From Thermoproteota archaeon (lineage in GTDB: Archaea > Thermoproteota > Nitrososphaeria > Nitrososphaerales > Nitrosopumilaceae): DNA of 64,000 bases. This document shows positions 1-64,000 of the stretch, piece by piece. Position 1 is the first letter of the stretch. Each line of letters starts with the position of its first letter. Location: positions 124,001-188,000 of the forward strand of contig QQVN01000002.1 in the NCBI GenBank assembly GCA_003352285.1. The letters are read 5' to 3'. The position numbers and the translations under genes are program-made. The notes under the pieces were generated by a model. The model did not search any database. It worked only from the letters and a program-made list of their open reading frames with translations, and was not told the DNA's origin.

Positions 1-1
1 T

Positions 2-493
2 CAAACATTAGCTAACAGAGACGACGAAGTTAACAGGCAATATTTCCTTTTAGTACGATTGATCCGAAGTACAATGATTGATAATAGATTAGTTGATATG
101 TTTAATCTTGAAAAAATTGATGTACTCGATTATCGAATAGCTGCAAACCTTCTAGAAAGTGCTGGAGATACAATTGTTGAGCTTGCAAACTCAATTTACC
201 TATCAACCCTTTCTAAAATAGATCTAAAGAAAATTCACGATATTGTAAAAAATTTTGGAAAAATGCAAGAGAAATCGATTGATGCTTTTATAAAAAACGA
301 TAGAAGTATTGCTATTGAAGCAATTTCTTTGCATAAGGAAAATCAGAAAAAAATGTCTTTACTTAGATCATCCCTTGATTCAAAAAACCAACTTCCTATT
401 GATTTCTTAGATCTTATACATATGTTTGAACGTGTAGAACGTTCTTGGGCAGATATTGCTGATTTAGTAAAACCGATATATTCAAAACAATAA
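2..493 (+). CDS. PhoU-domain protein, 3' part (cut by window start)
   Basis: The reading frame is open from base 2, so the gene begins outside the window; the TTG at 59 is only an internal codon. The upstream part reads [14 protein letters not shown], which matches the conserved D-x-x-V-D/N-R-x-Y-F/L-x-x-R stretch of PhoU helical bundles. The rest is all-helical with no membrane segment, as expected for a PhoU domain. Such proteins in archaea, often with an N-terminal AbrB-type DNA-binding domain, act as phosphate-uptake regulators. The N-terminal domain is not visible, so that role is an inference. The 3' end overlaps the convergent Nudix gene by 12 bases. Confidence 0.75.
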
Positions 494-997
494 TTTTTTC
501 TTTGCTGCATAAGTTAATACTGCACAAATAGTTTTTGAATCAATAATTTTACCTTTCTTAATCATTGTAATTAATTTCTTCAAATCAATCTTTACAACTG
601 AAATGAATTCATCATTATCTGGATCTAAATCTCCAACTTTCTTAAGGTCTTTTGCTACAAAACAATGAATTACTTCTGAATTATATCCAACTGACGGATA
701 ATATGATAGTAAATGAACCATCTTTTTTGCCTTGTATCCTGTCTCTTCAATTAACTCTCTGTAGGCACATTTTTCAGGTTTTTCACCTTTTTCTAACGTC
801 CCGGCTGGAATTTCTAAAATGTATCCATGTGGATATCTATGCTGTTTTACAAGAATTACTTTATTTTCTTCATCAAAGGCTAACATCGCAGCAGCTCCTC
901 TATGTTCAATAATCTCTCGTCGTACTTTACGACCCTCGATTTTTAGATCATATAATGATAAACCTAATACTTTACCTTGAAAGATCTTTTTCTTCAT
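482..997 (-). CDS. Nudix hydrolase, ADP-ribose pyrophosphatase type
   Basis: A 171-residue protein with a complete Nudix box at residues 66-88 (G-x5-E-x7-REL-x-EE-x-G-Y). The metal-binding glutamates are E84 and E85 within RELIEETG. The upstream segment [20 protein letters not shown] is typical of the ADP-ribose/NDP-sugar pyrophosphatase subgroup, which cleaves the diphosphate bond using Mg2+ and recycles or detoxifies ADP-ribose. It is cytoplasmic, with no signal peptide. The ATG start lies 27 bases from the end of the upstream Lrp-like gene on the same strand, so the two may be co-transcribed. Substrate choice within the family cannot be read from sequence alone. Confidence 0.9.
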
Positions 998-1024
998 TAT
1001 TTTTTAAAATTTAATGCAACTATT

Positions 1025-1948
1025 TTAGTGTGTTTGATACATCAAATGCAGTGTTGGAGATCTTTGAGCATCTTTAATAGCATTAAATATCCATTTTTGA
1101 GGAAATGTGATTCGTTTTGGAATAAAAAGATCAGCTGAACCCACTCCTTCTACTTCCCTAACTCTTTGAGTTAGCTCATCAAGCTTGAAAATATTATCAC
1201 TATGCATGAATAACACAATTTGATTTTTTGCAATAAATGGACGCTGAAGAAAATTTTCAGCAAATTCTTTTTCTAATCGCTTTAAGGTTGTTTGTAATTC
1301 ATCTGTAATCCAAGTCAATATTGCATGTGGAATATATCCTTCAAGTTTTGTTGGCTCATAAACAAGAGTAAATTGTATTGCCTCATCACTTTGCAGTTTT
1401 TCAATTGAACGTGTTACTGTTTTTGTTGATAATCCGGTAGCTTTTGCAATTTCTTCAATTTTTTCTCTAGGATCCTTCATTAACTCGTTAATGATTTCTA
1501 AATCAGTTTTAGTTAAATTAGAATTCATTCCAGGATTTTCTGCTTCAAATATTGTAAGTACTCTTACATCTTTCATCAAATTTTTTGCAAGCTCAATCTT
1601 TTGTTGAACGTTTTCTTTTACAACAATTCCACATACGGTGACTCCTCCCACGCATGGAACTATGAGAAACGGCTCCCCTACCAGCTTGACTTGTTGTAAA
1701 ATTTCATCTGAATCTCTGCCAGAAACTACAATGTAAAAAATGCCATATCCTAACACAGGTGGTTCTATTTTTAATGCAAAATACTCTATTGTACCTTTTT
1801 TCATCATTTTTTTTATTCTAGATTTTACAGCACCACCGGAAATACCGACCGCTTTCCCAATTTGTCTGTCTGACTCTCTACAATTGTTTAGTAGTCTGCT
1901 TAAGATTTGTATATCTAAATTGTCTAATTTATCACTTTTATTAGCCAC
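1025..1948 (-). CDS. Double Lrp/AsnC-family transcriptional regulator
   Basis: A 307-residue protein with two HTH modules of Lrp/AsnC type. The first is at about residues 9-60 (LDNLDIQILSRLLNNCRESD, then IGKAVGISGGAVKSRIKKM). The second is at about 147-196 (TDLEIINELMKDPREKIEEI, then AKATGLSTKTVTRSIEKLQ). Each is followed by a beta-alpha-beta region resembling the Lrp ligand/dimer fold. Tandem Lrp fusions are common in ammonia-oxidising archaea; their targets are mostly unknown. The intergenic space upstream (1949-2104) is shared with the divergent ABC exporter operon, so autoregulation or control of that operon is possible but not shown by sequence. Confidence 0.85.
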   Translation of the reverse strand: MANKSDKLDNLDIQILSRLLNNCRESDRQIGKAVGISGGAVKSRIKKMMKKGTIEYFALKIEPPVLGYGIFYIVVSGRDSDEILQQVKLVGEPFLIVPCVGGVTVCGIVVKENVQQKIELAKNLMKDVRVLTIFEAENPGMNSNLTKTDLEIINELMKDPREKIEEIAKATGLSTKTVTRSIEKLQSDEAIQFTLVYEPTKLEGYIPHAILTWITDELQTTLKRLEKEFAENFLQRPFIAKNQIVLFMHSDNIFKLDELTQRVREVEGVGSADLFIPKRITFPQKWIFNAIKDAQRSPTLHLMYQTH

Positions 1949-2075
1949 TGATTTTCTATAATATCCTAATTATTTATAAAAATGTCGTAAGTATTGTTCA
2001 TTACTTTAATAATGGTTCATAGTGCCAATTTTTACTAATAAAATGTCTTAATTATTTAGAATTCTGATCTAATAT

Positions 2076-2085
2076 CTTATATAAG
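2076..2085 (+). promoter_or_regulatory. TATA box of the ABC exporter operon
   Basis: CTTATATAAG is centred about 25 bases before the GTG at 2105. This is the spacing expected for a transcript with essentially no leader, and it supports GTG 2105 as the start codon. Confidence 0.6.
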
Positions 2086-2104
2086 AGACTTTTAATTCAG
2101 ATCT

Positions 2105-3292
2105 GTGGATTATAGAATTAATCTTGCCAAGAGGATGTTATTCAATAAAAAAGGCAGTCTAATTGGAGCTGTCTTAGCTGTAACAATTGGAATTTTAGTA
2201 ATCCATGTTAATTTTGTAATTTTTCAAGGACTTTTTGATGCTATTGTTAGAGATATTAGTGATTATAGAAATGGTGATGTCTTAATCACAGATGAAGAAG
2301 ATTTCATAGACAAATCCGATCTTTCTCTTGTTAATTGGTTTGAACGAATTCCATATGTAGAAGCGGCAACGCCGCGGCTGTCATCGACAGCTTCAATCAA
2401 TATGACAAAATTTGGTAAACTTCATGAAGAAACACGTGTTCCAGTTGTTGGCGTTGATCCCATTCGTGATATACGAGCTTCTACAGTTCATGAAACAGTT
2501 ACTGAAGGGCAATTTGTTTTTTCTAGAAACTCGATTGTTTTGGGATCTAACATAGCACGGGATCTAGGGGGTGCTCAAGTAGGTGATAATGTTAAGGTGC
2601 TAATTGTTGACCGATATGGGCAAGATCAGATTAAACGCTTTATTGTCACAGGCATTGCAAAGTCTCCCGGTGGACAAGGTTTTGATTACAGCGTTGTAAT
2701 GCATATTGATACCTTGCGTGATTTAATGAACCGACCTGGTGATACTGGTTCTATAATGGTAAAATTAAATGATAGAAGTAAAGCTTTAGAAGTAAAAAAC
2801 TTCTTCCTCAGTGCATTTCCTAATGATGATTTTTTAGCAGAAACAATTGAGGAATCTGCAGAACAACAACTTGCAGGTTTTAGATCTGGTATAGCTATGA
2901 TTAACATGATTGGATACTTCGGAATGATGTCTTCAGCATTTGCAATTGTAACTATTCAAATGATGTTAGTAAATGGTAAGACTCGAGAAATAGGCGTAAT
3001 GCGTTCTATTGGTGCCAAAAGGAAAGATATTTTGATTATTTTTATTTTTCAAGGAATGATCATTGGAGCTATAGGTGCTGGAGTTGGGACAGCAGCTGGT
3101 TTGGGTTATACATTTTATGCTAAAGAAACAAAAATGTCTTTTAATAACAGTTTACCTTTAGAAGTTAGCTATGATTGGGGGAAAATTACCCAGACTGCAT
3201 TAACATCATTTAGCTTGGCAATAATTGCATCACTTTATCCATCATATAGGGCCACTAAACTTTTACCCGTGGAGGCGATGAGAACTGTCTGA
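2105..3292 (+). CDS. ABC transporter permease, MacB/LolC (FtsX) family
   Basis: A 395-residue membrane protein. One N-terminal membrane helix (about 16-38) is followed by a large extracytoplasmic domain of about 230 residues and then three C-terminal helices (about 270-295, 315-345, 365-385). The stretch KTREIGVMRSIGAKRKDI is the hallmark coupling segment of FtsX/LolC permeases. Such permeases work mechanically on exported or membrane-bound substrates. GTG at 2105 is chosen because of the TATA box about 25 bases upstream. The stop codon overlaps the CTG start of the ATPase gene, and the exported partner follows, so the three form one operon. The substrate is unknown. Confidence 0.85.
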   Translation: MDYRINLAKRMLFNKKGSLIGAVLAVTIGILVIHVNFVIFQGLFDAIVRDISDYRNGDVLITDEEDFIDKSDLSLVNWFERIPYVEAATPRLSSTASINMTKFGKLHEETRVPVVGVDPIRDIRASTVHETVTEGQFVFSRNSIVLGSNIARDLGGAQVGDNVKVLIVDRYGQDQIKRFIVTGIAKSPGGQGFDYSVVMHIDTLRDLMNRPGDTGSIMVKLNDRSKALEVKNFFLSAFPNDDFLAETIEESAEQQLAGFRSGIAMINMIGYFGMMSSAFAIVTIQMMLVNGKTREIGVMRSIGAKRKDILIIFIFQGMIIGAIGAGVGTAAGLGYTFYAKETKMSFNNSLPLEVSYDWGKITQTALTSFSLAIIASLYPSYRATKLLPVEAMRTV

Positions 3293-3989
3293 TAAAGTAC
3301 TTGAAATTACTAATCTGAACAAAATCTATGGAGAAGGCGATACGAAAGTAAATGCTCTTCAAGATGTTTCAATTTCAATTAAAAAAGGAGAATTTGTATT
3401 AATTGTTGGGAGTTCTGGATCAGGAAAATCAACATTACTCAATATGATAGGCCTACTCGATAATCCATCAAGCGGAAAGATCTTGATTGATGGTACAGAT
3501 ACAACTACTCTAAATGATAATCAGCTTTCTTCATTTCGAAATCAAAAGTTAGGATTTATTTTTCAATTCTCAAACCTCATTTCAGATCTCACCGTATTTG
3601 AAAATGTGTTACTGCCAAGACAAATTGGTTCTACAGATGGTTCTGCTGAAAAGGATGCAAAAGATCTGCTTATAGCTGTAGGAATGGAAGATCAAATGCA
3701 CAAACGTGCAAATAAAATTTCTGGTGGGCAGGCACAGCGTGCAGCAATTGCTAGAGGCATGGTAAATAACCCATCAATTGTTTTAGCTGATGAGCCTACA
3801 GGAAATCTTGATTCTGTTACTGCAAATACAATTGTTCAGTTAATGAAGTCTATTGCAAAGAAATTAGGCCATACTTTCATCATTGTTACCCATGATCGAC
3901 ATCAATTTGGAGAAGTTGATAGAGTAATTACAATCAAAGACGGACGAGCATTTGAAGGAGAGGAACCAACAATGGAGGCTATAGCATAA
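3285..3989 (+). CDS. ABC transporter ATP-binding protein, LolD/MacB type (CTG start)
   Basis: The ATPase partner of the preceding permease. Counted from CTG 3285 it has 234 residues, normal for LolD. It contains Walker A (GSSGSGKST, residues 42-50), the signature [14 protein letters not shown], Walker B with [11 protein letters not shown], and the H-loop VTHD. The first in-frame ATG (3444) would remove Walker A, and an in-frame stop lies at 3279-3281. The only sensible start is therefore CTG 3285, with GGAGG at 3271-3275 nine bases upstream. Its start lies inside the permease stop region (8-base overlap), so translation is probably coupled. The CTG start is inferred from frame and Shine-Dalgarno spacing. 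Confidence 0.88.
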
Positions 3990-5284
3990 TGAATCTTTTT
4001 TCATTACTTTTAATTCCAATAATTCTTAGCACATTTGTTTTCTCTGAAGCTTTTAGTCAAACTGGATCAGGAGATTCCCCATTTGAAAGAAAATTTGGTG
4101 ATGTGAAATATCTTGATTCATACTTTGGTACAATCGATGAAAAAATTGAAGTCAATCCCGGTGATGATAATGTACCTTTTACAGTAGTCTTTGCAAATGT
4201 TGGAACACAAGACATTACTGGAATTAGAGGTCAACTGGCATTACCATTAGGATTTTCAGCTGCATCAGGAACTAGCTCTGTAATTACTGCTGATGCAGAA
4301 ACAAATTCATTGGCCGGACAAAACTTCCATTTGACATTTTTTGTCAATGTGGGAGAACATGTTAAAATTGGACAATTTCATGCAACTGTTAAAGTAGATT
4401 ATTCTAGACTCCGTGAATCTGGTGAAAGAAACGCATTCTTTGAATTTCAATCCAAAGTCACCGGGGATAGTATTATCAATATGCGTGCATTAGAGCCATT
4501 TCTTACATCATTAACTAAAAATCATGTAGTGATCGAAATTTCTAATGATGGCACTGCACCAGTTTCTGCAGTAGATATTGAATTAACAAATACTCAGAGT
4601 GAAATAGCATCAACTGCACAATCAATTACAAATATTGAAAACGTTGTAATTCTAAATACAAACTGGGATGTTGGACAGATTAACGCAGGTGATAAAAAAT
4701 ACTTAGAAGCAGACATCTATGTTCCAAAAAATCTCAAAGGTGATACACTTCGGGCACCAATGACAATTACATATTACAATGCACAAGGCGATAAGACTCA
4801 AATCTTTAGAATAGTTGATTTTTTCATTAAAGGATTGATTGATGTTACAATTTATGATGTGGATGTAATAGATTTATCAGGACAAAAAACAATCATTGGA
4901 GAAATAATTAATGAAGGAAATGAAGATGCTGTGTTTGGTTTTGTTACAATTGAACCTCTAGGTGAATCAAACATAAAAAAGAAAACACAATTTATTGATG
5001 AGATAGAAATTGATTCTCCAGTTCCATTTAACGTGCCTATAGAGTTTGAGGGAGAACCAAAATTTGGAGAGCATGAAATACGTGTAACACTTCGCTACAA
5101 AGATGATACAAGAGAAGAGCATTTTCTAAGTCATGATACAACCATTTTTCTACCTCCACCCGAAAAAAACAACGATAATCCAGATGCCTTACAATTAATT
5201 ATTATTCCAATAATTGCAGCAATTGCAATTTTCTTTTATTTCAAACGGAAAAGAAAGCATCAATCAGAAATTAAGGCAAGCTAA
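3989..5284 (+). CDS. Exported, membrane-anchored beta-rich protein of the ABC operon
   Basis: A 431-residue protein with an N-terminal signal peptide (about residues 1-24, ending near SEAFSQ) and a C-terminal membrane helix (about 400-420) followed by RKRKH. The exterior part is beta-rich. It carries repeated CARDB/COG1361-like modules such as PFTVVFANVGTQDITGIRG and NHVVIEISNDGTAPVSAVDI, which are typical of archaeal cell-surface proteins. The ATG overlaps the ATPase stop by one base (TAATG), so it belongs to the exporter operon and may be its surface partner. The exact function is unknown. Confidence 0.75.
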   Translation: MNLFSLLLIPIILSTFVFSEAFSQTGSGDSPFERKFGDVKYLDSYFGTIDEKIEVNPGDDNVPFTVVFANVGTQDITGIRGQLALPLGFSAASGTSSVITADAETNSLAGQNFHLTFFVNVGEHVKIGQFHATVKVDYSRLRESGERNAFFEFQSKVTGDSIINMRALEPFLTSLTKNHVVIEISNDGTAPVSAVDIELTNTQSEIASTAQSITNIENVVILNTNWDVGQINAGDKKYLEADIYVPKNLKGDTLRAPMTITYYNAQGDKTQIFRIVDFFIKGLIDVTIYDVDVIDLSGQKTIIGEIINEGNEDAVFGFVTIEPLGESNIKKKTQFIDEIEIDSPVPFNVPIEFEGEPKFGEHEIRVTLRYKDDTREEHFLSHDTTIFLPPPEKNNDNPDALQLIIIPIIAAIAIFFYFKRKRKHQSEIKAS

Positions 5285-5295
5285 GATTATATTCG

Positions 5296-5706
5296 ATGCG
5301 TGAAGATACATGTTTCATGTACGGGGATGAAATTGAAGTCCCAAAAGAGATTAGACAATTCATGTTAGAAAAAGCTGAAGAAACTAATCTTGGACAAAAA
5401 AATGGTGCTAATAAACAATATCGCTATGGTAATTTGCATATACGAGAATACGATGATAAATTTCTAGTTCACACTGATAAAATTGATCCAAGAAAAGATC
5501 CACTAGGACATCTCTTCTATGATGCTCCCGAAGTCATTATAGGTTTAACATGCGCAGCAATTGGAGGTTATCAAGTCGGCACAAATATTTTCAAAAAAAC
5601 AAATTCCAAAAACCTTTCAAAAATTTCTGGCCTAGGTTCATCATTGCTTCTTGGCTACCTAGGATATTCTCTAACAAAAAAAATTAAGCAACTTAAGGGT
5701 GACTAA
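5296..5706 (+). CDS. Small membrane protein of unknown function
   Basis: A 136-residue protein I do not recognise. The first 80 residues are charged and soluble. Two hydrophobic helices follow, at about 80-98 (VIIGLTCAAIGGYQVGTNIF) and 109-126 (SGLGSSLLLGYLGYSL), separated by a basic turn. It starts 11 bases after the exporter operon and overlaps the following UbiB-like kinase by 8 bases, so it is probably co-transcribed with both. A membrane role next to the kinase is an inference from context only. Confidence 0.65.
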   Translation: MREDTCFMYGDEIEVPKEIRQFMLEKAEETNLGQKNGANKQYRYGNLHIREYDDKFLVHTDKIDPRKDPLGHLFYDAPEVIIGLTCAAIGGYQVGTNIFKKTNSKNLSKISGLGSSLLLGYLGYSLTKKIKQLKGD

Positions 5707-7258
5707 ATTATCAACTCTACGAACTATCCACGTACTCTTCAAATTACTGCCTTCAATAATTGCACTACGCAGTGATCGTAGAAAATGGGTAAAACAAGAA
5801 GGTAAAGATGTTGATCTTGAAAAATATAGAAGAAACGCACGAAAAGTTCTTGACACATTTCTTACTCTAGGACCAGTGTACATCAAGCTAGGCCAATGGT
5901 TATCTTCTCGTGCAGATATACTTCCACAACCATACATGCAAGAACTTTCAAAATTACAAGATGATGTTCCTGCAGAATCATTTGAGAAAGTAAAACCCAT
6001 AATCGAAAAGGATTTGGGTCCCCTTGAAAAAAAATTTACAAATATTGACCAAACCGCAATCTCAGGTGCATCATTAGGACAAGTGTACCTAGCAAATATT
6101 GATCACCAAAAAGTTGTTGTCAAAGTAAAACGTCCAGGAATTGAAAAAGTTGTCGAAGAGGATCTTAAGGTATTAAAAAAAATATTACCTTTAGCTCTAA
6201 AATTTGTTGATCCTAATCTAAGATTTTCTGCAAAAGCAATGCTATCACAGTTTGTAGAAACCATTCATGAAGAGATGGATTACACAATTGAATCTGAAAA
6301 TCTCAAACAAATTAAAAAAAATATGGAGAAAAACGGAAACGTCATAGTGCCATCCGTTTACGATGATTATTCTTCAAAAAATGTACTTACCATGGAGTAT
6401 ATTCCTGGCATTAAAATTACGAATATTGAGGGCCTTGATGAAAAAGGAATTGACAGACAGAAACTAGTCATCGATGTTCACAAAATATTCTTTACGATGC
6501 TTTTACGCCATTCAATTTTTCATGCAGATCCACATCCTGGAAATATTTCTGTAACAAATGAAGGAAAATTGATTCTCTATGATTATGGTATGGTTGGACG
6601 GCTCGATAATGATACAAGAAAACGCCTTGTTCGCCTTTATCTTGCATTAGTCGAAAAAGATCCTCCAAGAACGGTAAATGCAATGAGTGAATTAGGAATG
6701 CTTATGCCGGATTATAATCGATCAGTGATTGAACGTGCCATAGAATTATCTGTTCAGGCAATGCATGGCAAAAAACCTGATGAAATGGAGGTCAAAGGGT
6801 TAATGGAAATTGCAAATAAAACAATGAGTAGATTTCCATTCATGCTGCCAAAACACTTGGCACTGTATATGAGAATGGCTTCTATTATAGAAGGAATATA
6901 CAAAACTCATCAAGTCGATTTTAAATTCGTTAAAGTTTTAAAAAATATTTTAGAAGATGAACACTTGATTCGTGATGCATACATTGAAGAGTTAAAATAT
7001 TCATTTACTAGATTTGCTAAATCAATTGATGCTACAATATCAATTGCACCGGAATTAAAAAAATTCATTGATGAAAACAGATCAATCCAACTTAATACAA
7101 AACCAAAATCTACTATATTATTACCCGGTAGTATAATTTCATCTGCAATTTTTGTAGGCTCTGCAATGATATATTCTACAAACGAAGCACTAGCTTCTGT
7201 TGGCATGATTGGTTCATTAGTAATTATGACAATCTCAATTTTGCTTAGGAAAAAATAA
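5699..7258 (+). CDS. ABC1/AarF/UbiB-family atypical kinase
   Basis: A 519-residue atypical protein-kinase-like ATPase. Visible family motifs: the KxGQ segment (YIKLGQWLSSRADILP), the Ala-rich loop (SGASLGQVYLA), the lysine in VVVKVKRPG, the catalytic HADPHPGN and the metal-binding DYG (canonical DFG). Two C-terminal membrane helices (about 475-495 and 498-515) anchor it. UbiB/ADCK proteins support isoprenoid-quinone or other lipid metabolism at the membrane. The quinone role in ammonia oxidisers is plausible but inferred. The start is GTG at 5699, overlapping the upstream gene. Confidence 0.88.
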   Translation: MTKLSTLRTIHVLFKLLPSIIALRSDRRKWVKQEGKDVDLEKYRRNARKVLDTFLTLGPVYIKLGQWLSSRADILPQPYMQELSKLQDDVPAESFEKVKPIIEKDLGPLEKKFTNIDQTAISGASLGQVYLANIDHQKVVVKVKRPGIEKVVEEDLKVLKKILPLALKFVDPNLRFSAKAMLSQFVETIHEEMDYTIESENLKQIKKNMEKNGNVIVPSVYDDYSSKNVLTMEYIPGIKITNIEGLDEKGIDRQKLVIDVHKIFFTMLLRHSIFHADPHPGNISVTNEGKLILYDYGMVGRLDNDTRKRLVRLYLALVEKDPPRTVNAMSELGMLMPDYNRSVIERAIELSVQAMHGKKPDEMEVKGLMEIANKTMSRFPFMLPKHLALYMRMASIIEGIYKTHQVDFKFVKVLKNILEDEHLIRDAYIEELKYSFTRFAKSIDATISIAPELKKFIDENRSIQLNTKPKSTILLPGSIISSAIFVGSAMIYSTNEALASVGMIGSLVIMTISILLRKK

Positions 7259-7259
7259 C

Positions 7260-7649
7260 CTAGTCTATTTGAATATCCTTACCAGATTTGGTTATTGGTA
7301 TTGTAATATTTAGTACTCCATTATCATATTTAGCTGATGTGATTTTTTCTTCACCCTCTTTGATGTTTATTGGAAGGCGAATTTTTTTATCAATTATCTT
7401 TGGTCTTTGACTGCATATGACCTCGATAGTTTTTTCTTGAGGTTTTTTTTCTGCATTAATTGATAAAATATTCCCATTTAGTCTCAACTTGATATCACTT
7501 TTCTCAAATCCAGGTAAATCAACTTGCAAAATTAACTTATCCTGTTCTATCATCATGTCTACTGGAGGTAGAACAAATTCATAAAACTCTCTTGATTTAT
7601 TTCCTATTTCTTTCATCATATCTTTTGTCATAGACTTTACAAAATCCAT
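7260..7649 (-). CDS. Small heat-shock protein, Hsp20/alpha-crystallin family
   Basis: A 129-residue protein with an alpha-crystallin domain at about 30-122. The beta strands LILQVDLPGFEKSDIKLRL and GVLNITIPI are characteristic, the latter resembling the conserved GVLxIxxP. Hsp20 proteins are ATP-independent holdases that form oligomers and bind unfolding clients in the cytoplasm. It is a single gene, convergent with the UbiB-like kinase with only one base between the stops. No CIRCE-like or other heat-shock operator was noticed upstream. Confidence 0.88.
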   Translation of the reverse strand: MDFVKSMTKDMMKEIGNKSREFYEFVLPPVDMMIEQDKLILQVDLPGFEKSDIKLRLNGNILSINAEKKPQEKTIEVICSQRPKIIDKKIRLPINIKEGEEKITSAKYDNGVLNITIPITKSGKDIQID

Positions 7650-7707
7650 TCTGATTATGATGATTAAATTATGTTATAAATTTTAGAGTTATTCTACGAG
7701 TAAATCA

Positions 7708-8052
7708 CTAGTTTTGTTTGTGATTTTGGAAACATTCTCTACAATAAACTGGTCTGTCGTCTTTTGGCTTGAATGGAATTTGACATTCATTACCACAGTC
7801 TCCACAGGTAGCAGTAAACATTTCTCTAGGTCTGTCTCCTCTCGAACCTCTAAATCTAGATCCTCTGTCATTTCTTCCATAGCTTGAACCCCTACCAAAT
7901 CTAGATCCTCCACTTCGTTGTGGTTTGTGATTTTGGAAACATTCTCTACAATAAACTGGTCTGTCGTCTTTTGGCTTGAATGGAATTTGACATTCATTAC
8001 CACAGTCTCCACAGGTAGCAGTAAACATTTCTCTTTCTTGATCAAAAGGCAA
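7708..8052 (-). CDS. Zinc-ribbon protein with duplicated CxxC-x17-CxxC domain
   Basis: A 114-residue protein made of two nearly identical zinc-binding modules (about residues 8-43 and 79-114). They are joined by a Gly/Arg/Ser-rich linker of about 35 residues (RSGGSRFGRGSSYGRNDRG and onward). Each module has Cys-Gly-Asp-Cys, 17 residues, then Cys-Arg-Glu-Cys, the CxxC-x17-CxxC pattern. The basic RG-rich linker suggests nucleic-acid binding, which is an inference. The two modules are encoded by an exact 112-bp direct repeat, so the duplication is very recent or actively homogenised. Confidence 0.8.
   Translation of the reverse strand: MPFDQEREMFTATCGDCGNECQIPFKPKDDRPVYCRECFQNHKPQRSGGSRFGRGSSYGRNDRGSRFRGSRGDRPREMFTATCGDCGNECQIPFKPKDDRPVYCRECFQNHKQN
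7716..7827. repeat. Exact 112-bp direct repeat, copy 1
   Basis: Identical to 7923-8034 with an offset of 207 bp. It encodes the second CxxC-x17-CxxC zinc module of the overlapping gene. Confidence 0.97.
7923..8034. repeat. Exact 112-bp direct repeat, copy 2
   Basis: Identical to 7716-7827. It encodes the first zinc module. The repeat covers the whole module and stops at the RG-rich linker on one side. Confidence 0.97.
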
Positions 8053-8215
8053 ATTTTTCTACTGACTGATGAAATTGACTTCTAATTAAACTATGGTATG
8101 AAAACTGTGCTTCCTTGAGGCAATTCATTCTAAATGCTAAAAAATGAAGATTATTTCAAAATGAATTCTTTCCTTGATAGATTTTTAATCAATAAATTTC
8201 TAGAATTATCAAATT

Positions 8216-8797
8216 ATGATAATTGTTATAGAGGGTGGTGATCAAGCAGGCAAAAAAACTCAATCCTTACTATTGCAAAAAAAACTTCAAAAAAGCCGAA
8301 TTAAAACTAAACTTTTTAGCTTTCCTGATTATTCTACCCCAATAGGAAAAGAAATTAAAAAATATCTTTCCGGTCATAGGAAATTTCCCCCACAAGTAAT
8401 TCATTGTCTACTGGCAGCAAACAGGTGGGAAAAAGTAAACGAAATAAAAAAAGCTCAAGAAAAAAACTCAGTTTTAATCATGAATAGATATTATCAATCA
8501 AATCTTGTATACGGCGTAGTAAATGGCATGAATCCTTCGTGGTTAGAAAAATTAGATGAAGGATTGCCCAAGGCCGATCTTGTTGTTGTATTGGATGTAT
8601 CACAATCTATCTCCTTTAGCAGAAAAAAATCAAACCGAGATCAATTTGAAAAAAATAAGCTATTCTCACAAAAAATTTCTAAAGCATACAGAAGTATAGC
8701 AAAAAAGAAAAATTGGAAAATTGTTAATGCGTCTCAATCACGGCAAGAAGTTCATTTGGAAATTTTGAAATTATTTAGTAAAAAACTACGATTATGA
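8216..8797 (+). CDS. tmk: Thymidylate kinase
   Basis: A 193-residue P-loop kinase of dTMP kinase type. It has the ATP-binding loop EGGDQAGKKTQ at residues 6-16, the FPDYSTPIGKEIKKYL segment that binds the nucleotide base and phosphate, and the NRYYQSNLVYG motif (canonical DRY/R-Y-x-x-S). It converts dTMP to dTDP in the cytoplasm for DNA synthesis. The P-loop reads GKKT rather than GKTT or GKST, as in some archaeal members. It overlaps the HD-domain gene by ATGA and heads the operon tmk-HD-pyrH. Confidence 0.88.
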   Translation: MIIVIEGGDQAGKKTQSLLLQKKLQKSRIKTKLFSFPDYSTPIGKEIKKYLSGHRKFPPQVIHCLLAANRWEKVNEIKKAQEKNSVLIMNRYYQSNLVYGVVNGMNPSWLEKLDEGLPKADLVVVLDVSQSISFSRKKSNRDQFEKNKLFSQKISKAYRSIAKKKNWKIVNASQSRQEVHLEILKLFSKKLRL

Positions 8798-10038
8798 AAA
8801 GTAATTTCCTTGATATCATAGATCCCATTCATGATTTTATTAGAATAAACAATACTGAATTACAAATTATTGATAATCCAATCTTTCAACGACTTCGTAG
8901 GATTAGACAATTATCGGGGGCACATCTAACTTATCCTGGAGCACAACACACCAGATTTGAGCATTCACTTGGTGTAATGCATATAGCAGGAAAAGCAGGA
9001 ACTGCACTATCTGAAAAAAATATTCTAAAACAATCTGATATTCAAAATCTAAGACTTGCTGCCCTACTACATGATATTGGCCATGGTCCGTTCTCACATC
9101 TTTTTGAAGAGGTAATGAAAGAAAAATCTAAAATCACTCATGAGGAAATAGGTAGAGAAATTATTTTAAAAACGTCAATAGGTGACACATTATCAAAATC
9201 AGGTTTTGATAAAAATTTTCTTGCACAATTAGCTTTTGGAGATTCGAAATTACAATTCATGAATGAAATAATTTCTGGAGCATTAAGCGCGGATATGATG
9301 GATTATTTACTTCGTGATGGATATTTCACTGGTGCAGAGCATGCAAAAATAGATCATAATAGAATAACTCAATCTTTGGATGTATATCAAAAAAAATTGG
9401 CACTTGAACGCTCAGCCCTATATTCATTTGAATCCATGTTACATTCTAGACACCAAATGTTCAAAGCTGTCTATTTTCATAAAACCGTTCGATCTGCTGA
9501 AGTTATGATTGTTGAAGCTCTTCGTCAGGCAGATAATGAACTTGGACTAACTTCATTAAAAATTGATGATTATCTCAAACTTACTGATGAATACATTATA
9601 TCTAAATTATTGTCTCTGCCAGAAAAAAACTCTAATCTAAAACGTGCTAAGAAACTTGCTCAAAATTATCAAGATAGAAGATTGTTAAAATGTGTCTTTG
9701 AACGTATTCTGACAAGCAAAACTAATCTACAAAAAATCAAAATTTCAGAGATAAAACAAAGTTTAGCTCGAAAATCCAAAGTAAATGAGGATGAAATTTT
9801 CGTTGATAGCTCAATTACCCCCTCAATTCCTTTAGCACCATCAAAGAAAGAATCAAAATCAATTATTCTAATAACTAACGAATCTCAAAACAAAACTGCT
9901 ACTGAGATACCAATATCAAAAATTCCACTTGTATCGACAATGTCTGGCTTTATGAATATACTGAGAGTGTATACAGCACACAATTATAGAAAAAAAGTTG
10001 AAATGGCCGCAAATTCAATCCTTGGTAACTTAGAATGA
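8794..10038 (+). CDS. HD-domain phosphohydrolase (dNTPase/SAMHD1-like)
   Basis: A 414-residue metal-dependent HD hydrolase. Visible metal ligands are H57 in [11 protein letters not shown] and the H93-D94 pair with H97 in [12 protein letters not shown]; a further conserved aspartate lies in [12 protein letters not shown] near residue 170. The opening DPIHDFIRI is typical of the family related to dGTPase and SAMHD1. These enzymes act on deoxynucleoside triphosphates. Its place between tmk and pyrH, with ATGA overlaps on both sides, supports a nucleotide-pool role. The substrate is not provable from sequence. Confidence 0.85.
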
Positions 10039-10721
10039 AAAAACGAATCGTAATCAAATTGTCCGGTCGCGTATTTGGAATGGACAATGTGAAAATACTG
10101 AAAGATTATGCTTCATTCCTAGTCAAAATTAGTAAATTTTGCCAACCCATCATTGTAGCTGGTGGAGGACATATAGCAAGACATTACATTACTCATGCTC
10201 GTTCATCAGGAGCAGATGAATCTACACTTGATGAATTAGGAATAGAAATTTCTCGATTAAATGCAAAACTGCTAATTTATGCATTAAAACACAAGGCATA
10301 TCCTCATCCACCTACTACACTTCAAGAAATTCGTCATGCAGTAGATAGTGAGGCAATTGTTGTCACAGGAGGTCTCCACCCTGGTCAAAGTACTAATGGT
10401 ACTGCAGCACTAATTGCCGAAAAAATCAATGCCACTGAATTTCTTAATGCTACAGATGTGGATGGAGTTTATGATTCTGATCCAAATAAAAATAAAAAAG
10501 CTAAGAAATTCAAAAGAATTGAACTAAAAAATCTCCGTAATATGTTGGTCCATGAGGACTCTGTAGCAGGAGGATACGATCTAATGGATATAGTCGCTCT
10601 AAAAATTATTGAGCGCTCAAAAATTAAAACTAGAATAGTCAAGGCAGATATCAAAACCCTCGAAAAAGCTATTAAGGGAAATTCAGTGGGTACCGAAATA
10701 ATTTTGCCTTCTAAAAAATAA
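10035..10721 (+). CDS. pyrH: Uridylate (UMP) kinase, archaeal type
   Basis: A 228-residue member of the amino-acid-kinase superfamily. It has the N-terminal phosphate loop [12 protein letters not shown], the glycine-rich [12 protein letters not shown], and [22 protein letters not shown] at about 135-156, which is diagnostic of UMP kinases. It phosphorylates UMP to UDP, the step after de novo UMP synthesis (pyrB/pyrI are also in this window). The length is normal for the archaeal form. It overlaps the HD gene by ATGA and ends one base from the convergent neighbour's stop. Confidence 0.9.
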
Positions 10722-11078
10722 TCATTTTTCTAAATTATTATGAATAGTAGGATATCTTTCTGTCCAAATCTCTACCTCATTTCCAACAAATTCATCAATC
10801 CCTGTCTCTTTCATTTTTTTAAAAATATCTAGAGCTTCTTTTTCTTCTAATGGTTTTGATTGGGCTTTTGTGTATCCGTCTTTATCTACTAAAATTGCTA
10901 CAAAACCATCATGTGTTTTTATTACTGCAGCAAAATCTTCTTCTCCAACAGGGAAGAATTTTCCATCAATTTTTTTAGTTGTTAGCGTAAGCATTGCAAA
11001 ACCAGCGATTTCAAATAATTTCATCTGTGATTTACTAGCAATGGTTTTTCCTTTTTGCACTGCTTGAAAATACTGCAT
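10722..11078 (-). CDS. Conserved-looking small protein of unknown function
   Basis: A 118-residue soluble protein I do not recognise. It has no signal peptide or membrane segment. Alternating strands (GFAMLTLTTKKIDGKFFPV, DFAAVIKTHDGFVAILVDKD) and a helical C-terminal half suggest a small alpha/beta domain. It is transcribed alone, divergent from the membrane-anchored protein at 11150. The 71-bp intergenic region contains the inverted halves AAATGTT and CAACATTT. Confidence 0.55.
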   Translation of the reverse strand: MQYFQAVQKGKTIASKSQMKLFEIAGFAMLTLTTKKIDGKFFPVGEEDFAAVIKTHDGFVAILVDKDGYTKAQSKPLEEKEALDIFKKMKETGIDEFVGNEVEIWTERYPTIHNNLEK

Positions 11079-11149
11079 TACTATGAAATGTTAGCATTAG
11101 TATAATAATTATCTCAACATTTAAGATATGTAAATTCTATTTTTAAAAA

Positions 11150-11695
11150 ATGAACCCCAAGATTTTTGTCGGTGCAGCGGTAGGAGTATTTGCAGTTGTA
11201 ATCGCAGTTGTTGCATTTTCTGGTCAAAATTTTATAAATGATGTATCTGACGATGGCTTATTTTTTTCCGGAGAAACTAATCGACAAGTCATTCCTATTA
11301 CGATTGAACTTGATGATATCTCTATTATTGAAGTAAATGAGCGAGCAGCAACTATAGAAGTCTCATTTAAGATTACCAATCCAAACTACAAATCAGTTAT
11401 TCTTCAGTTGCTAAAATACCAACTTTTTGAAAATGGTACACGAATACATATTGGTGAAATAGGTGAACGACCGGAGGGAATGGTTACATCCTCAAACTAT
11501 TTCACGCTATTGAGTGATACTTCGTTGATACTCTCAGACAAGGCAACAATAAAAAATTCTGGTAATTCTCCTGAACTATGGGAAGCATTATCCAATGACT
11601 CTGCTAAATGGAAAATTCTAGGGGAAGCAAACTTTAATCTTAGCTCCATGACTAGTGGAGGAGAAAACGAAATAACTTTTGAATTTGAAAAATAA
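11150..11695 (+). CDS. Membrane-anchored beta-rich protein (LEA2-like fold possible)
   Basis: A 181-residue protein with an N-terminal signal anchor (about 5-25, FVGAAVGVFAVVIAVVAFSG) and an extracytoplasmic beta-rich domain. The pattern ISIIEVNERAATIEVSFKIT followed by NPNYKSVILQLLKYQLFENG is reminiscent of LEA14/WHy beta-sandwiches, whose hallmark is an NPN motif; NPN is present. The function is unknown, possibly a surface or desiccation-type domain. It is a single gene ahead of the coiled-coil gene. Confidence 0.6.
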   Translation: MNPKIFVGAAVGVFAVVIAVVAFSGQNFINDVSDDGLFFSGETNRQVIPITIELDDISIIEVNERAATIEVSFKITNPNYKSVILQLLKYQLFENGTRIHIGEIGERPEGMVTSSNYFTLLSDTSLILSDKATIKNSGNSPELWEALSNDSAKWKILGEANFNLSSMTSGGENEITFEFEK

Positions 11696-11704
11696 CCTTT
11701 CATA

Positions 11705-11727
11705 GGTTCGTTCACTTTGGACAGACA
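11705..11727 (+). promoter_or_regulatory. Motility-type operator site (coiled-coil gene)
   Basis: GGTTCGTTC-ACTTT-GGACAGACA matches the inverted repeat found before archaellin and che genes; the right half is closest to the cheY site. A weak A/T-rich TATA-like stretch follows at 11730-11738. The gene itself starts 68 bp later behind AAGGAG, and a GTG lies 34 bp after the site. Confidence 0.45.
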
Positions 11728-11760
11728 TTAGATTTTCTATCTTTTTTAAGCCAAGAAATA

Positions 11761-11820
11761 GTGGTAAAAAATCATTATTTCAAGGAGCGATATTATGTTA
11801 GCAGGTACTTATTCACTTAG
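11761..11820 (+). CDS. Possible 19-residue leader ORF (GTG start)
   Basis: A GTG placed exactly 34 bp after the operator-like site opens a 19-codon frame. It runs out of frame over the start of the coiled-coil gene and contains that gene's AAGGAG. The same placement recurs before cheB and cheY. Whether it is translated is unproven. Confidence 0.2.
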   Translation: MVKNHYFKERYYVSRYLFT

Positions 11821-12370
11821 AAATTTAATCCAAAACGAAGAATTTCTATTAGAACTTACTCGTACTCTTCGTAAAGAAATCACTGAACTAGAAAAAGAAA
11901 GAGAAGATGTAGAAGCTGAACAAAAAGAAGCTCGAAAACAGGGCCTATTTGTAGAAAAAATGACTAATTATATGAGTGATGAACTTGAAAGACTTGAATC
12001 TTCTTCTAATGATGGCAAATCAGAAAATCAAACGATTTCAACAAATTTGAATAAATTATCAGAGACTGAAAAAAAATTAAAAATTCTTAAAACAAGATTA
12101 GCAGAATTTGTAAACACTGAAGATCAAAACCCATTATCTGATTCATCTTTTTCAAATATCCTAAAACAATATGAGGGATTTCTCCTTGAATTAACCAACT
12201 CATTAAACGAAAAGATCGTTAATCTTGAAAAAATAATAAATCGCCTTAAAGCGGAAAAACGAGAATCCCAACAACAAAAAATATTGCTCAAAGAAATGGT
12301 CGAGTTGTTTAACGAAGAGATAATTGATCTTGAAGCAACCCTTGAACAATTAAGGCTACAAAATGCATAA
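11795..12370 (+). CDS. Soluble coiled-coil protein
   Basis: A 191-residue, highly charged, all-helical protein with two similar halves (about 8-105 and 115-190). Each begins with an L-x-x-E-x-F/G-L-L-E-L-T segment (NEEFLLELTRTLRKEITELE and EGFLLELTNSLNEKIVNLEK). It therefore looks like an internal duplication forming a long coiled coil. There is no signal peptide, membrane segment or recognised domain. The SD AAGGAG is nine bases before the ATG. An inverted repeat like that of the motility genes lies upstream (11705-11727), which suggests a structural or signalling role in that regulon. Confidence 0.65.
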   Translation: MLAGTYSLRNLIQNEEFLLELTRTLRKEITELEKEREDVEAEQKEARKQGLFVEKMTNYMSDELERLESSSNDGKSENQTISTNLNKLSETEKKLKILKTRLAEFVNTEDQNPLSDSSFSNILKQYEGFLLELTNSLNEKIVNLEKIINRLKAEKRESQQQKILLKEMVELFNEEIIDLEATLEQLRLQNA

Positions 12371-12374
12371 TGTA

Positions 12375-12396
12375 TCATAAAAATCAAAAATTATGA
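12375..12396 (+). terminator. Weak terminator-like hairpin
   Basis: TCATAA, 10 bases, TTATGA, then an A/T-rich stretch, just after the coiled-coil gene. The stem is only A/T-rich. Confidence 0.35.
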
Positions 12397-12429
12397 TTAT
12401 TTGTTTATAAGAAAATTTTTTTGGCAAAG

Positions 12430-12437
12430 TTATATAT
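12430..12437 (+). promoter_or_regulatory. TATA box of the 36-residue membrane protein
   Basis: TTATATAT is centred about 28 bases before the ATG at 12462. It is a good match to a thaumarchaeal promoter and supports the short gene. Confidence 0.55.
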
Positions 12438-12461
12438 GATTCGCCAGAGACCTCTCTTCAA

Positions 12462-12572
12462 ATGGCAGAAGCATCAATGGCCGCATTTGGCTCAGCAGTT
12501 GGAGTTGCAATAGCATTAGCAGTAGTGACATTTGCTCTCCGTGGAAAAGGACATCCAGAACCATTAGATTAG
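12462..12572 (+). CDS. 36-residue single-helix membrane protein
   Basis: A short gene encoding a 36-residue protein with one hydrophobic Ala/Val-rich helix (about residues 7-26, AAFGSAVGVAIALAVVTFAL) and a short polar tail RGKGHPEPLD. A strong TATA box sits at the right distance for a leaderless transcript. The codon usage and a clean membrane helix argue that it is real. It may be a small subunit of a membrane complex; which one cannot be told. Confidence 0.6.
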   Translation: MAEASMAAFGSAVGVAIALAVVTFALRGKGHPEPLD

Positions 12573-12600
12573 AAGGATTATTCCTTTTACAATATTTTTC

Positions 12601-13263
12601 TTAATCTTTGTTAAAACCAACTAGATCTGCTATTGTAAACTGTTTAGCAAGTTTCTGTTTTATGTAGCATCTTTCATAATATTGGCAACCTGCACAATTT
12701 TTCGAGGGTTCTAAGATTGGAACTTTTTTCTCCTTTAGAAGATCAGTCAATACTCGAACCCTTCTAACAACCTCTTCAAACATTTTGTTGTTTCTTGTCA
12801 GAGAAAACGAGACCTCTTTTCTGTCCCCAGTGATGTAAATGATTATTCCATCCATTTTGTTGTAAATCCACATTAATGCATTGAGGAATAAAATATCCTC
12901 ACTTTGGGGATTCTCATACAGCTCCTGGGCGGATCTAAATAAAATGATGGCATCATCTACTATCATGTCTGCTTGCCCTCGCAGTTTTACCTTGTCTATT
13001 TCAAAATCTTTAGCCTCTGCACCATAATGCAATTTTCTTAAAAGGCCACTAGTTAGATCATTAAAGCCAGCCTTTTGTTCTGGTATGGGCTCTATTCTAT
13101 CATAATATGAGCGCCTAAGACACCTGACTACCTCATGAATATGGATTGTTGAATAATCACCAGAATCAATTTTTATCTCAATTTCTCTACTAATTGATTC
13201 TATGGCATTTGTAATGAAACTTCTGTAATCTCTATCTCCCATCATGGTAGATCCGCTACACAT
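12601..13263 (-). CDS. Cas4-like Fe-S cluster protein, nuclease motifs degenerate
   Basis: A 220-residue protein with Cas4/RecB-like layout. It has one cysteine in the N-terminal part (VVRCLRRSYYDRIEP) and a C-terminal trio CAGCQYYERC, together a likely 4Fe-4S site. Between them LRGQADMIVDDAIILFRSAQ aligns with the G-x-x-D and E-x-K nuclease motifs. The expected Glu and Lys of E-x-K appear as Leu and Arg, and the QxxxY helix reads FLNALMWIYN. Catalysis is therefore doubtful. No cas genes or CRISPR array are nearby. The start could also be the ATG pair at 13245/13242, as a TATA-like TTTATAAG lies at about 13270-13277. Confidence 0.65.
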   Translation of the reverse strand: MCSGSTMMGDRDYRSFITNAIESISREIEIKIDSGDYSTIHIHEVVRCLRRSYYDRIEPIPEQKAGFNDLTSGLLRKLHYGAEAKDFEIDKVKLRGQADMIVDDAIILFRSAQELYENPQSEDILFLNALMWIYNKMDGIIIYITGDRKEVSFSLTRNNKMFEEVVRRVRVLTDLLKEKKVPILEPSKNCAGCQYYERCYIKQKLAKQFTIADLVGFNKD

Positions 13264-13279
13264 TCCATGTTCTTATAAA

Positions 13280-13516
13280 TTAGCTCATTACATCTGTGAG
13301 AAATTTTGAAATTCTAGAGGAAAAGGCCAAAATTACAAAGTGTACTCCAAATCCGATAATGGCTCCAAGAATGATATTTCCTGTTGTAAAATAAATCCCC
13401 AAAAACAAACCTAAAGGCGGCAATGCAAAAATTATTGCCATAAAAGCACTTACCCAGATAGTATTAATGACTACATCAGTGGAAATGTCTTTTTTCTTTT
13501 TATGAAATTTAATCAT
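13280..13516 (-). CDS. Small two-helix membrane protein downstream of atpC
   Basis: A 78-residue protein with a basic N-terminus (KFHKKKKD) and two membrane helices (about 20-44 and 46-66). It lies 13 bases after atpC on the same strand and 16 bases before the Cas4-like gene, so it is likely in that operon. The size and topology recall small AtpI/AtpZ-type assembly or ion-channel helpers of ATP synthase loci, but I see no diagnostic motif, so this is only a contextual guess. Confidence 0.55.
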   Translation of the reverse strand: MIKFHKKKKDISTDVVINTIWVSAFMAIIFALPPLGLFLGIYFTTGNIILGAIIGFGVHFVILAFSSRISKFLTDVMS

Positions 13517-13529
13517 TATAATCCAAGAA

Positions 13530-14567
13530 TCAAAGATCTTTTAAAATGAGTTTTGACATGGTTGTTTCTACAGGGATTTTCTGTTCAACTGCATAGGCAA
13601 TTGCACTCAAGTTTCTTACTTCATAAGCAGTTAACTTTGTGATTCCAATAATTGTTGCAAAATTAAACATCTTAGTAAAAGAACTACTTGCTGCCTTACA
13701 AATGGCAATCTCAAAATTTCTCTCAAATTCAGCAATTGCATCCATCTCATTTTCAGTCTGAGGGATAAGATCTTTGTATCTTGTTGATGATAATTCAGTA
13801 AAGGCATCTTTGATGGTTGCTGATGCAATAATCTTGTTTAGCATTTCCTTTGGAATGCTTGGAGTGTGTGCCGCTAAAAGATCCTGAATTTGTTGCTCTT
13901 CTAATCCCCAAAACTTTCCCCTCAATACACTAAGTAAATTGTAAAAATCTACATCCATTCCAACAAGGCGAATAACATCTCTATTTCTTGTGTTCTTGAT
14001 TGCTCTTCCTAATTGTTGGAACAAAATTTTATCAAAATATGTATCAATTACTTGGAGATTTTTTCTCTCATTATAAATTGAGATAGCTTTTGCAATCTCT
14101 TCACCATGCTGCATTGTATTTAGACTTGCTACTGTCTCTTCAATGTCTTTAGCTACAAGTGCTTTAATGATGATATCTCGTTGTTTAATTAGTTCTTCAG
14201 CGTGAAGATTTAGACGTGGCTCAATCTCTTCCTGAGTCTGACCTAGAATCTTACCTTTTAGAATTAGCTTTAGATTCCAAATTAGAAATTTTAGATAATA
14301 AGCATCTAAAATATCTGAATCGCCTGCTGTTTTTGCGATAGAATAATGAGTATCTGCAAGATGACTTCGAAGTGCATTTTCGATTTTTTCAGAGGTGAAT
14401 GGTTTTGATACATCAGTTACAGCATCAGCATAAATTGTATTTTTAATTCGGGTGAGCAATTCATCCAAATCTCTTGATTCTGCCAAAGTCTGCAGATCGG
14501 GTTTTGATAAAAGCTTGCCTCTTTGGCTGTAAGACTTTACTGAAGCATAGACTTTCTGAGATGCCAT
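13530..14567 (-). CDS. atpC: A-type ATP synthase subunit C
   Basis: A 345-residue helical protein of the V/A-ATPase subunit C (d/AC39) family. It begins KVYASVKSYSQRGKLLSKPD and continues LAESRDLDELLTRIKNTIYADAV. The internal YDLKFLIWNLKLILKG-type helix (here YYLKFLIWNLKLILKGKILG) and DVDFYNLLSVLRGKFWGL are conserved in the family. It links the central rotor stalk to the c ring. It is separated from the other ATP synthase genes by the amt and rhodanese genes and lies on the opposite strand to atpEABDK. Confidence 0.9.
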   Translation of the reverse strand: MASQKVYASVKSYSQRGKLLSKPDLQTLAESRDLDELLTRIKNTIYADAVTDVSKPFTSEKIENALRSHLADTHYSIAKTAGDSDILDAYYLKFLIWNLKLILKGKILGQTQEEIEPRLNLHAEELIKQRDIIIKALVAKDIEETVASLNTMQHGEEIAKAISIYNERKNLQVIDTYFDKILFQQLGRAIKNTRNRDVIRLVGMDVDFYNLLSVLRGKFWGLEEQQIQDLLAAHTPSIPKEMLNKIIASATIKDAFTELSSTRYKDLIPQTENEMDAIAEFERNFEIAICKAASSSFTKMFNFATIIGITKLTAYEVRNLSAIAYAVEQKIPVETTMSKLILKDL

Positions 14568-14620
14568 CTTCTGGTTCTCTATGAGTAACTGATTTTAATG
14601 TTTGGTGAAACTGCTTAGAT

Positions 14621-15286
14621 TCAAGTAAGCTGATTTAGAAAATTAATCACATTTTCTTTTTCAGATTTGGATAGTTTCAGGAACCCTTCTAAAAACTCTT
14701 TTTGGGTTAACATTGCCTCATCTGAAGTCTTTTTAAGATTGGAAATCGAGAACGGAACTAATTCCAACTCTCCATTACAAAATCCTCTTACATACTTTTC
14801 AATAAATGAATAACAGAATCTTGGTGCAAATTTTGAAATCTCTTTGAGCATCATTATTGCTTCTTGTTCTTGCTTTTCAAGAATAGAGAAAAAATGCTCA
14901 AACAGTACATCTCTACCGATAATCTCATCTAAGGATAAAGCTACCAGCATTCCTTTTTTGGATAATCGATAGTAGGGAATTCCTTTTTCTTGAAGAGCCT
15001 TTGGACCACGCTTCAAGGGCAGCCTGCCATCCTCTTCTACAATTTCTAATGGTATCAGAATCTCATCTAAATCACGAAAAATTCCAGAATAGATATTCTT
15101 CCAAATAATTCCATTTTCCTGAGCAATCTTTTGAGAGAGGGCAGTTCTTGTTCTATCTGCTGGACTTGGCATCGTTGCTAAGGTTACTATGATTGCCCTT
15201 TGTCTGTTGGCCTCTCCGGTTAGTTCTGTGCTCTTTGTCTTGAAGGTATCAAATATGGATAATCTGGGATTTTTCTTCATCTTCAA
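14621..15286 (-). CDS. Predicted winged-helix-like protein of unknown function
   Basis: A 221-residue soluble protein. Residues about 28-120 (ALSQKIAQENGIIWKNIYSG, then LEIVEEDGRLPLKRGPKAL and PYYRLSKKGMLVAL) read like a winged-helix domain with the typical Y-x-L-S/T-x-K-G wing. The C-terminal half is helical. Such proteins are often transcription regulators. It is upstream of atpC on the same strand with 53 bases between, and divergent from amt. The 125-bp shared promoter region contains a 24-bp palindrome 11 bases from its start. Confidence 0.6.
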   Translation of the reverse strand: MKMKKNPRLSIFDTFKTKSTELTGEANRQRAIIVTLATMPSPADRTRTALSQKIAQENGIIWKNIYSGIFRDLDEILIPLEIVEEDGRLPLKRGPKALQEKGIPYYRLSKKGMLVALSLDEIIGRDVLFEHFFSILEKQEQEAIMMLKEISKFAPRFCYSFIEKYVRGFCNGELELVPFSISNLKKTSDEAMLTQKEFLEGFLKLSKSEKENVINFLNQLT

Positions 15287-15296
15287 TCTGTATTAT

Positions 15297-15320
15297 AACA
15301 TAATTTTTAAAATTTATGTT
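15297..15320. promoter_or_regulatory. 24-bp A/T-rich palindrome between divergent genes
   Basis: The half-sites AACATAA and TTATGTT flank an A/T core (TTTTTAAAAT). It lies 11 bp from the start of the winged-helix-like gene and about 60 bp before the amt TATA box. It may be an operator for either gene. Confidence 0.4.
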
Positions 15321-15380
15321 ACTATCGTTATTTCCTAAAATATAATAATTTACGCTTTTTGAACTTTACACATCTCAATG

Positions 15381-15390
15381 CTTATATAAT
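15381..15390 (+). promoter_or_regulatory. TATA box of amt
   Basis: CTTATATAAT is centred about 26 bases before the ATG at 15412, consistent with a leaderless, strongly expressed transcript. Confidence 0.65.
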
Positions 15391-15411
15391 TTTCAAATCC
15401 GATGCTCTTTA

Positions 15412-16974
15412 ATGAATTCTAGGAACCACAAGTATGCTCTATTACTTGTGGCAGCGGTAGCCGTAACTGCAACAGGTGCAATGTCACAGGCATTTGCACA
15501 ACAAGTTACAGACGGAATGGATGGCTATGTTAAAGGAACTAGTGGAATTTACACTGGAAATCCAAATGAATGCTGGTTTGATGACGGCGAAGGCAACATG
15601 TTGCCCTGTAGAATTGATACAGGTGACACAGCATGGATGCTGATGGCTTCATCAATGGTATTATTCATGACTCCAGGTGTAGCATTCTTCTATGGCGGTC
15701 TTGCAAGATCAAAGAACGCAGTCAATGTTATCGGCATGACTTTTGTTATCATGGGTCTTATGGCATTCCAATGGGTTGTCTTCGGATACTCTTTGGCATT
15801 TGGTCCATCAGATAGTGATGCAAACATGTTCATGGGTAGCCTAGACTATGCAGGATTAAACATGGTTTCAGCTTATGCTCCATTAGGTACTCCTGGACCT
15901 TGTACTGATACATGGTCTGCAGCGTACCAGATGCAAGTATTCCATGAGGACGAGATCTGTAGTCAAGATTGGCCAGGTACTGTTCCACATCAACTATTCA
16001 TGGCATTCCAAGGCACATTCGCAATTATCACCCCAGCACTAATTGTTGGTGGTCTAATTGACAGAATCAAATTCAGTGCTCTAGTCATATTTGTACTCTT
16101 ATGGGGTACATTTGTCTACGATCCTATTGCCCACTGGGTATGGGGTGGCGGATACATTGGCGGAGGAGCAATTGACTTAGATCCTGAATTGTCGCCAAGT
16201 TACGCACTTGACTTTGCAGGTGGTACTGTCGTACACATTTCTTCTGGATTCTCTGCTTTAGCTGGAGCCTTACTACTAGGTCGAAGACTTGGTTATGGTA
16301 AAGTTCCAATGGAACCACACAACGTTCCAATGGTTGTACTTGGTGCATCCATTCTATGGTTCGGATGGTTTGGTTTCAACGCAGGAAGTGAAGTAATGGT
16401 AGACGGAATCACTGTTAGCGCTTGGGTTGTAACAAATACAGCTACAGGTGTTGCAGCAGTCACATGGACATTAATGGCTTGGGCACATACAGGTAAACCA
16501 AGCATTGTCGGTGCAGCTACAGGAGCCGTTGCAGGATTGGTAGCAATTACACCAGCTTCTGGTTGGGTAGGACCAATGGCATCTATTATCATAGGTATTG
16601 CCGCAGGAACTATCTGTTATGGCTGTGTTGCATTCAAGAACTCACGCAAGTGGGATGACGCACTCGATGTATGGGGAGTACACGGAATGGGCGGTCTTAC
16701 AGGCGCAATCTTGACAGGAACACTAGCTAGTCCACACATATGGGATACTGGAGACGGTATTGGTGCATGGACAGGTACACCAGAAGGAATGGAACAACAG
16801 GCTATCAGCATTATCGGTGCAGCCATATCAATCGGATATGCATTTGGTGTCACAATTGTGATTCTCAAAGTCATGGACGCAGTATGGCCAGGCGGAATCA
16901 GAGTAACTCCAAAAGAAGAGGAGATTGGTCTTGATCTTGCCCAGCACGGTGAACGAGCATACGTCAACGAATAA
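15412..16974 (+). CDS. amt: Ammonium transporter, Amt family
   Basis: A 520-residue polytopic membrane protein. It has a cleavable-looking signal peptide (residues 1-29, ending SQAFAQ) followed by 11 predicted helices. Conserved Amt elements: GDTAWMLMASSMVLFMTPGVAFFYGG, the first pore histidine in GGTVVHISSGFSALAGALLLGRR, and the second in VWGVHGMGGLTGAILTG. It takes up ammonium, the energy and nitrogen source of these archaea. No GlnK/PII gene adjoins it. The signal peptide and a 14-residue Cys-containing loop near residues 39-50 (NECWFDDGEGNMLPC) are typical of thaumarchaeal Amt proteins. Confidence 0.95.
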   Translation: MNSRNHKYALLLVAAVAVTATGAMSQAFAQQVTDGMDGYVKGTSGIYTGNPNECWFDDGEGNMLPCRIDTGDTAWMLMASSMVLFMTPGVAFFYGGLARSKNAVNVIGMTFVIMGLMAFQWVVFGYSLAFGPSDSDANMFMGSLDYAGLNMVSAYAPLGTPGPCTDTWSAAYQMQVFHEDEICSQDWPGTVPHQLFMAFQGTFAIITPALIVGGLIDRIKFSALVIFVLLWGTFVYDPIAHWVWGGGYIGGGAIDLDPELSPSYALDFAGGTVVHISSGFSALAGALLLGRRLGYGKVPMEPHNVPMVVLGASILWFGWFGFNAGSEVMVDGITVSAWVVTNTATGVAAVTWTLMAWAHTGKPSIVGAATGAVAGLVAITPASGWVGPMASIIIGIAAGTICYGCVAFKNSRKWDDALDVWGVHGMGGLTGAILTGTLASPHIWDTGDGIGAWTGTPEGMEQQAISIIGAAISIGYAFGVTIVILKVMDAVWPGGIRVTPKEEEIGLDLAQHGERAYVNE

Positions 16975-17024
16975 AATTCCAAACAATTCTTTTTCCTTTT
17001 TATTATTCAATTCCCAAAAACTAG

Positions 17025-17816
17025 ATGTATAGAATCATGTCCATATTCCTAGATACAAAAGAACTTGAAAAAATTATTGACGAAAAAGATCTTCTAATTA
17101 TTGATACTAGATCATTCAAAGAATATTCTGAAGACCATATACCAAATGCTGTTAATCTTGATCTCTTTTCACTTCATTGGCTAGATTCATCAAAAACTGG
17201 AATTGAAGCATTTACATCTCAAATGGAAAAAATATTCTCTTTTGCTGGAATTACCTATGAGAAAAAAATTGTATTCTACGATGATATTTCGGGAATGCTG
17301 GCAGCTAGGGGAGTTTGGATAATGATGTATTTTTCCCATACTCAAACTTTCATGTTAGATGGAGGATTCAAAAAGTGGAAATTAGAAGATTTACCAATTG
17401 ATAGAAAAATTAATCCATTCAAGCCATCAAAATTTAAGGCCAAAATTAACCCCGATGTTTTAGTGGGATTTGAGTTTCTGCAAAAAAACTTGGATAACTT
17501 GACAATTATTGATGTGCGTTCTAAAGAAGAATTCGATGGAACGTTAATTCGAGCTGCACGAGGAGGTCATATTCCTAATGCAATCAACATTGATTGGAAT
17601 ATGAATATCGATACCAACGGAAAGATGAAGGATTCCAAAGAACTCAGTACTCTATATGAAATTCCAAAAGATTCAACAGTTGTAACATATTGTCAGGGTG
17701 CGTACAGAGCTGCTAACACATTTTTGGCATTAAAAAAACTTGGATATCAAAATGTCAAAGTCTACTTGGGCTCTTGGGGAGAATGGGGAAATAAACTAGA
17801 ACTTCCTATCTGTTAG
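17025..17816 (+). CDS. Sulfurtransferase with two rhodanese domains
   Basis: A 263-residue protein with two rhodanese domains. The first (about 5-120) is inactive: its active-site loop reads YDDISGMLAAR with Asp in place of Cys. The second (about 145-262) has the catalytic cysteine in YCQGAYRAANTF near residue 225, with the preceding TIIDVRSKEEFDG and GHIPNAINIDW motifs. Such tandem proteins are thiosulfate- or mercaptopyruvate-sulfurtransferase-like, moving sulfane sulfur for cofactor or detoxification needs. The CQGAYR loop differs from the CRKGVT of classical thiosulfate enzymes. The ATG at 17037 (MSIFLDTKELE) is an alternative start. Confidence 0.88.
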   Translation: MYRIMSIFLDTKELEKIIDEKDLLIIDTRSFKEYSEDHIPNAVNLDLFSLHWLDSSKTGIEAFTSQMEKIFSFAGITYEKKIVFYDDISGMLAARGVWIMMYFSHTQTFMLDGGFKKWKLEDLPIDRKINPFKPSKFKAKINPDVLVGFEFLQKNLDNLTIIDVRSKEEFDGTLIRAARGGHIPNAINIDWNMNIDTNGKMKDSKELSTLYEIPKDSTVVTYCQGAYRAANTFLALKKLGYQNVKVYLGSWGEWGNKLELPIC

Positions 17817-19987
17817 TGTTTTTTCCAATTAAATTGATTATAGATTAATTCTGGTCTTACTTGTCTGAATGGTTTTGCTCCACCATCATACCACTTTGTA
17901 AAGAATTCATACAAGTGCAATCTGAGAGATTGAATATACACAATCAACCCCTCAATCATCATAATTCCCAAGTTTCCTCCAATGATCATTGCCCAGGCTC
18001 CAGCAGACTCTGCTCCTCCAAGTGAGCTAAATGCGTTGTTTACCGTAAGTAATAATGCAGCATGTACAAGTAACATAATTCCAAGTCTAGCATAGCTAAT
18101 TGTATGAGCCAAACTTTCAACAGTCTTTCCAAGCAAGACCTCCATTACCACATTTGCTGCACTGCCTCCTTCTTCTGGATGGTGTTTAGCATGTAAAATA
18201 CCACCAATCATCATCATAACCATTGAACCAATTACTATTACAACTGCTATTCTGGTAATTATCCAAACTTGGGCCCAATCGCCAAGAAACACTGTAACCC
18301 ATGGAACAGGCTCATCATGAACTTTTGAATACATGTTCATTACATCGTATTGGGAACCAATAGCACACATCATAATTACTACAATTCCGCCATACAATGC
18401 AATGTTTGGAATTGCTTCCATTGCCATGACAAACTTTTGTCCTTTCTGAGCTAATCTTTTCACTCTAAGTACCATTGCCCAAACTAGATGAATAATTCCA
18501 AGAAATAGTGAAACTTTGAGAATATTAATTACTTGATCAAATGTTAATTCTGCAACACTAAGAATTCCAACTAGCCATGAAATCGAATGCAGTGCACCGC
18601 CTTCTTCTAACAGTGACTCAAACGGTGTCATATGATCAATATGATAACCAAACATTTCACCTGCACCAACTCCTGCAATTGCAGCTGATGCACCAGATAT
18701 TGCAATCAACATTCCCCACTTTGAGAGTGTTCCTTGTCCTTTGAACTTGAATAAGAGACCCATACCCATTAACAAAAGTCCATGTCCAAGGTCTGCAAAC
18801 ATTAATCCGTAAAATATTGGCCACATCAAGGCAATCATTGGTGTAGGATCAGACTCACCCTTCTTTGGAATTCCCTGGCTTTCTGTAATTACTTCAAAGG
18901 TCTTTACAAATTTTTTATTATCAAATAAGGTTGGTGAATCTTGAATTAATTTTGGATCTTTAACATCTTCTACTATAGATGCCCACTGCTTTGTGCTCTC
19001 AGTAAACTTCTTCTCCATTTTACTTGGAATGTATCCTCTAATCACTGCAAAATTTTTCGTCCCTGCTGGTTTTCGTAAGGTTTCTAACACATCTTTTGCA
19101 ACAAATGCAGCTTCATGCAATGCCAGCAATTCCTGTCTTATGCTCTTTTTGATCTTCATAATTTCTTTGGTGATGGATTTTTGTTTCTCGGTAAGCTCTT
19201 TGATCTTTGATACTGCTAGAGAATACGCCTCACTGGGAACTTGCGGCATACCTTCTGGGATTACAAATGGATTAGCGTTAAAACTACGAAATACTTTTAG
19301 GACTTTATCAGTTTCTTGGGTATCTGCAATAACCAACACTGCAGATTTCTCTTTACTACCCAAATCATATTTCTGAATTAAAATTCCTTCTAATGTTCTT
19401 ACTATCTCATTGTAATCTGCAGAGTTTATCACAAATAGATTGGTGTAGAAATATTTCATTAATCCAAAGCCTGAAAGATCAATCTGGAGTTTTTTTACCA
19501 TATCAAGAGTATCTCTTAATGATGTATACTCTTCTATGGATCTCTTTGTGGTGGATGCCTCCTCCAAAAGTTTTGCCGGCTTATCAATCACACTTGGAGC
19601 TTTTTTCTCCAAGTCTTCTATCATGGATTCAACTTCGTTAATCTCAAGATCCTTCTTTTTGATTACGGTTCCTTTGAAGAGAATCTCTAAGATACCAACC
19701 CGTAAGGGAACATCAAGTCCTTTTACAACATCATCAACTGATTGGAATAGTTTTTGTGCTTCTAATAGTAGATCATCAATTTCTGGAGTTACTAGATCAC
19801 TTTCCGAATCAATCTTTTGAAACCACTCAAATTCAGTTAGTCTAGAAATTGCTTGTGGAGATTCTGATCTTGGAAGAATAACAGTACCTAATTTAAGATC
19901 GGCAACTACCAAGTCATATCTGTGTTTTTTAATAGATTTTAATATCTTTCTGAATCGTACCGGAATCTTCCAAACATTAAAATCCAT
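17813..19987 (-). CDS. atpI: A-type ATP synthase subunit I (a)
   Basis: A large membrane subunit, 724 residues from the ATG at 19987. A longer frame from 20014 would add nine unlikely residues and overlap atpE more. The N-terminal half is soluble and helical. The C-terminal half has about eight membrane helices, including GESDPTPMIALMWPIFYGLM, FADLGHGLLLMGMG and the channel helix SYARLGIMLLVHAALLLTVN with the conserved arginine. It forms the ion half-channels against the c ring. It is transcribed away from atpE with essentially no intergenic space, so both promoters must overlap coding sequence. Confidence 0.9.
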   Translation of the reverse strand: MDFNVWKIPVRFRKILKSIKKHRYDLVVADLKLGTVILPRSESPQAISRLTEFEWFQKIDSESDLVTPEIDDLLLEAQKLFQSVDDVVKGLDVPLRVGILEILFKGTVIKKKDLEINEVESMIEDLEKKAPSVIDKPAKLLEEASTTKRSIEEYTSLRDTLDMVKKLQIDLSGFGLMKYFYTNLFVINSADYNEIVRTLEGILIQKYDLGSKEKSAVLVIADTQETDKVLKVFRSFNANPFVIPEGMPQVPSEAYSLAVSKIKELTEKQKSITKEIMKIKKSIRQELLALHEAAFVAKDVLETLRKPAGTKNFAVIRGYIPSKMEKKFTESTKQWASIVEDVKDPKLIQDSPTLFDNKKFVKTFEVITESQGIPKKGESDPTPMIALMWPIFYGLMFADLGHGLLLMGMGLLFKFKGQGTLSKWGMLIAISGASAAIAGVGAGEMFGYHIDHMTPFESLLEEGGALHSISWLVGILSVAELTFDQVINILKVSLFLGIIHLVWAMVLRVKRLAQKGQKFVMAMEAIPNIALYGGIVVIMMCAIGSQYDVMNMYSKVHDEPVPWVTVFLGDWAQVWIITRIAVVIVIGSMVMMMIGGILHAKHHPEEGGSAANVVMEVLLGKTVESLAHTISYARLGIMLLVHAALLLTVNNAFSSLGGAESAGAWAMIIGGNLGIMMIEGLIVYIQSLRLHLYEFFTKWYDGGAKPFRQVRPELIYNQFNWKKH
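19974..19982 (+). promoter_or_regulatory. Possible TATA box of the atpEABD operon, inside atpI
   Basis: CATTAAAAT lies within the first codons of atpI and is centred about 30 bp before TTG 20008. It is the best candidate promoter element for atpE because the two genes have no gap. Confidence 0.35.
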
Positions 19988-20007
19988 TGAGGAACGACCG
20001 CACTTCG

Positions 20008-20607
20008 TTGGCATTAGCTTCTTCCCTAGAACGAACTATTGACAAAATACTTGATCGTACAGAAAATGATGCCTTAACCGGCCTCAAAGAATCATTAGAA
20101 GCCTCAAAGAAAACCCTTGATGACTCTATACCAAAATTACAACAAGAGTATGATAAGATTATCAATGACGGCAAAAAAGAGGCAGAAAAATTAGAAAAAC
20201 AGATCGTAGGAAGCTCCGATCTAGAAATGAGAAACAAGCAAATCGTCCTCGTTGAGGAAGCAATTGAAAGAGCCTTTGCTAAAGCCACAGATCAAATTAA
20301 AAACACAAAGAGAGATGAAAACTATACGCAATTAATCACAAAATTAATCGAAGAATCCACCAAAATTCTTGGAACTTCGGAAATTACAGTTTACTCAAAT
20401 TCAACAGATAAAGAGATCATACAAAAAATCTTACCAAAATTTTCAGGAGCACAATTAGCTCCTGAATCAATCAACTGTCTTGGAGGAATTAAAGTCAAAT
20501 CCAAAAATGGAGCAATGACTTTTGATAATACACTAAACGCAAGACTTGAACGTATGAAGCCTTTAATAAGGAAAGAAATTGCAACCCAATTTGGATTAGG
20601 TAATTAA
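20008..20607 (+). CDS. atpE: A-type ATP synthase subunit E
   Basis: The peripheral-stalk subunit, 199 residues from TTG 20008 ([20 protein letters not shown]). A TTG at 19987 would add seven residues. The N-terminal two thirds are a long charged coiled coil; the C-terminal domain (about 110-199, with [37 protein letters not shown]) is the conserved globular part that binds the A/B hexamer. It heads the operon E-A-B-D. TTG 20008 is favoured by the TATA-like CATTAAAAT about 30 bases upstream, but the choice is uncertain. Confidence 0.85.
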
Positions 20608-20608
20608 T

Positions 20609-22387
20609 TTGGTAGCAAAAGGTAGAATTGTTTGGGTTAGTGGACCGGCAGTAAAGGCAGATGGAATGTCTGATGCAAAAATGTATGAGACTGTATCTGT
20701 TGGAAATTCAAAACTAATCGGTGAGGTTATTCGTTTAACAGGTGATGTTGCATTTATTCAAGTATACGAATCTACTAGTGGATTAAAACCAGGAGAACCT
20801 GTAGTTGGTACAGGTAACCCATTAAGCGTTTTACTGGGACCAGGAATTATAGGACAAATCTATGACGGAATCCAGAGACCCCTAAAAGAATTATCCAAAA
20901 AATCAGGCTCATTCATTGGACGTGGAATTACTACTACGCCAGTTGATATGACAAAGAAATATCATTTTGTTCCTAGTGTCAAAGTTGGGGATGAAGTAGA
21001 ACCTGGAAATATCATTGGTGTTGTAAAAGAAACTGATCTTATCGATCATAGCATAATGGTTCCACCAAATCATTCTGGTGGAAAGATTACAAATATCGTA
21101 AGTGAAGGTGATTATGATCTAGAGACAGAAATAGCCACTGCAGAAAAAGATGGCAGTTCATCTCCAATCAAAATGTATCATAAATGGCCTGTGCGACAAC
21201 CACGTCCTTACAAAGTACGATATGATCCTACTGTTCCATTACTTACTGGTCAACGAGTTATTGATACTTTCTTCCCTATTGCAAAAGGAGGAACAGGTTC
21301 AATTCCAGGAGCATTTGGAACTGGAAAGACAGTTACATTACACCAAATAGCAAAATGGGCTGATTCTCAAGTTGTAGTTTACATTGGATGTGGTGAACGT
21401 GGAAACGAAATGACTGAAGTTCTTGTTGAATTCCCACACCTAAAAGATCCAAGAACTGGAAAACCATTAATGGATAGAACTGTTCTTGTTGCAAACACAA
21501 GTAACATGCCAGTAGCAGCAAGAGAAGCAAGCATCTACACTGGAGTCACCATTGCAGAATACTATAGAGACATGGGAAAAGACGTTGTACTTGTAGCAGA
21601 TTCAACTAGCAGATGGGCAGAAGCACTTCGTGAGATGAGTGGTAGATTAGAAGAGATGCCTGCAGAAGAAGGTTATCCATCATATCTTGCATCAAGATTA
21701 GCAGAATTCTATGAAAGAGCTGGTAGAGTAAGAGCAAAAGGCAGTCCAGACAGAGATGGCTCAGTAACTCTTGTTGGTGCAGTGTCTCCATCCGGTGGTG
21801 ACTTTACAGAACCAGTAACAACTCACACTATGAGATTTATCAAAACTTTCTGGGCTCTTGATGCTAAACTTGCATACTCTAGACACTATCCATCAATTAA
21901 CTGGATGAACAGCTACTCTGGATACTTGGCCGATATTGCCAAATGGTGGGGACAAAATGTTAGTGATGAATGGCTTAGTCTTAGAAGCGAAGCCTATGGT
22001 GTTTTACAAAGAGAGGATACACTAAAAGAAATTGTAAGATTACTTGGACCAGAAGCATTACCAGATGAGGAAAAACTAATTTTAGAAGTTGCAAGGATGA
22101 TCAAGATTGGAATCCTACAACAGAACTCTTTTGATGATGTTGACACTTACTGCAGTCCTGAGAAACAAGTAAAGTTACTCAAATTACTAGTAGACTTTTA
22201 CAAACATGGTCAGCAGGCACTCAAGGAAGGAGCATCACTTGCTGATATTCGCTCAATGTCAATTATTTCTTCAATGCTCAAAGCTAGAATGGAAATCAAA
22301 GATGATGAAATTCCAAAACTAGATCAGCTTTTCCAATCAATGGATGAACAATTCAAAAGCATTTCAGGAGTGAAGGTCACAAATTGA
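20609..22387 (+). CDS. atpA: A-type ATP synthase catalytic subunit A
   Basis: A 592-residue catalytic subunit with Walker [14 protein letters not shown] (about residues 232-244), the family-specific insertion after residue about 115, and [11 protein letters not shown] plus the [27 protein letters not shown] region. It makes or hydrolyses ATP at the A3B3 head. The start is TTG 20609, immediately after the atpE stop. The length is standard for archaeal A subunits. No intein is present. Confidence 0.95.
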
Positions 22388-23769
22388 CAGTCGAAGGCGG
22401 AGTTCAATATAGCAAAATTGCTGAAATCAAAGGTCCACTAGTAATTGTTGATGATGTAGAAAACGCTGCTTTTGATGAACTAGTAGAAATTGAAACCAGT
22501 GATGGAGAAAGAAGATTGGGTAAGGTATTAGAAGTTGGAAATCACCAGGCAATTGTTCAAGTCTTTGAAGGAACCACAGGATTATCTGTTTCAGGTACTA
22601 ATGCAAAGTTTGTCGGCAAAGTCATGGAGATGCCAGTATCAAAAGAAGTACTTGGAAGAGTATTTGATGGATTAGGCAGACCAAAAGATGGTCTTCCAGA
22701 ACCAATTGCTGACAAGTTCATTGACGTTAACGGTGAACCAATGAACCCAGAACAAAGAGAATATCCTAAGGACTTTATCCAAACTGGCGTTTCTGTAATT
22801 GATGGAATGATTACACTTGTCAGAGGACAAAAACTTCCAATCTTTTCAGGCTCTGGTATGTCACACAATATTTTAGCAGCTCAAATTGCACGTCAAGCAT
22901 CTGTTGTTGGAACAGAAGAAGACTTTGCAGTAGTCTTTGCAGCAATTGGAGTGCAGTATAGCGAAGCAGAATATTTCAAACGAAGTTTAGAAGAATCTGG
23001 TGCACTCAAACGAAGTGTTCTATTCCTTAATCTTGCAGATGATCCAGCTATTGAAAGAATTATCACTCCTCGTGTAGCACTTACAGTTGCAGAATATCTA
23101 GCATTTGATCTAGGAATGCATGTACTTGTCATTCTTACTGACATGACAAACTATGCAGAGGCATTAAGAGAAATTAGTGCTGCAAGAGAAGAAGTTCCTG
23201 GTAGAAAAGGATACCCAGGATATCTATACACTGACCTATCTACAATCTATGAAAGAGCAGGAAGACTAGTAGGAAGAAAAGGCAGTGTAACACAAGTTCC
23301 AATCTTATCCATGCCATCTGATGATATTACTCATCCAATTCCAGATCTTACTGGTTATATCACTGAAGGCCAAATTGTATTAGGCAGAGATCTCTTCCGT
23401 CAAGGAGTTTATCCTCCAGTCAACATTTTGATGAGTCTTAGCAGATTAATGAAAGATGGAATTGGTGAAGGTAGAACTAGAGATGATCACCAAGAAATTT
23501 CTAACCAAAACTACGATGCATATTCCAGAGCACAAGAGGTACGCGCATTAGCTGGTATTGTAGGAAAAGCAGGTCTTACTGAGATTGACTTAAAGTATAT
23601 GGATGTAGGTGATGTTTTTGAAAAAGAATTCTTATCTCAAGATATTGATGAGAATAGAACTATTGAAGAAACATTAGGAATTCTCTGGAAAGTTGTCTCC
23701 AATCTTCCAAAGAACGAACTTACAAAAGTAAAAGACAAATTTGTAGAACAGCATTACAAGGGTAGCTAA
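22384..23769 (+). CDS. atpB: A-type ATP synthase regulatory subunit B
   Basis: A 461-residue non-catalytic subunit. The P-loop position reads [21 protein letters not shown], the modified, non-hydrolysing form typical of B subunits. Other conserved stretches include [34 protein letters not shown] and [32 protein letters not shown]. It alternates with subunit A in the head. The start is TTG 22384, overlapping the atpA stop by four bases (TTGA), so translation is coupled. Confidence 0.95.
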
Positions 23770-23771
23770 GA

Positions 23772-24404
23772 ATGTCTTTTGGGCAGAACGTAGCTGCAAC
23801 TAAAATCGAGTTACTAAAATACAAACGCTCAAGCCAAGTTGCCACTATGGTACAGAAAATTCTTGACGACAAGCGTAAAGTTTTACTAAAAAATATTGAA
23901 GAGATGATTGTTGAAGCCTCAAAGGCTCGAGGAGGAATCTGGGATCCATTGCAAGACATTTACAAATCTGTTAACGAGGCGTACCTTTCTCTAGGTACAT
24001 CCACTGTAGATTCAGTTGCACAATCAACTCCTGCAGTAATGGAAGTTGAAGTAAATATCAGAAGAGTTGTTGATGTAAAAATTCCTGCTCTCACTGTAAC
24101 TGAAAAAGATACAAAATCAGTACCTTATGGATTTGCCGATACAAACTCTTCAATAGATCGAGCATCAAAGCAAATCAAAGTTTTGCTGCCTAAAATTTGC
24201 AAGGCTGCAGAATATGAGAACTCTATCTTTAGCTTGGCAAAGGCACTTGAAAAGACCCAAAAACTGCTTAACGCCTTAGAAAACGTAATTATTCCACAAT
24301 ATCACCAAAGAATCAAATTCATTTTGGCAACATTAGAAGAGAGAGAAAGGGAAGAATTCGCAAAGTTAAAAAAAGTGAAGGCTGCCATGGAGAAGAGAAA
24401 ATAA
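23772..24404 (+). CDS. atpD: A-type ATP synthase subunit D (central rotor)
   Basis: A 210-residue protein forming two long helices of the rotor shaft. The start AATKIELLKYKRSSQVATMV and the C-terminal NALENVIIPQYHQRIKFILATLEEREREEFAKLKKVK are diagnostic of subunit D. It begins two bases after atpB and overlaps the next short ORF (TAATG). Confidence 0.93.
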   Translation: MSFGQNVAATKIELLKYKRSSQVATMVQKILDDKRKVLLKNIEEMIVEASKARGGIWDPLQDIYKSVNEAYLSLGTSTVDSVAQSTPAVMEVEVNIRRVVDVKIPALTVTEKDTKSVPYGFADTNSSIDRASKQIKVLLPKICKAAEYENSIFSLAKALEKTQKLLNALENVIIPQYHQRIKFILATLEEREREEFAKLKKVKAAMEKRK

Positions 24405-24535
24405 TGGCAAAAGAAGAAATTAAATCACTAGTCGAAAATTCTAAAAAAATTCTAGAGCAAGATTTTGAACAGCATTCAAAGAATGTGAAAAGTGAATTAA
24501 ACTCTTTCAAAAAAAAGACACTAGATCGGGTTTGA
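24404..24535 (+). CDS. 43-residue coiled-coil protein in the ATP synthase operon
   Basis: A short gene whose ATG overlaps the atpD stop (TAATG). It encodes a 43-residue, fully helical, charged protein (opening AKEEIKSLVENSKKILEQDF). There is no membrane segment. Its position between atpD and atpK and its coiled-coil nature resemble a shortened peripheral-stalk H/G subunit, the usual partner of subunit E, which is otherwise not seen in this locus. Assignment as an H-like subunit is an inference. Confidence 0.6.
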   Translation: MAKEEIKSLVENSKKILEQDFEQHSKNVKSELNSFKKKTLDRV

Positions 24536-24552
24536 TTAGAAAACATTATCAT

Positions 24553-24562
24553 GATTTAAATA
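24553..24562 (+). promoter_or_regulatory. TATA-like element before atpK
   Basis: GATTTAAATATG (core TTTAAATA) is centred about 30 bases before the atpK ATG, giving the c-ring gene its own promoter besides read-through from atpD. Confidence 0.4.
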
Positions 24563-24587
24563 TGGAAATTTTGGAGCAGAGTCATAA

Positions 24588-24899
24588 ATGAAACAAATTG
24601 CAACTCTTCTTATAGCATCTCTTGCATTGTCAGCAGTAGGATTTACTGGATTGGCATATGCAGCAGAAGGCGAGACTGCAAGTGGAAGTTCTGACTCATT
24701 AAAAATTCTAGGTGCAGGTCTAGCATTTGGTCTTGCAGCATTTGGTGCAGGAATTGGTTTGGGTCAAGTAGGTGCAGCAGGTCTTGCTGTAATCAGTGAA
24801 AATCCAGCTCTACAATCTAAAGTATTCATCTTTGTAGGTATGGTAGAATCCATTGCAATCTACGGTATAGTAATGATGTTCATTATTCTCGGTCAATAG
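24588..24899 (+). CDS. atpK: A-type ATP synthase subunit K (c ring, proteolipid)
   Basis: A 103-residue proteolipid. The N-terminal signal-like peptide (about 1-26, ending AYAAEG) is followed by two membrane helices. The ion-binding glutamate lies in GMVESIAIYG of the second helix. The first helix carries GIGLGQVG. Q in helix 1 with E-S and Y five residues after the Glu in helix 2 resembles the Na+-binding set of Ilyobacter c subunits, though the Thr after Ser is Ile here. Coupling ion is therefore open. An own TATA-like element suits the high copy number needed. Confidence 0.92.
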   Translation: MKQIATLLIASLALSAVGFTGLAYAAEGETASGSSDSLKILGAGLAFGLAAFGAGIGLGQVGAAGLAVISENPALQSKVFIFVGMVESIAIYGIVMMFIILGQ

Positions 24900-24931
24900 A
24901 CCAGAAACATTCTAAAAAGAATTTTTTAAAA

Positions 24932-25393
24932 TTAATTATATTTTAGTTTATTCACATCTAAAATTCTACTACAGTATCTGCATTTTAGAACCAAACCATC
25001 TCTATCAATTACCTGCATTACTGATTCTATGTGCTCAGTACTGTTTGTAATACAATCTGGATTTGAGCATCGGAAAATTCTACCAATTTCATTTGGAAGT
25101 GAGACTCTTCGTTTTTCAACCAGCTTGAAATTTTTAATGATGTTTACAGTTGCTTTAGGGGCAATTACAGCCAGTTTGTTTGTATCATCATCTCTAAGAA
25201 ATCGGTTTTCAACTTTGATTATGTCTTTTTTCTTAAATTTTCCACTTGGAACATTTAATGCAATGGTAATTAAACTTCCATCTTTTCCATCTATGTCCAA
25301 GGCGTTTAAAACACGAAGGCCTTTACCCTCGTCAATATGATCTATTACTGTACCTTCACGTATTCTTCTTACGATCAGTTCAGACTCTTGCAT
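24932..25393 (-). CDS. pyrI: Aspartate carbamoyltransferase regulatory chain
   Basis: Regulatory subunit, 153 residues from the ATG at 25393 (MQESELIVRRIREGTVIDHI). A frame from 25414 adds seven residues but would run over the TATA box. The N-terminal allosteric nucleotide-binding domain is followed by a zinc domain with CSNPDC and CRYC as four cysteine ligands. It binds PyrB and transmits ATP/CTP control of pyrimidine synthesis. It is divergent from pyrB rather than in the usual pyrBI order. Confidence 0.92.
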   Translation of the reverse strand: MQESELIVRRIREGTVIDHIDEGKGLRVLNALDIDGKDGSLITIALNVPSGKFKKKDIIKVENRFLRDDDTNKLAVIAPKATVNIIKNFKLVEKRRVSLPNEIGRIFRCSNPDCITNSTEHIESVMQVIDRDGLVLKCRYCSRILDVNKLKYN

Positions 25394-25411
25394 CAGAATA
25401 CTTTGTATAGT

Positions 25412-25421
25412 CACCTGTATA
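25412..25421. promoter_or_regulatory. Shared TATA-like element between pyrI and pyrB
   Basis: TGTATATATG is nearly self-complementary. It is about 23 bp from the pyrI ATG at 25393 and about 19 bp from the pyrB ATG at 25435, so one element may serve both directions. Confidence 0.45.
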
Positions 25422-25434
25422 TATGATTGAAAGA

Positions 25435-26364
25435 ATGAATGATTTTTTTCAAAAAGACATCATTTCTATTCGCGATCTAGATAAACAAAAACTAGAGACT
25501 ATCTTCAAGGCAACAGATAAAGTCATTAATTTAGATCCAAATCAAAGACGGGAAATTGCCCGTGGTAAAACTTTGGGATATTTGTTTTTTGAACCAAGTA
25601 CTAGAACTAGACTGAGTTTTGAAGCAGCTATGGCCTCAGTAGGCGGAACATCACTTGGAATAGCAGATGTTACATCATCTTCTACACAAAAAGGTGAGAG
25701 CCTTGCAGATACGGTAAAAATAATGTCAATCTATTCCGATGTTTTGGTCTTGAGGCATTCCTTGGATGGTTCTAGCCGTTTTGCAGCTGAAATTTCATCA
25801 GAACCAATAATTAATGCCGGAAGTGGAACAGAAGAACATCCTACTCAAGCAATACAGGATCTGTATACGATAAAAAACATAAAGAAAAAGATCGATGGTC
25901 TAAAAATTGGAATAGTTGGAGACCTAAAATATGGAAGAACTGTTTACTCTTTACTACAAGGTTTAGGAAATTACGATGTAAATGTGAGTCTTATCTCACC
26001 GGAACCACTCAAAATTCGTTCTGACTCTGTATATGAAATAAAGAAACGATTGGATTTCTCTGAAACAACAAACCTTGAGGATGTAATTGATGATCTTGAT
26101 GTGGTGTATGTTACTAGAATTCAAAAAGAAAGATTTCCTGATGAGGAAGAATACATCAAAGTTAAGGGAAGTTATGTGATAGGATTAGACCTTCTCAAAA
26201 AAATGAAAGATGATGCAATAATCATGCATCCTCTACCCAGATTAGACGAAATCTCTACTGAAGTTGACAAGACACCTCAAGCAAAATATTTCCAGCAAGC
26301 CGAATTTGGTAAATACACCAGAGCTGCACTACTTGGACTAATCCTAAATGAAAATGGTTTTTAG
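25435..26364 (+). CDS. pyrB: Aspartate carbamoyltransferase catalytic chain
   Basis: Catalytic chain with the carbamoyl-phosphate loop EPSTRTRLSFEAAM, STQKGESLADT, HPTQAIQDLYTI and HPLPRLDEIS. It condenses carbamoyl phosphate and aspartate, the first committed pyrimidine step. The ATG at 25435 (MNDFFQKDIISIRD, 309 residues) is preferred to 25423 because the latter lies only a few bases from the TATA-like element. Product feeds UMP, then PyrH in this same window. Confidence 0.95.
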   Translation: MNDFFQKDIISIRDLDKQKLETIFKATDKVINLDPNQRREIARGKTLGYLFFEPSTRTRLSFEAAMASVGGTSLGIADVTSSSTQKGESLADTVKIMSIYSDVLVLRHSLDGSSRFAAEISSEPIINAGSGTEEHPTQAIQDLYTIKNIKKKIDGLKIGIVGDLKYGRTVYSLLQGLGNYDVNVSLISPEPLKIRSDSVYEIKKRLDFSETTNLEDVIDDLDVVYVTRIQKERFPDEEEYIKVKGSYVIGLDLLKKMKDDAIIMHPLPRLDEISTEVDKTPQAKYFQQAEFGKYTRAALLGLILNENGF

Positions 26365-26365
26365 A

Positions 26366-27373
26366 TTATTTTTCACAAACAACTTGAGTGTCCTGACCGC
26401 CATTGTACAATTCTATTAAGGCTGCAGCATTGCATTCAGAGATATATGGATAAGTCATATCGATAGTTGGCGCCATTAGATCTTCAGGTGCTGTTGAGTG
26501 ACCTAATCCAAGTGCATGACCAAATTCATGCCTAGTAATAGTGGATAATTCCTCTTCATCAAGATTTCCTGTATCATAAATTGTGATAAATGATTTTAGA
26601 ATTTCATTTCCCTCTACAACTGATTTAGTGTATCCAGAGTATCCGTCAACATCTCGTAAACTTGACAATGTAATCACAATGTCACCCTCTCCACCATTTG
26701 ACCCCATTATGTTAAAGTCGAGCGGAATTTGATATTCTGTAGATACTATCTGACTTTGAATGTCATTTAATGCACCTTTCCAACCAACATAATACTTGGA
26801 ATAGCTGCCCTTTGGTCCTTTATGCGTCAAGGAATCATCAATCTCTATTGCTTCCATTGAATTAATTGCATTCTTTACAATTTCTACTTTTTCTTGGGGA
26901 ATGTTACTAGGAGCTATTATGTTGACATTCATAGTTGTGCCAATTAACCTCCATGACTTCCATGTATCAAGAGTGTCTCCTCGTAAATTCTCCACAAAGT
27001 ATCTTGATTTGAATGAATTGTTTTCTTGTAGTGTATTGTTTACTAAATCAGGACCTACTCCAGAAATTATCAATAGTAAAAACACAACAGGAAGAATCGA
27101 TACCTCCGTTAGTAAAAGAACCTTAGAGCGAGATTTTATTTCTTTCTTTGTTGCATTAATTTCTTTTGTGAGCTTTTCTTCATACTGTTTTAAGTCATTA
27201 ATTGATTTACCATTGACATGATCAATTTTTTCCCAGTCAGAAATTTTATTTGATTTTTTCAGAGTAGAAATTTGTTTATGTGTATCATCAAGCTCTTTTT
27301 TCATTAACTCTAGATGATTTTTTAGTTTACCAATTGAATCTGATTTCTTTTTTTGGAAAATTTTTGTTGACAT
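26366..27373 (-). CDS. Membrane-anchored matrixin-type zinc metalloprotease
   Basis: A 335-residue protein. Residues 1-88 are a charged cytoplasmic coiled coil, about 92-112 a membrane helix (VLLLTEVSILPVVFLLLIIS), and the rest an exterior protease domain. The zinc site HEFGHALGLGH is at 282-292, followed by a Met-turn-like LMAP, as in M10 matrixins. It likely cleaves proteins at the cell surface. It abuts the CBS-type gene (shared base at 27373), which precedes it in the operon. A motility-type operator lies before that operon. Confidence 0.85.
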   Translation of the reverse strand: MSTKIFQKKKSDSIGKLKNHLELMKKELDDTHKQISTLKKSNKISDWEKIDHVNGKSINDLKQYEEKLTKEINATKKEIKSRSKVLLLTEVSILPVVFLLLIISGVGPDLVNNTLQENNSFKSRYFVENLRGDTLDTWKSWRLIGTTMNVNIIAPSNIPQEKVEIVKNAINSMEAIEIDDSLTHKGPKGSYSKYYVGWKGALNDIQSQIVSTEYQIPLDFNIMGSNGGEGDIVITLSSLRDVDGYSGYTKSVVEGNEILKSFITIYDTGNLDEEELSTITRHEFGHALGLGHSTAPEDLMAPTIDMTYPYISECNAAALIELYNGGQDTQVVCEK

Positions 27374-28275
27374 TATTTTTCGATCCCTTTTGTTAAAACA
27401 TCTAAAACGTCAGTAGGAGTCCAGATTCGATTTTTTGTAGCAAGATATGGATACCGCATATCAAGCATTACTTTACAAAGTTCAGCAAATGATAATTTTT
27501 CAGGAATTAATTTTGGAGTGTGGAATTGAAAAATACTCGCATTCAAATTTAGGAAGTTATCTTCATCCTCAAGGAAATTTAGGTCCGTTGTAATTTTTTC
27601 TAGGATGGTTCTTGCATCAAGAATTAACGAATCATTATCTAATATTACAAATTCCACTTCGTTTTTTGAGAGTAAATCTAAAACTTCTTTTACAGAATTA
27701 TCTCTAGATATTTTTACTAATCTTCTAGATGGTTCCTCTGATGCTATGATTTCAGAATTACACATTGAACCAATTTCAAGAATTTCTCGAATGGATGCGG
27801 CAGAGAAATCATATTGTGAATTTTGAATGATCGAAAAAGTTTTGGTTGTTTTATTCATCTGTTGTAAAATTGTTTTTAATTTTACCTTCCTATTATCCAA
27901 ATAAAATTCTCGATTCATAATTTTTTTAGCAGTTGTATGATTGAATACATCATTTGTAGGATTCTTCAAAATTGATCTGATGATCTCTTTGTATCCGATT
28001 ATACCAACAGGAAATTCTTTTTCCATGACTACGATGTTATTTGCAGTATCTGATATTCTCGATAGCATTGATGCTGCTATCCACAAATTGTCATCTCCCA
28101 TTAAGATGGATACTGGAGATGAATTTAGCTCATATGGAAGAAGATCATTATACAAACAATCATTGAATTCAATTGGTTTGCCAGTGTATGATGAATTAAA
28201 TGCTAAAAGAGAGCTAGTACCTTGTTTTGATAGAATACTTCCAAAGTTTGATTTCCAAATCCTTTTTTCCTTCAC
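27373..28275 (-). CDS. CBS-domain-like protein
   Basis: A 300-residue soluble protein. Two regions look like CBS halves: ASMLSRISDTANNIVVMEKEFPVGIIGYKEI (about 69-99) and RRLVKISRDNSVKEVLDLLS followed by EFVILDND (about 190-225). CBS pairs bind adenine nucleotides and regulate partners. The similarity is weak outside these stretches. The start is GTG 28275. It leads the operon with the matrixin protease, and an inverted repeat of the motility type sits at 28322-28344 with GGATAT at the same distance as in the archaellin promoters. Confidence 0.6.
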   Translation of the reverse strand: MKEKRIWKSNFGSILSKQGTSSLLAFNSSYTGKPIEFNDCLYNDLLPYELNSSPVSILMGDDNLWIAASMLSRISDTANNIVVMEKEFPVGIIGYKEIIRSILKNPTNDVFNHTTAKKIMNREFYLDNRKVKLKTILQQMNKTTKTFSIIQNSQYDFSAASIREILEIGSMCNSEIIASEEPSRRLVKISRDNSVKEVLDLLSKNEVEFVILDNDSLILDARTILEKITTDLNFLEDEDNFLNLNASIFQFHTPKLIPEKLSFAELCKVMLDMRYPYLATKNRIWTPTDVLDVLTKGIEK

Positions 28276-28321
28276 AGCTCTTTAACCCAAATTTACTGTT
28301 GAAATATTGTTGATATCCAAT

Positions 28322-28344
28322 TTGGTGTTCAGTGTGGACACACG
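28322..28344 (-). promoter_or_regulatory. Motility-type operator site (CBS/matrixin operon)
   Basis: Read on the minus strand: CGTGTGTCC-ACACT-GAACACCAA, then ATTGGATATC. GGATAT occupies positions +4 to +9 after the repeat, exactly as in the archaellin promoters. The GTG start of the CBS-like gene is 47 bp downstream. Confidence 0.55.
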
Positions 28345-28428
28345 ATTTTTTCGTTTTGATAAATTAATCTTTCAAATGATTTTTTTATTTTCTTTGTTTA
28401 AAACAAACGATCAATTTTTTTGTTTTAA

Positions 28429-30798
28429 CTATTGTCTAATCTGTAACATGCCTTTCTTTTTTAGCATAAATCCGCCAATTCCGATTGCAGCTGGAACTAA
28501 AATTAATACTGGATCAAAACCAAATATTTCAAATTGAGTGTACTCTGATGATTCTGATTCTTCACCAAAGGCCATAAACTCTGAATCACTAGTTGAATTC
28601 ACTTTGACGGTTTTTGTAATACTTACTGGAGAATACCATGAACCAGATACATCAGCTGAAATCTTGATGTTTGTTTTTGATTGCCCTAAAACAAATAACA
28701 ATGCCTCACCTGTAGACCCTGTTGTAGGAGAAGCATTTGTAACTAAACCCCCCTCTACATTCCATTTTACACTCATATCTGATAATGGATTATTATCATG
28801 AGTCACTTTCAATGTGGCAGAAAATGATTCTTCGCCTTCAATGATGCTGGGTACTGCTAATTCTAATGTTGGTTCTAGTGATGTAATCTCAATATCATAT
28901 GTTTCAATTGGTAATCCGTCTGTAAGAACTGATAATTCGGTTTCTCCACTAGCTTTTGCTGCAACATCAAATAGACTGTAGTATTCTCCTTTATTGATAG
29001 TAACCGAGTCTGGAATCTCTAGTAATGATTCATCTTTCAATACAAATTGAATTTCTATATCCTTGCTTGCAAATACTGGAGAGCCAGCATCATTTAGAAT
29101 CTGGACTGAAAACACATCATTTGTACCAGAAAATATTACATCAGAATGTACAAGCTCTACTTCTGATATACTACTTGAAACACTATCAATGTTAATTGTT
29201 TCTGCATAATTTTTAATCTTAAATTGTACGTCATCATCTCCTTCCTTCAAAGATTCTGCATTAATGATTGCAATTTTTTCTCCTTTGTTAATTGTTCTTT
29301 TTTCCACTGATACATATTCACTTGGTGAAACAAACAATTCTGAGTTTTCTGGGAATCCTGGAACATCATCACCGTCGATTAAGTACAATGCGATAGGAAA
29401 TTTACTACCGGAGATTATTTTATCAATCAGTGGCTCTACTTTCAAATCTAGCGATTTCTTATTTGGGCCAAAAACTGTTGGAGTAATGATATCTGCTTCT
29501 TCAATTCTGGGGAAAATTTCAATTTTTTCTGGAACACTTGTTCCAACCTTTGCATAAATTGGAACTGATCCATCTCCTTTACGTAGTACTACGCTTTCAA
29601 CTTGAAGAAAAGTCTCATCAGCTGAATCAATCAAAACATGAATATCCTTACTTGCTTTGATAGGATTTCCGCCTTCATCCTCTAGATACATAATTCCAAT
29701 TAATTCTCTTTCTCCAGTAGCCAAAATTGGTAATGTTTCAATTTTTACTATTTTTTCATCAAACAATTCAAGATTTTTTGTATCAAATGTCTCTGTCTTG
29801 ACTACTAGTGGCTTTTTTGCAGAGATTGAAATATTGTATGTATCTTCAATTCCACTAAGAGTTGTAAATGTAGTATATCCCCAATACATTCCCTTTTTTA
29901 TCTCAAAATACCCGACTGTCTTAATCGAGTTGTAAAGATCATCACTTAGATTTGTCTTTGTGGTGTAATCATCATTTGTGATTCGTAAATCAACCCTGAT
30001 ATTCTCTTTAGCAATAACTGGTTGACCTCCTCTCTCCAATTGTGCTATGATGTGTCCCTTTGATGCTGTATGGGTATTGATTGTTTTAGGAAATACATGC
30101 AGAGCAATATCTAAATCCTCTTCATCATCAATGTTAATTTCAATACTTTTTGGTTTCATTCCAAGAGATGAAGCATAAATGTCTGCATCTCCAGAACCAA
30201 TAATCTCAAACTGTGTAATCACATGATTCTGTCCTTCTTTAATTATTACTTCGGGTTGTAAAATCGAAATTATGTTGTTATCCGATGAACTAAGTGATAC
30301 TATGGTATCTTGTTTTGCTAGCACAGGAAATCCATCTTCATCTGCAAGTTGTACTGAAACGTATCCTTTGGTTAGTCCATCTAATGAATATTCTTCTGGT
30401 GTTGTTTTAATCAAAAGCTGTGTTTGACTAAATTTATTTCCAAAAATTTCTATTGGGACTTCAATGGGAGAAAAACCTGGCGCAACAAGTGTAATGGTTG
30501 TTTTTCCAGCCTTGTATGCTTTAACAGTTATCTCTGAAACAAAACTTCCCGTATTTGAGTTTACATCAGTCACCTTAACTATAGAAGCATCAAGACTCAC
30601 TGCTCGCAAATTATCTATTTTTTTTGGAAATACATTACCATCTTGCGTTGTATAAACTAGAATTTTTGCTTCTGAACCTTCAACAATTTTAGGTGGAATG
30701 AATCTTGTATCAAATTCCATTTCTGCAGCTAAAGCATACTCCAGTGTAGAAAATACACTAATTACTATAGCAAATACTAGTACTAATCCTGCCTTCAA
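28429..30798 (-). CDS. Large surface protein with Ig-like repeats
   Basis: A 789-residue exported protein. The signal peptide covers about 1-24 (ending EYALAAE). Then come about seven beta-rich modules of Ig/invasin-like type with recurring G-x-Y/T-x-T/S-I-x-I and ASKDI/AKENI strands (for example KDIHVLIDSADETFLQVESV, KDIEIQFVLKDESLLEIPDS). A C-terminal membrane helix (about 758-778, FDPVLILVPAAIGIGGFML) with a basic tail anchors it. It is probably part of the cell envelope. The start is TTG 30798. It is divergent from the giant TPR gene, with an operator-like repeat between them. Confidence 0.75.
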   Translation of the reverse strand: MKAGLVLVFAIVISVFSTLEYALAAEMEFDTRFIPPKIVEGSEAKILVYTTQDGNVFPKKIDNLRAVSLDASIVKVTDVNSNTGSFVSEITVKAYKAGKTTITLVAPGFSPIEVPIEIFGNKFSQTQLLIKTTPEEYSLDGLTKGYVSVQLADEDGFPVLAKQDTIVSLSSSDNNIISILQPEVIIKEGQNHVITQFEIIGSGDADIYASSLGMKPKSIEINIDDEEDLDIALHVFPKTINTHTASKGHIIAQLERGGQPVIAKENIRVDLRITNDDYTTKTNLSDDLYNSIKTVGYFEIKKGMYWGYTTFTTLSGIEDTYNISISAKKPLVVKTETFDTKNLELFDEKIVKIETLPILATGERELIGIMYLEDEGGNPIKASKDIHVLIDSADETFLQVESVVLRKGDGSVPIYAKVGTSVPEKIEIFPRIEEADIITPTVFGPNKKSLDLKVEPLIDKIISGSKFPIALYLIDGDDVPGFPENSELFVSPSEYVSVEKRTINKGEKIAIINAESLKEGDDDVQFKIKNYAETINIDSVSSSISEVELVHSDVIFSGTNDVFSVQILNDAGSPVFASKDIEIQFVLKDESLLEIPDSVTINKGEYYSLFDVAAKASGETELSVLTDGLPIETYDIEITSLEPTLELAVPSIIEGEESFSATLKVTHDNNPLSDMSVKWNVEGGLVTNASPTTGSTGEALLFVLGQSKTNIKISADVSGSWYSPVSITKTVKVNSTSDSEFMAFGEESESSEYTQFEIFGFDPVLILVPAAIGIGGFMLKKKGMLQIRQ

Positions 30799-30833
30799 AC
30801 ATATTTTAGGGATAAATTACTCATATAACACAG

Positions 30834-30856
30834 TGTTTGGATTTTCTGAACAGATA
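30834..30856. promoter_or_regulatory. Motility-type operator shared by divergent surface and TPR genes
   Basis: Plus strand: TGTTTGGAT-TTTCT-GAACAGATA, then CTACGATATT with GATATT at +5. Minus strand: TTATAT lies at +6 to +11. The start codons are 36 bp away (surface gene, minus) and 42 bp away (TPR gene, plus), so one palindrome probably serves both promoters. Confidence 0.55.
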
Positions 30857-30897
30857 CTACGATATTAGAAATTTTCTTATGAATTAAACTGGATGTA

Positions 30898-33800
30898 ATG
30901 GTTTCAGACACAGGGGTAATTGAAAATCAGCTTCAATTAATGAATGGAGTTCTTGAACGATTGTTAGAAGAACAGGAAATTTCTCTAGAATTAATTCCAG
31001 ATGATTCTTTTACATTAGCAACAGACAAAAAAATAAAAATTGATAGCATGATAAAAATTCGAGAAAACCTACTTGGCAAAAACCCAAAATTAAGAAATAA
31101 AACAATTTCAAATAAAAAATTAGAGACATTACTTGGAAATTATCATTATTATTCAGGTTCCCATGATAAAGCACTTTCATTTTACCAATCTGCACAAAAA
31201 TTTGATTCAAAATTCTTAGAACCATTATTCAATGAAGGCCTTACTCTTGCTAAACTAGGAAAACATGATAAAGCCATCTCTTGCTATGATAAGGTATTAG
31301 CTATTAATCCAAAATACTTTGAGGCAATTTATTGTAAAGGCAACTCACTTACTACAGTTTCAAAACACGAAGAAGCTATCTCTTGTTATGATCAAACACT
31401 CAAAATTGATCCTAATAATTTTGATTTATTATTTAACAAAGGTATGGCACTAAAGGAGCTTGGAAAATTCACCGAGGCTCTTTCATTTTTTGATCAAGGT
31501 CTTAGCCTTCAACCATCCAACTTTCAAACAATATTCCAAAAAGGCTTATGTTTATTGGAATTAGGTAAAAACCAGAACGCACTTGTCTGCTTTGAAAAAG
31601 TGTTAGAACTTGAACCAAATTATTTTGATGCAATTTTTAACAAAGGTGTCGTACTTAGAAAGCTAGAGAAATTCAATGATTCAATAACTCAATTTGACAA
31701 AACACTTGCTATAGATTCTAACCATTTTGGTTCTTTATTCAACAAAGGTCTGTGTTTGTATAATCTTGGAAAAATTCAACTTGCTTTATCTTTCATGGAA
31801 AAATCATTAAAATTTAATCCAGAACATGCATTATCTTTTTACTATAAAGGAAAATGTCTATCAAAGGTAGGCAATCTTTCAGAAGCCCTGATTCAATTTA
31901 ACACTGCAATAGAACTTGAATTTTCCCTAACAGATGCTTATCTTGCCAAAGGTGATTTATGCTTCAATTTAGGAGATTATGAAAGTTCACTAAAAGCATA
32001 CGAACATGTATTACAAAAAAATCCAATTCAGATAGAAGCATTATTTGGAAAGGGAAAAACTCTTTCATTTCTCGAAAAATATGAAGAATCAATTGTAAAT
32101 TATGATCAAATTCTGGAGCAAATACCAAATCATTTTGATACATTGTGGTGTAAAGCAAAATCACTACAAAAATTAGGAAAATATCAAGATTCTGTAAATT
32201 TTGCTGATAAGGCACTCAAGATTAAATCAAATCATTATGAGAGCCTTTTGATCAAAGCTCAATCATTAAGTAATCTTCATAATTACACTGAATCCCTTGA
32301 ATTCTTTGAAAAGGCATTAGCACAGAACCCCAAGAATTTCAAGATTATTCTTGACACTGCAAAAATCTTTTTGCATATACAAGATTTAGAAAAATCACTA
32401 TTCTATATTGACAAGTCATTAGCCATTAACCCAACAAATTTTGATTCTTTGTTATACAAAGGCATAGTTCTTGCATCACTTGAAAAACACAATGAAGCCA
32501 TAGAATACTTTGATAAAGCAATTCTCAATAACTGTAAAAGTGCTGAGGTTTTCTATAGAAAAGCTAAATCACTTACAGAATTAGAAAGATCAACTGATGC
32601 ACTTGAATTCTATAACAAAGCTCTAAACATACTTCCAAATTATTTTGATGCACTACTAGCAAAAGGTAAGGTACTTTCAAAACTCGACCAAAATAATAAT
32701 GCCAAACAATTTTTAGATAAAGCATTAGAAATTATTCCAAACCATTTTGATGCATTATACGAACAGGGATTTGTTAACTTTAAGACCAAAAAATATAATG
32801 ATGCAATACATTATTTTGATCTAGTTTTACAAAATAACCCTGATCATGAAAATACTTTATTATACAAAGCATTATCATATTCAAAATTAAACAAACAAAA
32901 CCCTGCCCTCGAGTTTTTGGATAAAACATTAAAAATTAATCCTAAAAACATTGATGCACTATTCAACAAAGCCAAGTTATTTGCTGAGTCAAATAAACAA
33001 GAATCTTTGTTATGTCTTGATTATGCATTAAAAATTGATGCAAAAAATCCTGAAATTTTATTTCAAAAAGGCATAGTTCTTGCATCACTTGAAAAACACA
33101 ATGAAGCCATAGAATACTTTGATAAAGCAATTCTCAATAACTGTAAAAGTGCTGAGGTTTTCTATAAAAGAGGATTATCTTTTGCATTCACAAATAATCA
33201 TTCTGATGCAATATCTTCCTTAAACAAAGCACTGGAAATTAATCCTAATCATTCTGATGCACTACTTCAGAAGGGAATGCTTCTATTATCTATGGAGAAT
33301 TTCCAGCAGGCATATTCTTCATTTATGCGTGCCTTGGAAATTATACCAAGTAATTCTCTCCTATTGTATAATGTTGGATTATGTTATTCTGGATTAAATC
33401 AAAATTCTGATGCAATATCTTCCTTAAACAAAGCACTGGAAATCAATCCAAATTATTTTGATGCATTACTGCAAAAAGGAAAACTGCTATCAAAGCTAGG
33501 TACTCATGCAGATGCTATATCTATATTTGATAAGGCACTAAAAATTAAACCAAATCATATTGAAGCTCTATACCAAAAAGGAAATTCATTATCATCTTTG
33601 GGAAAATTGAATGAGGCACTTGTATTTTATGAGAATGTATTAGAAATTAACCCAAATTATTTTGATGCATTACTGCAAAAAGGAAAAATCATGTTACTGA
33701 CTGAAAGATACAAGGATGCAATTCAGTGTTATAACTCAATACTAGAAATTAATCCAAATTATTTTGATGCATTACTGCAAAAAGGAAAACTGCTATCAAA

Positions 33801-35166
33801 GCTAGGTACTCATGCAGATGCTATATCTATATTTGATAAGGCACTAAAAATTAAACCAAATCATATTGAAGCTCTATACCAAAAAGGAAATTCATATTAT
33901 TTACTTTCAGATTACCAAAATGCATTAAACACTTTTGATAGCATTATTTTAATAAATTCTGACAATGTTGGTGCATTATATCATAAGGGTTTAATTTTTG
34001 AAAAATTGGCTAATCATAATAATGCAATAATCTATTTTGATAAAGTTTTATTTATTGATAAAAAATATACACCTGCATTATTCCATAAAGGAGTAATCTT
34101 ACTAAAACAAAAAAAGTTTGAAGATTCAATATCATGTTTTGATAAAATATTGGAGATTAAACCAAATGACATTGAAACTTTAAGCAAAAAATCATTAGCC
34201 TTGATGAATCTTGGTCTTATTTCAGAGTCTATCTCATATGCAGACAAAGTACTATCTATAAAGCCTCAAAGTATCAATGCATTATACCAAAAAGGATTAT
34301 GCCTAGAACAAATATCAAAATTATCTCAAGCAGTATCCCTATTTGATAAAGTATTAGAAATAATTTCAAATCATTCTGATGCATTATTCCACAAGGGATG
34401 TTCATTAAAGAATCTAGGGAAAAATATAGAGGCGCTTTCCTGCTTTGATAAAATTCTTGATAAAATTCCCCAGGATGAAAAATCACTACTTCAAAAGGGA
34501 ATATGTCTTACAAAATTAGAAAAGTATCATGAAGGGCTATTCTGTTTTGAACAAATTTTAAAACAAAATCCATTGTTTACGCCTGCACTTCTTCAAAAAG
34601 GAATTACAATTTTAGAGACTGGTCAGTATGAAGAATCCATAGAAATATTCCAAAACGTGCTCAAAATTGAACCATTTAATCAAGAAGGATTACTTTTCAT
34701 GGGAAAGACGCTATCGATACTAGGGAAATATGACTCTGCAAATGCATTCTTAGAAAAAATACTAATTTCTAATCCTAATCATTCAAAGGCATTATTTACC
34801 AAGGGACAAATTTGCATGAGAACTGGCAAAACATCAGAATCTATAACTTACTTTGATAAGGCTTTACTAACAAATCCAAAAAGTATTGAAATTTTATCAT
34901 CCAAAGCTAGGGCATTATCTTCATTATGCAAGTATGAAAAATCCATAGAGTGCTTTGATAAAATTCTAAACGTAGAATCAACAAACATGTCTGCAATGTA
35001 TGAAAAATCTAAACTATTGGTAAAGCTTGGAAATATTGTCGACTCGATTACTCTACTCAAAAAGATCATTACTATAGATCCTATCTATAAAGAAATTATC
35101 ATGAAAGAATCAGACTTTGCAGAATTACAAAGTAATTATCAATTCAAAAATATACTAAAAATTTAA
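30898..35166 (+). CDS. Giant tetratricopeptide-repeat (TPR) protein
   Basis: A 1422-residue cytoplasmic protein with no signal peptide. About the first 75 residues are not repetitive. The remainder is close to 39 consecutive 34-residue TPR units of the form ALxxKGxxLxxLGxxxEAIxxFDKALEINPNYFD. The array should fold as a long superhelix that binds protein partners. Two exact DNA repeats (100 bp and 145 bp) inside the array show recent exchange between units. It shares a divergent, operator-bearing promoter with the Ig-like surface protein and lies just upstream of the archaellum locus. Confidence 0.93.
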   Translation: MVSDTGVIENQLQLMNGVLERLLEEQEISLELIPDDSFTLATDKKIKIDSMIKIRENLLGKNPKLRNKTISNKKLETLLGNYHYYSGSHDKALSFYQSAQKFDSKFLEPLFNEGLTLAKLGKHDKAISCYDKVLAINPKYFEAIYCKGNSLTTVSKHEEAISCYDQTLKIDPNNFDLLFNKGMALKELGKFTEALSFFDQGLSLQPSNFQTIFQKGLCLLELGKNQNALVCFEKVLELEPNYFDAIFNKGVVLRKLEKFNDSITQFDKTLAIDSNHFGSLFNKGLCLYNLGKIQLALSFMEKSLKFNPEHALSFYYKGKCLSKVGNLSEALIQFNTAIELEFSLTDAYLAKGDLCFNLGDYESSLKAYEHVLQKNPIQIEALFGKGKTLSFLEKYEESIVNYDQILEQIPNHFDTLWCKAKSLQKLGKYQDSVNFADKALKIKSNHYESLLIKAQSLSNLHNYTESLEFFEKALAQNPKNFKIILDTAKIFLHIQDLEKSLFYIDKSLAINPTNFDSLLYKGIVLASLEKHNEAIEYFDKAILNNCKSAEVFYRKAKSLTELERSTDALEFYNKALNILPNYFDALLAKGKVLSKLDQNNNAKQFLDKALEIIPNHFDALYEQGFVNFKTKKYNDAIHYFDLVLQNNPDHENTLLYKALSYSKLNKQNPALEFLDKTLKINPKNIDALFNKAKLFAESNKQESLLCLDYALKIDAKNPEILFQKGIVLASLEKHNEAIEYFDKAILNNCKSAEVFYKRGLSFAFTNNHSDAISSLNKALEINPNHSDALLQKGMLLLSMENFQQAYSSFMRALEIIPSNSLLLYNVGLCYSGLNQNSDAISSLNKALEINPNYFDALLQKGKLLSKLGTHADAISIFDKALKIKPNHIEALYQKGNSLSSLGKLNEALVFYENVLEINPNYFDALLQKGKIMLLTERYKDAIQCYNSILEINPNYFDALLQKGKLLSKLGTHADAISIFDKALKIKPNHIEALYQKGNSYYLLSDYQNALNTFDSIILINSDNVGALYHKGLIFEKLANHNNAIIYFDKVLFIDKKYTPALFHKGVILLKQKKFEDSISCFDKILEIKPNDIETLSKKSLALMNLGLISESISYADKVLSIKPQSINALYQKGLCLEQISKLSQAVSLFDKVLEIISNHSDALFHKGCSLKNLGKNIEALSCFDKILDKIPQDEKSLLQKGICLTKLEKYHEGLFCFEQILKQNPLFTPALLQKGITILETGQYEESIEIFQNVLKIEPFNQEGLLFMGKTLSILGKYDSANAFLEKILISNPNHSKALFTKGQICMRTGKTSESITYFDKALLTNPKSIEILSSKARALSSLCKYEKSIECFDKILNVESTNMSAMYEKSKLLVKLGNIVDSITLLKKIITIDPIYKEIIMKESDFAELQSNYQFKNILKI
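32458..32557. repeat. Exact 100-bp repeat in TPR gene, copy 1
   Basis: Identical to 33067-33166, offset 609 bp, which is about six TPR units. Confidence 0.95.
33067..33166. repeat. Exact 100-bp repeat in TPR gene, copy 2
   Basis: Identical to 32458-32557. Confidence 0.95.
33445..33589. repeat. Exact 145-bp repeat in TPR gene, copy 1
   Basis: Identical to 33751-33895, offset 306 bp, exactly three 34-residue TPR units. The first 30 bases or so recur again near 33649. Confidence 0.95.
33751..33895. repeat. Exact 145-bp repeat in TPR gene, copy 2
   Basis: Identical to 33445-33589. Confidence 0.95.
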
Positions 35167-35167
35167 T

Positions 35168-35977
35168 TTATTTTTTCATTAGTAATTCCAAAGGCTTTGA
35201 TTTTTTCCAGAGATGATTACATAAACTATGCATGTTACTTACCATCTCTGATGAATTTGTATACAGTATGGAATCACTCTCATCATTCAAATCCATTGAT
35301 TCTTTAATTGAACCTGACATGATTAGTTGAGTGTCTTTTTCAACAATTATTCTACTTTTTGATGGAAGTTTTCCAACTCTTGTTTCAGAAGCATTTAATC
35401 TGTCAATTAATGGTAATAAATTATCACTTTTAGTATCTGTTAGCAATTTTACCTCAATTCCTTTATTTTTACACAAGGCAATTTTTTCAGGAATTGATGT
35501 ATGATACATTCGTAAAACATCTTCGACAGTTGTTACAATAAACAGTGAATTTGTGGAAACTTGAATTAATTTTCCAATTCTTGCATAGATATTTGATCTT
35601 CCTTGTATAATGGAAAATGATGATACCTCATTAGTTGAATTTTCCTTTGATACATGCTTCAAATCACTTGCAATCTTTTTTGCAAGTTTTTGCATCGTTG
35701 TGATTTCATCTTCTCTTTTTTGGATCATGATACTTAATGCATCTTCTGGATTTACGGCTTGGCATATTGTAGGATTAGAAAATGTAGTGGATACTAATCC
35801 CAAGTTTCGTAGTCTATTAAGTGCACGATAAGCTTTGCCTCTGTCTATTTCTAATTTTGACGACATGCTTCCTACTGTAACAGAACCCATTTGAAGCAGT
35901 CCTAGATACATCACTGCATCTGGTTCTTCTAATCCAAAATTTGATAATGAATTTACCAATTCTTCGTTAACATTCAT
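35168..35977 (-). CDS. TrmB-family transcriptional regulator
   Basis: A 269-residue regulator. The N-terminal winged helix (about 5-75: FGLEEPDAVMYLGLLQMGSV, TVGSMSSKLEIDRGKAYRAL) is followed by a coiled-coil linker and a phospholipase-D-like effector domain (about 115-265), the TrmB layout. In archaea the family includes sugar-responsive and general regulators. It is convergent with the TPR gene (stops one base apart) and divergent from the first archaellin gene. Its position makes it a candidate regulator of the motility operator, which is an inference. Confidence 0.85.
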   Translation of the reverse strand: MNVNEELVNSLSNFGLEEPDAVMYLGLLQMGSVTVGSMSSKLEIDRGKAYRALNRLRNLGLVSTTFSNPTICQAVNPEDALSIMIQKREDEITTMQKLAKKIASDLKHVSKENSTNEVSSFSIIQGRSNIYARIGKLIQVSTNSLFIVTTVEDVLRMYHTSIPEKIALCKNKGIEVKLLTDTKSDNLLPLIDRLNASETRVGKLPSKSRIIVEKDTQLIMSGSIKESMDLNDESDSILYTNSSEMVSNMHSLCNHLWKKSKPLELLMKK

Positions 35978-36085
35978 TGTGTGTATTCACCTATGACAAA
36001 TTTGCTGTATTTATGTAGGATCATTTTGTTTAATCGTAAAATTTCCATATAGATTCAATTGTGTAAAATAATTTGAGCTCTTGTC

Positions 36086-36108
36086 TGTATGGACTAAACG
36101 AACATCTG
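36086..36108. promoter_or_regulatory. Motility-type operator site between trmB-like gene and archaellin 1
   Basis: TGTATGGAC-TAAAC-GAACATCTG fits the inverted repeat but has no TATA box at the usual distance. It could be a second upstream site for archaellin 1 or an autoregulatory site for the divergent regulator. Confidence 0.45.
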
Positions 36109-36165
36109 ACTTTGTGATTTTTTTCCTTTTTCTAATCAATTATTTTTTGTACAACCAGAAAACTT

Positions 36166-36357
36166 TGTCAATGTCCGATCATCTCGAACACACTCTAGGA
36201 TATACCCTGATACCATCAATACATTTCAATGAACCTTATTAGAAAAGGACACGGACACACCCACAGAGGAGTCATTGGTGTAGAGTCTGCAATAGTTATG
36301 ATTGCATTTGTAATTGTAGCAGCAGCTTTGGCCTTTGTAGTTCTCAACATGGGTTTC
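36166..36357. repeat. Archaellin promoter/5' coding block, copy 1
   Basis: 192 bp identical to 37020-37211. 36171-36357 is also identical to 39495-39681. The coding part from TTAGAAAAGG onward is identical in archaellin 3 as well. Confidence 0.95.
36172..36194 (+). promoter_or_regulatory. Motility operator, archaellin 1 promoter
   Basis: TGTCCGATC-ATCTC-GAACACACT followed by CTAGGATATAC; the TATA element GGATATAC begins four bases after the repeat, and the ATG is 35 bp after it. Confidence 0.65.
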
Positions 36358-36924
36358 GCTACAACACAAAAAGCAAAAACATCTATCATCTCAGGTCTAG
36401 GTGAAGCTTCAAGCAGCTTAGAAATTTCAGGTAAAGTAACTGGAATTGGTAATGTTGGTGATGCAAGATTAGATGTAGTTTCTATTCCACTAAAAATCGC
36501 TAGTGGTGGTAACGCAGTAAACTTGCAAAACACAACTGCTAGTGTTAAGTATCTTAGTAACACTGTTGAATATGATAACATACTAGTAGGTACGGCAAGC
36601 ACATCAACTAATGCAATCAATGTTACCGAAGGATGGGAACTTGCAAACAGACATTTCAATGTAGTTGATGTACCAGCAAATCCAGTAAATGGAACTTGGA
36701 CAGGTGGTACCAAAGCAATTTTCTATTGGACTGTTGGAGCAGGTAACCAAATCTTAGATGAGGGAGAACATGCTGTACTATCAATTGCATTTGATCAATC
36801 CCCAGAGGAAAGACCAGCGGCATTAGATAGAATTAGAGCAGAAATTCTCTTACCAACCGGATCACCTCTAACAATTGAAAGAGACGTTCCTAACATTACT
36901 AACACTGTTGTAGATCTAGGATAG
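36229..36924 (+). CDS. arlB: Archaellin 1
   Basis: A 231-residue archaellin (formerly FlaB). It has a class III signal peptide MNLIRKGHGHTHRG, probably cut after G14 by an archaellin peptidase, then VIGVESAIVMIAFVIVAAAL with the conserved G at +3 and E at +5, the helix that packs in the filament core. The rest is the beta-sandwich outer domain. The signal is unusually rich in His. Its 5' region and first 128 coding bases are identical to those of copies 2 and 4. Strong promoter with the operator described above. Confidence 0.93.
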   Translation: MNLIRKGHGHTHRGVIGVESAIVMIAFVIVAAALAFVVLNMGFATTQKAKTSIISGLGEASSSLEISGKVTGIGNVGDARLDVVSIPLKIASGGNAVNLQNTTASVKYLSNTVEYDNILVGTASTSTNAINVTEGWELANRHFNVVDVPANPVNGTWTGGTKAIFYWTVGAGNQILDEGEHAVLSIAFDQSPEERPAALDRIRAEILLPTGSPLTIERDVPNITNTVVDLG

Positions 36925-36930
36925 AAAACC

Positions 36931-36968
36931 GTGATTATGTAAATAATCACAAAATACTATCTTTTTTA
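36931..36968 (+). terminator. Hairpin terminator after archaellin 1
   Basis: A perfect stem GTGATTAT-GTAA-ATAATCAC followed by a T-rich stretch, so archaellin 1 is probably made from its own transcript. Confidence 0.65.
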
Positions 36969-37019
36969 TTTATTCCAAATTCTAAATATTTTCATAATAT
37001 TTGTTGTAAGGGTGTGGAA

Positions 37020-37211
37020 TGTCAATGTCCGATCATCTCGAACACACTCTAGGATATACCCTGATACCATCAATACATTTCAATGAACCTTATTAGAAAA
37101 GGACACGGACACACCCACAGAGGAGTCATTGGTGTAGAGTCTGCAATAGTTATGATTGCATTTGTAATTGTAGCAGCAGCTTTGGCCTTTGTAGTTCTCA
37201 ACATGGGTTTC
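37020..37211. repeat. Archaellin promoter/5' coding block, copy 2
   Basis: 192 bp identical to 36166-36357, covering operator, TATA box, start codon and signal-peptide codons. Confidence 0.95.
37026..37048 (+). promoter_or_regulatory. Motility operator, archaellin 2 promoter
   Basis: Identical to the archaellin 1 site, with the same TATA position and 35 bp to the ATG at 37083. Confidence 0.65.
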
Positions 37212-37805
37212 TCTACAACACAAAAAGCAAAAACCACAATTATCTCTGGTTTGAGTGAAGCATCTAGCAGCTTAGAAGTTGCAGGTAAAGTAATGGGAAT
37301 AGCTTGTACAACCGCCGCAAAAGGATGTTCAACACCTTATCTTAATGCAACAGGAATTCCACTTAGAATCGCTTCTGGTGGTGATGCAGTAAACCTTGAG
37401 GAGTCTTATACTCAAGTAAAATATCTTAGTAACTCAATTGAGTATGATGATATTTACATTGGTGCAGTCACTACTGCCACTGCTTCTAGTCTAGAAGGTG
37501 GATTTGATGCTGGAATAACAGCATTTTCAGAACTTGGTACTGCAGATAACCCAGTTGATCAAGCATTGACATCTGGAACTTATGCATTCACATATTGGAG
37601 TGTATCTAGAGGAACTCAAAATGCAATCCTAGATGAAGGAGAACACGCAATTTTGGCAATTGGATTTGACAGTAATGCTACCCCAGAAGAAAGACCAACT
37701 GCACTTGATAAAATGAGAGTAGAAGTTATTCTTGCAACTGGTGCATCACTAACTGTTGAAAGAGATATTCCAACATTGACACACCTAGTAACTGATCTTG
37801 GATAG
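37083..37805 (+). CDS. arlB: Archaellin 2
   Basis: A 240-residue archaellin with the same class III signal peptide and core helix as copy 1. The outer domain differs: a CTTAAKGCS segment brings two cysteines (about residues 76 and 82). Conserved archaellin stretches are YLSNSIEYDDIYIG, AILDEGEHAILAIGFD and the ending DIPTLTHLVTDLG. It has its own operator, promoter and terminator. The variable outer domain is where filament surface properties would differ. Confidence 0.92.
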   Translation: MNLIRKGHGHTHRGVIGVESAIVMIAFVIVAAALAFVVLNMGFSTTQKAKTTIISGLSEASSSLEVAGKVMGIACTTAAKGCSTPYLNATGIPLRIASGGDAVNLEESYTQVKYLSNSIEYDDIYIGAVTTATASSLEGGFDAGITAFSELGTADNPVDQALTSGTYAFTYWSVSRGTQNAILDEGEHAILAIGFDSNATPEERPTALDKMRVEVILATGASLTVERDIPTLTHLVTDLG

Positions 37806-37830
37806 GTAATTCAATTACCTTTTTTATTTT
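37805..37830 (+). terminator. Hairpin terminator after archaellin 2
   Basis: GGTAATTCAATTACC stem followed by a T tract; the stem begins at the stop codon. Confidence 0.6.
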
Positions 37831-37896
37831 ATTTTTAATTAGCTAGATAATACTATGGTTTTTTCATACCATTCATACTATACATTTTTTCAAAAA

Positions 37897-37919
37897 TGTC
37901 TGTTCAAGTAGCACATACA
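37897..37919 (+). promoter_or_regulatory. Motility operator, archaellin 3 promoter
   Basis: TGTCTGTTC-AAGTA-GCACATACA, diverged from the other archaellin copies yet with the same spacing to GGATATAC and 35 bp to the ATG. This divergence with fixed spacing argues for a functional site. Confidence 0.65.
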
Positions 37920-37953
37920 ATAGGATATACTCATACTAGATAATTATATTTCA

Positions 37954-38637
37954 ATGAAACTTGTTAGAAAAGGACACGGACACACCCACAGAGGAGTCAT
38001 TGGTGTAGAGTCTGCAATAGTTATGATTGCATTTGTAATTGTAGCAGCAGCTTTGGCCTTTGTAGTTCTCAACATGGGTTTCTCAACTACTCAAAGAGCA
38101 AAGACTGCAATTATTGCAAGTCTTGAAGAAGCATCTAGCAGCTTAGAAATTGCAGGTAAAGTTACTGGTTCTGGAGATGTAACAGCTTCATTGATGAATG
38201 TAACTGCAGTACCTCTAAAAATTGCTTCAGGTGGTGATTCTGTAAACATGAATCTACAATTAACAGCTGTAAAATATCTTAGTAATTCCATTGAATATGA
38301 TAATATCTACAATGGAACATTACAAACAGGAAGTTATGTTAATCTCACAAATGCAATGCAAACTGCTGTAACTCAAAGTTTTCTGCGAAGTAACCCTGTA
38401 AATGACACTGCGAATCCAGGACAAACAACTTCAATACTATATTGGGCTGTAAACAGAAATAATAATTTCATCATCGATCAAGGTGAACATGCTATTATGG
38501 CAATAGTCCATGGTGCTAATGAGAGACCAGGACCACTTGATACAATAAGAGCAGAGATTATTGTCCCAACAGGTGCTCCATTGACAATTGAGAGATTAGT
38601 ACCAAACGTCACACATGATGTTGTCGACCTTGGTTAG
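37954..38637 (+). CDS. arlB: Archaellin 3
   Basis: A 227-residue archaellin, the most diverged of the four: its signal starts MKLVRKGHGHTHRG and its promoter differs, although codons from TTAGAAAAGG to GGGTTTC are identical to the other copies. The outer domain has the usual YLSNSIEYDNIYNG, FIIDQGEHAIMAIV and ending VPNVTHDVVDLG. It has its own operator and is followed by a short GC-containing hairpin with a T tract. Confidence 0.92.
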   Translation: MKLVRKGHGHTHRGVIGVESAIVMIAFVIVAAALAFVVLNMGFSTTQRAKTAIIASLEEASSSLEIAGKVTGSGDVTASLMNVTAVPLKIASGGDSVNMNLQLTAVKYLSNSIEYDNIYNGTLQTGSYVNLTNAMQTAVTQSFLRSNPVNDTANPGQTTSILYWAVNRNNNFIIDQGEHAIMAIVHGANERPGPLDTIRAEIIVPTGAPLTIERLVPNVTHDVVDLG

Positions 38638-38655
38638 GAGCAACACTCCTTTTTC
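38637..38655 (+). terminator. Hairpin terminator after archaellin 3
   Basis: GGAG-CAACA-CTCC followed by TTTTTC. Confidence 0.55.
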
Positions 38656-38719
38656 TTACTTTTTCAAAATTTCAAACTGAACACAACTTTGTTTTTATTG
38701 TTAATCACTAAAGCTAATT

Positions 38720-39472
38720 ATGAATTCACATCTGAATGCCATTATTCTCAGTATTACTATCACTATGTTTCTTGGAATTATCTTCATTAGTATTAATTCT
38801 GAAAATAAAATGTTATCATACTCTGCAAATCATCAAGACAAAGATATAATGTTTGAGACCAATTATCATAAAAATTATGAGGAACTCAAGGCTAATGAAA
38901 ATATAGTCGTAATCTATCCAATTTTTACTCAAAGTGCCTATGAATGGGGTGGCATTCATGATTTTTACCAAGATAGATGTACTGAATGCACTAGTGTAGA
39001 AATTCAACCATTCTTTGAGAAGCGATACGCATCAAGCGGTACCGCGTTTTCTGTATTGGAATTTTTAGGCTATAATATAATTAATGATATTGATCTTGAT
39101 AAAACTCCAGACATTCTAAATCAATATGAAAAAGTGATCCTACTCCATAATGAGTATGTAACCGAAAATGAATTTAATGCAATAACTAGTCATCCAAATG
39201 TAATTTATCTATATCCAAATGCACTAAGCTCCCTGATTACTACTGATTATGAAACAAACACAATATCTCTTCAAAGAGGACCTGGTTTCCCTGATAGTGA
39301 CATCAAAAATGGATTTGATTGGGAATTTGATAATTCCCAATTTATGAGCGATTGGGACTGTATTGATTATCAATTTTATAAAATTGATAATGGATACATG
39401 TTGAGTTGCTATCCAGAAAAAATTCTTCAAAATAATGGAATTGAAATTCTAAAAAGAATTAAAGAACTATAG
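38720..39472 (+). CDS. Secreted or membrane-anchored protein inserted between archaellins
   Basis: A 250-residue protein with an N-terminal signal anchor (about 5-25, LNAIILSITITMFLGIIFIS). The exterior domain has alternating strands and helices (ENIVVIYPIFTQSAYEWGGI, YEKVILLHNEYVTENEFNAI, PNVIYLYPNAL), reminiscent of a glutamine-amidotransferase-like fold without a visible catalytic triad. Four cysteines may form two bridges (RCTEC; DWDCIDY and LSCYPEK). Its place between archaellins 3 and 4, same strand, suggests a role in filament formation or modification. A half-site GAACACAAC lies 33 bp before the ATG. Function unknown. Confidence 0.6.
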   Translation: MNSHLNAIILSITITMFLGIIFISINSENKMLSYSANHQDKDIMFETNYHKNYEELKANENIVVIYPIFTQSAYEWGGIHDFYQDRCTECTSVEIQPFFEKRYASSGTAFSVLEFLGYNIINDIDLDKTPDILNQYEKVILLHNEYVTENEFNAITSHPNVIYLYPNALSSLITTDYETNTISLQRGPGFPDSDIKNGFDWEFDNSQFMSDWDCIDYQFYKIDNGYMLSCYPEKILQNNGIEILKRIKEL

Positions 39473-39494
39473 GTTCAGAACTTCCAAATTTTTC

Positions 39495-39681
39495 ATGTCC
39501 GATCATCTCGAACACACTCTAGGATATACCCTGATACCATCAATACATTTCAATGAACCTTATTAGAAAAGGACACGGACACACCCACAGAGGAGTCATT
39601 GGTGTAGAGTCTGCAATAGTTATGATTGCATTTGTAATTGTAGCAGCAGCTTTGGCCTTTGTAGTTCTCAACATGGGTTTC
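39495..39681. repeat. Archaellin promoter/5' coding block, copy 4
   Basis: 187 bp identical to 36171-36357, although separated from copies 1-3 by an unrelated gene. Confidence 0.95.
39496..39518 (+). promoter_or_regulatory. Motility operator, archaellin 4 promoter
   Basis: Identical to the archaellin 1 site, with the same TATA position and 35 bp to the ATG at 39553. Confidence 0.65.
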
Positions 39682-40287
39682 TCCACAACACAAAAAGCCA
39701 AAACCACAATCATATCCAGTCTTGGTGAAGCATCTAGCAGCTTAGAAGTTGCAGGTAAAGTAATTGGATCAGGACATATTACTGATGCAAAACTAAACGT
39801 TACTGCAGTACCTCTAAAAATTGCTTCAGGTGGTGAATCAGTAAATCTGGCACCAGGAACTGCATCTGTAAAGTATCTTAGTAATTCCATCACATATGAT
39901 GATATTTACCAAGGTACCTTAACTGCAGCAGCAGACGGTGATGGCGATCCAAACGACAACGGTGAATGGTATCAATTACGTCAAGCAGTTGATGATGCTA
40001 CTGCCGCAGGTGGTGGACAAAACTATTGTACTAACGATCCATTTGACGCAGGTGGTGCAAACTTTCCAAATGAGACATGTGCATTCATCTATTGGACTGT
40101 AAACAGTAACAATAATGACATCTTAGATCAAGGTGAACATGCAGTATTAGCAATTGTATTTGCTGATGACGATAGACCATCTGCATTAGATACAATGAGA
40201 GCAGAAATCATCTTGCCAACTGGTGCATCATTGACCGTAGAACGACAAGTACCATCAATTACAACTTCAGTGGTGGATCTCGGATAG
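39553..40287 (+). CDS. arlB: Archaellin 4
   Basis: A 244-residue archaellin with the same signal peptide and core helix as copies 1 and 2. The outer domain has an acidic DGDGDPNDNGEW loop (about 120-131) that resembles a calcium-binding loop, and two cysteines (YCTNDPF and NETCAF). It ends VPSITTSVVDLG. It is followed 17 bases later by the arlCDE-like gene, with an attenuator-like hairpin between them. Confidence 0.92.
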   Translation: MNLIRKGHGHTHRGVIGVESAIVMIAFVIVAAALAFVVLNMGFSTTQKAKTTIISSLGEASSSLEVAGKVIGSGHITDAKLNVTAVPLKIASGGESVNLAPGTASVKYLSNSITYDDIYQGTLTAAADGDGDPNDNGEWYQLRQAVDDATAAGGGQNYCTNDPFDAGGANFPNETCAFIYWTVNSNNNDILDQGEHAVLAIVFADDDRPSALDTMRAEIILPTGASLTVERQVPSITTSVVDLG

Positions 40288-40293
40288 AAATAA

Positions 40294-40344
40294 GGAGTGA
40301 TAAAATGCACACTCCAAGCATTTCTTTTTCTTTTTCTTTTCTAA
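40294..40344 (+). promoter_or_regulatory. Hairpin plus T-rich tract over the start of the arlCDE-like gene
   Basis: GGAGTG (40294-40299) pairs with CACTCC (40310-40315). The stem includes the Shine-Dalgarno GGAG, and the ATG at 40305 lies in the loop. A T/C-rich tract (TTTCTTTTTCTTTTTC) follows inside the coding region. It could lower transcription and translation of the motor genes relative to archaellin. Confidence 0.5.
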
Positions 40345-41609
40345 ACAACCTAACGCAAAGTTTTAGAATTTTTCTTGTAACAAGTATAACAGGAACTTAT
40401 ACTCTAATTCTCTATGAGCTGTTTCCAGAATTTTTATTTAATCCAAATTATTCTCTGACATACTTTGTTGCACCCGTTGCAGCAATAGCCGGTGTACTGA
40501 TTGGATTACCAAAATTCATGAATCGTGGAGTGAAAACCGCTAAACCAAAGGCAAAAAAGACTGAGAACAAGTCAGGTGAGGACTTGCTTAATGAAATTAT
40601 TAGCGGAGACGATTCCGGTGAATCAACTCAACAAGGAGTACAGCAAGATTCTACAGGCGTGATGGCTGGAAACTCTGAAGGAGTTACACTAGAGCCTGCA
40701 TCAGTCGGTGGACCAAATGCTGAACTTGATGCCTTGTTAGGAGGTGGAGAATCAAATTCAAGTACTGTATCTGCAGATGTCGTTACCTCAGGCGGCTCTA
40801 TCTCTGGATTAAATGAAGATACCATTCGAGACATGATTGACCAAAAATTTGAGCCAGTCGAAAAGGATCTCTCTTCTTTCAAGAAAGACTTGAACAAAAT
40901 TAAGGAAGACATGAAGATTACAAAAGAAAACGTTGATAGCTTGACTGAATCCTTTGAGGGAACACTAACTGACATGAAGGCATTTCAGGCTGAAATTGCA
41001 AATCCGCTCAACTTTATGAGAAAATACTTTGAATCAATTGATCTCAAGAATTTATCCGACCCATCCTTGCCGTTACGACAACAAAACAGAGCACCAGAGC
41101 AAACAGTATCCCAAGCCCCCATACCACAGCCTGCATCTCAGGCACCTGTATCTGCACCACAGCCCGCTCCTGTATCTGCACCAGTACCAGAACCTGCACC
41201 ACAAACTTCCTCACAACCTCAACCAAAACCAAAGACAACTGAGATGGAGAGTATCGAAAAAGGAACAGACCTTGATAATCCAATGGACTCTGTCATGAAG
41301 CCACTATTTTCTGGCACTCTTAGCGTTAGCAATCTAATGTCAATAGTGGAGCTAGCAGGCGAGATGCTTAAAGAAAATGGTGATGACTGTATTGATCTAT
41401 TAATTGAGCAGTGCAAGCTTATGGGACTAAAAGACGAAGACGAAAATACAATTTACAATATAATTGACATGCTCAAAAAATCTGGAATGAATGTAGAGGA
41501 TACCCTAATTCAGCTATACAAGTTTGCCAAAATAGTTGGAATCAATGACAAACAGGCTGATGCTCATTACAAAAAATTACTAGAATCAAGAGACGAGGAG
41601 GATGAGTAA
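40305..41609 (+). CDS. ArlC/D/E-like archaellum protein with membrane anchor
   Basis: A 434-residue protein. It has two membrane helices (about 20-40 and 48-66). A coiled-coil region at about 160-250 (TIRDMIDQKFEPVEKDLSSF, KKDLNKIKEDMKITKENVDS) is of ArlC type. A Pro/Gln/Ala-rich linker spans about 265-312. The ArlD/E-like C-terminal domain covers about 314-434 (GTLSVSNLMSIVELAGEMLK, ENTIYNIIDMLKKSGMNVED). ArlC/D/E form the cytoplasmic ring around the motor and connect to chemotaxis proteins. Here they appear fused and membrane-tethered. The stop abuts the arlG ATG. Confidence 0.75.
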   Translation: MHTPSISFSFSFLNNLTQSFRIFLVTSITGTYTLILYELFPEFLFNPNYSLTYFVAPVAAIAGVLIGLPKFMNRGVKTAKPKAKKTENKSGEDLLNEIISGDDSGESTQQGVQQDSTGVMAGNSEGVTLEPASVGGPNAELDALLGGGESNSSTVSADVVTSGGSISGLNEDTIRDMIDQKFEPVEKDLSSFKKDLNKIKEDMKITKENVDSLTESFEGTLTDMKAFQAEIANPLNFMRKYFESIDLKNLSDPSLPLRQQNRAPEQTVSQAPIPQPASQAPVSAPQPAPVSAPVPEPAPQTSSQPQPKPKTTEMESIEKGTDLDNPMDSVMKPLFSGTLSVSNLMSIVELAGEMLKENGDDCIDLLIEQCKLMGLKDEDENTIYNIIDMLKKSGMNVEDTLIQLYKFAKIVGINDKQADAHYKKLLESRDEEDE

Positions 41610-42089
41610 ATGGCATCAGGACTAATTGGTGAGGCAATTCTAATTATCGCATCAGTTATTGTTGCAGGCTCTGTAGCTGGAGTTGTCCTATCGCAGATTG
41701 GTGTCTTTGAATCATCTATTACCCAAACATCTGAGGATCAAAAAGACAAACTCTTGACAAAAATAAAGATAATCTATGTTGCAAACTCTACAGATAATGA
41801 TGCCGAAGTCTGGGTGAAAAACATTGGTAAAAACCCTATCACCAGCCTTGATAAAATTGATGTCTACTTTGGCCCAGTAAATGCAGTACAAAGATTTGCA
41901 TACACCGTTGGTGATGTTGATGAAACCTGGGAGATTAACGGTGGCATCCCAAGTCCGGCAGTTTGGCAACAAATGGACACCTTGGAGCTTCAACTAGATG
42001 AGGACAGCTTGGCAAAATCCACAACATATGAGGTGCGTGTAATTACTCCACAAGGTGTTTCTGATGAGTATATCTTTTCAATTCCTTAG
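41610..42089 (+). CDS. arlG: Archaellum stator protein ArlG
   Basis: A 159-residue protein with an N-terminal archaellin-like helix (about 4-30, GLIGEAILIIASVIVAGSVA) and a beta-sandwich domain (DAEVWVKNIGKNPITSLDKI, DVYFGPVNAV). ArlG forms filaments that cap with ArlF at the S-layer, acting as the stator. It follows the arlCDE-like gene directly, and arlF follows 15 bases later. Confidence 0.85.
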   Translation: MASGLIGEAILIIASVIVAGSVAGVVLSQIGVFESSITQTSEDQKDKLLTKIKIIYVANSTDNDAEVWVKNIGKNPITSLDKIDVYFGPVNAVQRFAYTVGDVDETWEINGGIPSPAVWQQMDTLELQLDEDSLAKSTTYEVRVITPQGVSDEYIFSIP

Positions 42090-42104
42090 TACCGTGGTGA
42101 TATC

Positions 42105-42620
42105 ATGGGACTAAGTAATGCATTATCAGGAGGAATAATCATGGTTGCATTAATCTCAGTATTGTTAACTGTTCCGGGAATAGTGGGAACAACTTCGATA
42201 GTTCAGGATGCTTCTACTGATATCTCTGAGATTGAGACTAAAATTTACCACACAGATATTGCGATATCTTCTCTAAGCTCCTCTTTGGGCTCTAATCTCG
42301 TTACATTTACAGTATCAAATACAGGAAATGAAAAACTGTGGGATTATGCAAATTTTGATCTATTCATAACATACAATGGAGCCACATCTGGACTAAAGAC
42401 TGAACAGCTTAGTTACTCTGGAACCTGCTCTGGAAATCCCTCTTCGGGAAACTGGTGTGTAAATTCTTTTACAAATGACTTGCTTGATCCAAGCATTCTC
42501 AATGAAGGTGAATCAATGAATTTGCGAAGTACTGTTTCTGAGAATGCAAACGCTGGACTTGTTGCAGTAATAATTTCTACTGACAATGGAGTCTCTACAT
42601 CAAAGTCTACTACAAACTAA
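42105..42620 (+). CDS. arlF: Archaellum stator protein ArlF
   Basis: A 171-residue protein with an N-terminal helix (about 8-30) and a beta-sandwich: NLVTFTVSNTGNEKLWDYAN, FDLFITYNGAT, DLLDPSILNEGESMNLRS and VAVIISTDNGVSTSKST. ArlF contacts the S-layer outside the membrane. Its stop is one base from the stop of the opposing giant paralogue, whose two ends match this protein in order. Confidence 0.85.
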   Translation: MGLSNALSGGIIMVALISVLLTVPGIVGTTSIVQDASTDISEIETKIYHTDIAISSLSSSLGSNLVTFTVSNTGNEKLWDYANFDLFITYNGATSGLKTEQLSYSGTCSGNPSSGNWCVNSFTNDLLDPSILNEGESMNLRSTVSENANAGLVAVIISTDNGVSTSKSTTN

Positions 42621-42621
42621 T

Positions 42622-45003
42622 CTATGGAATTGTTCTGGTACCATTAACTGAATATCCGTTATCTGTTGTTAGAACAACTGTTATAGTTGAAGTCGGATAA
42701 ATCGGATACTGTGTTCTGCTACACACATGAATTGACTCACCAGGATTCCAAATGTTCGGATCCAAATAGTCTGAAGTAACGTTTCCAATCATCCATTGGT
42801 TAACTCCAAGTGAATCATCTCCATTACATGATAAAACATTAGTATACTCTACGTGTGGAAATTCTGTCACTTGAATACTAATTTCATTTGGTCTATTAGA
42901 GTCTGATTGCCAAAACTCTACAGTTGATGAACTGTTTAACCTTGCAGCTAAGAATGATCTAGGATAATTTTCATCACAATTTTCTGTTTGTACTGAAAAA
43001 CCTGTTAATGCAGCTTCTGACATTCCATCTCTTAGTGAAGTTATTCCAACCTCCCAATTGTCTTCTTCATCTCCTCCACTTGGATGCTGAACTGGTGAGT
43101 AATGATTTACAATCATTTTATCATCTGCATCTGTCTGTAAGTTGGAAATAATCCATGTTACTGCATTCATTGCAGGATTTGTCCATGCACTATTTCCTGA
43201 ATCAAATGTAATGGTATGAGTTAATTCTGTAGGTGAAGTTATCTCTACTTCTGCACCTGATGCACATACTTTTCTATAATCATTTGAAGAATCGCTGTTT
43301 CTTTGTTGGGTATGGAAAAATGCCTGGCTAATATCATTTACAGAAGAAATTGATACTTCCTGTGATTGATCTGCTGATGCATCAGTGTATTCATGATCAA
43401 TTCTTTGTACATTCCAATACGCTCCACTCCATTCTAGTACAGCATAGCTAACATCGCATGCATCTGGCCCATCATCATTTCCTACTCCTCCTCTTCTAAA
43501 TATGGGACGATCATTTTCTGAATCCCACTCTGAAGTAACTAAACATGATTCAATGTCTTTATTACTTGTATTTGGATTTGCTTGCCCTGTGATAAATACA
43601 GAAACATCATCATCATCTGTAACTCCTGCGATAGGTGTTCCGGGATGAGGGTTTATCGCAACAGAGCTTATTGCCCAAGGTTGTGAGCCACCAGCGTTGG
43701 TCCAACTCATTGTTTTTACTCCTGTTGCTATCGTCTCCTGAGTGCTCCCTCCTCCTCGAAGACTTCCTTGACTGTCATTCCATCTTACATCTTGGACTGA
43801 GCTTGCTGAAATTGGTCCCGTCTGTGTAGATACTACATCCAAAACCCAAGTTCTCTCATTTGTTGTAGTTAATGAAACATTTGGATTATTGGAAGTACCT
43901 GTGGCACCATTGTGTACATCCACTGGGGAAGTTGTATCAACATCAAAAAATGATATTGCACCCATCACAGCAGTTGTCAGCAAATCAGTATTTACCTGAA
44001 CAGTAGCTGAACCCGGTGTGGGATTTTCCAAATACCACAATGATGTATTTGCTGATGCACCATTGTCATCTGATCTAATTTCTGTCATTCCAGTTCCACC
44101 ATATGTTACTGAGGATACGCCAGCACCAGGAGTTGAAACTCCAACGACTAGCAACCTATTAGGTCCTGAACCTACTGTATGACTAAACGTACAGATTGTA
44201 AGAGTACATGTTCCCTTGGCTGTGGTAATTCTATCGATTCTAATTCCACCGCCACAGGTATAATCATAAGTGCCGGTTCCAAATGTGCAAATTCCAGTAT
44301 CCAATACTTTCATCTCATTTACTCCACTTGCAGTTCCAATATACTCCCAAATCTCCCAAGATGTTCTGGTATTGTCAGCTGCTGTACTGTGACGAGTAAA
44401 GTTTATGTCATCACCAGCATTTCTCAAACCTCCATCATAGCTGATAAACGTAGTAAAATCAAGCATATCTTGTGAACCTCCACCACTAGTTGGTCCAATA
44501 CCTGAATGCCTCGATGTAACCTGCTTTACGAAGCAATCTCCAGTACACATATCAAAATCAACACCCTCAACTAGTGTAGCATTGATTGCACCTGCGGCTA
44601 TTACTGCAGTTCCTCTCTGAATCTTGAACTCTCCTCTATCTACACTTTCAACAGATGTACCAGAAAAGCCTGCAGTGTTGTAATCGAAGATCTCAGTAAG
44701 GCGAGTCTTTGTTCCTGCAACGTTTCCATCATATGTAATAGCTAAATGAAAATCATCAAAATCCCAAAATTTTTCATGTCCGTTGTTATTAATTGAAAAA
44801 TTTACAAATGAAACACCTGGCTGAACATGAATATTGTCTTTAAAGTTTAATGACGTTCTTGAAATCTTGTTCTCTATCTGATTCATCTGTTTTTTAGAAT
44901 CAGATGATTCATAGATGTTTTCAGAAATCATTGGATATGTAAGTATCATGACAAATATTGTAAGTGCACCAATTGCACCACCGATTGCTACTCCTAAGCC
45001 CAT
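42622..45003 (-). CDS. Giant ArlF paralogue with about 610-residue insertion
   Basis: A 793-residue exported protein. Residues 1-108 align with ArlF (MGLGVAIGGAIGALTIFVMI; VNFSINNNGHEKFWDFDDFH; LAITYDG). Residues about 718-793 align with the rest of ArlF (SDYLDPNIWNPGESIHVCS; ITVVLTTDNGYSVNGT). The middle, about 109-717, is beta-rich and Ser/Thr/Gly-rich. It includes a module with SHTVGSGPNRLLVVGVS, SSVTYGGTGMTEI and WAISSVAINP known from bacterial surface proteins, and several cysteines. It may be an adhesin mounted on an ArlF platform. It is transcribed against the arl genes and convergent with arlF. Confidence 0.8.
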   Translation of the reverse strand: MGLGVAIGGAIGALTIFVMILTYPMISENIYESSDSKKQMNQIENKISRTSLNFKDNIHVQPGVSFVNFSINNNGHEKFWDFDDFHLAITYDGNVAGTKTRLTEIFDYNTAGFSGTSVESVDRGEFKIQRGTAVIAAGAINATLVEGVDFDMCTGDCFVKQVTSRHSGIGPTSGGGSQDMLDFTTFISYDGGLRNAGDDINFTRHSTAADNTRTSWEIWEYIGTASGVNEMKVLDTGICTFGTGTYDYTCGGGIRIDRITTAKGTCTLTICTFSHTVGSGPNRLLVVGVSTPGAGVSSVTYGGTGMTEIRSDDNGASANTSLWYLENPTPGSATVQVNTDLLTTAVMGAISFFDVDTTSPVDVHNGATGTSNNPNVSLTTTNERTWVLDVVSTQTGPISASSVQDVRWNDSQGSLRGGGSTQETIATGVKTMSWTNAGGSQPWAISSVAINPHPGTPIAGVTDDDDVSVFITGQANPNTSNKDIESCLVTSEWDSENDRPIFRRGGVGNDDGPDACDVSYAVLEWSGAYWNVQRIDHEYTDASADQSQEVSISSVNDISQAFFHTQQRNSDSSNDYRKVCASGAEVEITSPTELTHTITFDSGNSAWTNPAMNAVTWIISNLQTDADDKMIVNHYSPVQHPSGGDEEDNWEVGITSLRDGMSEAALTGFSVQTENCDENYPRSFLAARLNSSSTVEFWQSDSNRPNEISIQVTEFPHVEYTNVLSCNGDDSLGVNQWMIGNVTSDYLDPNIWNPGESIHVCSRTQYPIYPTSTITVVLTTDNGYSVNGTRTIP

Positions 45004-45090
45004 TTGATATCATTATACCTTGAATTAACAAATCAAATCACATCGCCTGTCCGAATCGTACAAGCTTAGAATGATACAACACTAAAGATT

Positions 45091-45113
45091 CGTTCAAAAA
45101 AGCCAAACAGTAT
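45091..45113 (+). promoter_or_regulatory. Weak motility-type site before arlH
   Basis: CGTTCAAAA-AAGCC-AAACAGTAT, then CTTATATC as TATA box. Only the right half fits well. A GTG at 45144 is about 27 bases after the TATA centre. Confidence 0.3.
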
Positions 45114-45143
45114 CTTATATCGATTTTCCCACTCAATCCTATT

Positions 45144-45206
45144 GTGATAGTAATGGATCTAGATTGTATAATTTGTAATTTAAAGAATGGATGTGACGAT
45201 ACATGA
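45144..45206 (+). CDS. Possible leader ORF overlapping arlH (20 residues)
   Basis: GTG 45144 (or ATG 45153) opens a short frame encoding MDLDCIICNLKNGCDDT as its last 17 residues. The stop overlaps the arlH ATG as ATGA. TATA-like TTATAT at 45115-45120 places the transcript start near the GTG. CxxC plus a third Cys is notable. Translation is unproven. Confidence 0.3.
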   Translation: MIVMDLDCIICNLKNGCDDT

Positions 45207-45904
45207 CGCAGATTATTCCATGTGGAAACGAAGAAGTAGACAGAGCCATAGGAGGCGGAGTACCATTTCCATGTTTGATGATACTTGAAGGTGGACATGG
45301 AACAGGAAAGAGTGCAATGACTGCACAATTCATGAAAGGAATACTGGATGCCAAAAAAAATGTTCTGTGCATCACAGAAAACACTGTCAAAGAATACATT
45401 GAAAACATGAAGTCTATTACATTTAATTTCTCAAATGCATTTTTACAAAACAGACTAACGATTCTTCCTCTTCACATGTATGGTGTAAAATGGACAAAGG
45501 AGCAATCTGCATTTCTATTGCCCGTTATAGGAAAATACATTGGAAACAGCTTTAAGGAAACAAACTGTGTTGTCATTGATTCACTAACTTTACTAACTGT
45601 CTTTGCAGATGCAAGTCAGATACTAGACTTTTTCACACAATGCAAGTATCTAGTTGCAAATGGAATGTCTGTTATTATCACAACTCATCCAGATGATATT
45701 CCAGCTGATATTGCACAAAGAGTCAAGGGAAGTGTTGACTGTTACTTGCAGCTAGGTTCAACAAACGTTGCAGGAAAGGACGTCAAGACGCTTAAAGTTA
45801 TCAAGCTAATAGGTTCAAAAGACGCATCAGAATCCGGTTTTGCCTTTGAGGTTGATATGACATTTGGAATAAAGATCGTACCAATCTCAATGGCAAACGC
45901 TTGA
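45203..45904 (+). CDS. arlH: Archaellum ATP-binding protein ArlH
   Basis: A 233-residue RecA/KaiC-like protein with Walker A GGHGTGKS (residues 30-37) and Walker B in NCVVIDSLTLLTVF (about 114-127). ArlH binds ATP without fast hydrolysis and regulates the ArlI motor within the ArlC/D/E ring. The operon arlH-I-J follows. The ATG overlaps the stop of a short upstream frame (ATGA). Confidence 0.93.
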   Translation: MTQIIPCGNEEVDRAIGGGVPFPCLMILEGGHGTGKSAMTAQFMKGILDAKKNVLCITENTVKEYIENMKSITFNFSNAFLQNRLTILPLHMYGVKWTKEQSAFLLPVIGKYIGNSFKETNCVVIDSLTLLTVFADASQILDFFTQCKYLVANGMSVIITTHPDDIPADIAQRVKGSVDCYLQLGSTNVAGKDVKTLKVIKLIGSKDASESGFAFEVDMTFGIKIVPISMANA

Positions 45905-45936
45905 GGTGTGCTTGCAAAATTATGGAGGACTAGGAG

Positions 45937-47610
45937 ATGGCATTTGATTTCTCTCAAGTTAAGGACAAAAATTTCTCTGAAGTTCTAAAAAAGACGCCAC
46001 ATCTTTTGGATTATATCGACAGCTACTCTGCTAGGGGAAACCCATTACCACTATTCACTGAGACACTAAAGCCTGAACACAAAAAGCTAAAAGAACCAAA
46101 CCTAATGTATCCAATATCAGAGCAGGCATTTATTCACATTAATCCACATACTACTTCAGATGATGGATATCTTGAGTATGTCATCATAGAGCCTCCACCA
46201 CCAGAAAGAAAACTAATGGAAATGGCAGACAAGCTGTTTGCAGTTCAGTCAGGCTCCTTGGATCCCCCAGTTGAGATTACAGAGCGATTCAACATGGTTG
46301 AAAACTATCTTGACAAGGCAGTATCTGTCCAAGATGGGCCAGTGGATTATGAAAAAGTAGGTGATGTTTACAAGCTAAAGACACTACCAGTTGAAAAGAG
46401 TAAATGGAACTCTCTAAAGTATCATTTTCTACAAAAACGTGCAGGTACTGGTCTTTTGGATCCATTCCTTTCTGATCCAAACCTTGAGGATATCTCAATT
46501 ATCGGTGCAGGAAACGTTTACGTCATTCACAAGTCCTTTGGAGCGTTAAAGTCACCACTATTCTTGGGTGTTGAAGAAATTGATGAGCTTATCATCAGCA
46601 TGTCAGAGCAATTTGGAAAGACTGTATCTCATGCAAAGCCTGTAGTAGACTCTGTGTTGCCTGATGGCTCCAGAATTAACATCGTGTTTGGAAAAGACAT
46701 CAGCAGAAAGGGAACAAACGCTACAATCAGAAAGTTTGCAAGTACACCACTATCAATCATCCAGGTACTTACATCAAAGGCACTTGACTTTAGAGAGGCA
46801 GCATACATGTGGATGATGCTCAGTGAAGGAATGAGTGTCTTTATCAACGGAGAAACTGCATCAGGTAAAACCACAACTCTGATGGCACTTACTGCATTTA
46901 TCCCATCAAACTGGAAAGTAGTAACAATTGAAGATACCCCCGAACTTACGCTACCACATTCTAACTGGATTACAGAAGCTACCCGTGACACTGGCAGTCC
47001 CTCATCCAGTGTGACAATGTTTGACTTGTTAAAGGCTGCCTTGAGACAGAGGCCTAACTATATCCTCGTCGGAGAAATTAGAGGTGCAGAAGGCAACATT
47101 GCGTTTCAAGCCATGCAGACAGGTCACCCTGTAATCAGTACATTCCACGCAGCAAACATGGTTGCACTAATTCAAAGACTTTCAAATGATCCAATTAACA
47201 TTCCAAAGACTCACATGGAGAACCTAAACATTGCACTGTTCCAAGGTGCAGTACAGGGACCAGGTGGCAAAAGAGTAAGACGTGTTCTATCAATTAATGA
47301 AATCCTGGGGTATAATCCCGATGGTGGAAACATCATGTTCATTCCTTCATTCTCATGGGATCCTGGAACAGATGAGGTAAAATTCAAGGGAAAAGGAAGC
47401 AGTGCACTATTCATATCTCATGTTTTGCACAAACGAGGAATGTCAAGAAAAGATGAGGGAAAACTTTACGATGAGCTAGAACTTCGAGCAAAAATTTTGG
47501 AAAGAATGATGGAAAAGAAGATCTTCAACTATTACGACGTCTTTGATTCTATTTCACACTGTAGAGAGATTGGACTTGAAGCATTCTACAAGGAGCTTGA
47601 CACTCTATAA
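45937..47610 (+). CDS. arlI: Archaellum motor ATPase ArlI
   Basis: A 557-residue type IV filament ATPase. Walker A is NGETASGKTTTLMAL (about 301-315); the Asp box is VVTIEDTPELTLPH, Walker B RPNYILVGEIRGAEG, and the His box QTGHPVISTFHA. The N-terminal domain (about 1-250) is typical of ArlI. It powers assembly and rotation of the archaellum. It lies 32 bases after arlH and overlaps arlJ by one base (TAATG). Confidence 0.95.
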   Translation: MAFDFSQVKDKNFSEVLKKTPHLLDYIDSYSARGNPLPLFTETLKPEHKKLKEPNLMYPISEQAFIHINPHTTSDDGYLEYVIIEPPPPERKLMEMADKLFAVQSGSLDPPVEITERFNMVENYLDKAVSVQDGPVDYEKVGDVYKLKTLPVEKSKWNSLKYHFLQKRAGTGLLDPFLSDPNLEDISIIGAGNVYVIHKSFGALKSPLFLGVEEIDELIISMSEQFGKTVSHAKPVVDSVLPDGSRINIVFGKDISRKGTNATIRKFASTPLSIIQVLTSKALDFREAAYMWMMLSEGMSVFINGETASGKTTTLMALTAFIPSNWKVVTIEDTPELTLPHSNWITEATRDTGSPSSSVTMFDLLKAALRQRPNYILVGEIRGAEGNIAFQAMQTGHPVISTFHAANMVALIQRLSNDPINIPKTHMENLNIALFQGAVQGPGGKRVRRVLSINEILGYNPDGGNIMFIPSFSWDPGTDEVKFKGKGSSALFISHVLHKRGMSRKDEGKLYDELELRAKILERMMEKKIFNYYDVFDSISHCREIGLEAFYKELDTL

Positions 47611-49109
47611 TGGAGCTAGCAAAATTTCCACTTTTTAACAAGCTAGCTACGGGTGGTGGCGCAGAAGCAATTGATGAAAAATTTGTCTATTTTATGGCGT
47701 TTTTGTACTCTATCTCAACTGGTGAAGTAGAGTCCGTAGACATGATAAAGACTGCATCAAAGAGTGGTTATGGAAAGTTCTCTCAAGCATTCATGGATAC
47801 GTTTCGACTTGGTGTAGGCTGGTCATACGGCTTATCAAAATCACTTGAGATGATTGCAAATAAAGTTGCACAAAATAATGAAATTCAACTAAAGCAAATC
47901 CTAGTCAAACTTGCACAGGTAGTAAGACTAGGTGATGATCTAAAGACATTCTTTCATGCTGAAGTAAAGTCAGCCATTATGAACTTTGAAATAATTTATG
48001 AACGAAAGCTAGAGACTCAGAAACTCTTCTTGGAGATGTTCTATACTTTAATGTCTACTGCAGCCTTTATGGTGTCTGCAAACTCTATCATGACAATGTT
48101 AATGGGCTCAAATGATGCCGAAGACATTCTGTTATCATCATTAATTGGAGTCTCTATCAGCATGACTGTCTTTGTATTTTTGATGTACATGATGTTCCCA
48201 AGGGACAAGCTTGCATATGCAACAGCAGATGATGATCTAAAGTTTCGGTTACGTGTATACATGATGGCAGGAATTGGTGCAGGAATTGGTGTTGTCTTGT
48301 TTATGATTCCTGATTTTCCTAACACTTTAGCAGTAGGCGTTGCAGTTGCACCACTAATAATTCCCGGATTAAAGGCAAAGAAGATGGAGGCCCAGATAAA
48401 GGAGCTAAACCAAGCCTATCCGGAATTTATCAGACACTTTGGAGAAATTTATGCTACAGTAGGTTCAATGGGTCAAGCACTTGATGCTGTACTACGAAGT
48501 GACTTTGGACCACTACAAAAACACGTAATCGGATTCAAGAACAGAGTCAAAAACAGAATTGATCAAAAGTTGGGCTTTGAGTTGTTATCTAGAGATGCGG
48601 GAAGCGAAATCATTGCCAATGGAAACCAAGTGATATCCACTGCAATGGATAAAGGTGGCGACATGAATGAGACAGGAAACGTTGTTGCAGATATCACACT
48701 AAAGATGAATGAGCTTCGTGCAAAGAGAGCCCAGACTGCTAAAACATTTGAGACAGTCGTAATCGTACTTCACATTTTGACACTTGCAGTATTTGGACTC
48801 ATGAACAAATTAACTGAGATATTCTTTGAGCTCATCAATACAGTTGATGTATCAAACAGCACATTCCAATTAACCCCAATTGATCCAGAATTTATGGCAG
48901 CAATGATGCCTGTGATGATTATCATGACATCTGTACTAAGTGCAGTTGCCATCAAAGTTGCACAAGGAGGATTGTACAAGACAGTATTTTACAACATTGC
49001 AATACTTGCAGTACTTGGTGCCATAGTATCATTTGTGATGAACTTTATGCTGGCTGACTTTCTTGAGACCCACATTCTTGACTTTGTGGATGAGACAGTC
49101 GTCCCGTAA
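47610..49109 (+). CDS. arlJ: Archaellum membrane platform protein ArlJ
   Basis: A 499-residue polytopic protein of the GspF/TadC class. Cytoplasmic helical domains (about 30-140 and 240-370) alternate with three membrane blocks: about 148-200, 215-255 and 385-490. Characteristic stretches are FRLGVGWSYGLSKSLEMIAN and EFIRHFGEIYATVGSMGQAL. It forms the membrane base on which ArlI acts. It is the last arl gene; the receptor-like genes follow 71 bases later. Confidence 0.93.
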   Translation: MELAKFPLFNKLATGGGAEAIDEKFVYFMAFLYSISTGEVESVDMIKTASKSGYGKFSQAFMDTFRLGVGWSYGLSKSLEMIANKVAQNNEIQLKQILVKLAQVVRLGDDLKTFFHAEVKSAIMNFEIIYERKLETQKLFLEMFYTLMSTAAFMVSANSIMTMLMGSNDAEDILLSSLIGVSISMTVFVFLMYMMFPRDKLAYATADDDLKFRLRVYMMAGIGAGIGVVLFMIPDFPNTLAVGVAVAPLIIPGLKAKKMEAQIKELNQAYPEFIRHFGEIYATVGSMGQALDAVLRSDFGPLQKHVIGFKNRVKNRIDQKLGFELLSRDAGSEIIANGNQVISTAMDKGGDMNETGNVVADITLKMNELRAKRAQTAKTFETVVIVLHILTLAVFGLMNKLTEIFFELINTVDVSNSTFQLTPIDPEFMAAMMPVMIIMTSVLSAVAIKVAQGGLYKTVFYNIAILAVLGAIVSFVMNFMLADFLETHILDFVDETVVP

Positions 49110-49123
49110 GAGAATTCGTAATA

Positions 49124-49146
49124 TGATCGTATGATATGAACACCCA
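49124..49146 (+). promoter_or_regulatory. Weak motility-type site before soluble receptor 1
   Basis: TGATCGTAT-GATAT-GAACACCCA. The right half matches. The GTG start is exactly 35 bp after it, but no clear TATA box lies at the usual place. Confidence 0.35.
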
Positions 49147-49180
49147 CATGTACGAATAGTAATTTCTTTGTATAAAAAAC

Positions 49181-50314
49181 GTGGATTCTATACAGAAAAC
49201 TGCCACTGAGGAAAAAATTACCATAGACTCACTGGATGAGAATCTTGATGAGAGCTCAAATTCTGAAACAAAGAATACCTCACTTGATAGAGTTATTGAG
49301 ATTACAAAGCTGATGAGTCATGATACTGAAAAGGCACTTGACACAATAAACACCATAAACAAAAAAACAGAATTTTTAGCAATTAATGCATTAATTGAAG
49401 CAAGCAGAACAGGGGATGCTGGAAAAGGATTTCAAGTCGTTGCTGAATCAATTGATGTCTTAGCTACTAAAACAAAAGAGGCTGTAGAAAAGATGCGAAA
49501 GGAAACAATCTCAAAGATGAGTGAGCTTGGAAAAATTATTGAAGAGCAATCAGTAAACATTACAGGAAATAGATTAGCAGATCTTGCATTAACAAACATT
49601 GATCTAATTGATAGAAACCTCTATGAGAGAACAGCTGATATCAGATGGTGGGCAACAGATAACATCTTTGGAAAAGCATTGCTGAGTAAAACCAAAGAAT
49701 CCATTCAAGAAGCACAACATAGACTGGGTACCATTCTAAAATCCTATACTGTATACTATGATCTTGTTCTAGTTGATCTTGAAGGAAATGTTATTACAAA
49801 TGCTCAAGCAGACAAATTTGATATCTCAAATCAAAACTTTGCCTCAAAACAATGGTTTCAAACTGCTTTAAAGACTTCAAATGGTAGTGAATACGGATTC
49901 CAATCTGTTCATAGATCATCAACTAGTGGCTCACACACCATGACATTTTCCTGTAAGGTTCATGAAAATGGTGATCCAAACAGGCCAGCAATAGGTGTGT
50001 TGGCTGCCGTATTCAACTGGGATGGTTTGGCTCAGCGAATAGTAAATGAAACCCCAATTAACCAAGATGAAAAGGAAAAAACCCGTGTTTGTATAGTTGA
50101 TGAAAATGGCACAATTCTAGCAGATACCCAAAATCGAATCCTTGATAAATTTAGCATTCCTAAAATGAATGATTTATTCGCTAAAAAACAGGGATTCGTG
50201 AAAATATCCCAAAGGGGAAAAGAACAACTTGTGTGCCATGGTTTATCTCATGGATATGAGACGTATGCCTCTGGTTGGCATTCTGTAATAGTACAGGATA
50301 TATCAAATAACTAA
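49181..50314 (+). CDS. Soluble chemoreceptor-like protein 1 (signalling tip before Cache-like domain)
   Basis: A 377-residue protein without membrane helices. Residues about 36-110 form a short MCP signalling hairpin with the tip sequence INKKTEFLAINALIEASRTG, then DAGKGFQVVAESIDVLATKT. A helix [20 protein letters not shown] is followed by ERTADIRWWATD. Then comes a Cache-like sensor domain (about 140-375, with VYYDLVLVDLEGNVITNAQA, FSCKVHENG, GVLAAVFNWDGLA). The order, signalling before sensor, is opposite to ordinary receptors. It would sit in the cytoplasm and signal to CheA/CheW. The start is GTG. Confidence 0.78.
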   Translation: MDSIQKTATEEKITIDSLDENLDESSNSETKNTSLDRVIEITKLMSHDTEKALDTINTINKKTEFLAINALIEASRTGDAGKGFQVVAESIDVLATKTKEAVEKMRKETISKMSELGKIIEEQSVNITGNRLADLALTNIDLIDRNLYERTADIRWWATDNIFGKALLSKTKESIQEAQHRLGTILKSYTVYYDLVLVDLEGNVITNAQADKFDISNQNFASKQWFQTALKTSNGSEYGFQSVHRSSTSGSHTMTFSCKVHENGDPNRPAIGVLAAVFNWDGLAQRIVNETPINQDEKEKTRVCIVDENGTILADTQNRILDKFSIPKMNDLFAKKQGFVKISQRGKEQLVCHGLSHGYETYASGWHSVIVQDISNN

Positions 50315-50346
50315 TCAGAATTTAATCATATTTTATCAAATCAATC

Positions 50347-50369
50347 TGTTCATCATAAACGCACACAAG
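50347..50369 (+). promoter_or_regulatory. Weak motility-type site before soluble receptor 2
   Basis: TGTTCATCA-TAAAC-GCACACAAG. The GTG start is 30 bp after it. The fit is partial. Confidence 0.3.
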
Positions 50370-50398
50370 CAAATTACTTAATTTAGAATTAAAAAATT

Positions 50399-51466
50399 GT
50401 GCAAAAATCAGCATATGAAAACTCTAAGAATGTTACTTTGGAAAGCATATCCAAGCTTGTAAACACAATGTCAAGCGAGATGGATAATGCTATTAAAAAA
50501 ATTCAAGACATAAATGAAGAGACACACATTTTGGCACTTAATGCAGCAATTGAAGCAAGCAGTGCCGGTGATGCAGGAAAAGGATTCGGAGTTGTAGCAG
50601 AACACATGGGTGAGCTATCAAATGAAACTGCAAGAATTACAAAAAAAATGAATAACAACAGTCAAACAAATATTGTAGAGCTTGAAGAAATTCTTACAAC
50701 TCAGGCAGCTAGTGTAAGAGGCAATAGACTCGCAAATCTCGCGTTAACAAACATTGATCTAATTGATAGAAACCTCTATGAGAGAACAGCCGATGTTAGG
50801 TGGTGGGCTACAGAAAAAAGTGTAGTTAATGCACTAACTGATAAGACTCCTGAAGCAATAAATTTTGTATCAGGACGACTAAATACAATTTTAAAGTATT
50901 ATTCTATTTATCATGACTTAATTCTAGCAGATGCAGATGGAAACATTATCGCAAATGGAAATCCCCAGTTTAATCTAAAGGGACGAAATATTTCTGAAAG
51001 GCCTTGGTATCAAAGTGCTTTAAAGACCAAAAATGGGGATGAATTTGGCTTTGAATCTGTTCATAACTCGCCTCCAATAAACAATCAAAATATTATTACA
51101 TTCTCTTGTAAAGTTCACTCAAATGGAGATACCAACCAACCATTCATTGGAGTTCTGGGAACTGTCTTTAACTGGACAGGGCTGGCTCAAAAAATTGTCA
51201 ATGATACGACAATCAATGAAGATGATAAACCACGTACACGTGTGTGTATAGTCAATAAGGAAGGAAAAGTTTATGCTGATACTCAAAATAAAATTCTTGA
51301 AGATCAAATACAATTTGATGGAATAGACGAAGTCTTTAAGATGAAAAAAAATTTTATCACTAAAAAAATTGATGGTAAAACATTCTGCATAGGTCATGCC
51401 ATCTCTCCTGGATTTGAAGGATACTCAACAGGCTGGCATTCTTTAATTATTCAAGAGATTGCTTAA
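50399..51466 (+). CDS. Soluble chemoreceptor-like protein 2 (signalling tip before Cache-like domain)
   Basis: A 355-residue paralogue of the preceding gene with the same order of parts. The signalling tip [20 protein letters not shown], then [20 protein letters not shown], is at about 42-82. The helix [20 protein letters not shown] and [11 protein letters not shown] are nearly identical to paralogue 1. The Cache-like domain covers about 125-353 ([39 protein letters not shown]). The tip is closer to canonical MCPs than in paralogue 1. No membrane helix. The start is GTG. Confidence 0.78.
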
Positions 51467-51472
51467 AGTAGT

Positions 51473-51489
51473 AAATTAATAATTTTTTT
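51473..51489 (+). terminator. Weak terminator after soluble receptor 2
   Basis: AAATT-AAT-AATTT followed by T residues. Confidence 0.35.
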
Positions 51490-51494
51490 CAAAA

Positions 51495-51517
51495 TGTTTG
51501 TTCAATGCAAACATCTC
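51495..51517 (+). promoter_or_regulatory. Motility operator, MCP promoter
   Basis: TGTTTGTTC-AATGC-AAACATCTC, then TAGGGTTATT in the TATA position. TTG start 37 bp after the repeat. Confidence 0.55.
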
Positions 51518-51553
51518 TAGGGTTATTGGCACGCAAAAAAATCTAAAATTACG

Positions 51554-52921
51554 TTGGCTAAAGGAAGTACCAAGTTTAGTGTTAAAAAGAAATTATTCCT
51601 CATTAACTGTATTTTACTTACCGCTGCACTATTGGCAAGTGGTTTTGCAATTTCTCAATTCATAAACCTGGGTCAACAACTCCATGATGGTGCAATCACT
51701 CAAATCCAAATTGAGCAGACAATTCAAAGTGTAATAATTATACAAATTAGTCTTGCATCAATTGCAGTAGGGGTTAATGGATACTCATTTTTGTTTGCTA
51801 GAAAACTGACTAACCCCATCATAGAAGCCGCTAATGCTGTCAAAAAGATTAGCGAAGGAGATCTTACAGTAATGATCTCACAATCAAAATCAAAGGATGA
51901 GCTTGGTGAATTAACAAATGCTTTACACTCAATGTCTGAAAACTTGAGAAATCTTGTTACAGACGTACGTGAAACTGCAATCAAGGTTGCTTCTGATTCT
52001 AGGGAATCTGCTGCTGCCACTGAGGAGCTAAATTCCAGTGTTGAAGAAGTTGCAGCTACTGTACAACAAATTGCAAGTGGTTCACAAACACAAGCACTTG
52101 AATTAGCAAGCGCTAAAGCAATTGTAGAGAATGTTAGAAATACAAATTCAGCAGACGGCTCTTCTGCAGCAGATAAGATGTCAAGAATTATAGAACTAAC
52201 AAATCAATCTTCTGAAAAAGTAAAAAGTCTGGCTGATAAGAGTGCAAAAATTACTTCTGTCGTAGAAACAATTCGTGACATTGCAGAGAAAACCAACCTT
52301 CTTGCATTAAATGCAGCAATTGAAGCTGCCAGAGCAGGTGAATCTGGACGTGGATTTGCAGTAGTTGCAGATGAAGTACGAAGACTAGCAGAAGGATCTG
52401 CAAAATCCTCAGAAGAGATTGATAACTTAATTCGAGAAATTCAAGAGGAAATTCAGCATACTGTTAAAGGAATTGATTCCAGTGCTCAAGAAATTGAGGA
52501 AGGAAGGGAAGTAGTTGACATGTCACTAAAGGCACTTGTAGAGATTGGAAATAAGGTAGCAGAAGTTGCTGCAGTTGCTGAAGAGAATGCATCTGCTACA
52601 GATCAGGCCTCTGCAGCAGTTGATCAGCAAACTACTGCCACTGCAGAGATATCACACTCTAGTCAAAGTACAGCTACACTAGCAGAAGAGCTAGAAAACA
52701 AAGTAAGTAAATTCAAGCTGTCTGATAATTCTGAGGAATCCCCATCTGACTTGCCAATAAAAGAGTTAGAAAAATCACAAAATCTTGCTCCACAAGAGCA
52801 AATTATTGAGACAAAAAATGGTTTGATGACAAAACTCTTCTCAAAGAAAAAGGACAAGACAAACACAAAAAGTGAATTTGATCAACTTGCAAGTGATACA
52901 TTAGGAGACGATGAGAATTGA
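51554..52921 (+). CDS. Methyl-accepting chemotaxis protein without external sensor domain
   Basis: A 455-residue receptor. TM1 at about 13-33, an exterior loop of only about 25 residues, TM2 at about 58-82, then a HAMP domain (about 83-135, [26 protein letters not shown]). The signalling hairpin follows with the canonical tip [20 protein letters not shown], then [20 protein letters not shown]. Methylation-type Gln/Glu helices flank it. With no room for a ligand domain it may sense membrane or cytoplasmic state. The start TTG 51554 overlaps none; the stop overlaps cheW by TTGA. Confidence 0.93.
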
Positions 52922-53637
52922 CCCAGCAAATCACTACGGATTCTATTCAGGTAGTAACATTTTCTCTAATCAATAGCACTAATAATAAAAAAGAAGATTA
53001 TGCAATTCCAATTGAACAAGTAAAAGAAATTCGTACCTTAGAAGAAATCACAAAGATTCCCAAAGCCAAATCCTATGTTAGAGGAATAATGAATTTACGC
53101 GGTTTGATAATTCCAGTTATTGATGTAAAAGACAAACTCGGCTTTGGAACAACTGAAATCTCATCATCATCAAAACAAAGAATTTTGGTAGCTGATGTAC
53201 ATGATTCACTTTATGGACTGCTTGTTGATGACGTAGACCAAGTTCTAAGAATTTCATCAAATGATATAGGAGCACCACCCCCAGGAGCATTTGATTCGTA
53301 TAACTATGTGAAAGGAATTGCAAAAACAAATCAGAAATTACTCGTATTAATTGACGTTATACCTCTAATTCAGGATGCAGCTGATGTAGAAATACCAAAA
53401 AGTGAGCCTAAAGAGTCAAAACCCGAAGTAAAAAAGGAAATTATTCAAAATGAAACTAAAACTGAAGAGATTTCTGACGATATACCAGATGAGTTAAAAT
53501 CTGTTTTTGAGGAAGATGCCAGTGGAACCCCTCCTACTGAAATTATCCGTAATGAAGAAGCTGATACAACCGCTGATTTTCAGACACGAGTTGACCAAGA
53601 ATCAGAAAAAATCTTTTCTGGCACATTGCGCTCCTAA
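52918..53637 (+). CDS. cheW: Chemotaxis coupling protein CheW with C-terminal tail
   Basis: A 239-residue protein. The CheW domain covers about 8-150: [38 protein letters not shown] and [11 protein letters not shown] are diagnostic. It joins receptors to CheA. An acidic, low-complexity tail of about 85 residues (from about 155) is not part of the usual CheW. The start is TTG 52918, overlapping the MCP stop, so receptor and coupler are made together. Confidence 0.92.
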
Positions 53638-53644
53638 ACAGTTC

Positions 53645-53677
53645 AAAAAATATTCTATACATTAAGAATTTTTTTAA
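53645..53677 (+). terminator. Terminator-like hairpin after cheW
   Basis: An A-rich arm (AAAAAATATTC) faces GAATTTTTTT across a short loop, ending in a T tract directly before the cheB operator. Confidence 0.45.
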
Positions 53678-53679
53678 AA

Positions 53680-53702
53680 TGTATGATCACGGCGAACATA
53701 CT
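53680..53702 (+). promoter_or_regulatory. Motility operator, cheB promoter
   Basis: TGTATGATC-ACGGC-GAACATACT, the best inverted repeat of the set, followed by TGACAATATATC with the TATA element at the standard distance. An ATG stands 34 bp after the repeat; cheB itself is 120 bp away. Confidence 0.65.
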
Positions 53703-53735
53703 TGACAATATATCAAAATATTCAAAAGATAATTG

Positions 53736-53825
53736 ATGTTAGGCGTTCACGTAGAACTGCATACTAGATTCTATCTATTGGACAAATCCTATGGATTACC
53801 AACTTGGGGGGTAATGTTATCATGA
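53736..53825 (+). CDS. Possible 29-residue leader ORF overlapping cheB
   Basis: ATG 53736 is 34 bp after the operator repeat, where a leaderless transcript should begin, and opens a 29-codon frame (MLGVHVELHTRFYLLDKSYG and nine more). It ends in TGA overlapping the cheB ATG as ATGA. This suggests a translated leader peptide with coupling to cheB. No homology is recognised, so it may be chance. Confidence 0.4.
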   Translation: MLGVHVELHTRFYLLDKSYGLPTWGVMLS

Positions 53826-54886
53826 TGACAAAGTCTGTTGAAAACCAGATCAACGTATGGGTTGTCAATGATTCACGATACATGACACAACTTCTTATTG
53901 ATTTAATATCTCATGAAAAAATTAAAGTTACAAATACTGCCAAAGATGGCGCAGAAGCACTACGACGACTTGACTCATCCAAACCCGATGTAATCTTATT
54001 AGATTTGGAAATGCCAAAAATGGATGGTCTTACATTCATCGAAGAAGTTGTTAAACAAAACAAATTAGTTCCAATAATCATTGTTAGCAGTTTTTCGCAG
54101 GATGGAGCAAAGGTAGTTTTAGATGCACTCGAAAACGGGGCACTGGATTTTGTTCCCATTCCACAAACCCCATCAGTAAACATGAATGAGCTAAAATCTT
54201 CCTTGATCTCTAAAATAGAGATTGCTTCAAAGTCTGATCCAATTCAATTAATCTCTCAAAATATTACTAAACTCAAACCAAAACAAAAAGCAATTATCAC
54301 TGCAGACGCTGCTGAAAGGGTTATAGTAATTGGCTCTTCTACGGGAGGTCCCAAAGTAGTCCAATCAATCATCAGCGCACTGCCTGAGGATATCAATGCA
54401 GGAATTCTTGTTGTTCAACACATGCCAAAGGGATTCACTACTCAATTTGCAAAGCGACTGGATGATTGTTCCTCTCTATCTGTATCTGAAGCAAAAGATG
54501 GTGACTTGATTAGAAATGGAGTGGCTTTGGTTGCACCTGGAGACTATCACATGATTGTTGAACCAAACAGAAGGGTAAAGCTCATCACTGGACCAAAGAG
54601 GTTTGGCGTTCGCCCTTCGGTGAATATGACTATGGTCTCAGCATCTGAGGTATTTGGTACAAACACCCTTGGAGTTTTACTCACAGGAATGGGACATGAT
54701 GGAGGCTTTGGAATGAAGGCGATTAAGAAACGTGGAGGAAACACTATCGCACAAAATAGTACTTCTGCTGTAGTTTATGGAATGCCCAAAGCAGCAGCTG
54801 AGCTTAATGCAGTTGATCAATCACTCTCTACTGAAAAAATACCTAACGCAATTTGTCAAGGAGTGGAAAAACTTGTCAGAAAATAA
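53822..54886 (+). CDS. cheB: Protein-glutamate methylesterase CheB
   Basis: A 354-residue protein from ATG 53822, with GGGGGG at 53806-53811 as a strong ribosome site; a TTG at 53804 is unlikely. The receiver domain (about 10-125) has the phospho-acceptor D61 in VILLDLEMPKMDG. The esterase domain has S173 (GSSTGGPK), H200 (VVQHMPKGFT) and D293 (GMGHDGGFG) as catalytic triad. It removes methyl groups from receptors in adaptation. It overlaps cheA by 14 bases. Confidence 0.95.
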   Translation: MMTKSVENQINVWVVNDSRYMTQLLIDLISHEKIKVTNTAKDGAEALRRLDSSKPDVILLDLEMPKMDGLTFIEEVVKQNKLVPIIIVSSFSQDGAKVVLDALENGALDFVPIPQTPSVNMNELKSSLISKIEIASKSDPIQLISQNITKLKPKQKAIITADAAERVIVIGSSTGGPKVVQSIISALPEDINAGILVVQHMPKGFTTQFAKRLDDCSSLSVSEAKDGDLIRNGVALVAPGDYHMIVEPNRRVKLITGPKRFGVRPSVNMTMVSASEVFGTNTLGVLLTGMGHDGGFGMKAIKKRGGNTIAQNSTSAVVYGMPKAAAELNAVDQSLSTEKIPNAICQGVEKLVRK

Positions 54887-56420
54887 TTATCGTGAAATGT
54901 ATGTATCTGAAGCACTAGAGCATGTGGAAATTATCAATGATGCCTTGCTAAAGCTTGAAGAAGAACCTAACGTTAGAGAACATCTAGATCTCATTTTTCG
55001 CTCAGCGCATACCATCAAAGGTATGGCAGCTACTATGGGATATGATCAAACACGTGAACTATGCAAAAACATTGAAAATATCTTTGATAATATTAGAAAA
55101 GGAGAATCAAAGCTTACTCAAAATCTTGCTAGTGCGCTTTTCAAATGCGTTGATTTGCTTCAACAATTCATCTCTGATGAGAACAAAAAGGTAGATCTTG
55201 CTCCATATCTTAACATGCTTGAAAATCCTGATTCTGCACAAAACATAGCATCAACAGATTCTGTATCAAGCAAATCCCCAACAATTCGAGTAAAAATGTC
55301 AGATCTTGATTCGCTGGTCAATCTAGTTGGCGAACTAGTCATATCAAAAATGCGTATGGAGAAAATTGTAAACCAAAATCGTTCAGAAGAATCGCGACAG
55401 ATAATGATGGAGCTTGACAGACTCATCACTGATTTACAATATCAATCAATGAAGATTAGATTAGTACCAATTGATCAAATCTTTAGTCGTTTTACGAGAC
55501 TCGTACGTGACACCTCAAAATCTTTGGGCAAAGAAATTGATCTAGACATGAAAAGTGGAGGCATTGAGCTTGATAGAACAATTTTGGATTCAATTACTGA
55601 TCCACTATTACACATACTTCGAAACTGCGTCGATCACGGACTTGAAACCCCATCTGAAAGAACCGCAGCTGGCAAACCCCCTTCCGGAACTATCTCATTG
55701 ACTGCATCCAGAGTGGGTGATCAGATTGAGATTAAGATACAAGATGACGGCAGAGGAATTAATCTTGAGCGTCTCAAAAATAAGGCCATAGAGAATGGTC
55801 TGATTTCTGCTGAAGAGGCAAAATCCATGAGTAAGGATGAGGCAATTGCATTACTTGGAACGCCTGGACTATCAACTGCAAAAGAAGTCACCGATATCTC
55901 AGGCAGAGGCGTTGGCATGGATGTTGTGATTAGGCAGGTAGAAGAGGTTGGAGGCAGTGTGAAAATTACGACAGAGGAGGGAAAAGGCACATGCATGACT
56001 CTCACCATCCCACTGAGCGTATCAATAATGGGCGGATTACTTGTAAATGTCTCAAATCAAAAATATGTTCTACCACTATCTAGCATTACAACCACTGTCA
56101 AGGTTCCACGTGAGAAAATACAAAGTGTTCATGGAATGAATGTCTTTCAGCTACGAGATGAAGTGGTACCGTTGGTTAATGTTGCAACATTATTAGGAAT
56201 TCAAAATGATGAAAACACTACCAAAGAAACTCTTACTGTTGTTATAATAAACAAAAATGGAAAGCCATACGGCTTGGTAGTTGACTCCTTTGATAGAAAA
56301 CAAGAGATAGTTGTAAAACGTTTAACTGACACTTCGAGTTCTTCTGATTCATTTACTAATGCTACCATATTGCCTGACGGACGTGTTGCACTAATTTTAG
56401 ATCCAGCATTATTAGTATAG
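54873..56420 (+). CDS. cheA: Chemotaxis histidine kinase CheA
   Basis: A 515-residue kinase from TTG 54873, preceded by AAGGAG at the proper distance; the in-frame ATG at 54777 lies deep inside cheB. P1 has the phospho-His H46 in FRSAHTIKGMA. The P3 dimerisation helices begin near 150 (LDSLVNLVGELVISKMRMEK). P4 has the N box LRNCVDHGLE and G boxes DDGRGIN and GRGVGMDV. P5 is CheW-like (about 385-513). The P1-P3 gap is only about 40 residues, so no full P2 CheY-docking domain is present. Confidence 0.95.
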   Translation: MSENNYREMYVSEALEHVEIINDALLKLEEEPNVREHLDLIFRSAHTIKGMAATMGYDQTRELCKNIENIFDNIRKGESKLTQNLASALFKCVDLLQQFISDENKKVDLAPYLNMLENPDSAQNIASTDSVSSKSPTIRVKMSDLDSLVNLVGELVISKMRMEKIVNQNRSEESRQIMMELDRLITDLQYQSMKIRLVPIDQIFSRFTRLVRDTSKSLGKEIDLDMKSGGIELDRTILDSITDPLLHILRNCVDHGLETPSERTAAGKPPSGTISLTASRVGDQIEIKIQDDGRGINLERLKNKAIENGLISAEEAKSMSKDEAIALLGTPGLSTAKEVTDISGRGVGMDVVIRQVEEVGGSVKITTEEGKGTCMTLTIPLSVSIMGGLLVNVSNQKYVLPLSSITTTVKVPREKIQSVHGMNVFQLRDEVVPLVNVATLLGIQNDENTTKETLTVVIINKNGKPYGLVVDSFDRKQEIVVKRLTDTSSSSDSFTNATILPDGRVALILDPALLV

Positions 56421-56430
56421 GAGCTTTTTC

Positions 56431-57141
56431 TTGACGCAGTTAACAAAACTAGAGCCAGATGAAATTACAAAACTAGAAAATACATTTAATGAATACATCA
56501 CAGCAAAGACCTCTTCTGCATTATCCACATTATTTTCAGAATCAATTTTTCACAAAGTGAAGATACTTGATGATGGAATTTGTAACATAAAAGAGACTAA
56601 AATTCCTGATGATGAGATAAAGATGTGCGGAATTAGCCTCAACGGAAAAGGCGACACACACATTGAAATTTGTTATACAATCAAGATAAAATATGCAAAA
56701 AAAATTGCCGCAAAACTCCTTGATCAACCAATTGATGAGCTAGATGATCTAAGTACATCTGCAATACAAGAAGTGGCAAACATCATGACCGGCTCATTTT
56801 TTAATGCAATGTCAAGTTGTACAGGGTTTAGGGTAGAACTATCTACGCCTGATTTTGCAAAAGGAGAACTTCCATCATTGGTAAGCGTCTGTGCAAAAAA
56901 CATAGCAAACCCAATTGATACTGTAGTGATTACCGATGCAGAATTTGTGGGAGAAGAAAGCGGAATAAAAATTCACATGATGATCTTGCAGGATATTCTT
57001 CATATACGTGAATTACTAAAACATCAAAATTCTAAAAATTCTGTAGAAAAACACGAGGAAGAATATTTTATTGGAGGCCAAAACTCTGAGCTAGATTCAC
57101 TTGTAGAGGATGCCTTAAAGGAGGAAAAACATGCTAGCTAA
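56431..57141 (+). CDS. cheC: CheC-family CheY phosphatase
   Basis: A 236-residue protein. The CheC signature lies in STSAIQEVANIMTGSFFNAM (about 110-130), where the E-x-x-N residues position the phosphate of CheY-P. Only one clear copy of the motif is seen, so it resembles CheX/single-site CheC forms. The C-terminal tail (about 195-236) is acidic. It resets the signal by dephosphorylating CheY. TTG start with AGGAG upstream; overlaps cheR by 11 bases. Confidence 0.85.
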   Translation: MTQLTKLEPDEITKLENTFNEYITAKTSSALSTLFSESIFHKVKILDDGICNIKETKIPDDEIKMCGISLNGKGDTHIEICYTIKIKYAKKIAAKLLDQPIDELDDLSTSAIQEVANIMTGSFFNAMSSCTGFRVELSTPDFAKGELPSLVSVCAKNIANPIDTVVITDAEFVGEESGIKIHMMILQDILHIRELLKHQNSKNSVEKHEEEYFIGGQNSELDSLVEDALKEEKHAS

Positions 57142-57964
57142 TGTCACTTTTTCTGAAAAAGAGATCTCTCTGATCAGTAATATCATGAAGGATAATGTGG
57201 GAATTGATCTCTCTGATTTCAAACTGCCCTTCATATCAAGGAGAATTAATGCAAGAATGCAGCTCAAGGGAATTAGAGAAGGCTCAGAATATGCCAGACT
57301 GTTAGATGAGGATCCTCTAGAGCCACTTAACCTGTACAACTCCTTATCAATCAATGTAACAAAATGCTTCAGAGATCCAAACGTATGGGAAACTTTTCGC
57401 GCAAATATTCTTCCATCAATGATTGAAAAAATCAATACCAATGAAACCATCCAAGTTTGGAGTGCAGGATGTGCAACAGGTCAAGAACCATACAGCCTTG
57501 CAATAATGCTCAATGAAGCAATTGGAGCCAAAAAAATTCATTTTAAAATTACCTCGACTGATATGAATAGGGTCTCAATTAGTATTGCAGAGACTGGAAA
57601 ATATGATCCAAAAAGTCTTAGTAACATTCCGACTGAGCTATTTCCAAAATATTTTCAAAAATTAGATGATGAACTCTACCAAGTAAGAGATGTTCTAAAA
57701 CAAAATGTTGATTTTATTGTAGGGGATGTAAGTTCCGTTGACATTTCCTCAATGGATCTTGTTGTGTGTAGAAATTTGCTAATCTATTATAGTCGTGATG
57801 CTCAAGAATTATTATTCAAAAAATTCCATAAATCATTGAAACAAGAGGGGCATCTGATTTTAGGAATGGATGAATCAATGCTTGGGACAATCGGTACTAG
57901 TCTATTTCTTCCATTATACCCAAGGGAGCGAATTTACATAAAAGCAAGGGGAGACTCTTCTTGA
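57131..57964 (+). CDS. cheR: Protein-glutamate methyltransferase CheR
   Basis: A 277-residue SAM-dependent methyltransferase. The N-terminal helical domain (about 1-75) is followed by TKCFRDPNVWETF, the SAM loop VWSAGCATGQEPYSLAIML (about 112-130) and VVCRNLLIYYSRDAQ. It methylates receptor glutamates, opposing CheB. It is the last gene of the cheA-C-R group; a strong A/T hairpin terminator follows. Confidence 0.95.
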   Translation: MLANVTFSEKEISLISNIMKDNVGIDLSDFKLPFISRRINARMQLKGIREGSEYARLLDEDPLEPLNLYNSLSINVTKCFRDPNVWETFRANILPSMIEKINTNETIQVWSAGCATGQEPYSLAIMLNEAIGAKKIHFKITSTDMNRVSISIAETGKYDPKSLSNIPTELFPKYFQKLDDELYQVRDVLKQNVDFIVGDVSSVDISSMDLVVCRNLLIYYSRDAQELLFKKFHKSLKQEGHLILGMDESMLGTIGTSLFLPLYPRERIYIKARGDSS

Positions 57965-57990
57965 ATTTAATCAAGTCTTCAAAAATTGCA

Positions 57991-58014
57991 AAAAATTCGT
58001 TTAAGAATTTTTTT
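57991..58014 (+). terminator. Hairpin terminator after cheR
   Basis: AAAAATTC-GTTTAA-GAATTTTT with a following T tract; it ends only five bases before the cheY operator. Confidence 0.55.
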
Positions 58015-58018
58015 AAAA

Positions 58019-58041
58019 TGTATGTTCGCTCTGGACATACT
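58019..58041 (+). promoter_or_regulatory. Motility operator, cheY promoter
   Basis: TGTATGTTC-GCTCT-GGACATACT, a nearly perfect inverted repeat, followed by CAGGGATATT with the TATA element at the standard distance. Confidence 0.65.
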
Positions 58042-58074
58042 CAGGGATATTACTTTAATTCAGGAACAAAAGTA

Positions 58075-58098
58075 ATGCGAGGATTGTACCATGAGTAG
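58075..58098 (+). CDS. Possible 7-codon leader ORF overlapping cheY
   Basis: ATG 58075 stands 34 bp after the operator and opens MRGLYHE, ending in TAG inside the first codons of cheY, in another frame. It contains the GAGG ribosome site of cheY. The same placement is seen before cheB. It may be chance. Confidence 0.2.
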   Translation: MRGLYHE

Positions 58099-58471
58099 CC
58101 GTGCTCCTAAAGTACTCATCGTTGATGACGCATCATTTATGCGAACATTACTCAAAGATATTGTAAAAAAGAACGGTTTGGCAGGGGAGATCTTAGAAGC
58201 AGGTGATGGAGTTGAAGGTGTCAAAGCATACCAACAACACAAACCTGATCTTGTTACAATGGATGTAAACATGCCAAGAGCAGACGGCATCCAGGCCTTG
58301 CGTGCAATAATGAAGATTAATCCAGCAGCAAAAATAGTCATGGTGACTTCTGTTGAACAAAAAGACATTGTCCAGGATGCTATGCGTCTTGGGGCAAGGG
58401 ATTATGTTGTAAAACCCTTTGATCGTTCTGCAGTACCATTGGTTCTAAACAAAGTTCTAAGACAGAGATAA
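58091..58471 (+). CDS. cheY: Chemotaxis response regulator CheY
   Basis: A 126-residue single receiver domain with D12/D13, the phospho-acceptor D58 in LVTMDVNMPRADG, T86 in VMVTS and K108 in VVKPFD. When phosphorylated by CheA it would act on the archaellum motor, in other archaea through CheF and ArlC/D/E; no CheF is visible here. It has its own operator and promoter, separate from cheA-C-R. Confidence 0.95.
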   Translation: MSSRAPKVLIVDDASFMRTLLKDIVKKNGLAGEILEAGDGVEGVKAYQQHKPDLVTMDVNMPRADGIQALRAIMKINPAAKIVMVTSVEQKDIVQDAMRLGARDYVVKPFDRSAVPLVLNKVLRQR

Positions 58472-58477
58472 TCAATA

Positions 58478-58502
58478 CCAAAAGGACTCTTGAATCCTTT
58501 GG
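58478..58502 (+). terminator. Hairpin after cheY
   Basis: CCAAA(A)GGA pairs with TCCTTTGG around an eight-base loop, a few bases after the stop. There is no long T tract. Confidence 0.45.
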
Positions 58503-58558
58503 ATGTGCCAAATTGGATCTAAAAACTTGGTAAATATGCCTGATATTTTATAGAATAA

Positions 58559-58650
58559 GCCCGTTCAGGGCAATTGGGCATGATGGAGGGGTACTCTATT
58601 TATCGAGAAGGCAGTATGGAATTGACACATTATTGTGTCTTAGAATTTCC
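58559..58650 (+). other. Structured leader region with two hairpins
   Basis: GCCC-GTTCA-GGGC at 58559-58571, and GACACA-TTAT-TGTGTC at 58624-58639 extended by GGAATT and AATTTCC (58618-58650). They lie in the 223-bp gap before the propeller gene. They could be a structured 5' leader, an operator or a small RNA. I cannot match a known family. Confidence 0.3.
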
Positions 58651-58694
58651 AATCACTGTAAAACTTTCTTCCAGTGTGCACTGGAGGAAAATTT

Positions 58695-60545
58695 TTGGCC
58701 AGTAATACTAGCGGCTTTTCTGAAAGAACTGTAATTCTTTTAGTTATAGCTGGAATTACTGCAACAATTTCTGGTTCTTACTTTGTATTCATGGATGCAT
58801 CTGGTGAGAATGCTGGAGTAAATGTTGGTGAAGGACCGCGTGGTCTTGGAATCAACCCTTACACAAATACAGTTTATGTTGCAAATTATGTTTCAGATAC
58901 AATTTCAGTAATTGATGGTCAAACAAACACTCTTCAAGATACAGTTGAATTAGATGGAGGATTATTTCTTACAGGAGGAGCCGCAAGAATAGCGGTAAAC
59001 CCATACAACAATCTAATCTATGTAACACAAAGATTTACCGATTCTGTATCAGTAATTGACGGTCTAACAAACAATGTTGTGGCAACCATTCCAGTACAAA
59101 GTGGACCATGGGCAATAACGATTAATCCTAACACAAACTTTGTTTACACAACAAATCTCTTCTCAAACACTGTATCGGTAATTGATGCAAGCACAAATCA
59201 AGTTGTAGAAACAATTCCAGTGGGTAGCGGTTCATGGGGAATTAGCATCAATACTAATACCAACATTGTATATGTTGCAAACAGTTTGTCCGATACTGTG
59301 ACAGTCATTGATGGAAATACAAATACAAAAATTCAAGAAATAACGGTTAACGCAGGCCCTTGGGGAGTTGATGTAAACTCTTTTACAAACAAGGTTTACG
59401 TTACCGGATGGGATTCCGACAAAGTAACCATAATCGATGGAAACCTCAATGCAATTGAGAATTCAATTGTAGTTGGCTCAGGCATCTGGGGAATTGCTGT
59501 AAATCCACTGACTGATTCCATATTTGTTGCAAATGAGAATACTGGCACAATTTCAGTAATTGATGGTCAGACAAATGAGATATCCAATGTAATTCAGACC
59601 GATATTGCTCCTAGAGGAATTGCCGTAAATCCATTTACAAACGAGGTCTACATGACTAATCTCTTTTCAAATTCAATATCGATGGTAGAAGGACCTTCAA
59701 CCTCAATTGATGTTGATGCCTTGCTACGAATCTTAAATCAATTACAATCAAACCATAATCTTGATTCAGATATACTGTATCAGATTCTTGAAAATACTGC
59801 CTTACATTATGACACAGATGACGAAACTTTGGTATCAATAGTACAGGGAGTAACAAATGGATTTGGTAACATTGACTCTCAGACGTTATCACGAATCATT
59901 GAAAAACGTGATTTTGGTATTGAAATTGATGCAGATGCATTTGAGGAAATCTTTGATAATCTTGATTCACAAAATGTCATCAATACTGAAAAAATTGATG
60001 CAATATTACAAAATCTGTCTAATAATGAAAACATAGACTCTGAGGCAATCTTTTCTTCATTAGAAGAGATACTACTTAGCTATGAAAAAATTGATCCTGT
60101 TACACTTGGAGTGATCTTAGAAAAAGTTGACATTAACAATCAAATCAAGCCTGATACAATCAAAAATATTCTAGCTAATCTTGAGCTGAATCAAAGCGTT
60201 GATTCCTTGGTGTTGGCAGATGTACTAAACGGTTTGATCTACAATGATGAGATGTTCAATGGTGCAGAACTAGACATTGATGCAGTAGCTATAGCACTAT
60301 TCAATGAGTTTGAAGAAAATGATTCAGGAGGACAACTCAACCCTGACGAGGTACCACTCTGGCCAAAGATAATTGCTGTTCATTATTCAGGTGGAGAAAT
60401 TGCAGAGTCTGATCTAAAAGATGTTTCAATTGATTGTAGCCTTGATGCATTCAAGAAGAATTTGGACTTTAACAACATGGATAGCCTCTTTAATCTCTGG
60501 GCGTCTTCACTGCCTCTATGTGCCATGGGATATCCTGGCTCCTAA
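58695..60545 (+). CDS. Membrane-anchored YVTN beta-propeller protein with helical C-terminus
   Basis: A 616-residue protein from TTG 58695, with GGAGG at 58683-58687; the frame from GTG 58674 is less likely. A signal anchor (about 12-33) is followed by about seven YVTN propeller blades with repeated NPYTNTVYVANYVSDTISVID-like units. From about residue 330 to 530 the protein turns into about six helical repeats of about 32 residues (for example DALLRILNQLQSNHNLDSDI). It is probably a surface protein. YVTN domains are widespread in archaeal envelope layers. The helical part is not recognised. Confidence 0.78.
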   Translation: MASNTSGFSERTVILLVIAGITATISGSYFVFMDASGENAGVNVGEGPRGLGINPYTNTVYVANYVSDTISVIDGQTNTLQDTVELDGGLFLTGGAARIAVNPYNNLIYVTQRFTDSVSVIDGLTNNVVATIPVQSGPWAITINPNTNFVYTTNLFSNTVSVIDASTNQVVETIPVGSGSWGISINTNTNIVYVANSLSDTVTVIDGNTNTKIQEITVNAGPWGVDVNSFTNKVYVTGWDSDKVTIIDGNLNAIENSIVVGSGIWGIAVNPLTDSIFVANENTGTISVIDGQTNEISNVIQTDIAPRGIAVNPFTNEVYMTNLFSNSISMVEGPSTSIDVDALLRILNQLQSNHNLDSDILYQILENTALHYDTDDETLVSIVQGVTNGFGNIDSQTLSRIIEKRDFGIEIDADAFEEIFDNLDSQNVINTEKIDAILQNLSNNENIDSEAIFSSLEEILLSYEKIDPVTLGVILEKVDINNQIKPDTIKNILANLELNQSVDSLVLADVLNGLIYNDEMFNGAELDIDAVAIALFNEFEENDSGGQLNPDEVPLWPKIIAVHYSGGEIAESDLKDVSIDCSLDAFKKNLDFNNMDSLFNLWASSLPLCAMGYPGS

Positions 60546-60585
60546 AACTGACAGTCATATATCCAATGAATAGATACTGTGAGTA

Positions 60586-61293
60586 TTGAGCATCAAGACT
60601 ATCCCAATATTCCCATTAGATCTAGTACTATTTCCTGGTCAGGAATTACCGCTTAGAATTTTTGAGCCGCGATACAAGCAGCTTGTAGATGATTGCATGC
60701 TAGGCGATGGACAATTTGGTGTGTGCCTGATTGATGATTCTGAAAAAATTCAAGGATGGCAGGCACCACATAGCATTGGAACAATAGCAAAGATCACAAA
60801 ATGCCAAGACATTGACATTGCTGGCAGACATCTTTCCATAGAGACAGTAGGAAGGGGCAAGTTCAAGATTAAAAAAATAATCGAGCCTGCAGTATCATTA
60901 CCATATGACTATGATCCAAACTCTGAAGAAGGATTGGAGAGAATGGGGCAATTACATGAAAAAATTGGAATCAATGAAAAGCTCTACATCCGCGCTGAGA
61001 TTCAAATGATTCCAGAGATTACTGAAACGATAAAGCTTGATCAATGGAAAGAACTGGTGGAACTGTGGAAAGAAAAAATCATCTTGCAAGCACTGCCACG
61101 TGTTCTAAACCCATTTGAACTGGATCAAATACTTGTACAATACAGCTTAATCTCTGAAATCCCGACAATTGATTATGTATACTCACTTGCCGCATTGGGT
61201 GCTGCAAGTCCCAACGAATTACAACCGCTTCTTGAGACAGACAATCTGAACGATTTAATACAAAAGGTAAAAGAGCTATTCCAGAGGCGATAG
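60586..61293 (+). CDS. Lon N-terminal-domain protein
   Basis: A 235-residue stand-alone Lon substrate-binding (LAN) domain: IPIFPLDLVLFPGQELPLRI and FEPRYKQLVDDCM at the start are diagnostic. The helical half (about 120-233) completes the domain. No ATPase or protease part follows, so it is not the protease. Such free-standing domains are of unknown function, perhaps substrate recognition. The start is TTG 60586. The following PEFG protein starts one base after its stop. Confidence 0.88.
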   Translation: MSIKTIPIFPLDLVLFPGQELPLRIFEPRYKQLVDDCMLGDGQFGVCLIDDSEKIQGWQAPHSIGTIAKITKCQDIDIAGRHLSIETVGRGKFKIKKIIEPAVSLPYDYDPNSEEGLERMGQLHEKIGINEKLYIRAEIQMIPEITETIKLDQWKELVELWKEKIILQALPRVLNPFELDQILVQYSLISEIPTIDYVYSLAALGAASPNELQPLLETDNLNDLIQKVKELFQRR

Positions 61294-61294
61294 C

Positions 61295-62650
61295 TTGAAT
61301 CAATTCATTGTTCTTTTTACATTATCCGTAGTGTTTTTTCCACTAGTACCACAAGTGTTTGGTCATGGTTTTGGTCTTGATACAATCTCAGATGTTACAA
61401 TCAATGACAAAAAATTATCAATTACTATAGAAATGCCAACTGATTTTGATCCTGAGAAAGATGCACAACTAACAATTACTGCAACTGATCAAAAAAGTAA
61501 GGAACCTGCTCAAAATGTTACGTTTCTCGTAGGACTATTTCATGACGATGAAATGATTTTTCGAAATTATTTCTTTGCACCAAATGGTGTGACAACTATA
61601 ATTCTAAATCCTACAGATGATGAGACGATCAAAATTACTGGAAATCAGGATTCGCTTTTGGGTGCATGGCATGGCACAGATTCACAACCTGTAACCATTA
61701 GTGGTCCAGTATTCGAGTCAGGAGGATTATACCAATTTGAGATTGAGATTAGAACAATTGATGAGCCAACAAATATCATTGAAAACGAAAAGACCTATTC
61801 TGCAGATGTTAGTGTGATAGAAGTAAGCACTCATCCACAAAAGGACAGTAAAGGTAATGACGTAAATTTTAGGATGAAATCATACTTTGATAGCATCAAT
61901 GAGTTCAGATACGAGCCTGAAAATGAGCTAGTAGAGTTTGAGATGCCCTTTGACTGGAGTGATGGCACCATCTCGCACATTCCTGTAGTTCATGAAGAAG
62001 TTCACTTTCCAAAGGATTTTGTCGAATTTTGGAGTCCCAGCTATGTAGGTAAAGTAAACGGAATTGAGCTGTTCAAGTCATCAATTACCATTGATGACTA
62101 TACTGAGGAGGATGAGCGAATTGTTCATTTTGTCTTACTTGGGGATCATTTGAAATACGTAAAAAATGAGATGCAAAAAAACAAGCAAGAGATTCCTGAT
62201 AAGATGATCTTTTCATTAACGAAAAGCGAAAAATCTGCTTTCCCTATGATTGCAATGACAAAAAATGAAGAGCTTCAAGTTGATCTGTCTTGGGATCCAC
62301 CAGAGATAAGTCCCGATCAAAAAACGAAATTTGTGTTTACCATACGTGATGGAAGAACTGGTGAGCCAATGAGGCAATCAACATATGATTTTGTAATTAT
62401 TCAAAATGGAAACGAGATTCATAGAAACAGCGGAAACGCCGCAGTTGGTGGCGCATTTGAAGACTATACATTCTCAGAAGACCAGACAGGTCCAACAATA
62501 ATTCGATTTGAAAACATTCGAAATACTGGATATGAAACAGAATTTGGAGTCGTTGTTGTTCCTGAATTTGGAGAAATTGCAGGACTAGTTTTGTTGGCGT
62601 CTTTGTTGCCAATTCTATTAGTTGGTAGAAGGCTGAAACGATTATTCTGA
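61295..62650 (+). CDS. Surface protein with PEFG-CTERM sorting signal
   Basis: A 451-residue exported protein. The signal peptide covers about 1-23 (ending PQVFGHG). The middle consists of beta-rich domains. The end VVVPEFGEIAGLVLLASLL with a hydrophobic run and the basic RRLKR is a PEFG-CTERM tripartite signal, known from ammonia-oxidising archaea and thought to be processed by an archaeosortase-like enzyme. It starts with TTG one base after the Lon-domain gene. It overlaps the convergent propeller gene by nine bases. Confidence 0.82.
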   Translation: MNQFIVLFTLSVVFFPLVPQVFGHGFGLDTISDVTINDKKLSITIEMPTDFDPEKDAQLTITATDQKSKEPAQNVTFLVGLFHDDEMIFRNYFFAPNGVTTIILNPTDDETIKITGNQDSLLGAWHGTDSQPVTISGPVFESGGLYQFEIEIRTIDEPTNIIENEKTYSADVSVIEVSTHPQKDSKGNDVNFRMKSYFDSINEFRYEPENELVEFEMPFDWSDGTISHIPVVHEEVHFPKDFVEFWSPSYVGKVNGIELFKSSITIDDYTEEDERIVHFVLLGDHLKYVKNEMQKNKQEIPDKMIFSLTKSEKSAFPMIAMTKNEELQVDLSWDPPEISPDQKTKFVFTIRDGRTGEPMRQSTYDFVIIQNGNEIHRNSGNAAVGGAFEDYTFSEDQTGPTIIRFENIRNTGYETEFGVVVVPEFGEIAGLVLLASLLPILLVGRRLKRLF

Positions 62651-64000
62651 ATCAACAAGTGAGTTTATTCTTCTCTTATCGTATACATTTTTGACAAAGA
62701 AGAGTGATGTTGCAATTACCCCCATTGCAATTAGTGGTGAAGCAATTTCAGAATATCTCAATGAAAATTCTGATTCATCAATTCGTACTGTACTGGTATT
62801 TGGAAGCTCTGTTAGCTCTACTTTTCCAAGCTTGTATGGCTTTTGTTCTACAAACCAGATGTCTTGATTACTATCAGATGTGGTAAACTGTATCCAAGAC
62901 TCTGATGTTGGAATGGGAACCTCGATGAATTGTTTGGTGTCTGGATTAAACACTCCTAGCTTGTCTACTGTATGCTCTGCAAACCAAGCGTTTTGGTATC
63001 TATCAAATACAACACCATTTGGAAATGCATTAGAATCTGGAACCGAATATTTTGAAAAAGTCTCTAGATCTGGGTTAAACTTTGTAATGTATCCTCCAGC
63101 TTGGTGTTCTGCAATCCAGATGTTTCCCTGTGCATCAAATGTCAATGTTTCAGGTGTAGAGAGAGGCGTCCTTGGCTTTATTTCTCTAATCTCACCAGTC
63201 TCTGGAATGATGTATCCTATCTGTCCTGAAACCTGCTGTGAGAACCACACCTTTCCCTTGGCATCAGATGCTAGAGCAAAAGGTGCTGAATCTGCAGTAG
63301 GAAGGCCAAACTCCTCAAAGTTTTTCGTTTCCTGATCATATCGTAACAAGACATTCTTGTTTACAATTGAAATCCAGATGTCATTATTCAAATCTGCAGC
63401 CAAAGCAATTGGAAATGAATCCTGTGTAAGTGGTTTTAATTTTGGCAGCTCAACTAATGATACCTGTTGTGATTTTGGATCAATGAAACCAATTTGACTT
63501 CCTGGAATGTCAGTAAACCAAATCTTTCCATCATTATCAACTGCTAATGTAATTGATGACTTGCCATCAAATTCAAACTTTTCAAACTCTTGTGTTTCTA
63601 TTGCAAACTTCCAAACTCTTGGCGCTGATGAATCACTAATCCAAATGTTTCCTGCCCCATCAAAGACTGGATACAACGGAGCTCCTGGCTCTGGAAATTG
63701 ATATTCTATAACATCTGCTTTGAGATCAGCTAATCTCGGTTTCACAAATGGATTCATGATTACACTTTCGTTTGCACTTTCAGTACGCTTTGCTTCAATC
63801 TCAACCTGCCAAGTGCCTGAGAATCCAAACGTGATATCTCCCCTGAATTTTTCTCCAGATTCATTTTGACTGATCTTTTCTGTGGGGATCTCAATTGGTG
63901 ATACTCCCCGTTGAGGATTAGATACTTTGATCTTTACCTCGTCAAGATCTACAACAGCTTTTCCTGAAACATCTGATACTGTGACCCATATCGTATTGGA
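62642..64000 (-). CDS. Vgb-type beta-propeller protein with upstream domain (5' part beyond window)
   Basis: The frame is open from 64000 to the stop at 62642, 452 residues visible; the ATG at 63757 is internal because 81 more codons read through without a stop. The visible N-terminal part contains FRGDITFGFSGTWQVEIEAK, a YtkA/FixH- or CopC-like strand pattern. Then come about six propeller blades with repeats such as DAQGNIWIAEHQAGGYITKF, as in virginiamycin B lyase-like proteins. A membrane helix (about 413-433) ends the protein. Probably a surface protein; no lyase activity is implied. Confidence 0.8.
   Translation of the reverse strand, partial: SNTIWVTVSDVSGKAVVDLDEVKIKVSNPQRGVSPIEIPTEKISQNESGEKFRGDITFGFSGTWQVEIEAKRTESANESVIMNPFVKPRLADLKADVIEYQFPEPGAPLYPVFDGAGNIWISDSSAPRVWKFAIETQEFEKFEFDGKSSITLAVDNDGKIWFTDIPGSQIGFIDPKSQQVSLVELPKLKPLTQDSFPIALAADLNNDIWISIVNKNVLLRYDQETKNFEEFGLPTADSAPFALASDAKGKVWFSQQVSGQIGYIIPETGEIREIKPRTPLSTPETLTFDAQGNIWIAEHQAGGYITKFNPDLETFSKYSVPDSNAFPNGVVFDRYQNAWFAEHTVDKLGVFNPDTKQFIEVPIPTSESWIQFTTSDSNQDIWFVEQKPYKLGKVELTELPNTSTVRIDESEFSLRYSEIASPLIAMGVIATSLFFVKNVYDKRRINSLVDSE

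Follow-up and report, generated by a model that had tools for sequence, protein, structure and literature searches.

A giant ArlF paralogue with a nested insertion in the archaellum locus of an ammonia-oxidising archaeon

What does a gene of 793 codons encode when it lies, on the opposite strand, in the middle of an archaellum (arl) gene cluster? The cluster is found in the window analysed here, a 64,000-nucleotide stretch of a Nitrosopumilaceae genome (G000), where the run arlG-F / arlH-I-J is broken by this gene and by a divergent intergenic stretch. The gene product resembles its neighbor ArlF. The Sulfolobus ArlF retains its N-terminus, is required for motility, and binds both the S-layer and ArlG; its proposed role is to cap ArlG filaments across the pseudoperiplasm (PMC8667602). 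The literature searched describes ArlF solely as a small stator cap tying the archaellum to the S-layer. The features of the locus are as follows.

41610..42089, plus strand: arlG (PF01917), directly before arlF
42105..42620, plus strand: canonical arlF, 171 aa (PF22201, 31.7 bits)
42622..45003, minus strand: giant ArlF paralogue (ArlF2), 793 aa, an uninterrupted open reading frame with ArlF HMM and Pfam matches
45004..45202: intergenic stretch between the divergent giant gene and arlH; its sliding identity to the sister genome G022 is 96-99%, and it probably holds promoters for both directions
45203..45904, plus strand: arlH, KaiC-type ATPase (PF06745), 100% amino-acid identity to G022
45937-49109: arlI and arlJ, after arlH

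The giant gene is convergent with arlF, the two ends being 1 bp apart, and arlH starts on the other strand 199 bases past the giant's start codon. The open reading frame coordinates and strands thus agree with an earlier sequence-only reading, which had placed the gene against the arl operon and convergent with arlF. Its orientation may allow separate regulation. The canonical arlF product matches the solved FlaF structure 4p94 (E 1.5e-5). The NCBIfam ArlF equivalog NF052590 does not extend to this clade, because even the canonical ArlF reaches only 31.2 (E 2e-7) against a curated cut-off of 110; the giant had no match to that model.

A TPR-type repeat protein of 1422 aa (30898-35166) lies immediately upstream of the arl cluster. 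Four archaellin genes with near-identical 5' parts occupy 36229-40287. Over its first 274 bp, the second archaellin gene matches the fourth one of G022 at 95-97% identity, and the reverse pairing holds too, which suggests gene conversion among archaellins. Within this array, a 250-aa secreted-looking open reading frame (38720-39472), whose match to DMFA2_C is weak (E 1.2e-4, below the cut-off), is also kept in G022.

A profile HMM built from canonical ArlF sequences only (about 40 loci) matched the giant protein at both ends: residues 1-111 on HMM positions 1-107 (E 6.3e-25) and residues 721-791 on positions 99-170 (E 5.5e-11). The two matches are collinear and abut on the profile; a third match within the insert (E 0.5) is noise. 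Likewise, in a BLAST search of its own genome the giant matched arlF twice and in order, first through residues 1-101 (E 8.4e-12) and then through residues 725-789 (E 1.9e-5). Further evidence comes from the Pfam family PF22201 (FlaF_Ig-like). The whole protein scored 26.6 bits, under the 28.4 cut-off, and when the insert was cut out and the ends were joined, the score rose to 38.0 bits, above that cut-off, over profile positions 15-107 of 112. These results bear out the initial proposal that the two ends correspond in order to the neighboring 171-residue ArlF, and the insertion, put at about 610 residues in that proposal, measures ~609 aa (residues ~112-720). In other words, the 793-residue open reading frame is, as a well-supported conclusion from sequence comparison, an ArlF paralogue whose sandwich sequence is opened at one loop. 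Its parts are listed below.

44671..45003, minus strand: N-terminal ArlF half (residues 1-111, HMM 1-107), an unprocessed-type N-terminal hydrophobic helix and the first sandwich strands
44281..44631, minus strand: insert module A (residues 125-241), 31-55% identical to modules of giant surface proteins, in which C comes directly after it
43639..44265, minus strand: insert domain B (residues 247-455), between A and C; free-standing domains match most of its length at 33-35% identity
42853..43632, minus strand: insert module C (residues 458-717), related at 30-38% identity to giant surface proteins, in which it is contiguous with A
42625..42843, minus strand: C-terminal ArlF half (residues 721-793, HMM 99-170), the last sandwich strands

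The giant's N-terminus (MGLGVAIGGAIGALTIFVMIL, against MGLSNALSGGIIMVALISVLL in the canonical protein) has its short hydrophobic helix at the very start. By inspection, neither a charged archaellin leader nor a processing motif precedes this helix, in contrast to the class III signal peptide that marks modular pilins. The strand preceding the insert contains a tyrosine, Y91, that is invariant (10/10 sequences), and it aligns with the FlaF strand FSVIVQYY. That strand probably includes the ArlG contact described in PMC8667602, where residue numbering may differ.

Could the resemblance instead be due to chance or an assembly artefact, an unrelated adhesin having ends that happen to look like ArlF? 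The C-terminal single-sequence match, with 35% identity over about 65 residues, is indeed weak. However, the collinear and abutting profile matches and the gain in Pfam score on joining the ends make such an accident hardly credible, and other, independent genomes show the same architecture, among them Ca. Nitrosotenuis chungbukensis MY2 and, on a 140-kb RefSeq contig, Nitrosopumilus sp. b1.

Structure prediction agrees with this assignment in part. The AlphaFold model of the full protein has low overall confidence (pLDDT 58, pTM 0.50), and it depends on an alignment (A3) whose row sets were searched by script until most rows sat at their BLAST positions, a joint MAFFT alignment of the giant, adhesin modules, B domains, and ArlF having misplaced short rows. 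By block, pLDDT was 73-87 at residues 51-110 and 72-86 at residues 751-793. Helices were placed at 2-22 and 24-48, and B was unfolded from residue 354 on. In a Foldseek search of the PDB, the top match was the solved FlaF 4p94_B (E 7.6e-4, probability 1.00), and apart from FlaF nothing matched at E <= 0.001. The FlaF matches span 68-86 columns (4p94_A, 68 columns, rmsd 3.6), which is only part of the sandwich. Because a local structural alignment would need to span 600 residues to take in both ends, the predicted fold speaks for the N-terminal half, which it supports, and closure of one sandwich by both ends rests on the sequence matches. The prediction that both ends would form one ArlF-like sandwich is therefore consistent with the model, FlaF being its best PDB match, but is not decided by it.

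What does the insert consist of? The middle of the giant matched two giant open reading frames (2559 and 2959 codons) of its own genome. Surface proteins encoded here and in other genomes have A and C within about a dozen residues of each other (for example, at L051:11507-12658 and L050:4178-5275), whereas the 209-residue B separates them only in the giant ArlF. The architecture is thus ArlF [ A [ B ] C ] ArlF. The insert had been described as adhesin-like; it is related to modules of giant surface proteins, and the nesting is added here. B is also a free-standing domain of many other proteins; some of these begin with a Sec-type N-terminus, and two combine a pilin-like N-terminus with DUF2341-LamG. 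Proteins of the latter kind (L013 and L014, complement 1-2724), which carry DUF2341, a B domain, and LamG behind the pilin-like N-terminus, represent a parallel display design on another scaffold. Both B and A-C therefore occur on unrelated surface proteins, as expected for general-use domains grafted on a scaffold in the manner of modular pilins. No Pfam or NCBIfam family fits A, B, or C.

Split ArlF proteins are not confined to this genome. A search of 250 genomes of the family with a profile covering the N-terminal part of ArlF found the protein in 46, and 14 of these 46 carried a second copy (G000, G022, G133, G203, G128, G073, G091, G034, G081, G017, G105, G075, G087, and G049). None of the 204 genomes lacking canonical ArlF had one (Fisher p 8e-12, with shared ancestry ignored). 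At least 11 of the 14 extra copies carry inserts or fusions. The earlier reading had suggested looking for split paralogues in other archaellate ammonia oxidizers, and split or fused ones do occur there. An intact split ArlF2 of 357 residues occurs in six genomes (G081, G075, G034, G049, G017, and G105), and the long split form is found in G000 and G022. Fusions with LamG (G133) or PKD (G073 and G091) make up another type. The copies of G087 (357 type) and G128 (LamG type) are broken in the assembly, where they appear to be interrupted by a frameshift or an assembly error (L087:2093-3042 and L070:1044-2958, respectively). The extra copy of G203 is of ordinary length and lies on another contig, and that assembly may be mixed. 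G133, considered as a split sandwich, was rejected because its ArlF domain is whole and the LamG domains come after it.

All split copies are broken at the same place, profile positions 104-108. The cargo carried on the ArlF scaffold differs: A-C with B, the 357-type domain alone, the 357-type domain split by a seven-repeat propeller, DUF2341-LamG (twice), or PKD. In a tree, the 357, giant, and LamG types were set apart from canonical ArlF and the PKD type with moderate support (UFBoot 80). The giants grouped with the LamG type (UFBoot 81), and G022 branched with the LamG type (UFBoot 84) rather than with G000. Membership of the PKD-type paralogues in the ArlF2 clade is not backed by this tree; these proteins, seen in two genomes (L047:9378-10187 and L048:9150-9959), carry PKD at the C-terminus of the ArlF paralogue.

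Wider searches gave no further members. Among 398 sampled genomes of the phylum, no long ArlF was seen outside the family; a 301-aa open frame in G392 turned out to be an ordinary ArlF with an internal start. A scan of genome contigs with the whole giant as query gave no confirmed match, and viral contigs and phage records gave no match.

The position of the extra gene varies. In other loci where both genes were read, arlF and arlH are separated by -3 to 170 bp. A gene fills this gap only in G000 (2583), G022 (2425, attributed to Nitrosopumilus sp. b1), and G133 (3724, attributed to Nitrosopumilus sp. LS_AOA), so that three genomes from two genera use it. The G133 paralogue lies on the same strand, and after it comes a 126-aa ArlF fragment that ends identically to arlF. 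The ArlF2 genes of Nitrosotenuis-type genomes, among them a 357-residue member attributed to Ca. Nitrosotenuis chungbukensis MY2 (G081), lie outside the arl cluster. In three such genomes (L041:7917-10044, L042:8276-10459, and L046:9378-11317), the 357-aa gene neighbors a single archaellin gene, away from the main arl cluster.

A closer view of the locus comes from the sister genome G022, the only other genome of the genus compared, which is listed as 8% contaminated. Its locus lies on a 140-kb contig in full synteny, and at the same site it has an ArlF paralogue of 733 codons with different cargo. The insert is a 357-type domain opened after residue ~188 by about 400 residues, in which seven tryptophan-rich repeats are visible by eye, with periodicity near 50 and 101 residues. 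The low-confidence model of this protein (pLDDT 56, pTM 0.46) matched PLL/PHL and AFL propeller lectins (Foldseek E 2.4e-10, TM by target 0.65), fucose-binding PLL/PHL lectins being among its matches, whereas by sequence the propeller matched nothing in the PDB. Sugar binding by the predicted propeller is a lead only.

At the DNA level, G000 and G022 are 89% identical over 35115-42620 (the last base of arlF) and 95% identical over 44977-53000, and between 42620 and 44977 the giant genes do not align. Identity falls along arlF and has recovered to 97% inside the giant's first codons. As proteins, the ArlF ends of the two giants are 37% and 35% identical, compared with 98-100% for ArlG, ArlH, ArlI, and ArlJ. 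Among 15 genes, synonymous divergence peaks in arlF (1.57); the 14 others range from 0.16 to 0.83, most genes compared lying at 0.16-0.53 and the 250-aa open reading frame at 0.83. The simplest account is that a segment with arlF and the giant gene was exchanged in one lineage, a reading that rests on one comparison between two genomes of the genus. Very fast divergence in place is possible but, for synonymous sites, less likely. Since the gene was replaced while its flanks stayed 89-95% identical, selection for variety in what is bound is suggested, diversifying selection being inferred here from two genomes. A bolder proposal, possible but doubtful at present, is that the arlF-arlH gap is an allelic exchange site. 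It would house a display protein tied to the stator, with outer cargo that lineages swap as a whole while viruses, surfaces, or partners exert diversifying selection; the archaellum base would thereby be linked to a recognition arm that can change, and contact could be sensed through the load on the motor.

How might ArlF2 work? It is probably a membrane anchor of ArlF type that has been turned into a modular display platform, and the best reading by analogy is that it would be the stator counterpart of modular pilins. The wholesale difference in cargo at one locus between two closely related genomes points in this direction. The helix would anchor ArlF2 in the membrane and the sandwich would sit, like ArlF, in the space under the S-layer, with the inserted arm reaching through or past the S-layer to bind a surface, a polymer, or a partner cell. 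Less certainly, the sandwich at the base of the archaellum may still dock on ArlG or on the S-layer, in which case binding could tether or brake the motor. ArlF2 would then combine adhesion with motor contact. The unlinked Nitrosotenuis-type copies argue against a motor link as a general property of ArlF2.

The same observations have been weighed under two other explanations. ArlF2 could be an alternative stator cap that replaces or joins ArlF on the ArlG filament, the insert anchoring the stator to another envelope component, such as the giant A-C surface proteins, and not to the outside world. This would fit with the restriction of ArlF2 to genomes having canonical ArlF, its place between arlF and arlH in two genera, the inclusion of arlF in the swapped segment, and the homology of the A-C modules to the organism's own giant proteins. 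The invariant Y91 (10/10), aligned with the FlaF strand in which the residues contacting ArlG probably lie (PMC8667602, where numbering may differ), fits as well. However, the Nitrosotenuis-type paralogues lie off the arl cluster and no paralogue replaces ArlF, so an alternative cap seems unlikely. Those unlinked genes would be expected if ArlF2 were a surface protein with a borrowed ArlF membrane anchor, acting independently of the archaellum. The orientation opposite to arl, the fast divergence, and the presence of B on proteins with pilin-like N-termini and LamG in other genomes are also consistent with such independence, but strict co-occurrence with arlF and the repeated use of the arlF-arlH gap count against it, and we consider it rather improbable. 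A display platform built on the ArlF anchor is therefore preferred here.

If this is true, ammonia-oxidizing archaea have reused a stator protein as a scaffold for display on the cell surface, as bacteria did with pilins. ArlF2 would offer a concrete starting point for studying adhesion, contact sensing, or virus attachment in organisms with a little-known surface biology; a named relative, Ca. Nitrosotenuis chungbukensis MY2, has the simpler 357-residue form.

How does the giant ArlF compare with known systems? Grafted or inserted domains are known in type IV filament subunits; ArlF as the scaffold appears to be new in the literature searched, which contained no report of domain grafting or insertion in ArlF and outside which most subscription papers lie. 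ArlF itself (FlaF; 4p94/4zbh; PF22201) shares with the giant the N-terminal helix, the sandwich sequence, the position by arlG/arlF, and the best PDB fold match of the model. The giant differs in its 609-residue insertion in one loop and its opposite strand, and it is a paralogue, not a replacement. The giant surface proteins of the family (2559, 2959, and 4736 codons) have A-C modules 30-55% identical to those of the giant ArlF, but no ArlF part was found in them and no B lies between their A and C. The PLL/PHL and AFL propeller lectins resemble the cargo of the G022 gene only, as judged from its low-confidence model (E 2.4e-10), and that propeller has no sequence match in the PDB. A large extra domain within a pilin-type domain is known from ComZ of Thermus thermophilus and from GspK (PMC7248040). 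These are likewise insertions into a filament-family fold, but ComZ and GspK are pilus or pseudopilus tip subunits, whereas the giant is an ArlF with doubly nested inserts. The closest parallel in design is with modular minor pilins, such as PilB and PilC of Streptococcus sanguinis, in which adhesive domains are grafted on type IV filament subunits (PMC10191384). Both have a scaffold of the type IV filament family with grafted general-use adhesive domains, but in ArlF2 the scaffold is a stator-type ArlF and the cargo in most cases lies within the sandwich and is not appended to it. By analogy, the giant ArlF may work like a modular pilin, but is not classed as one.
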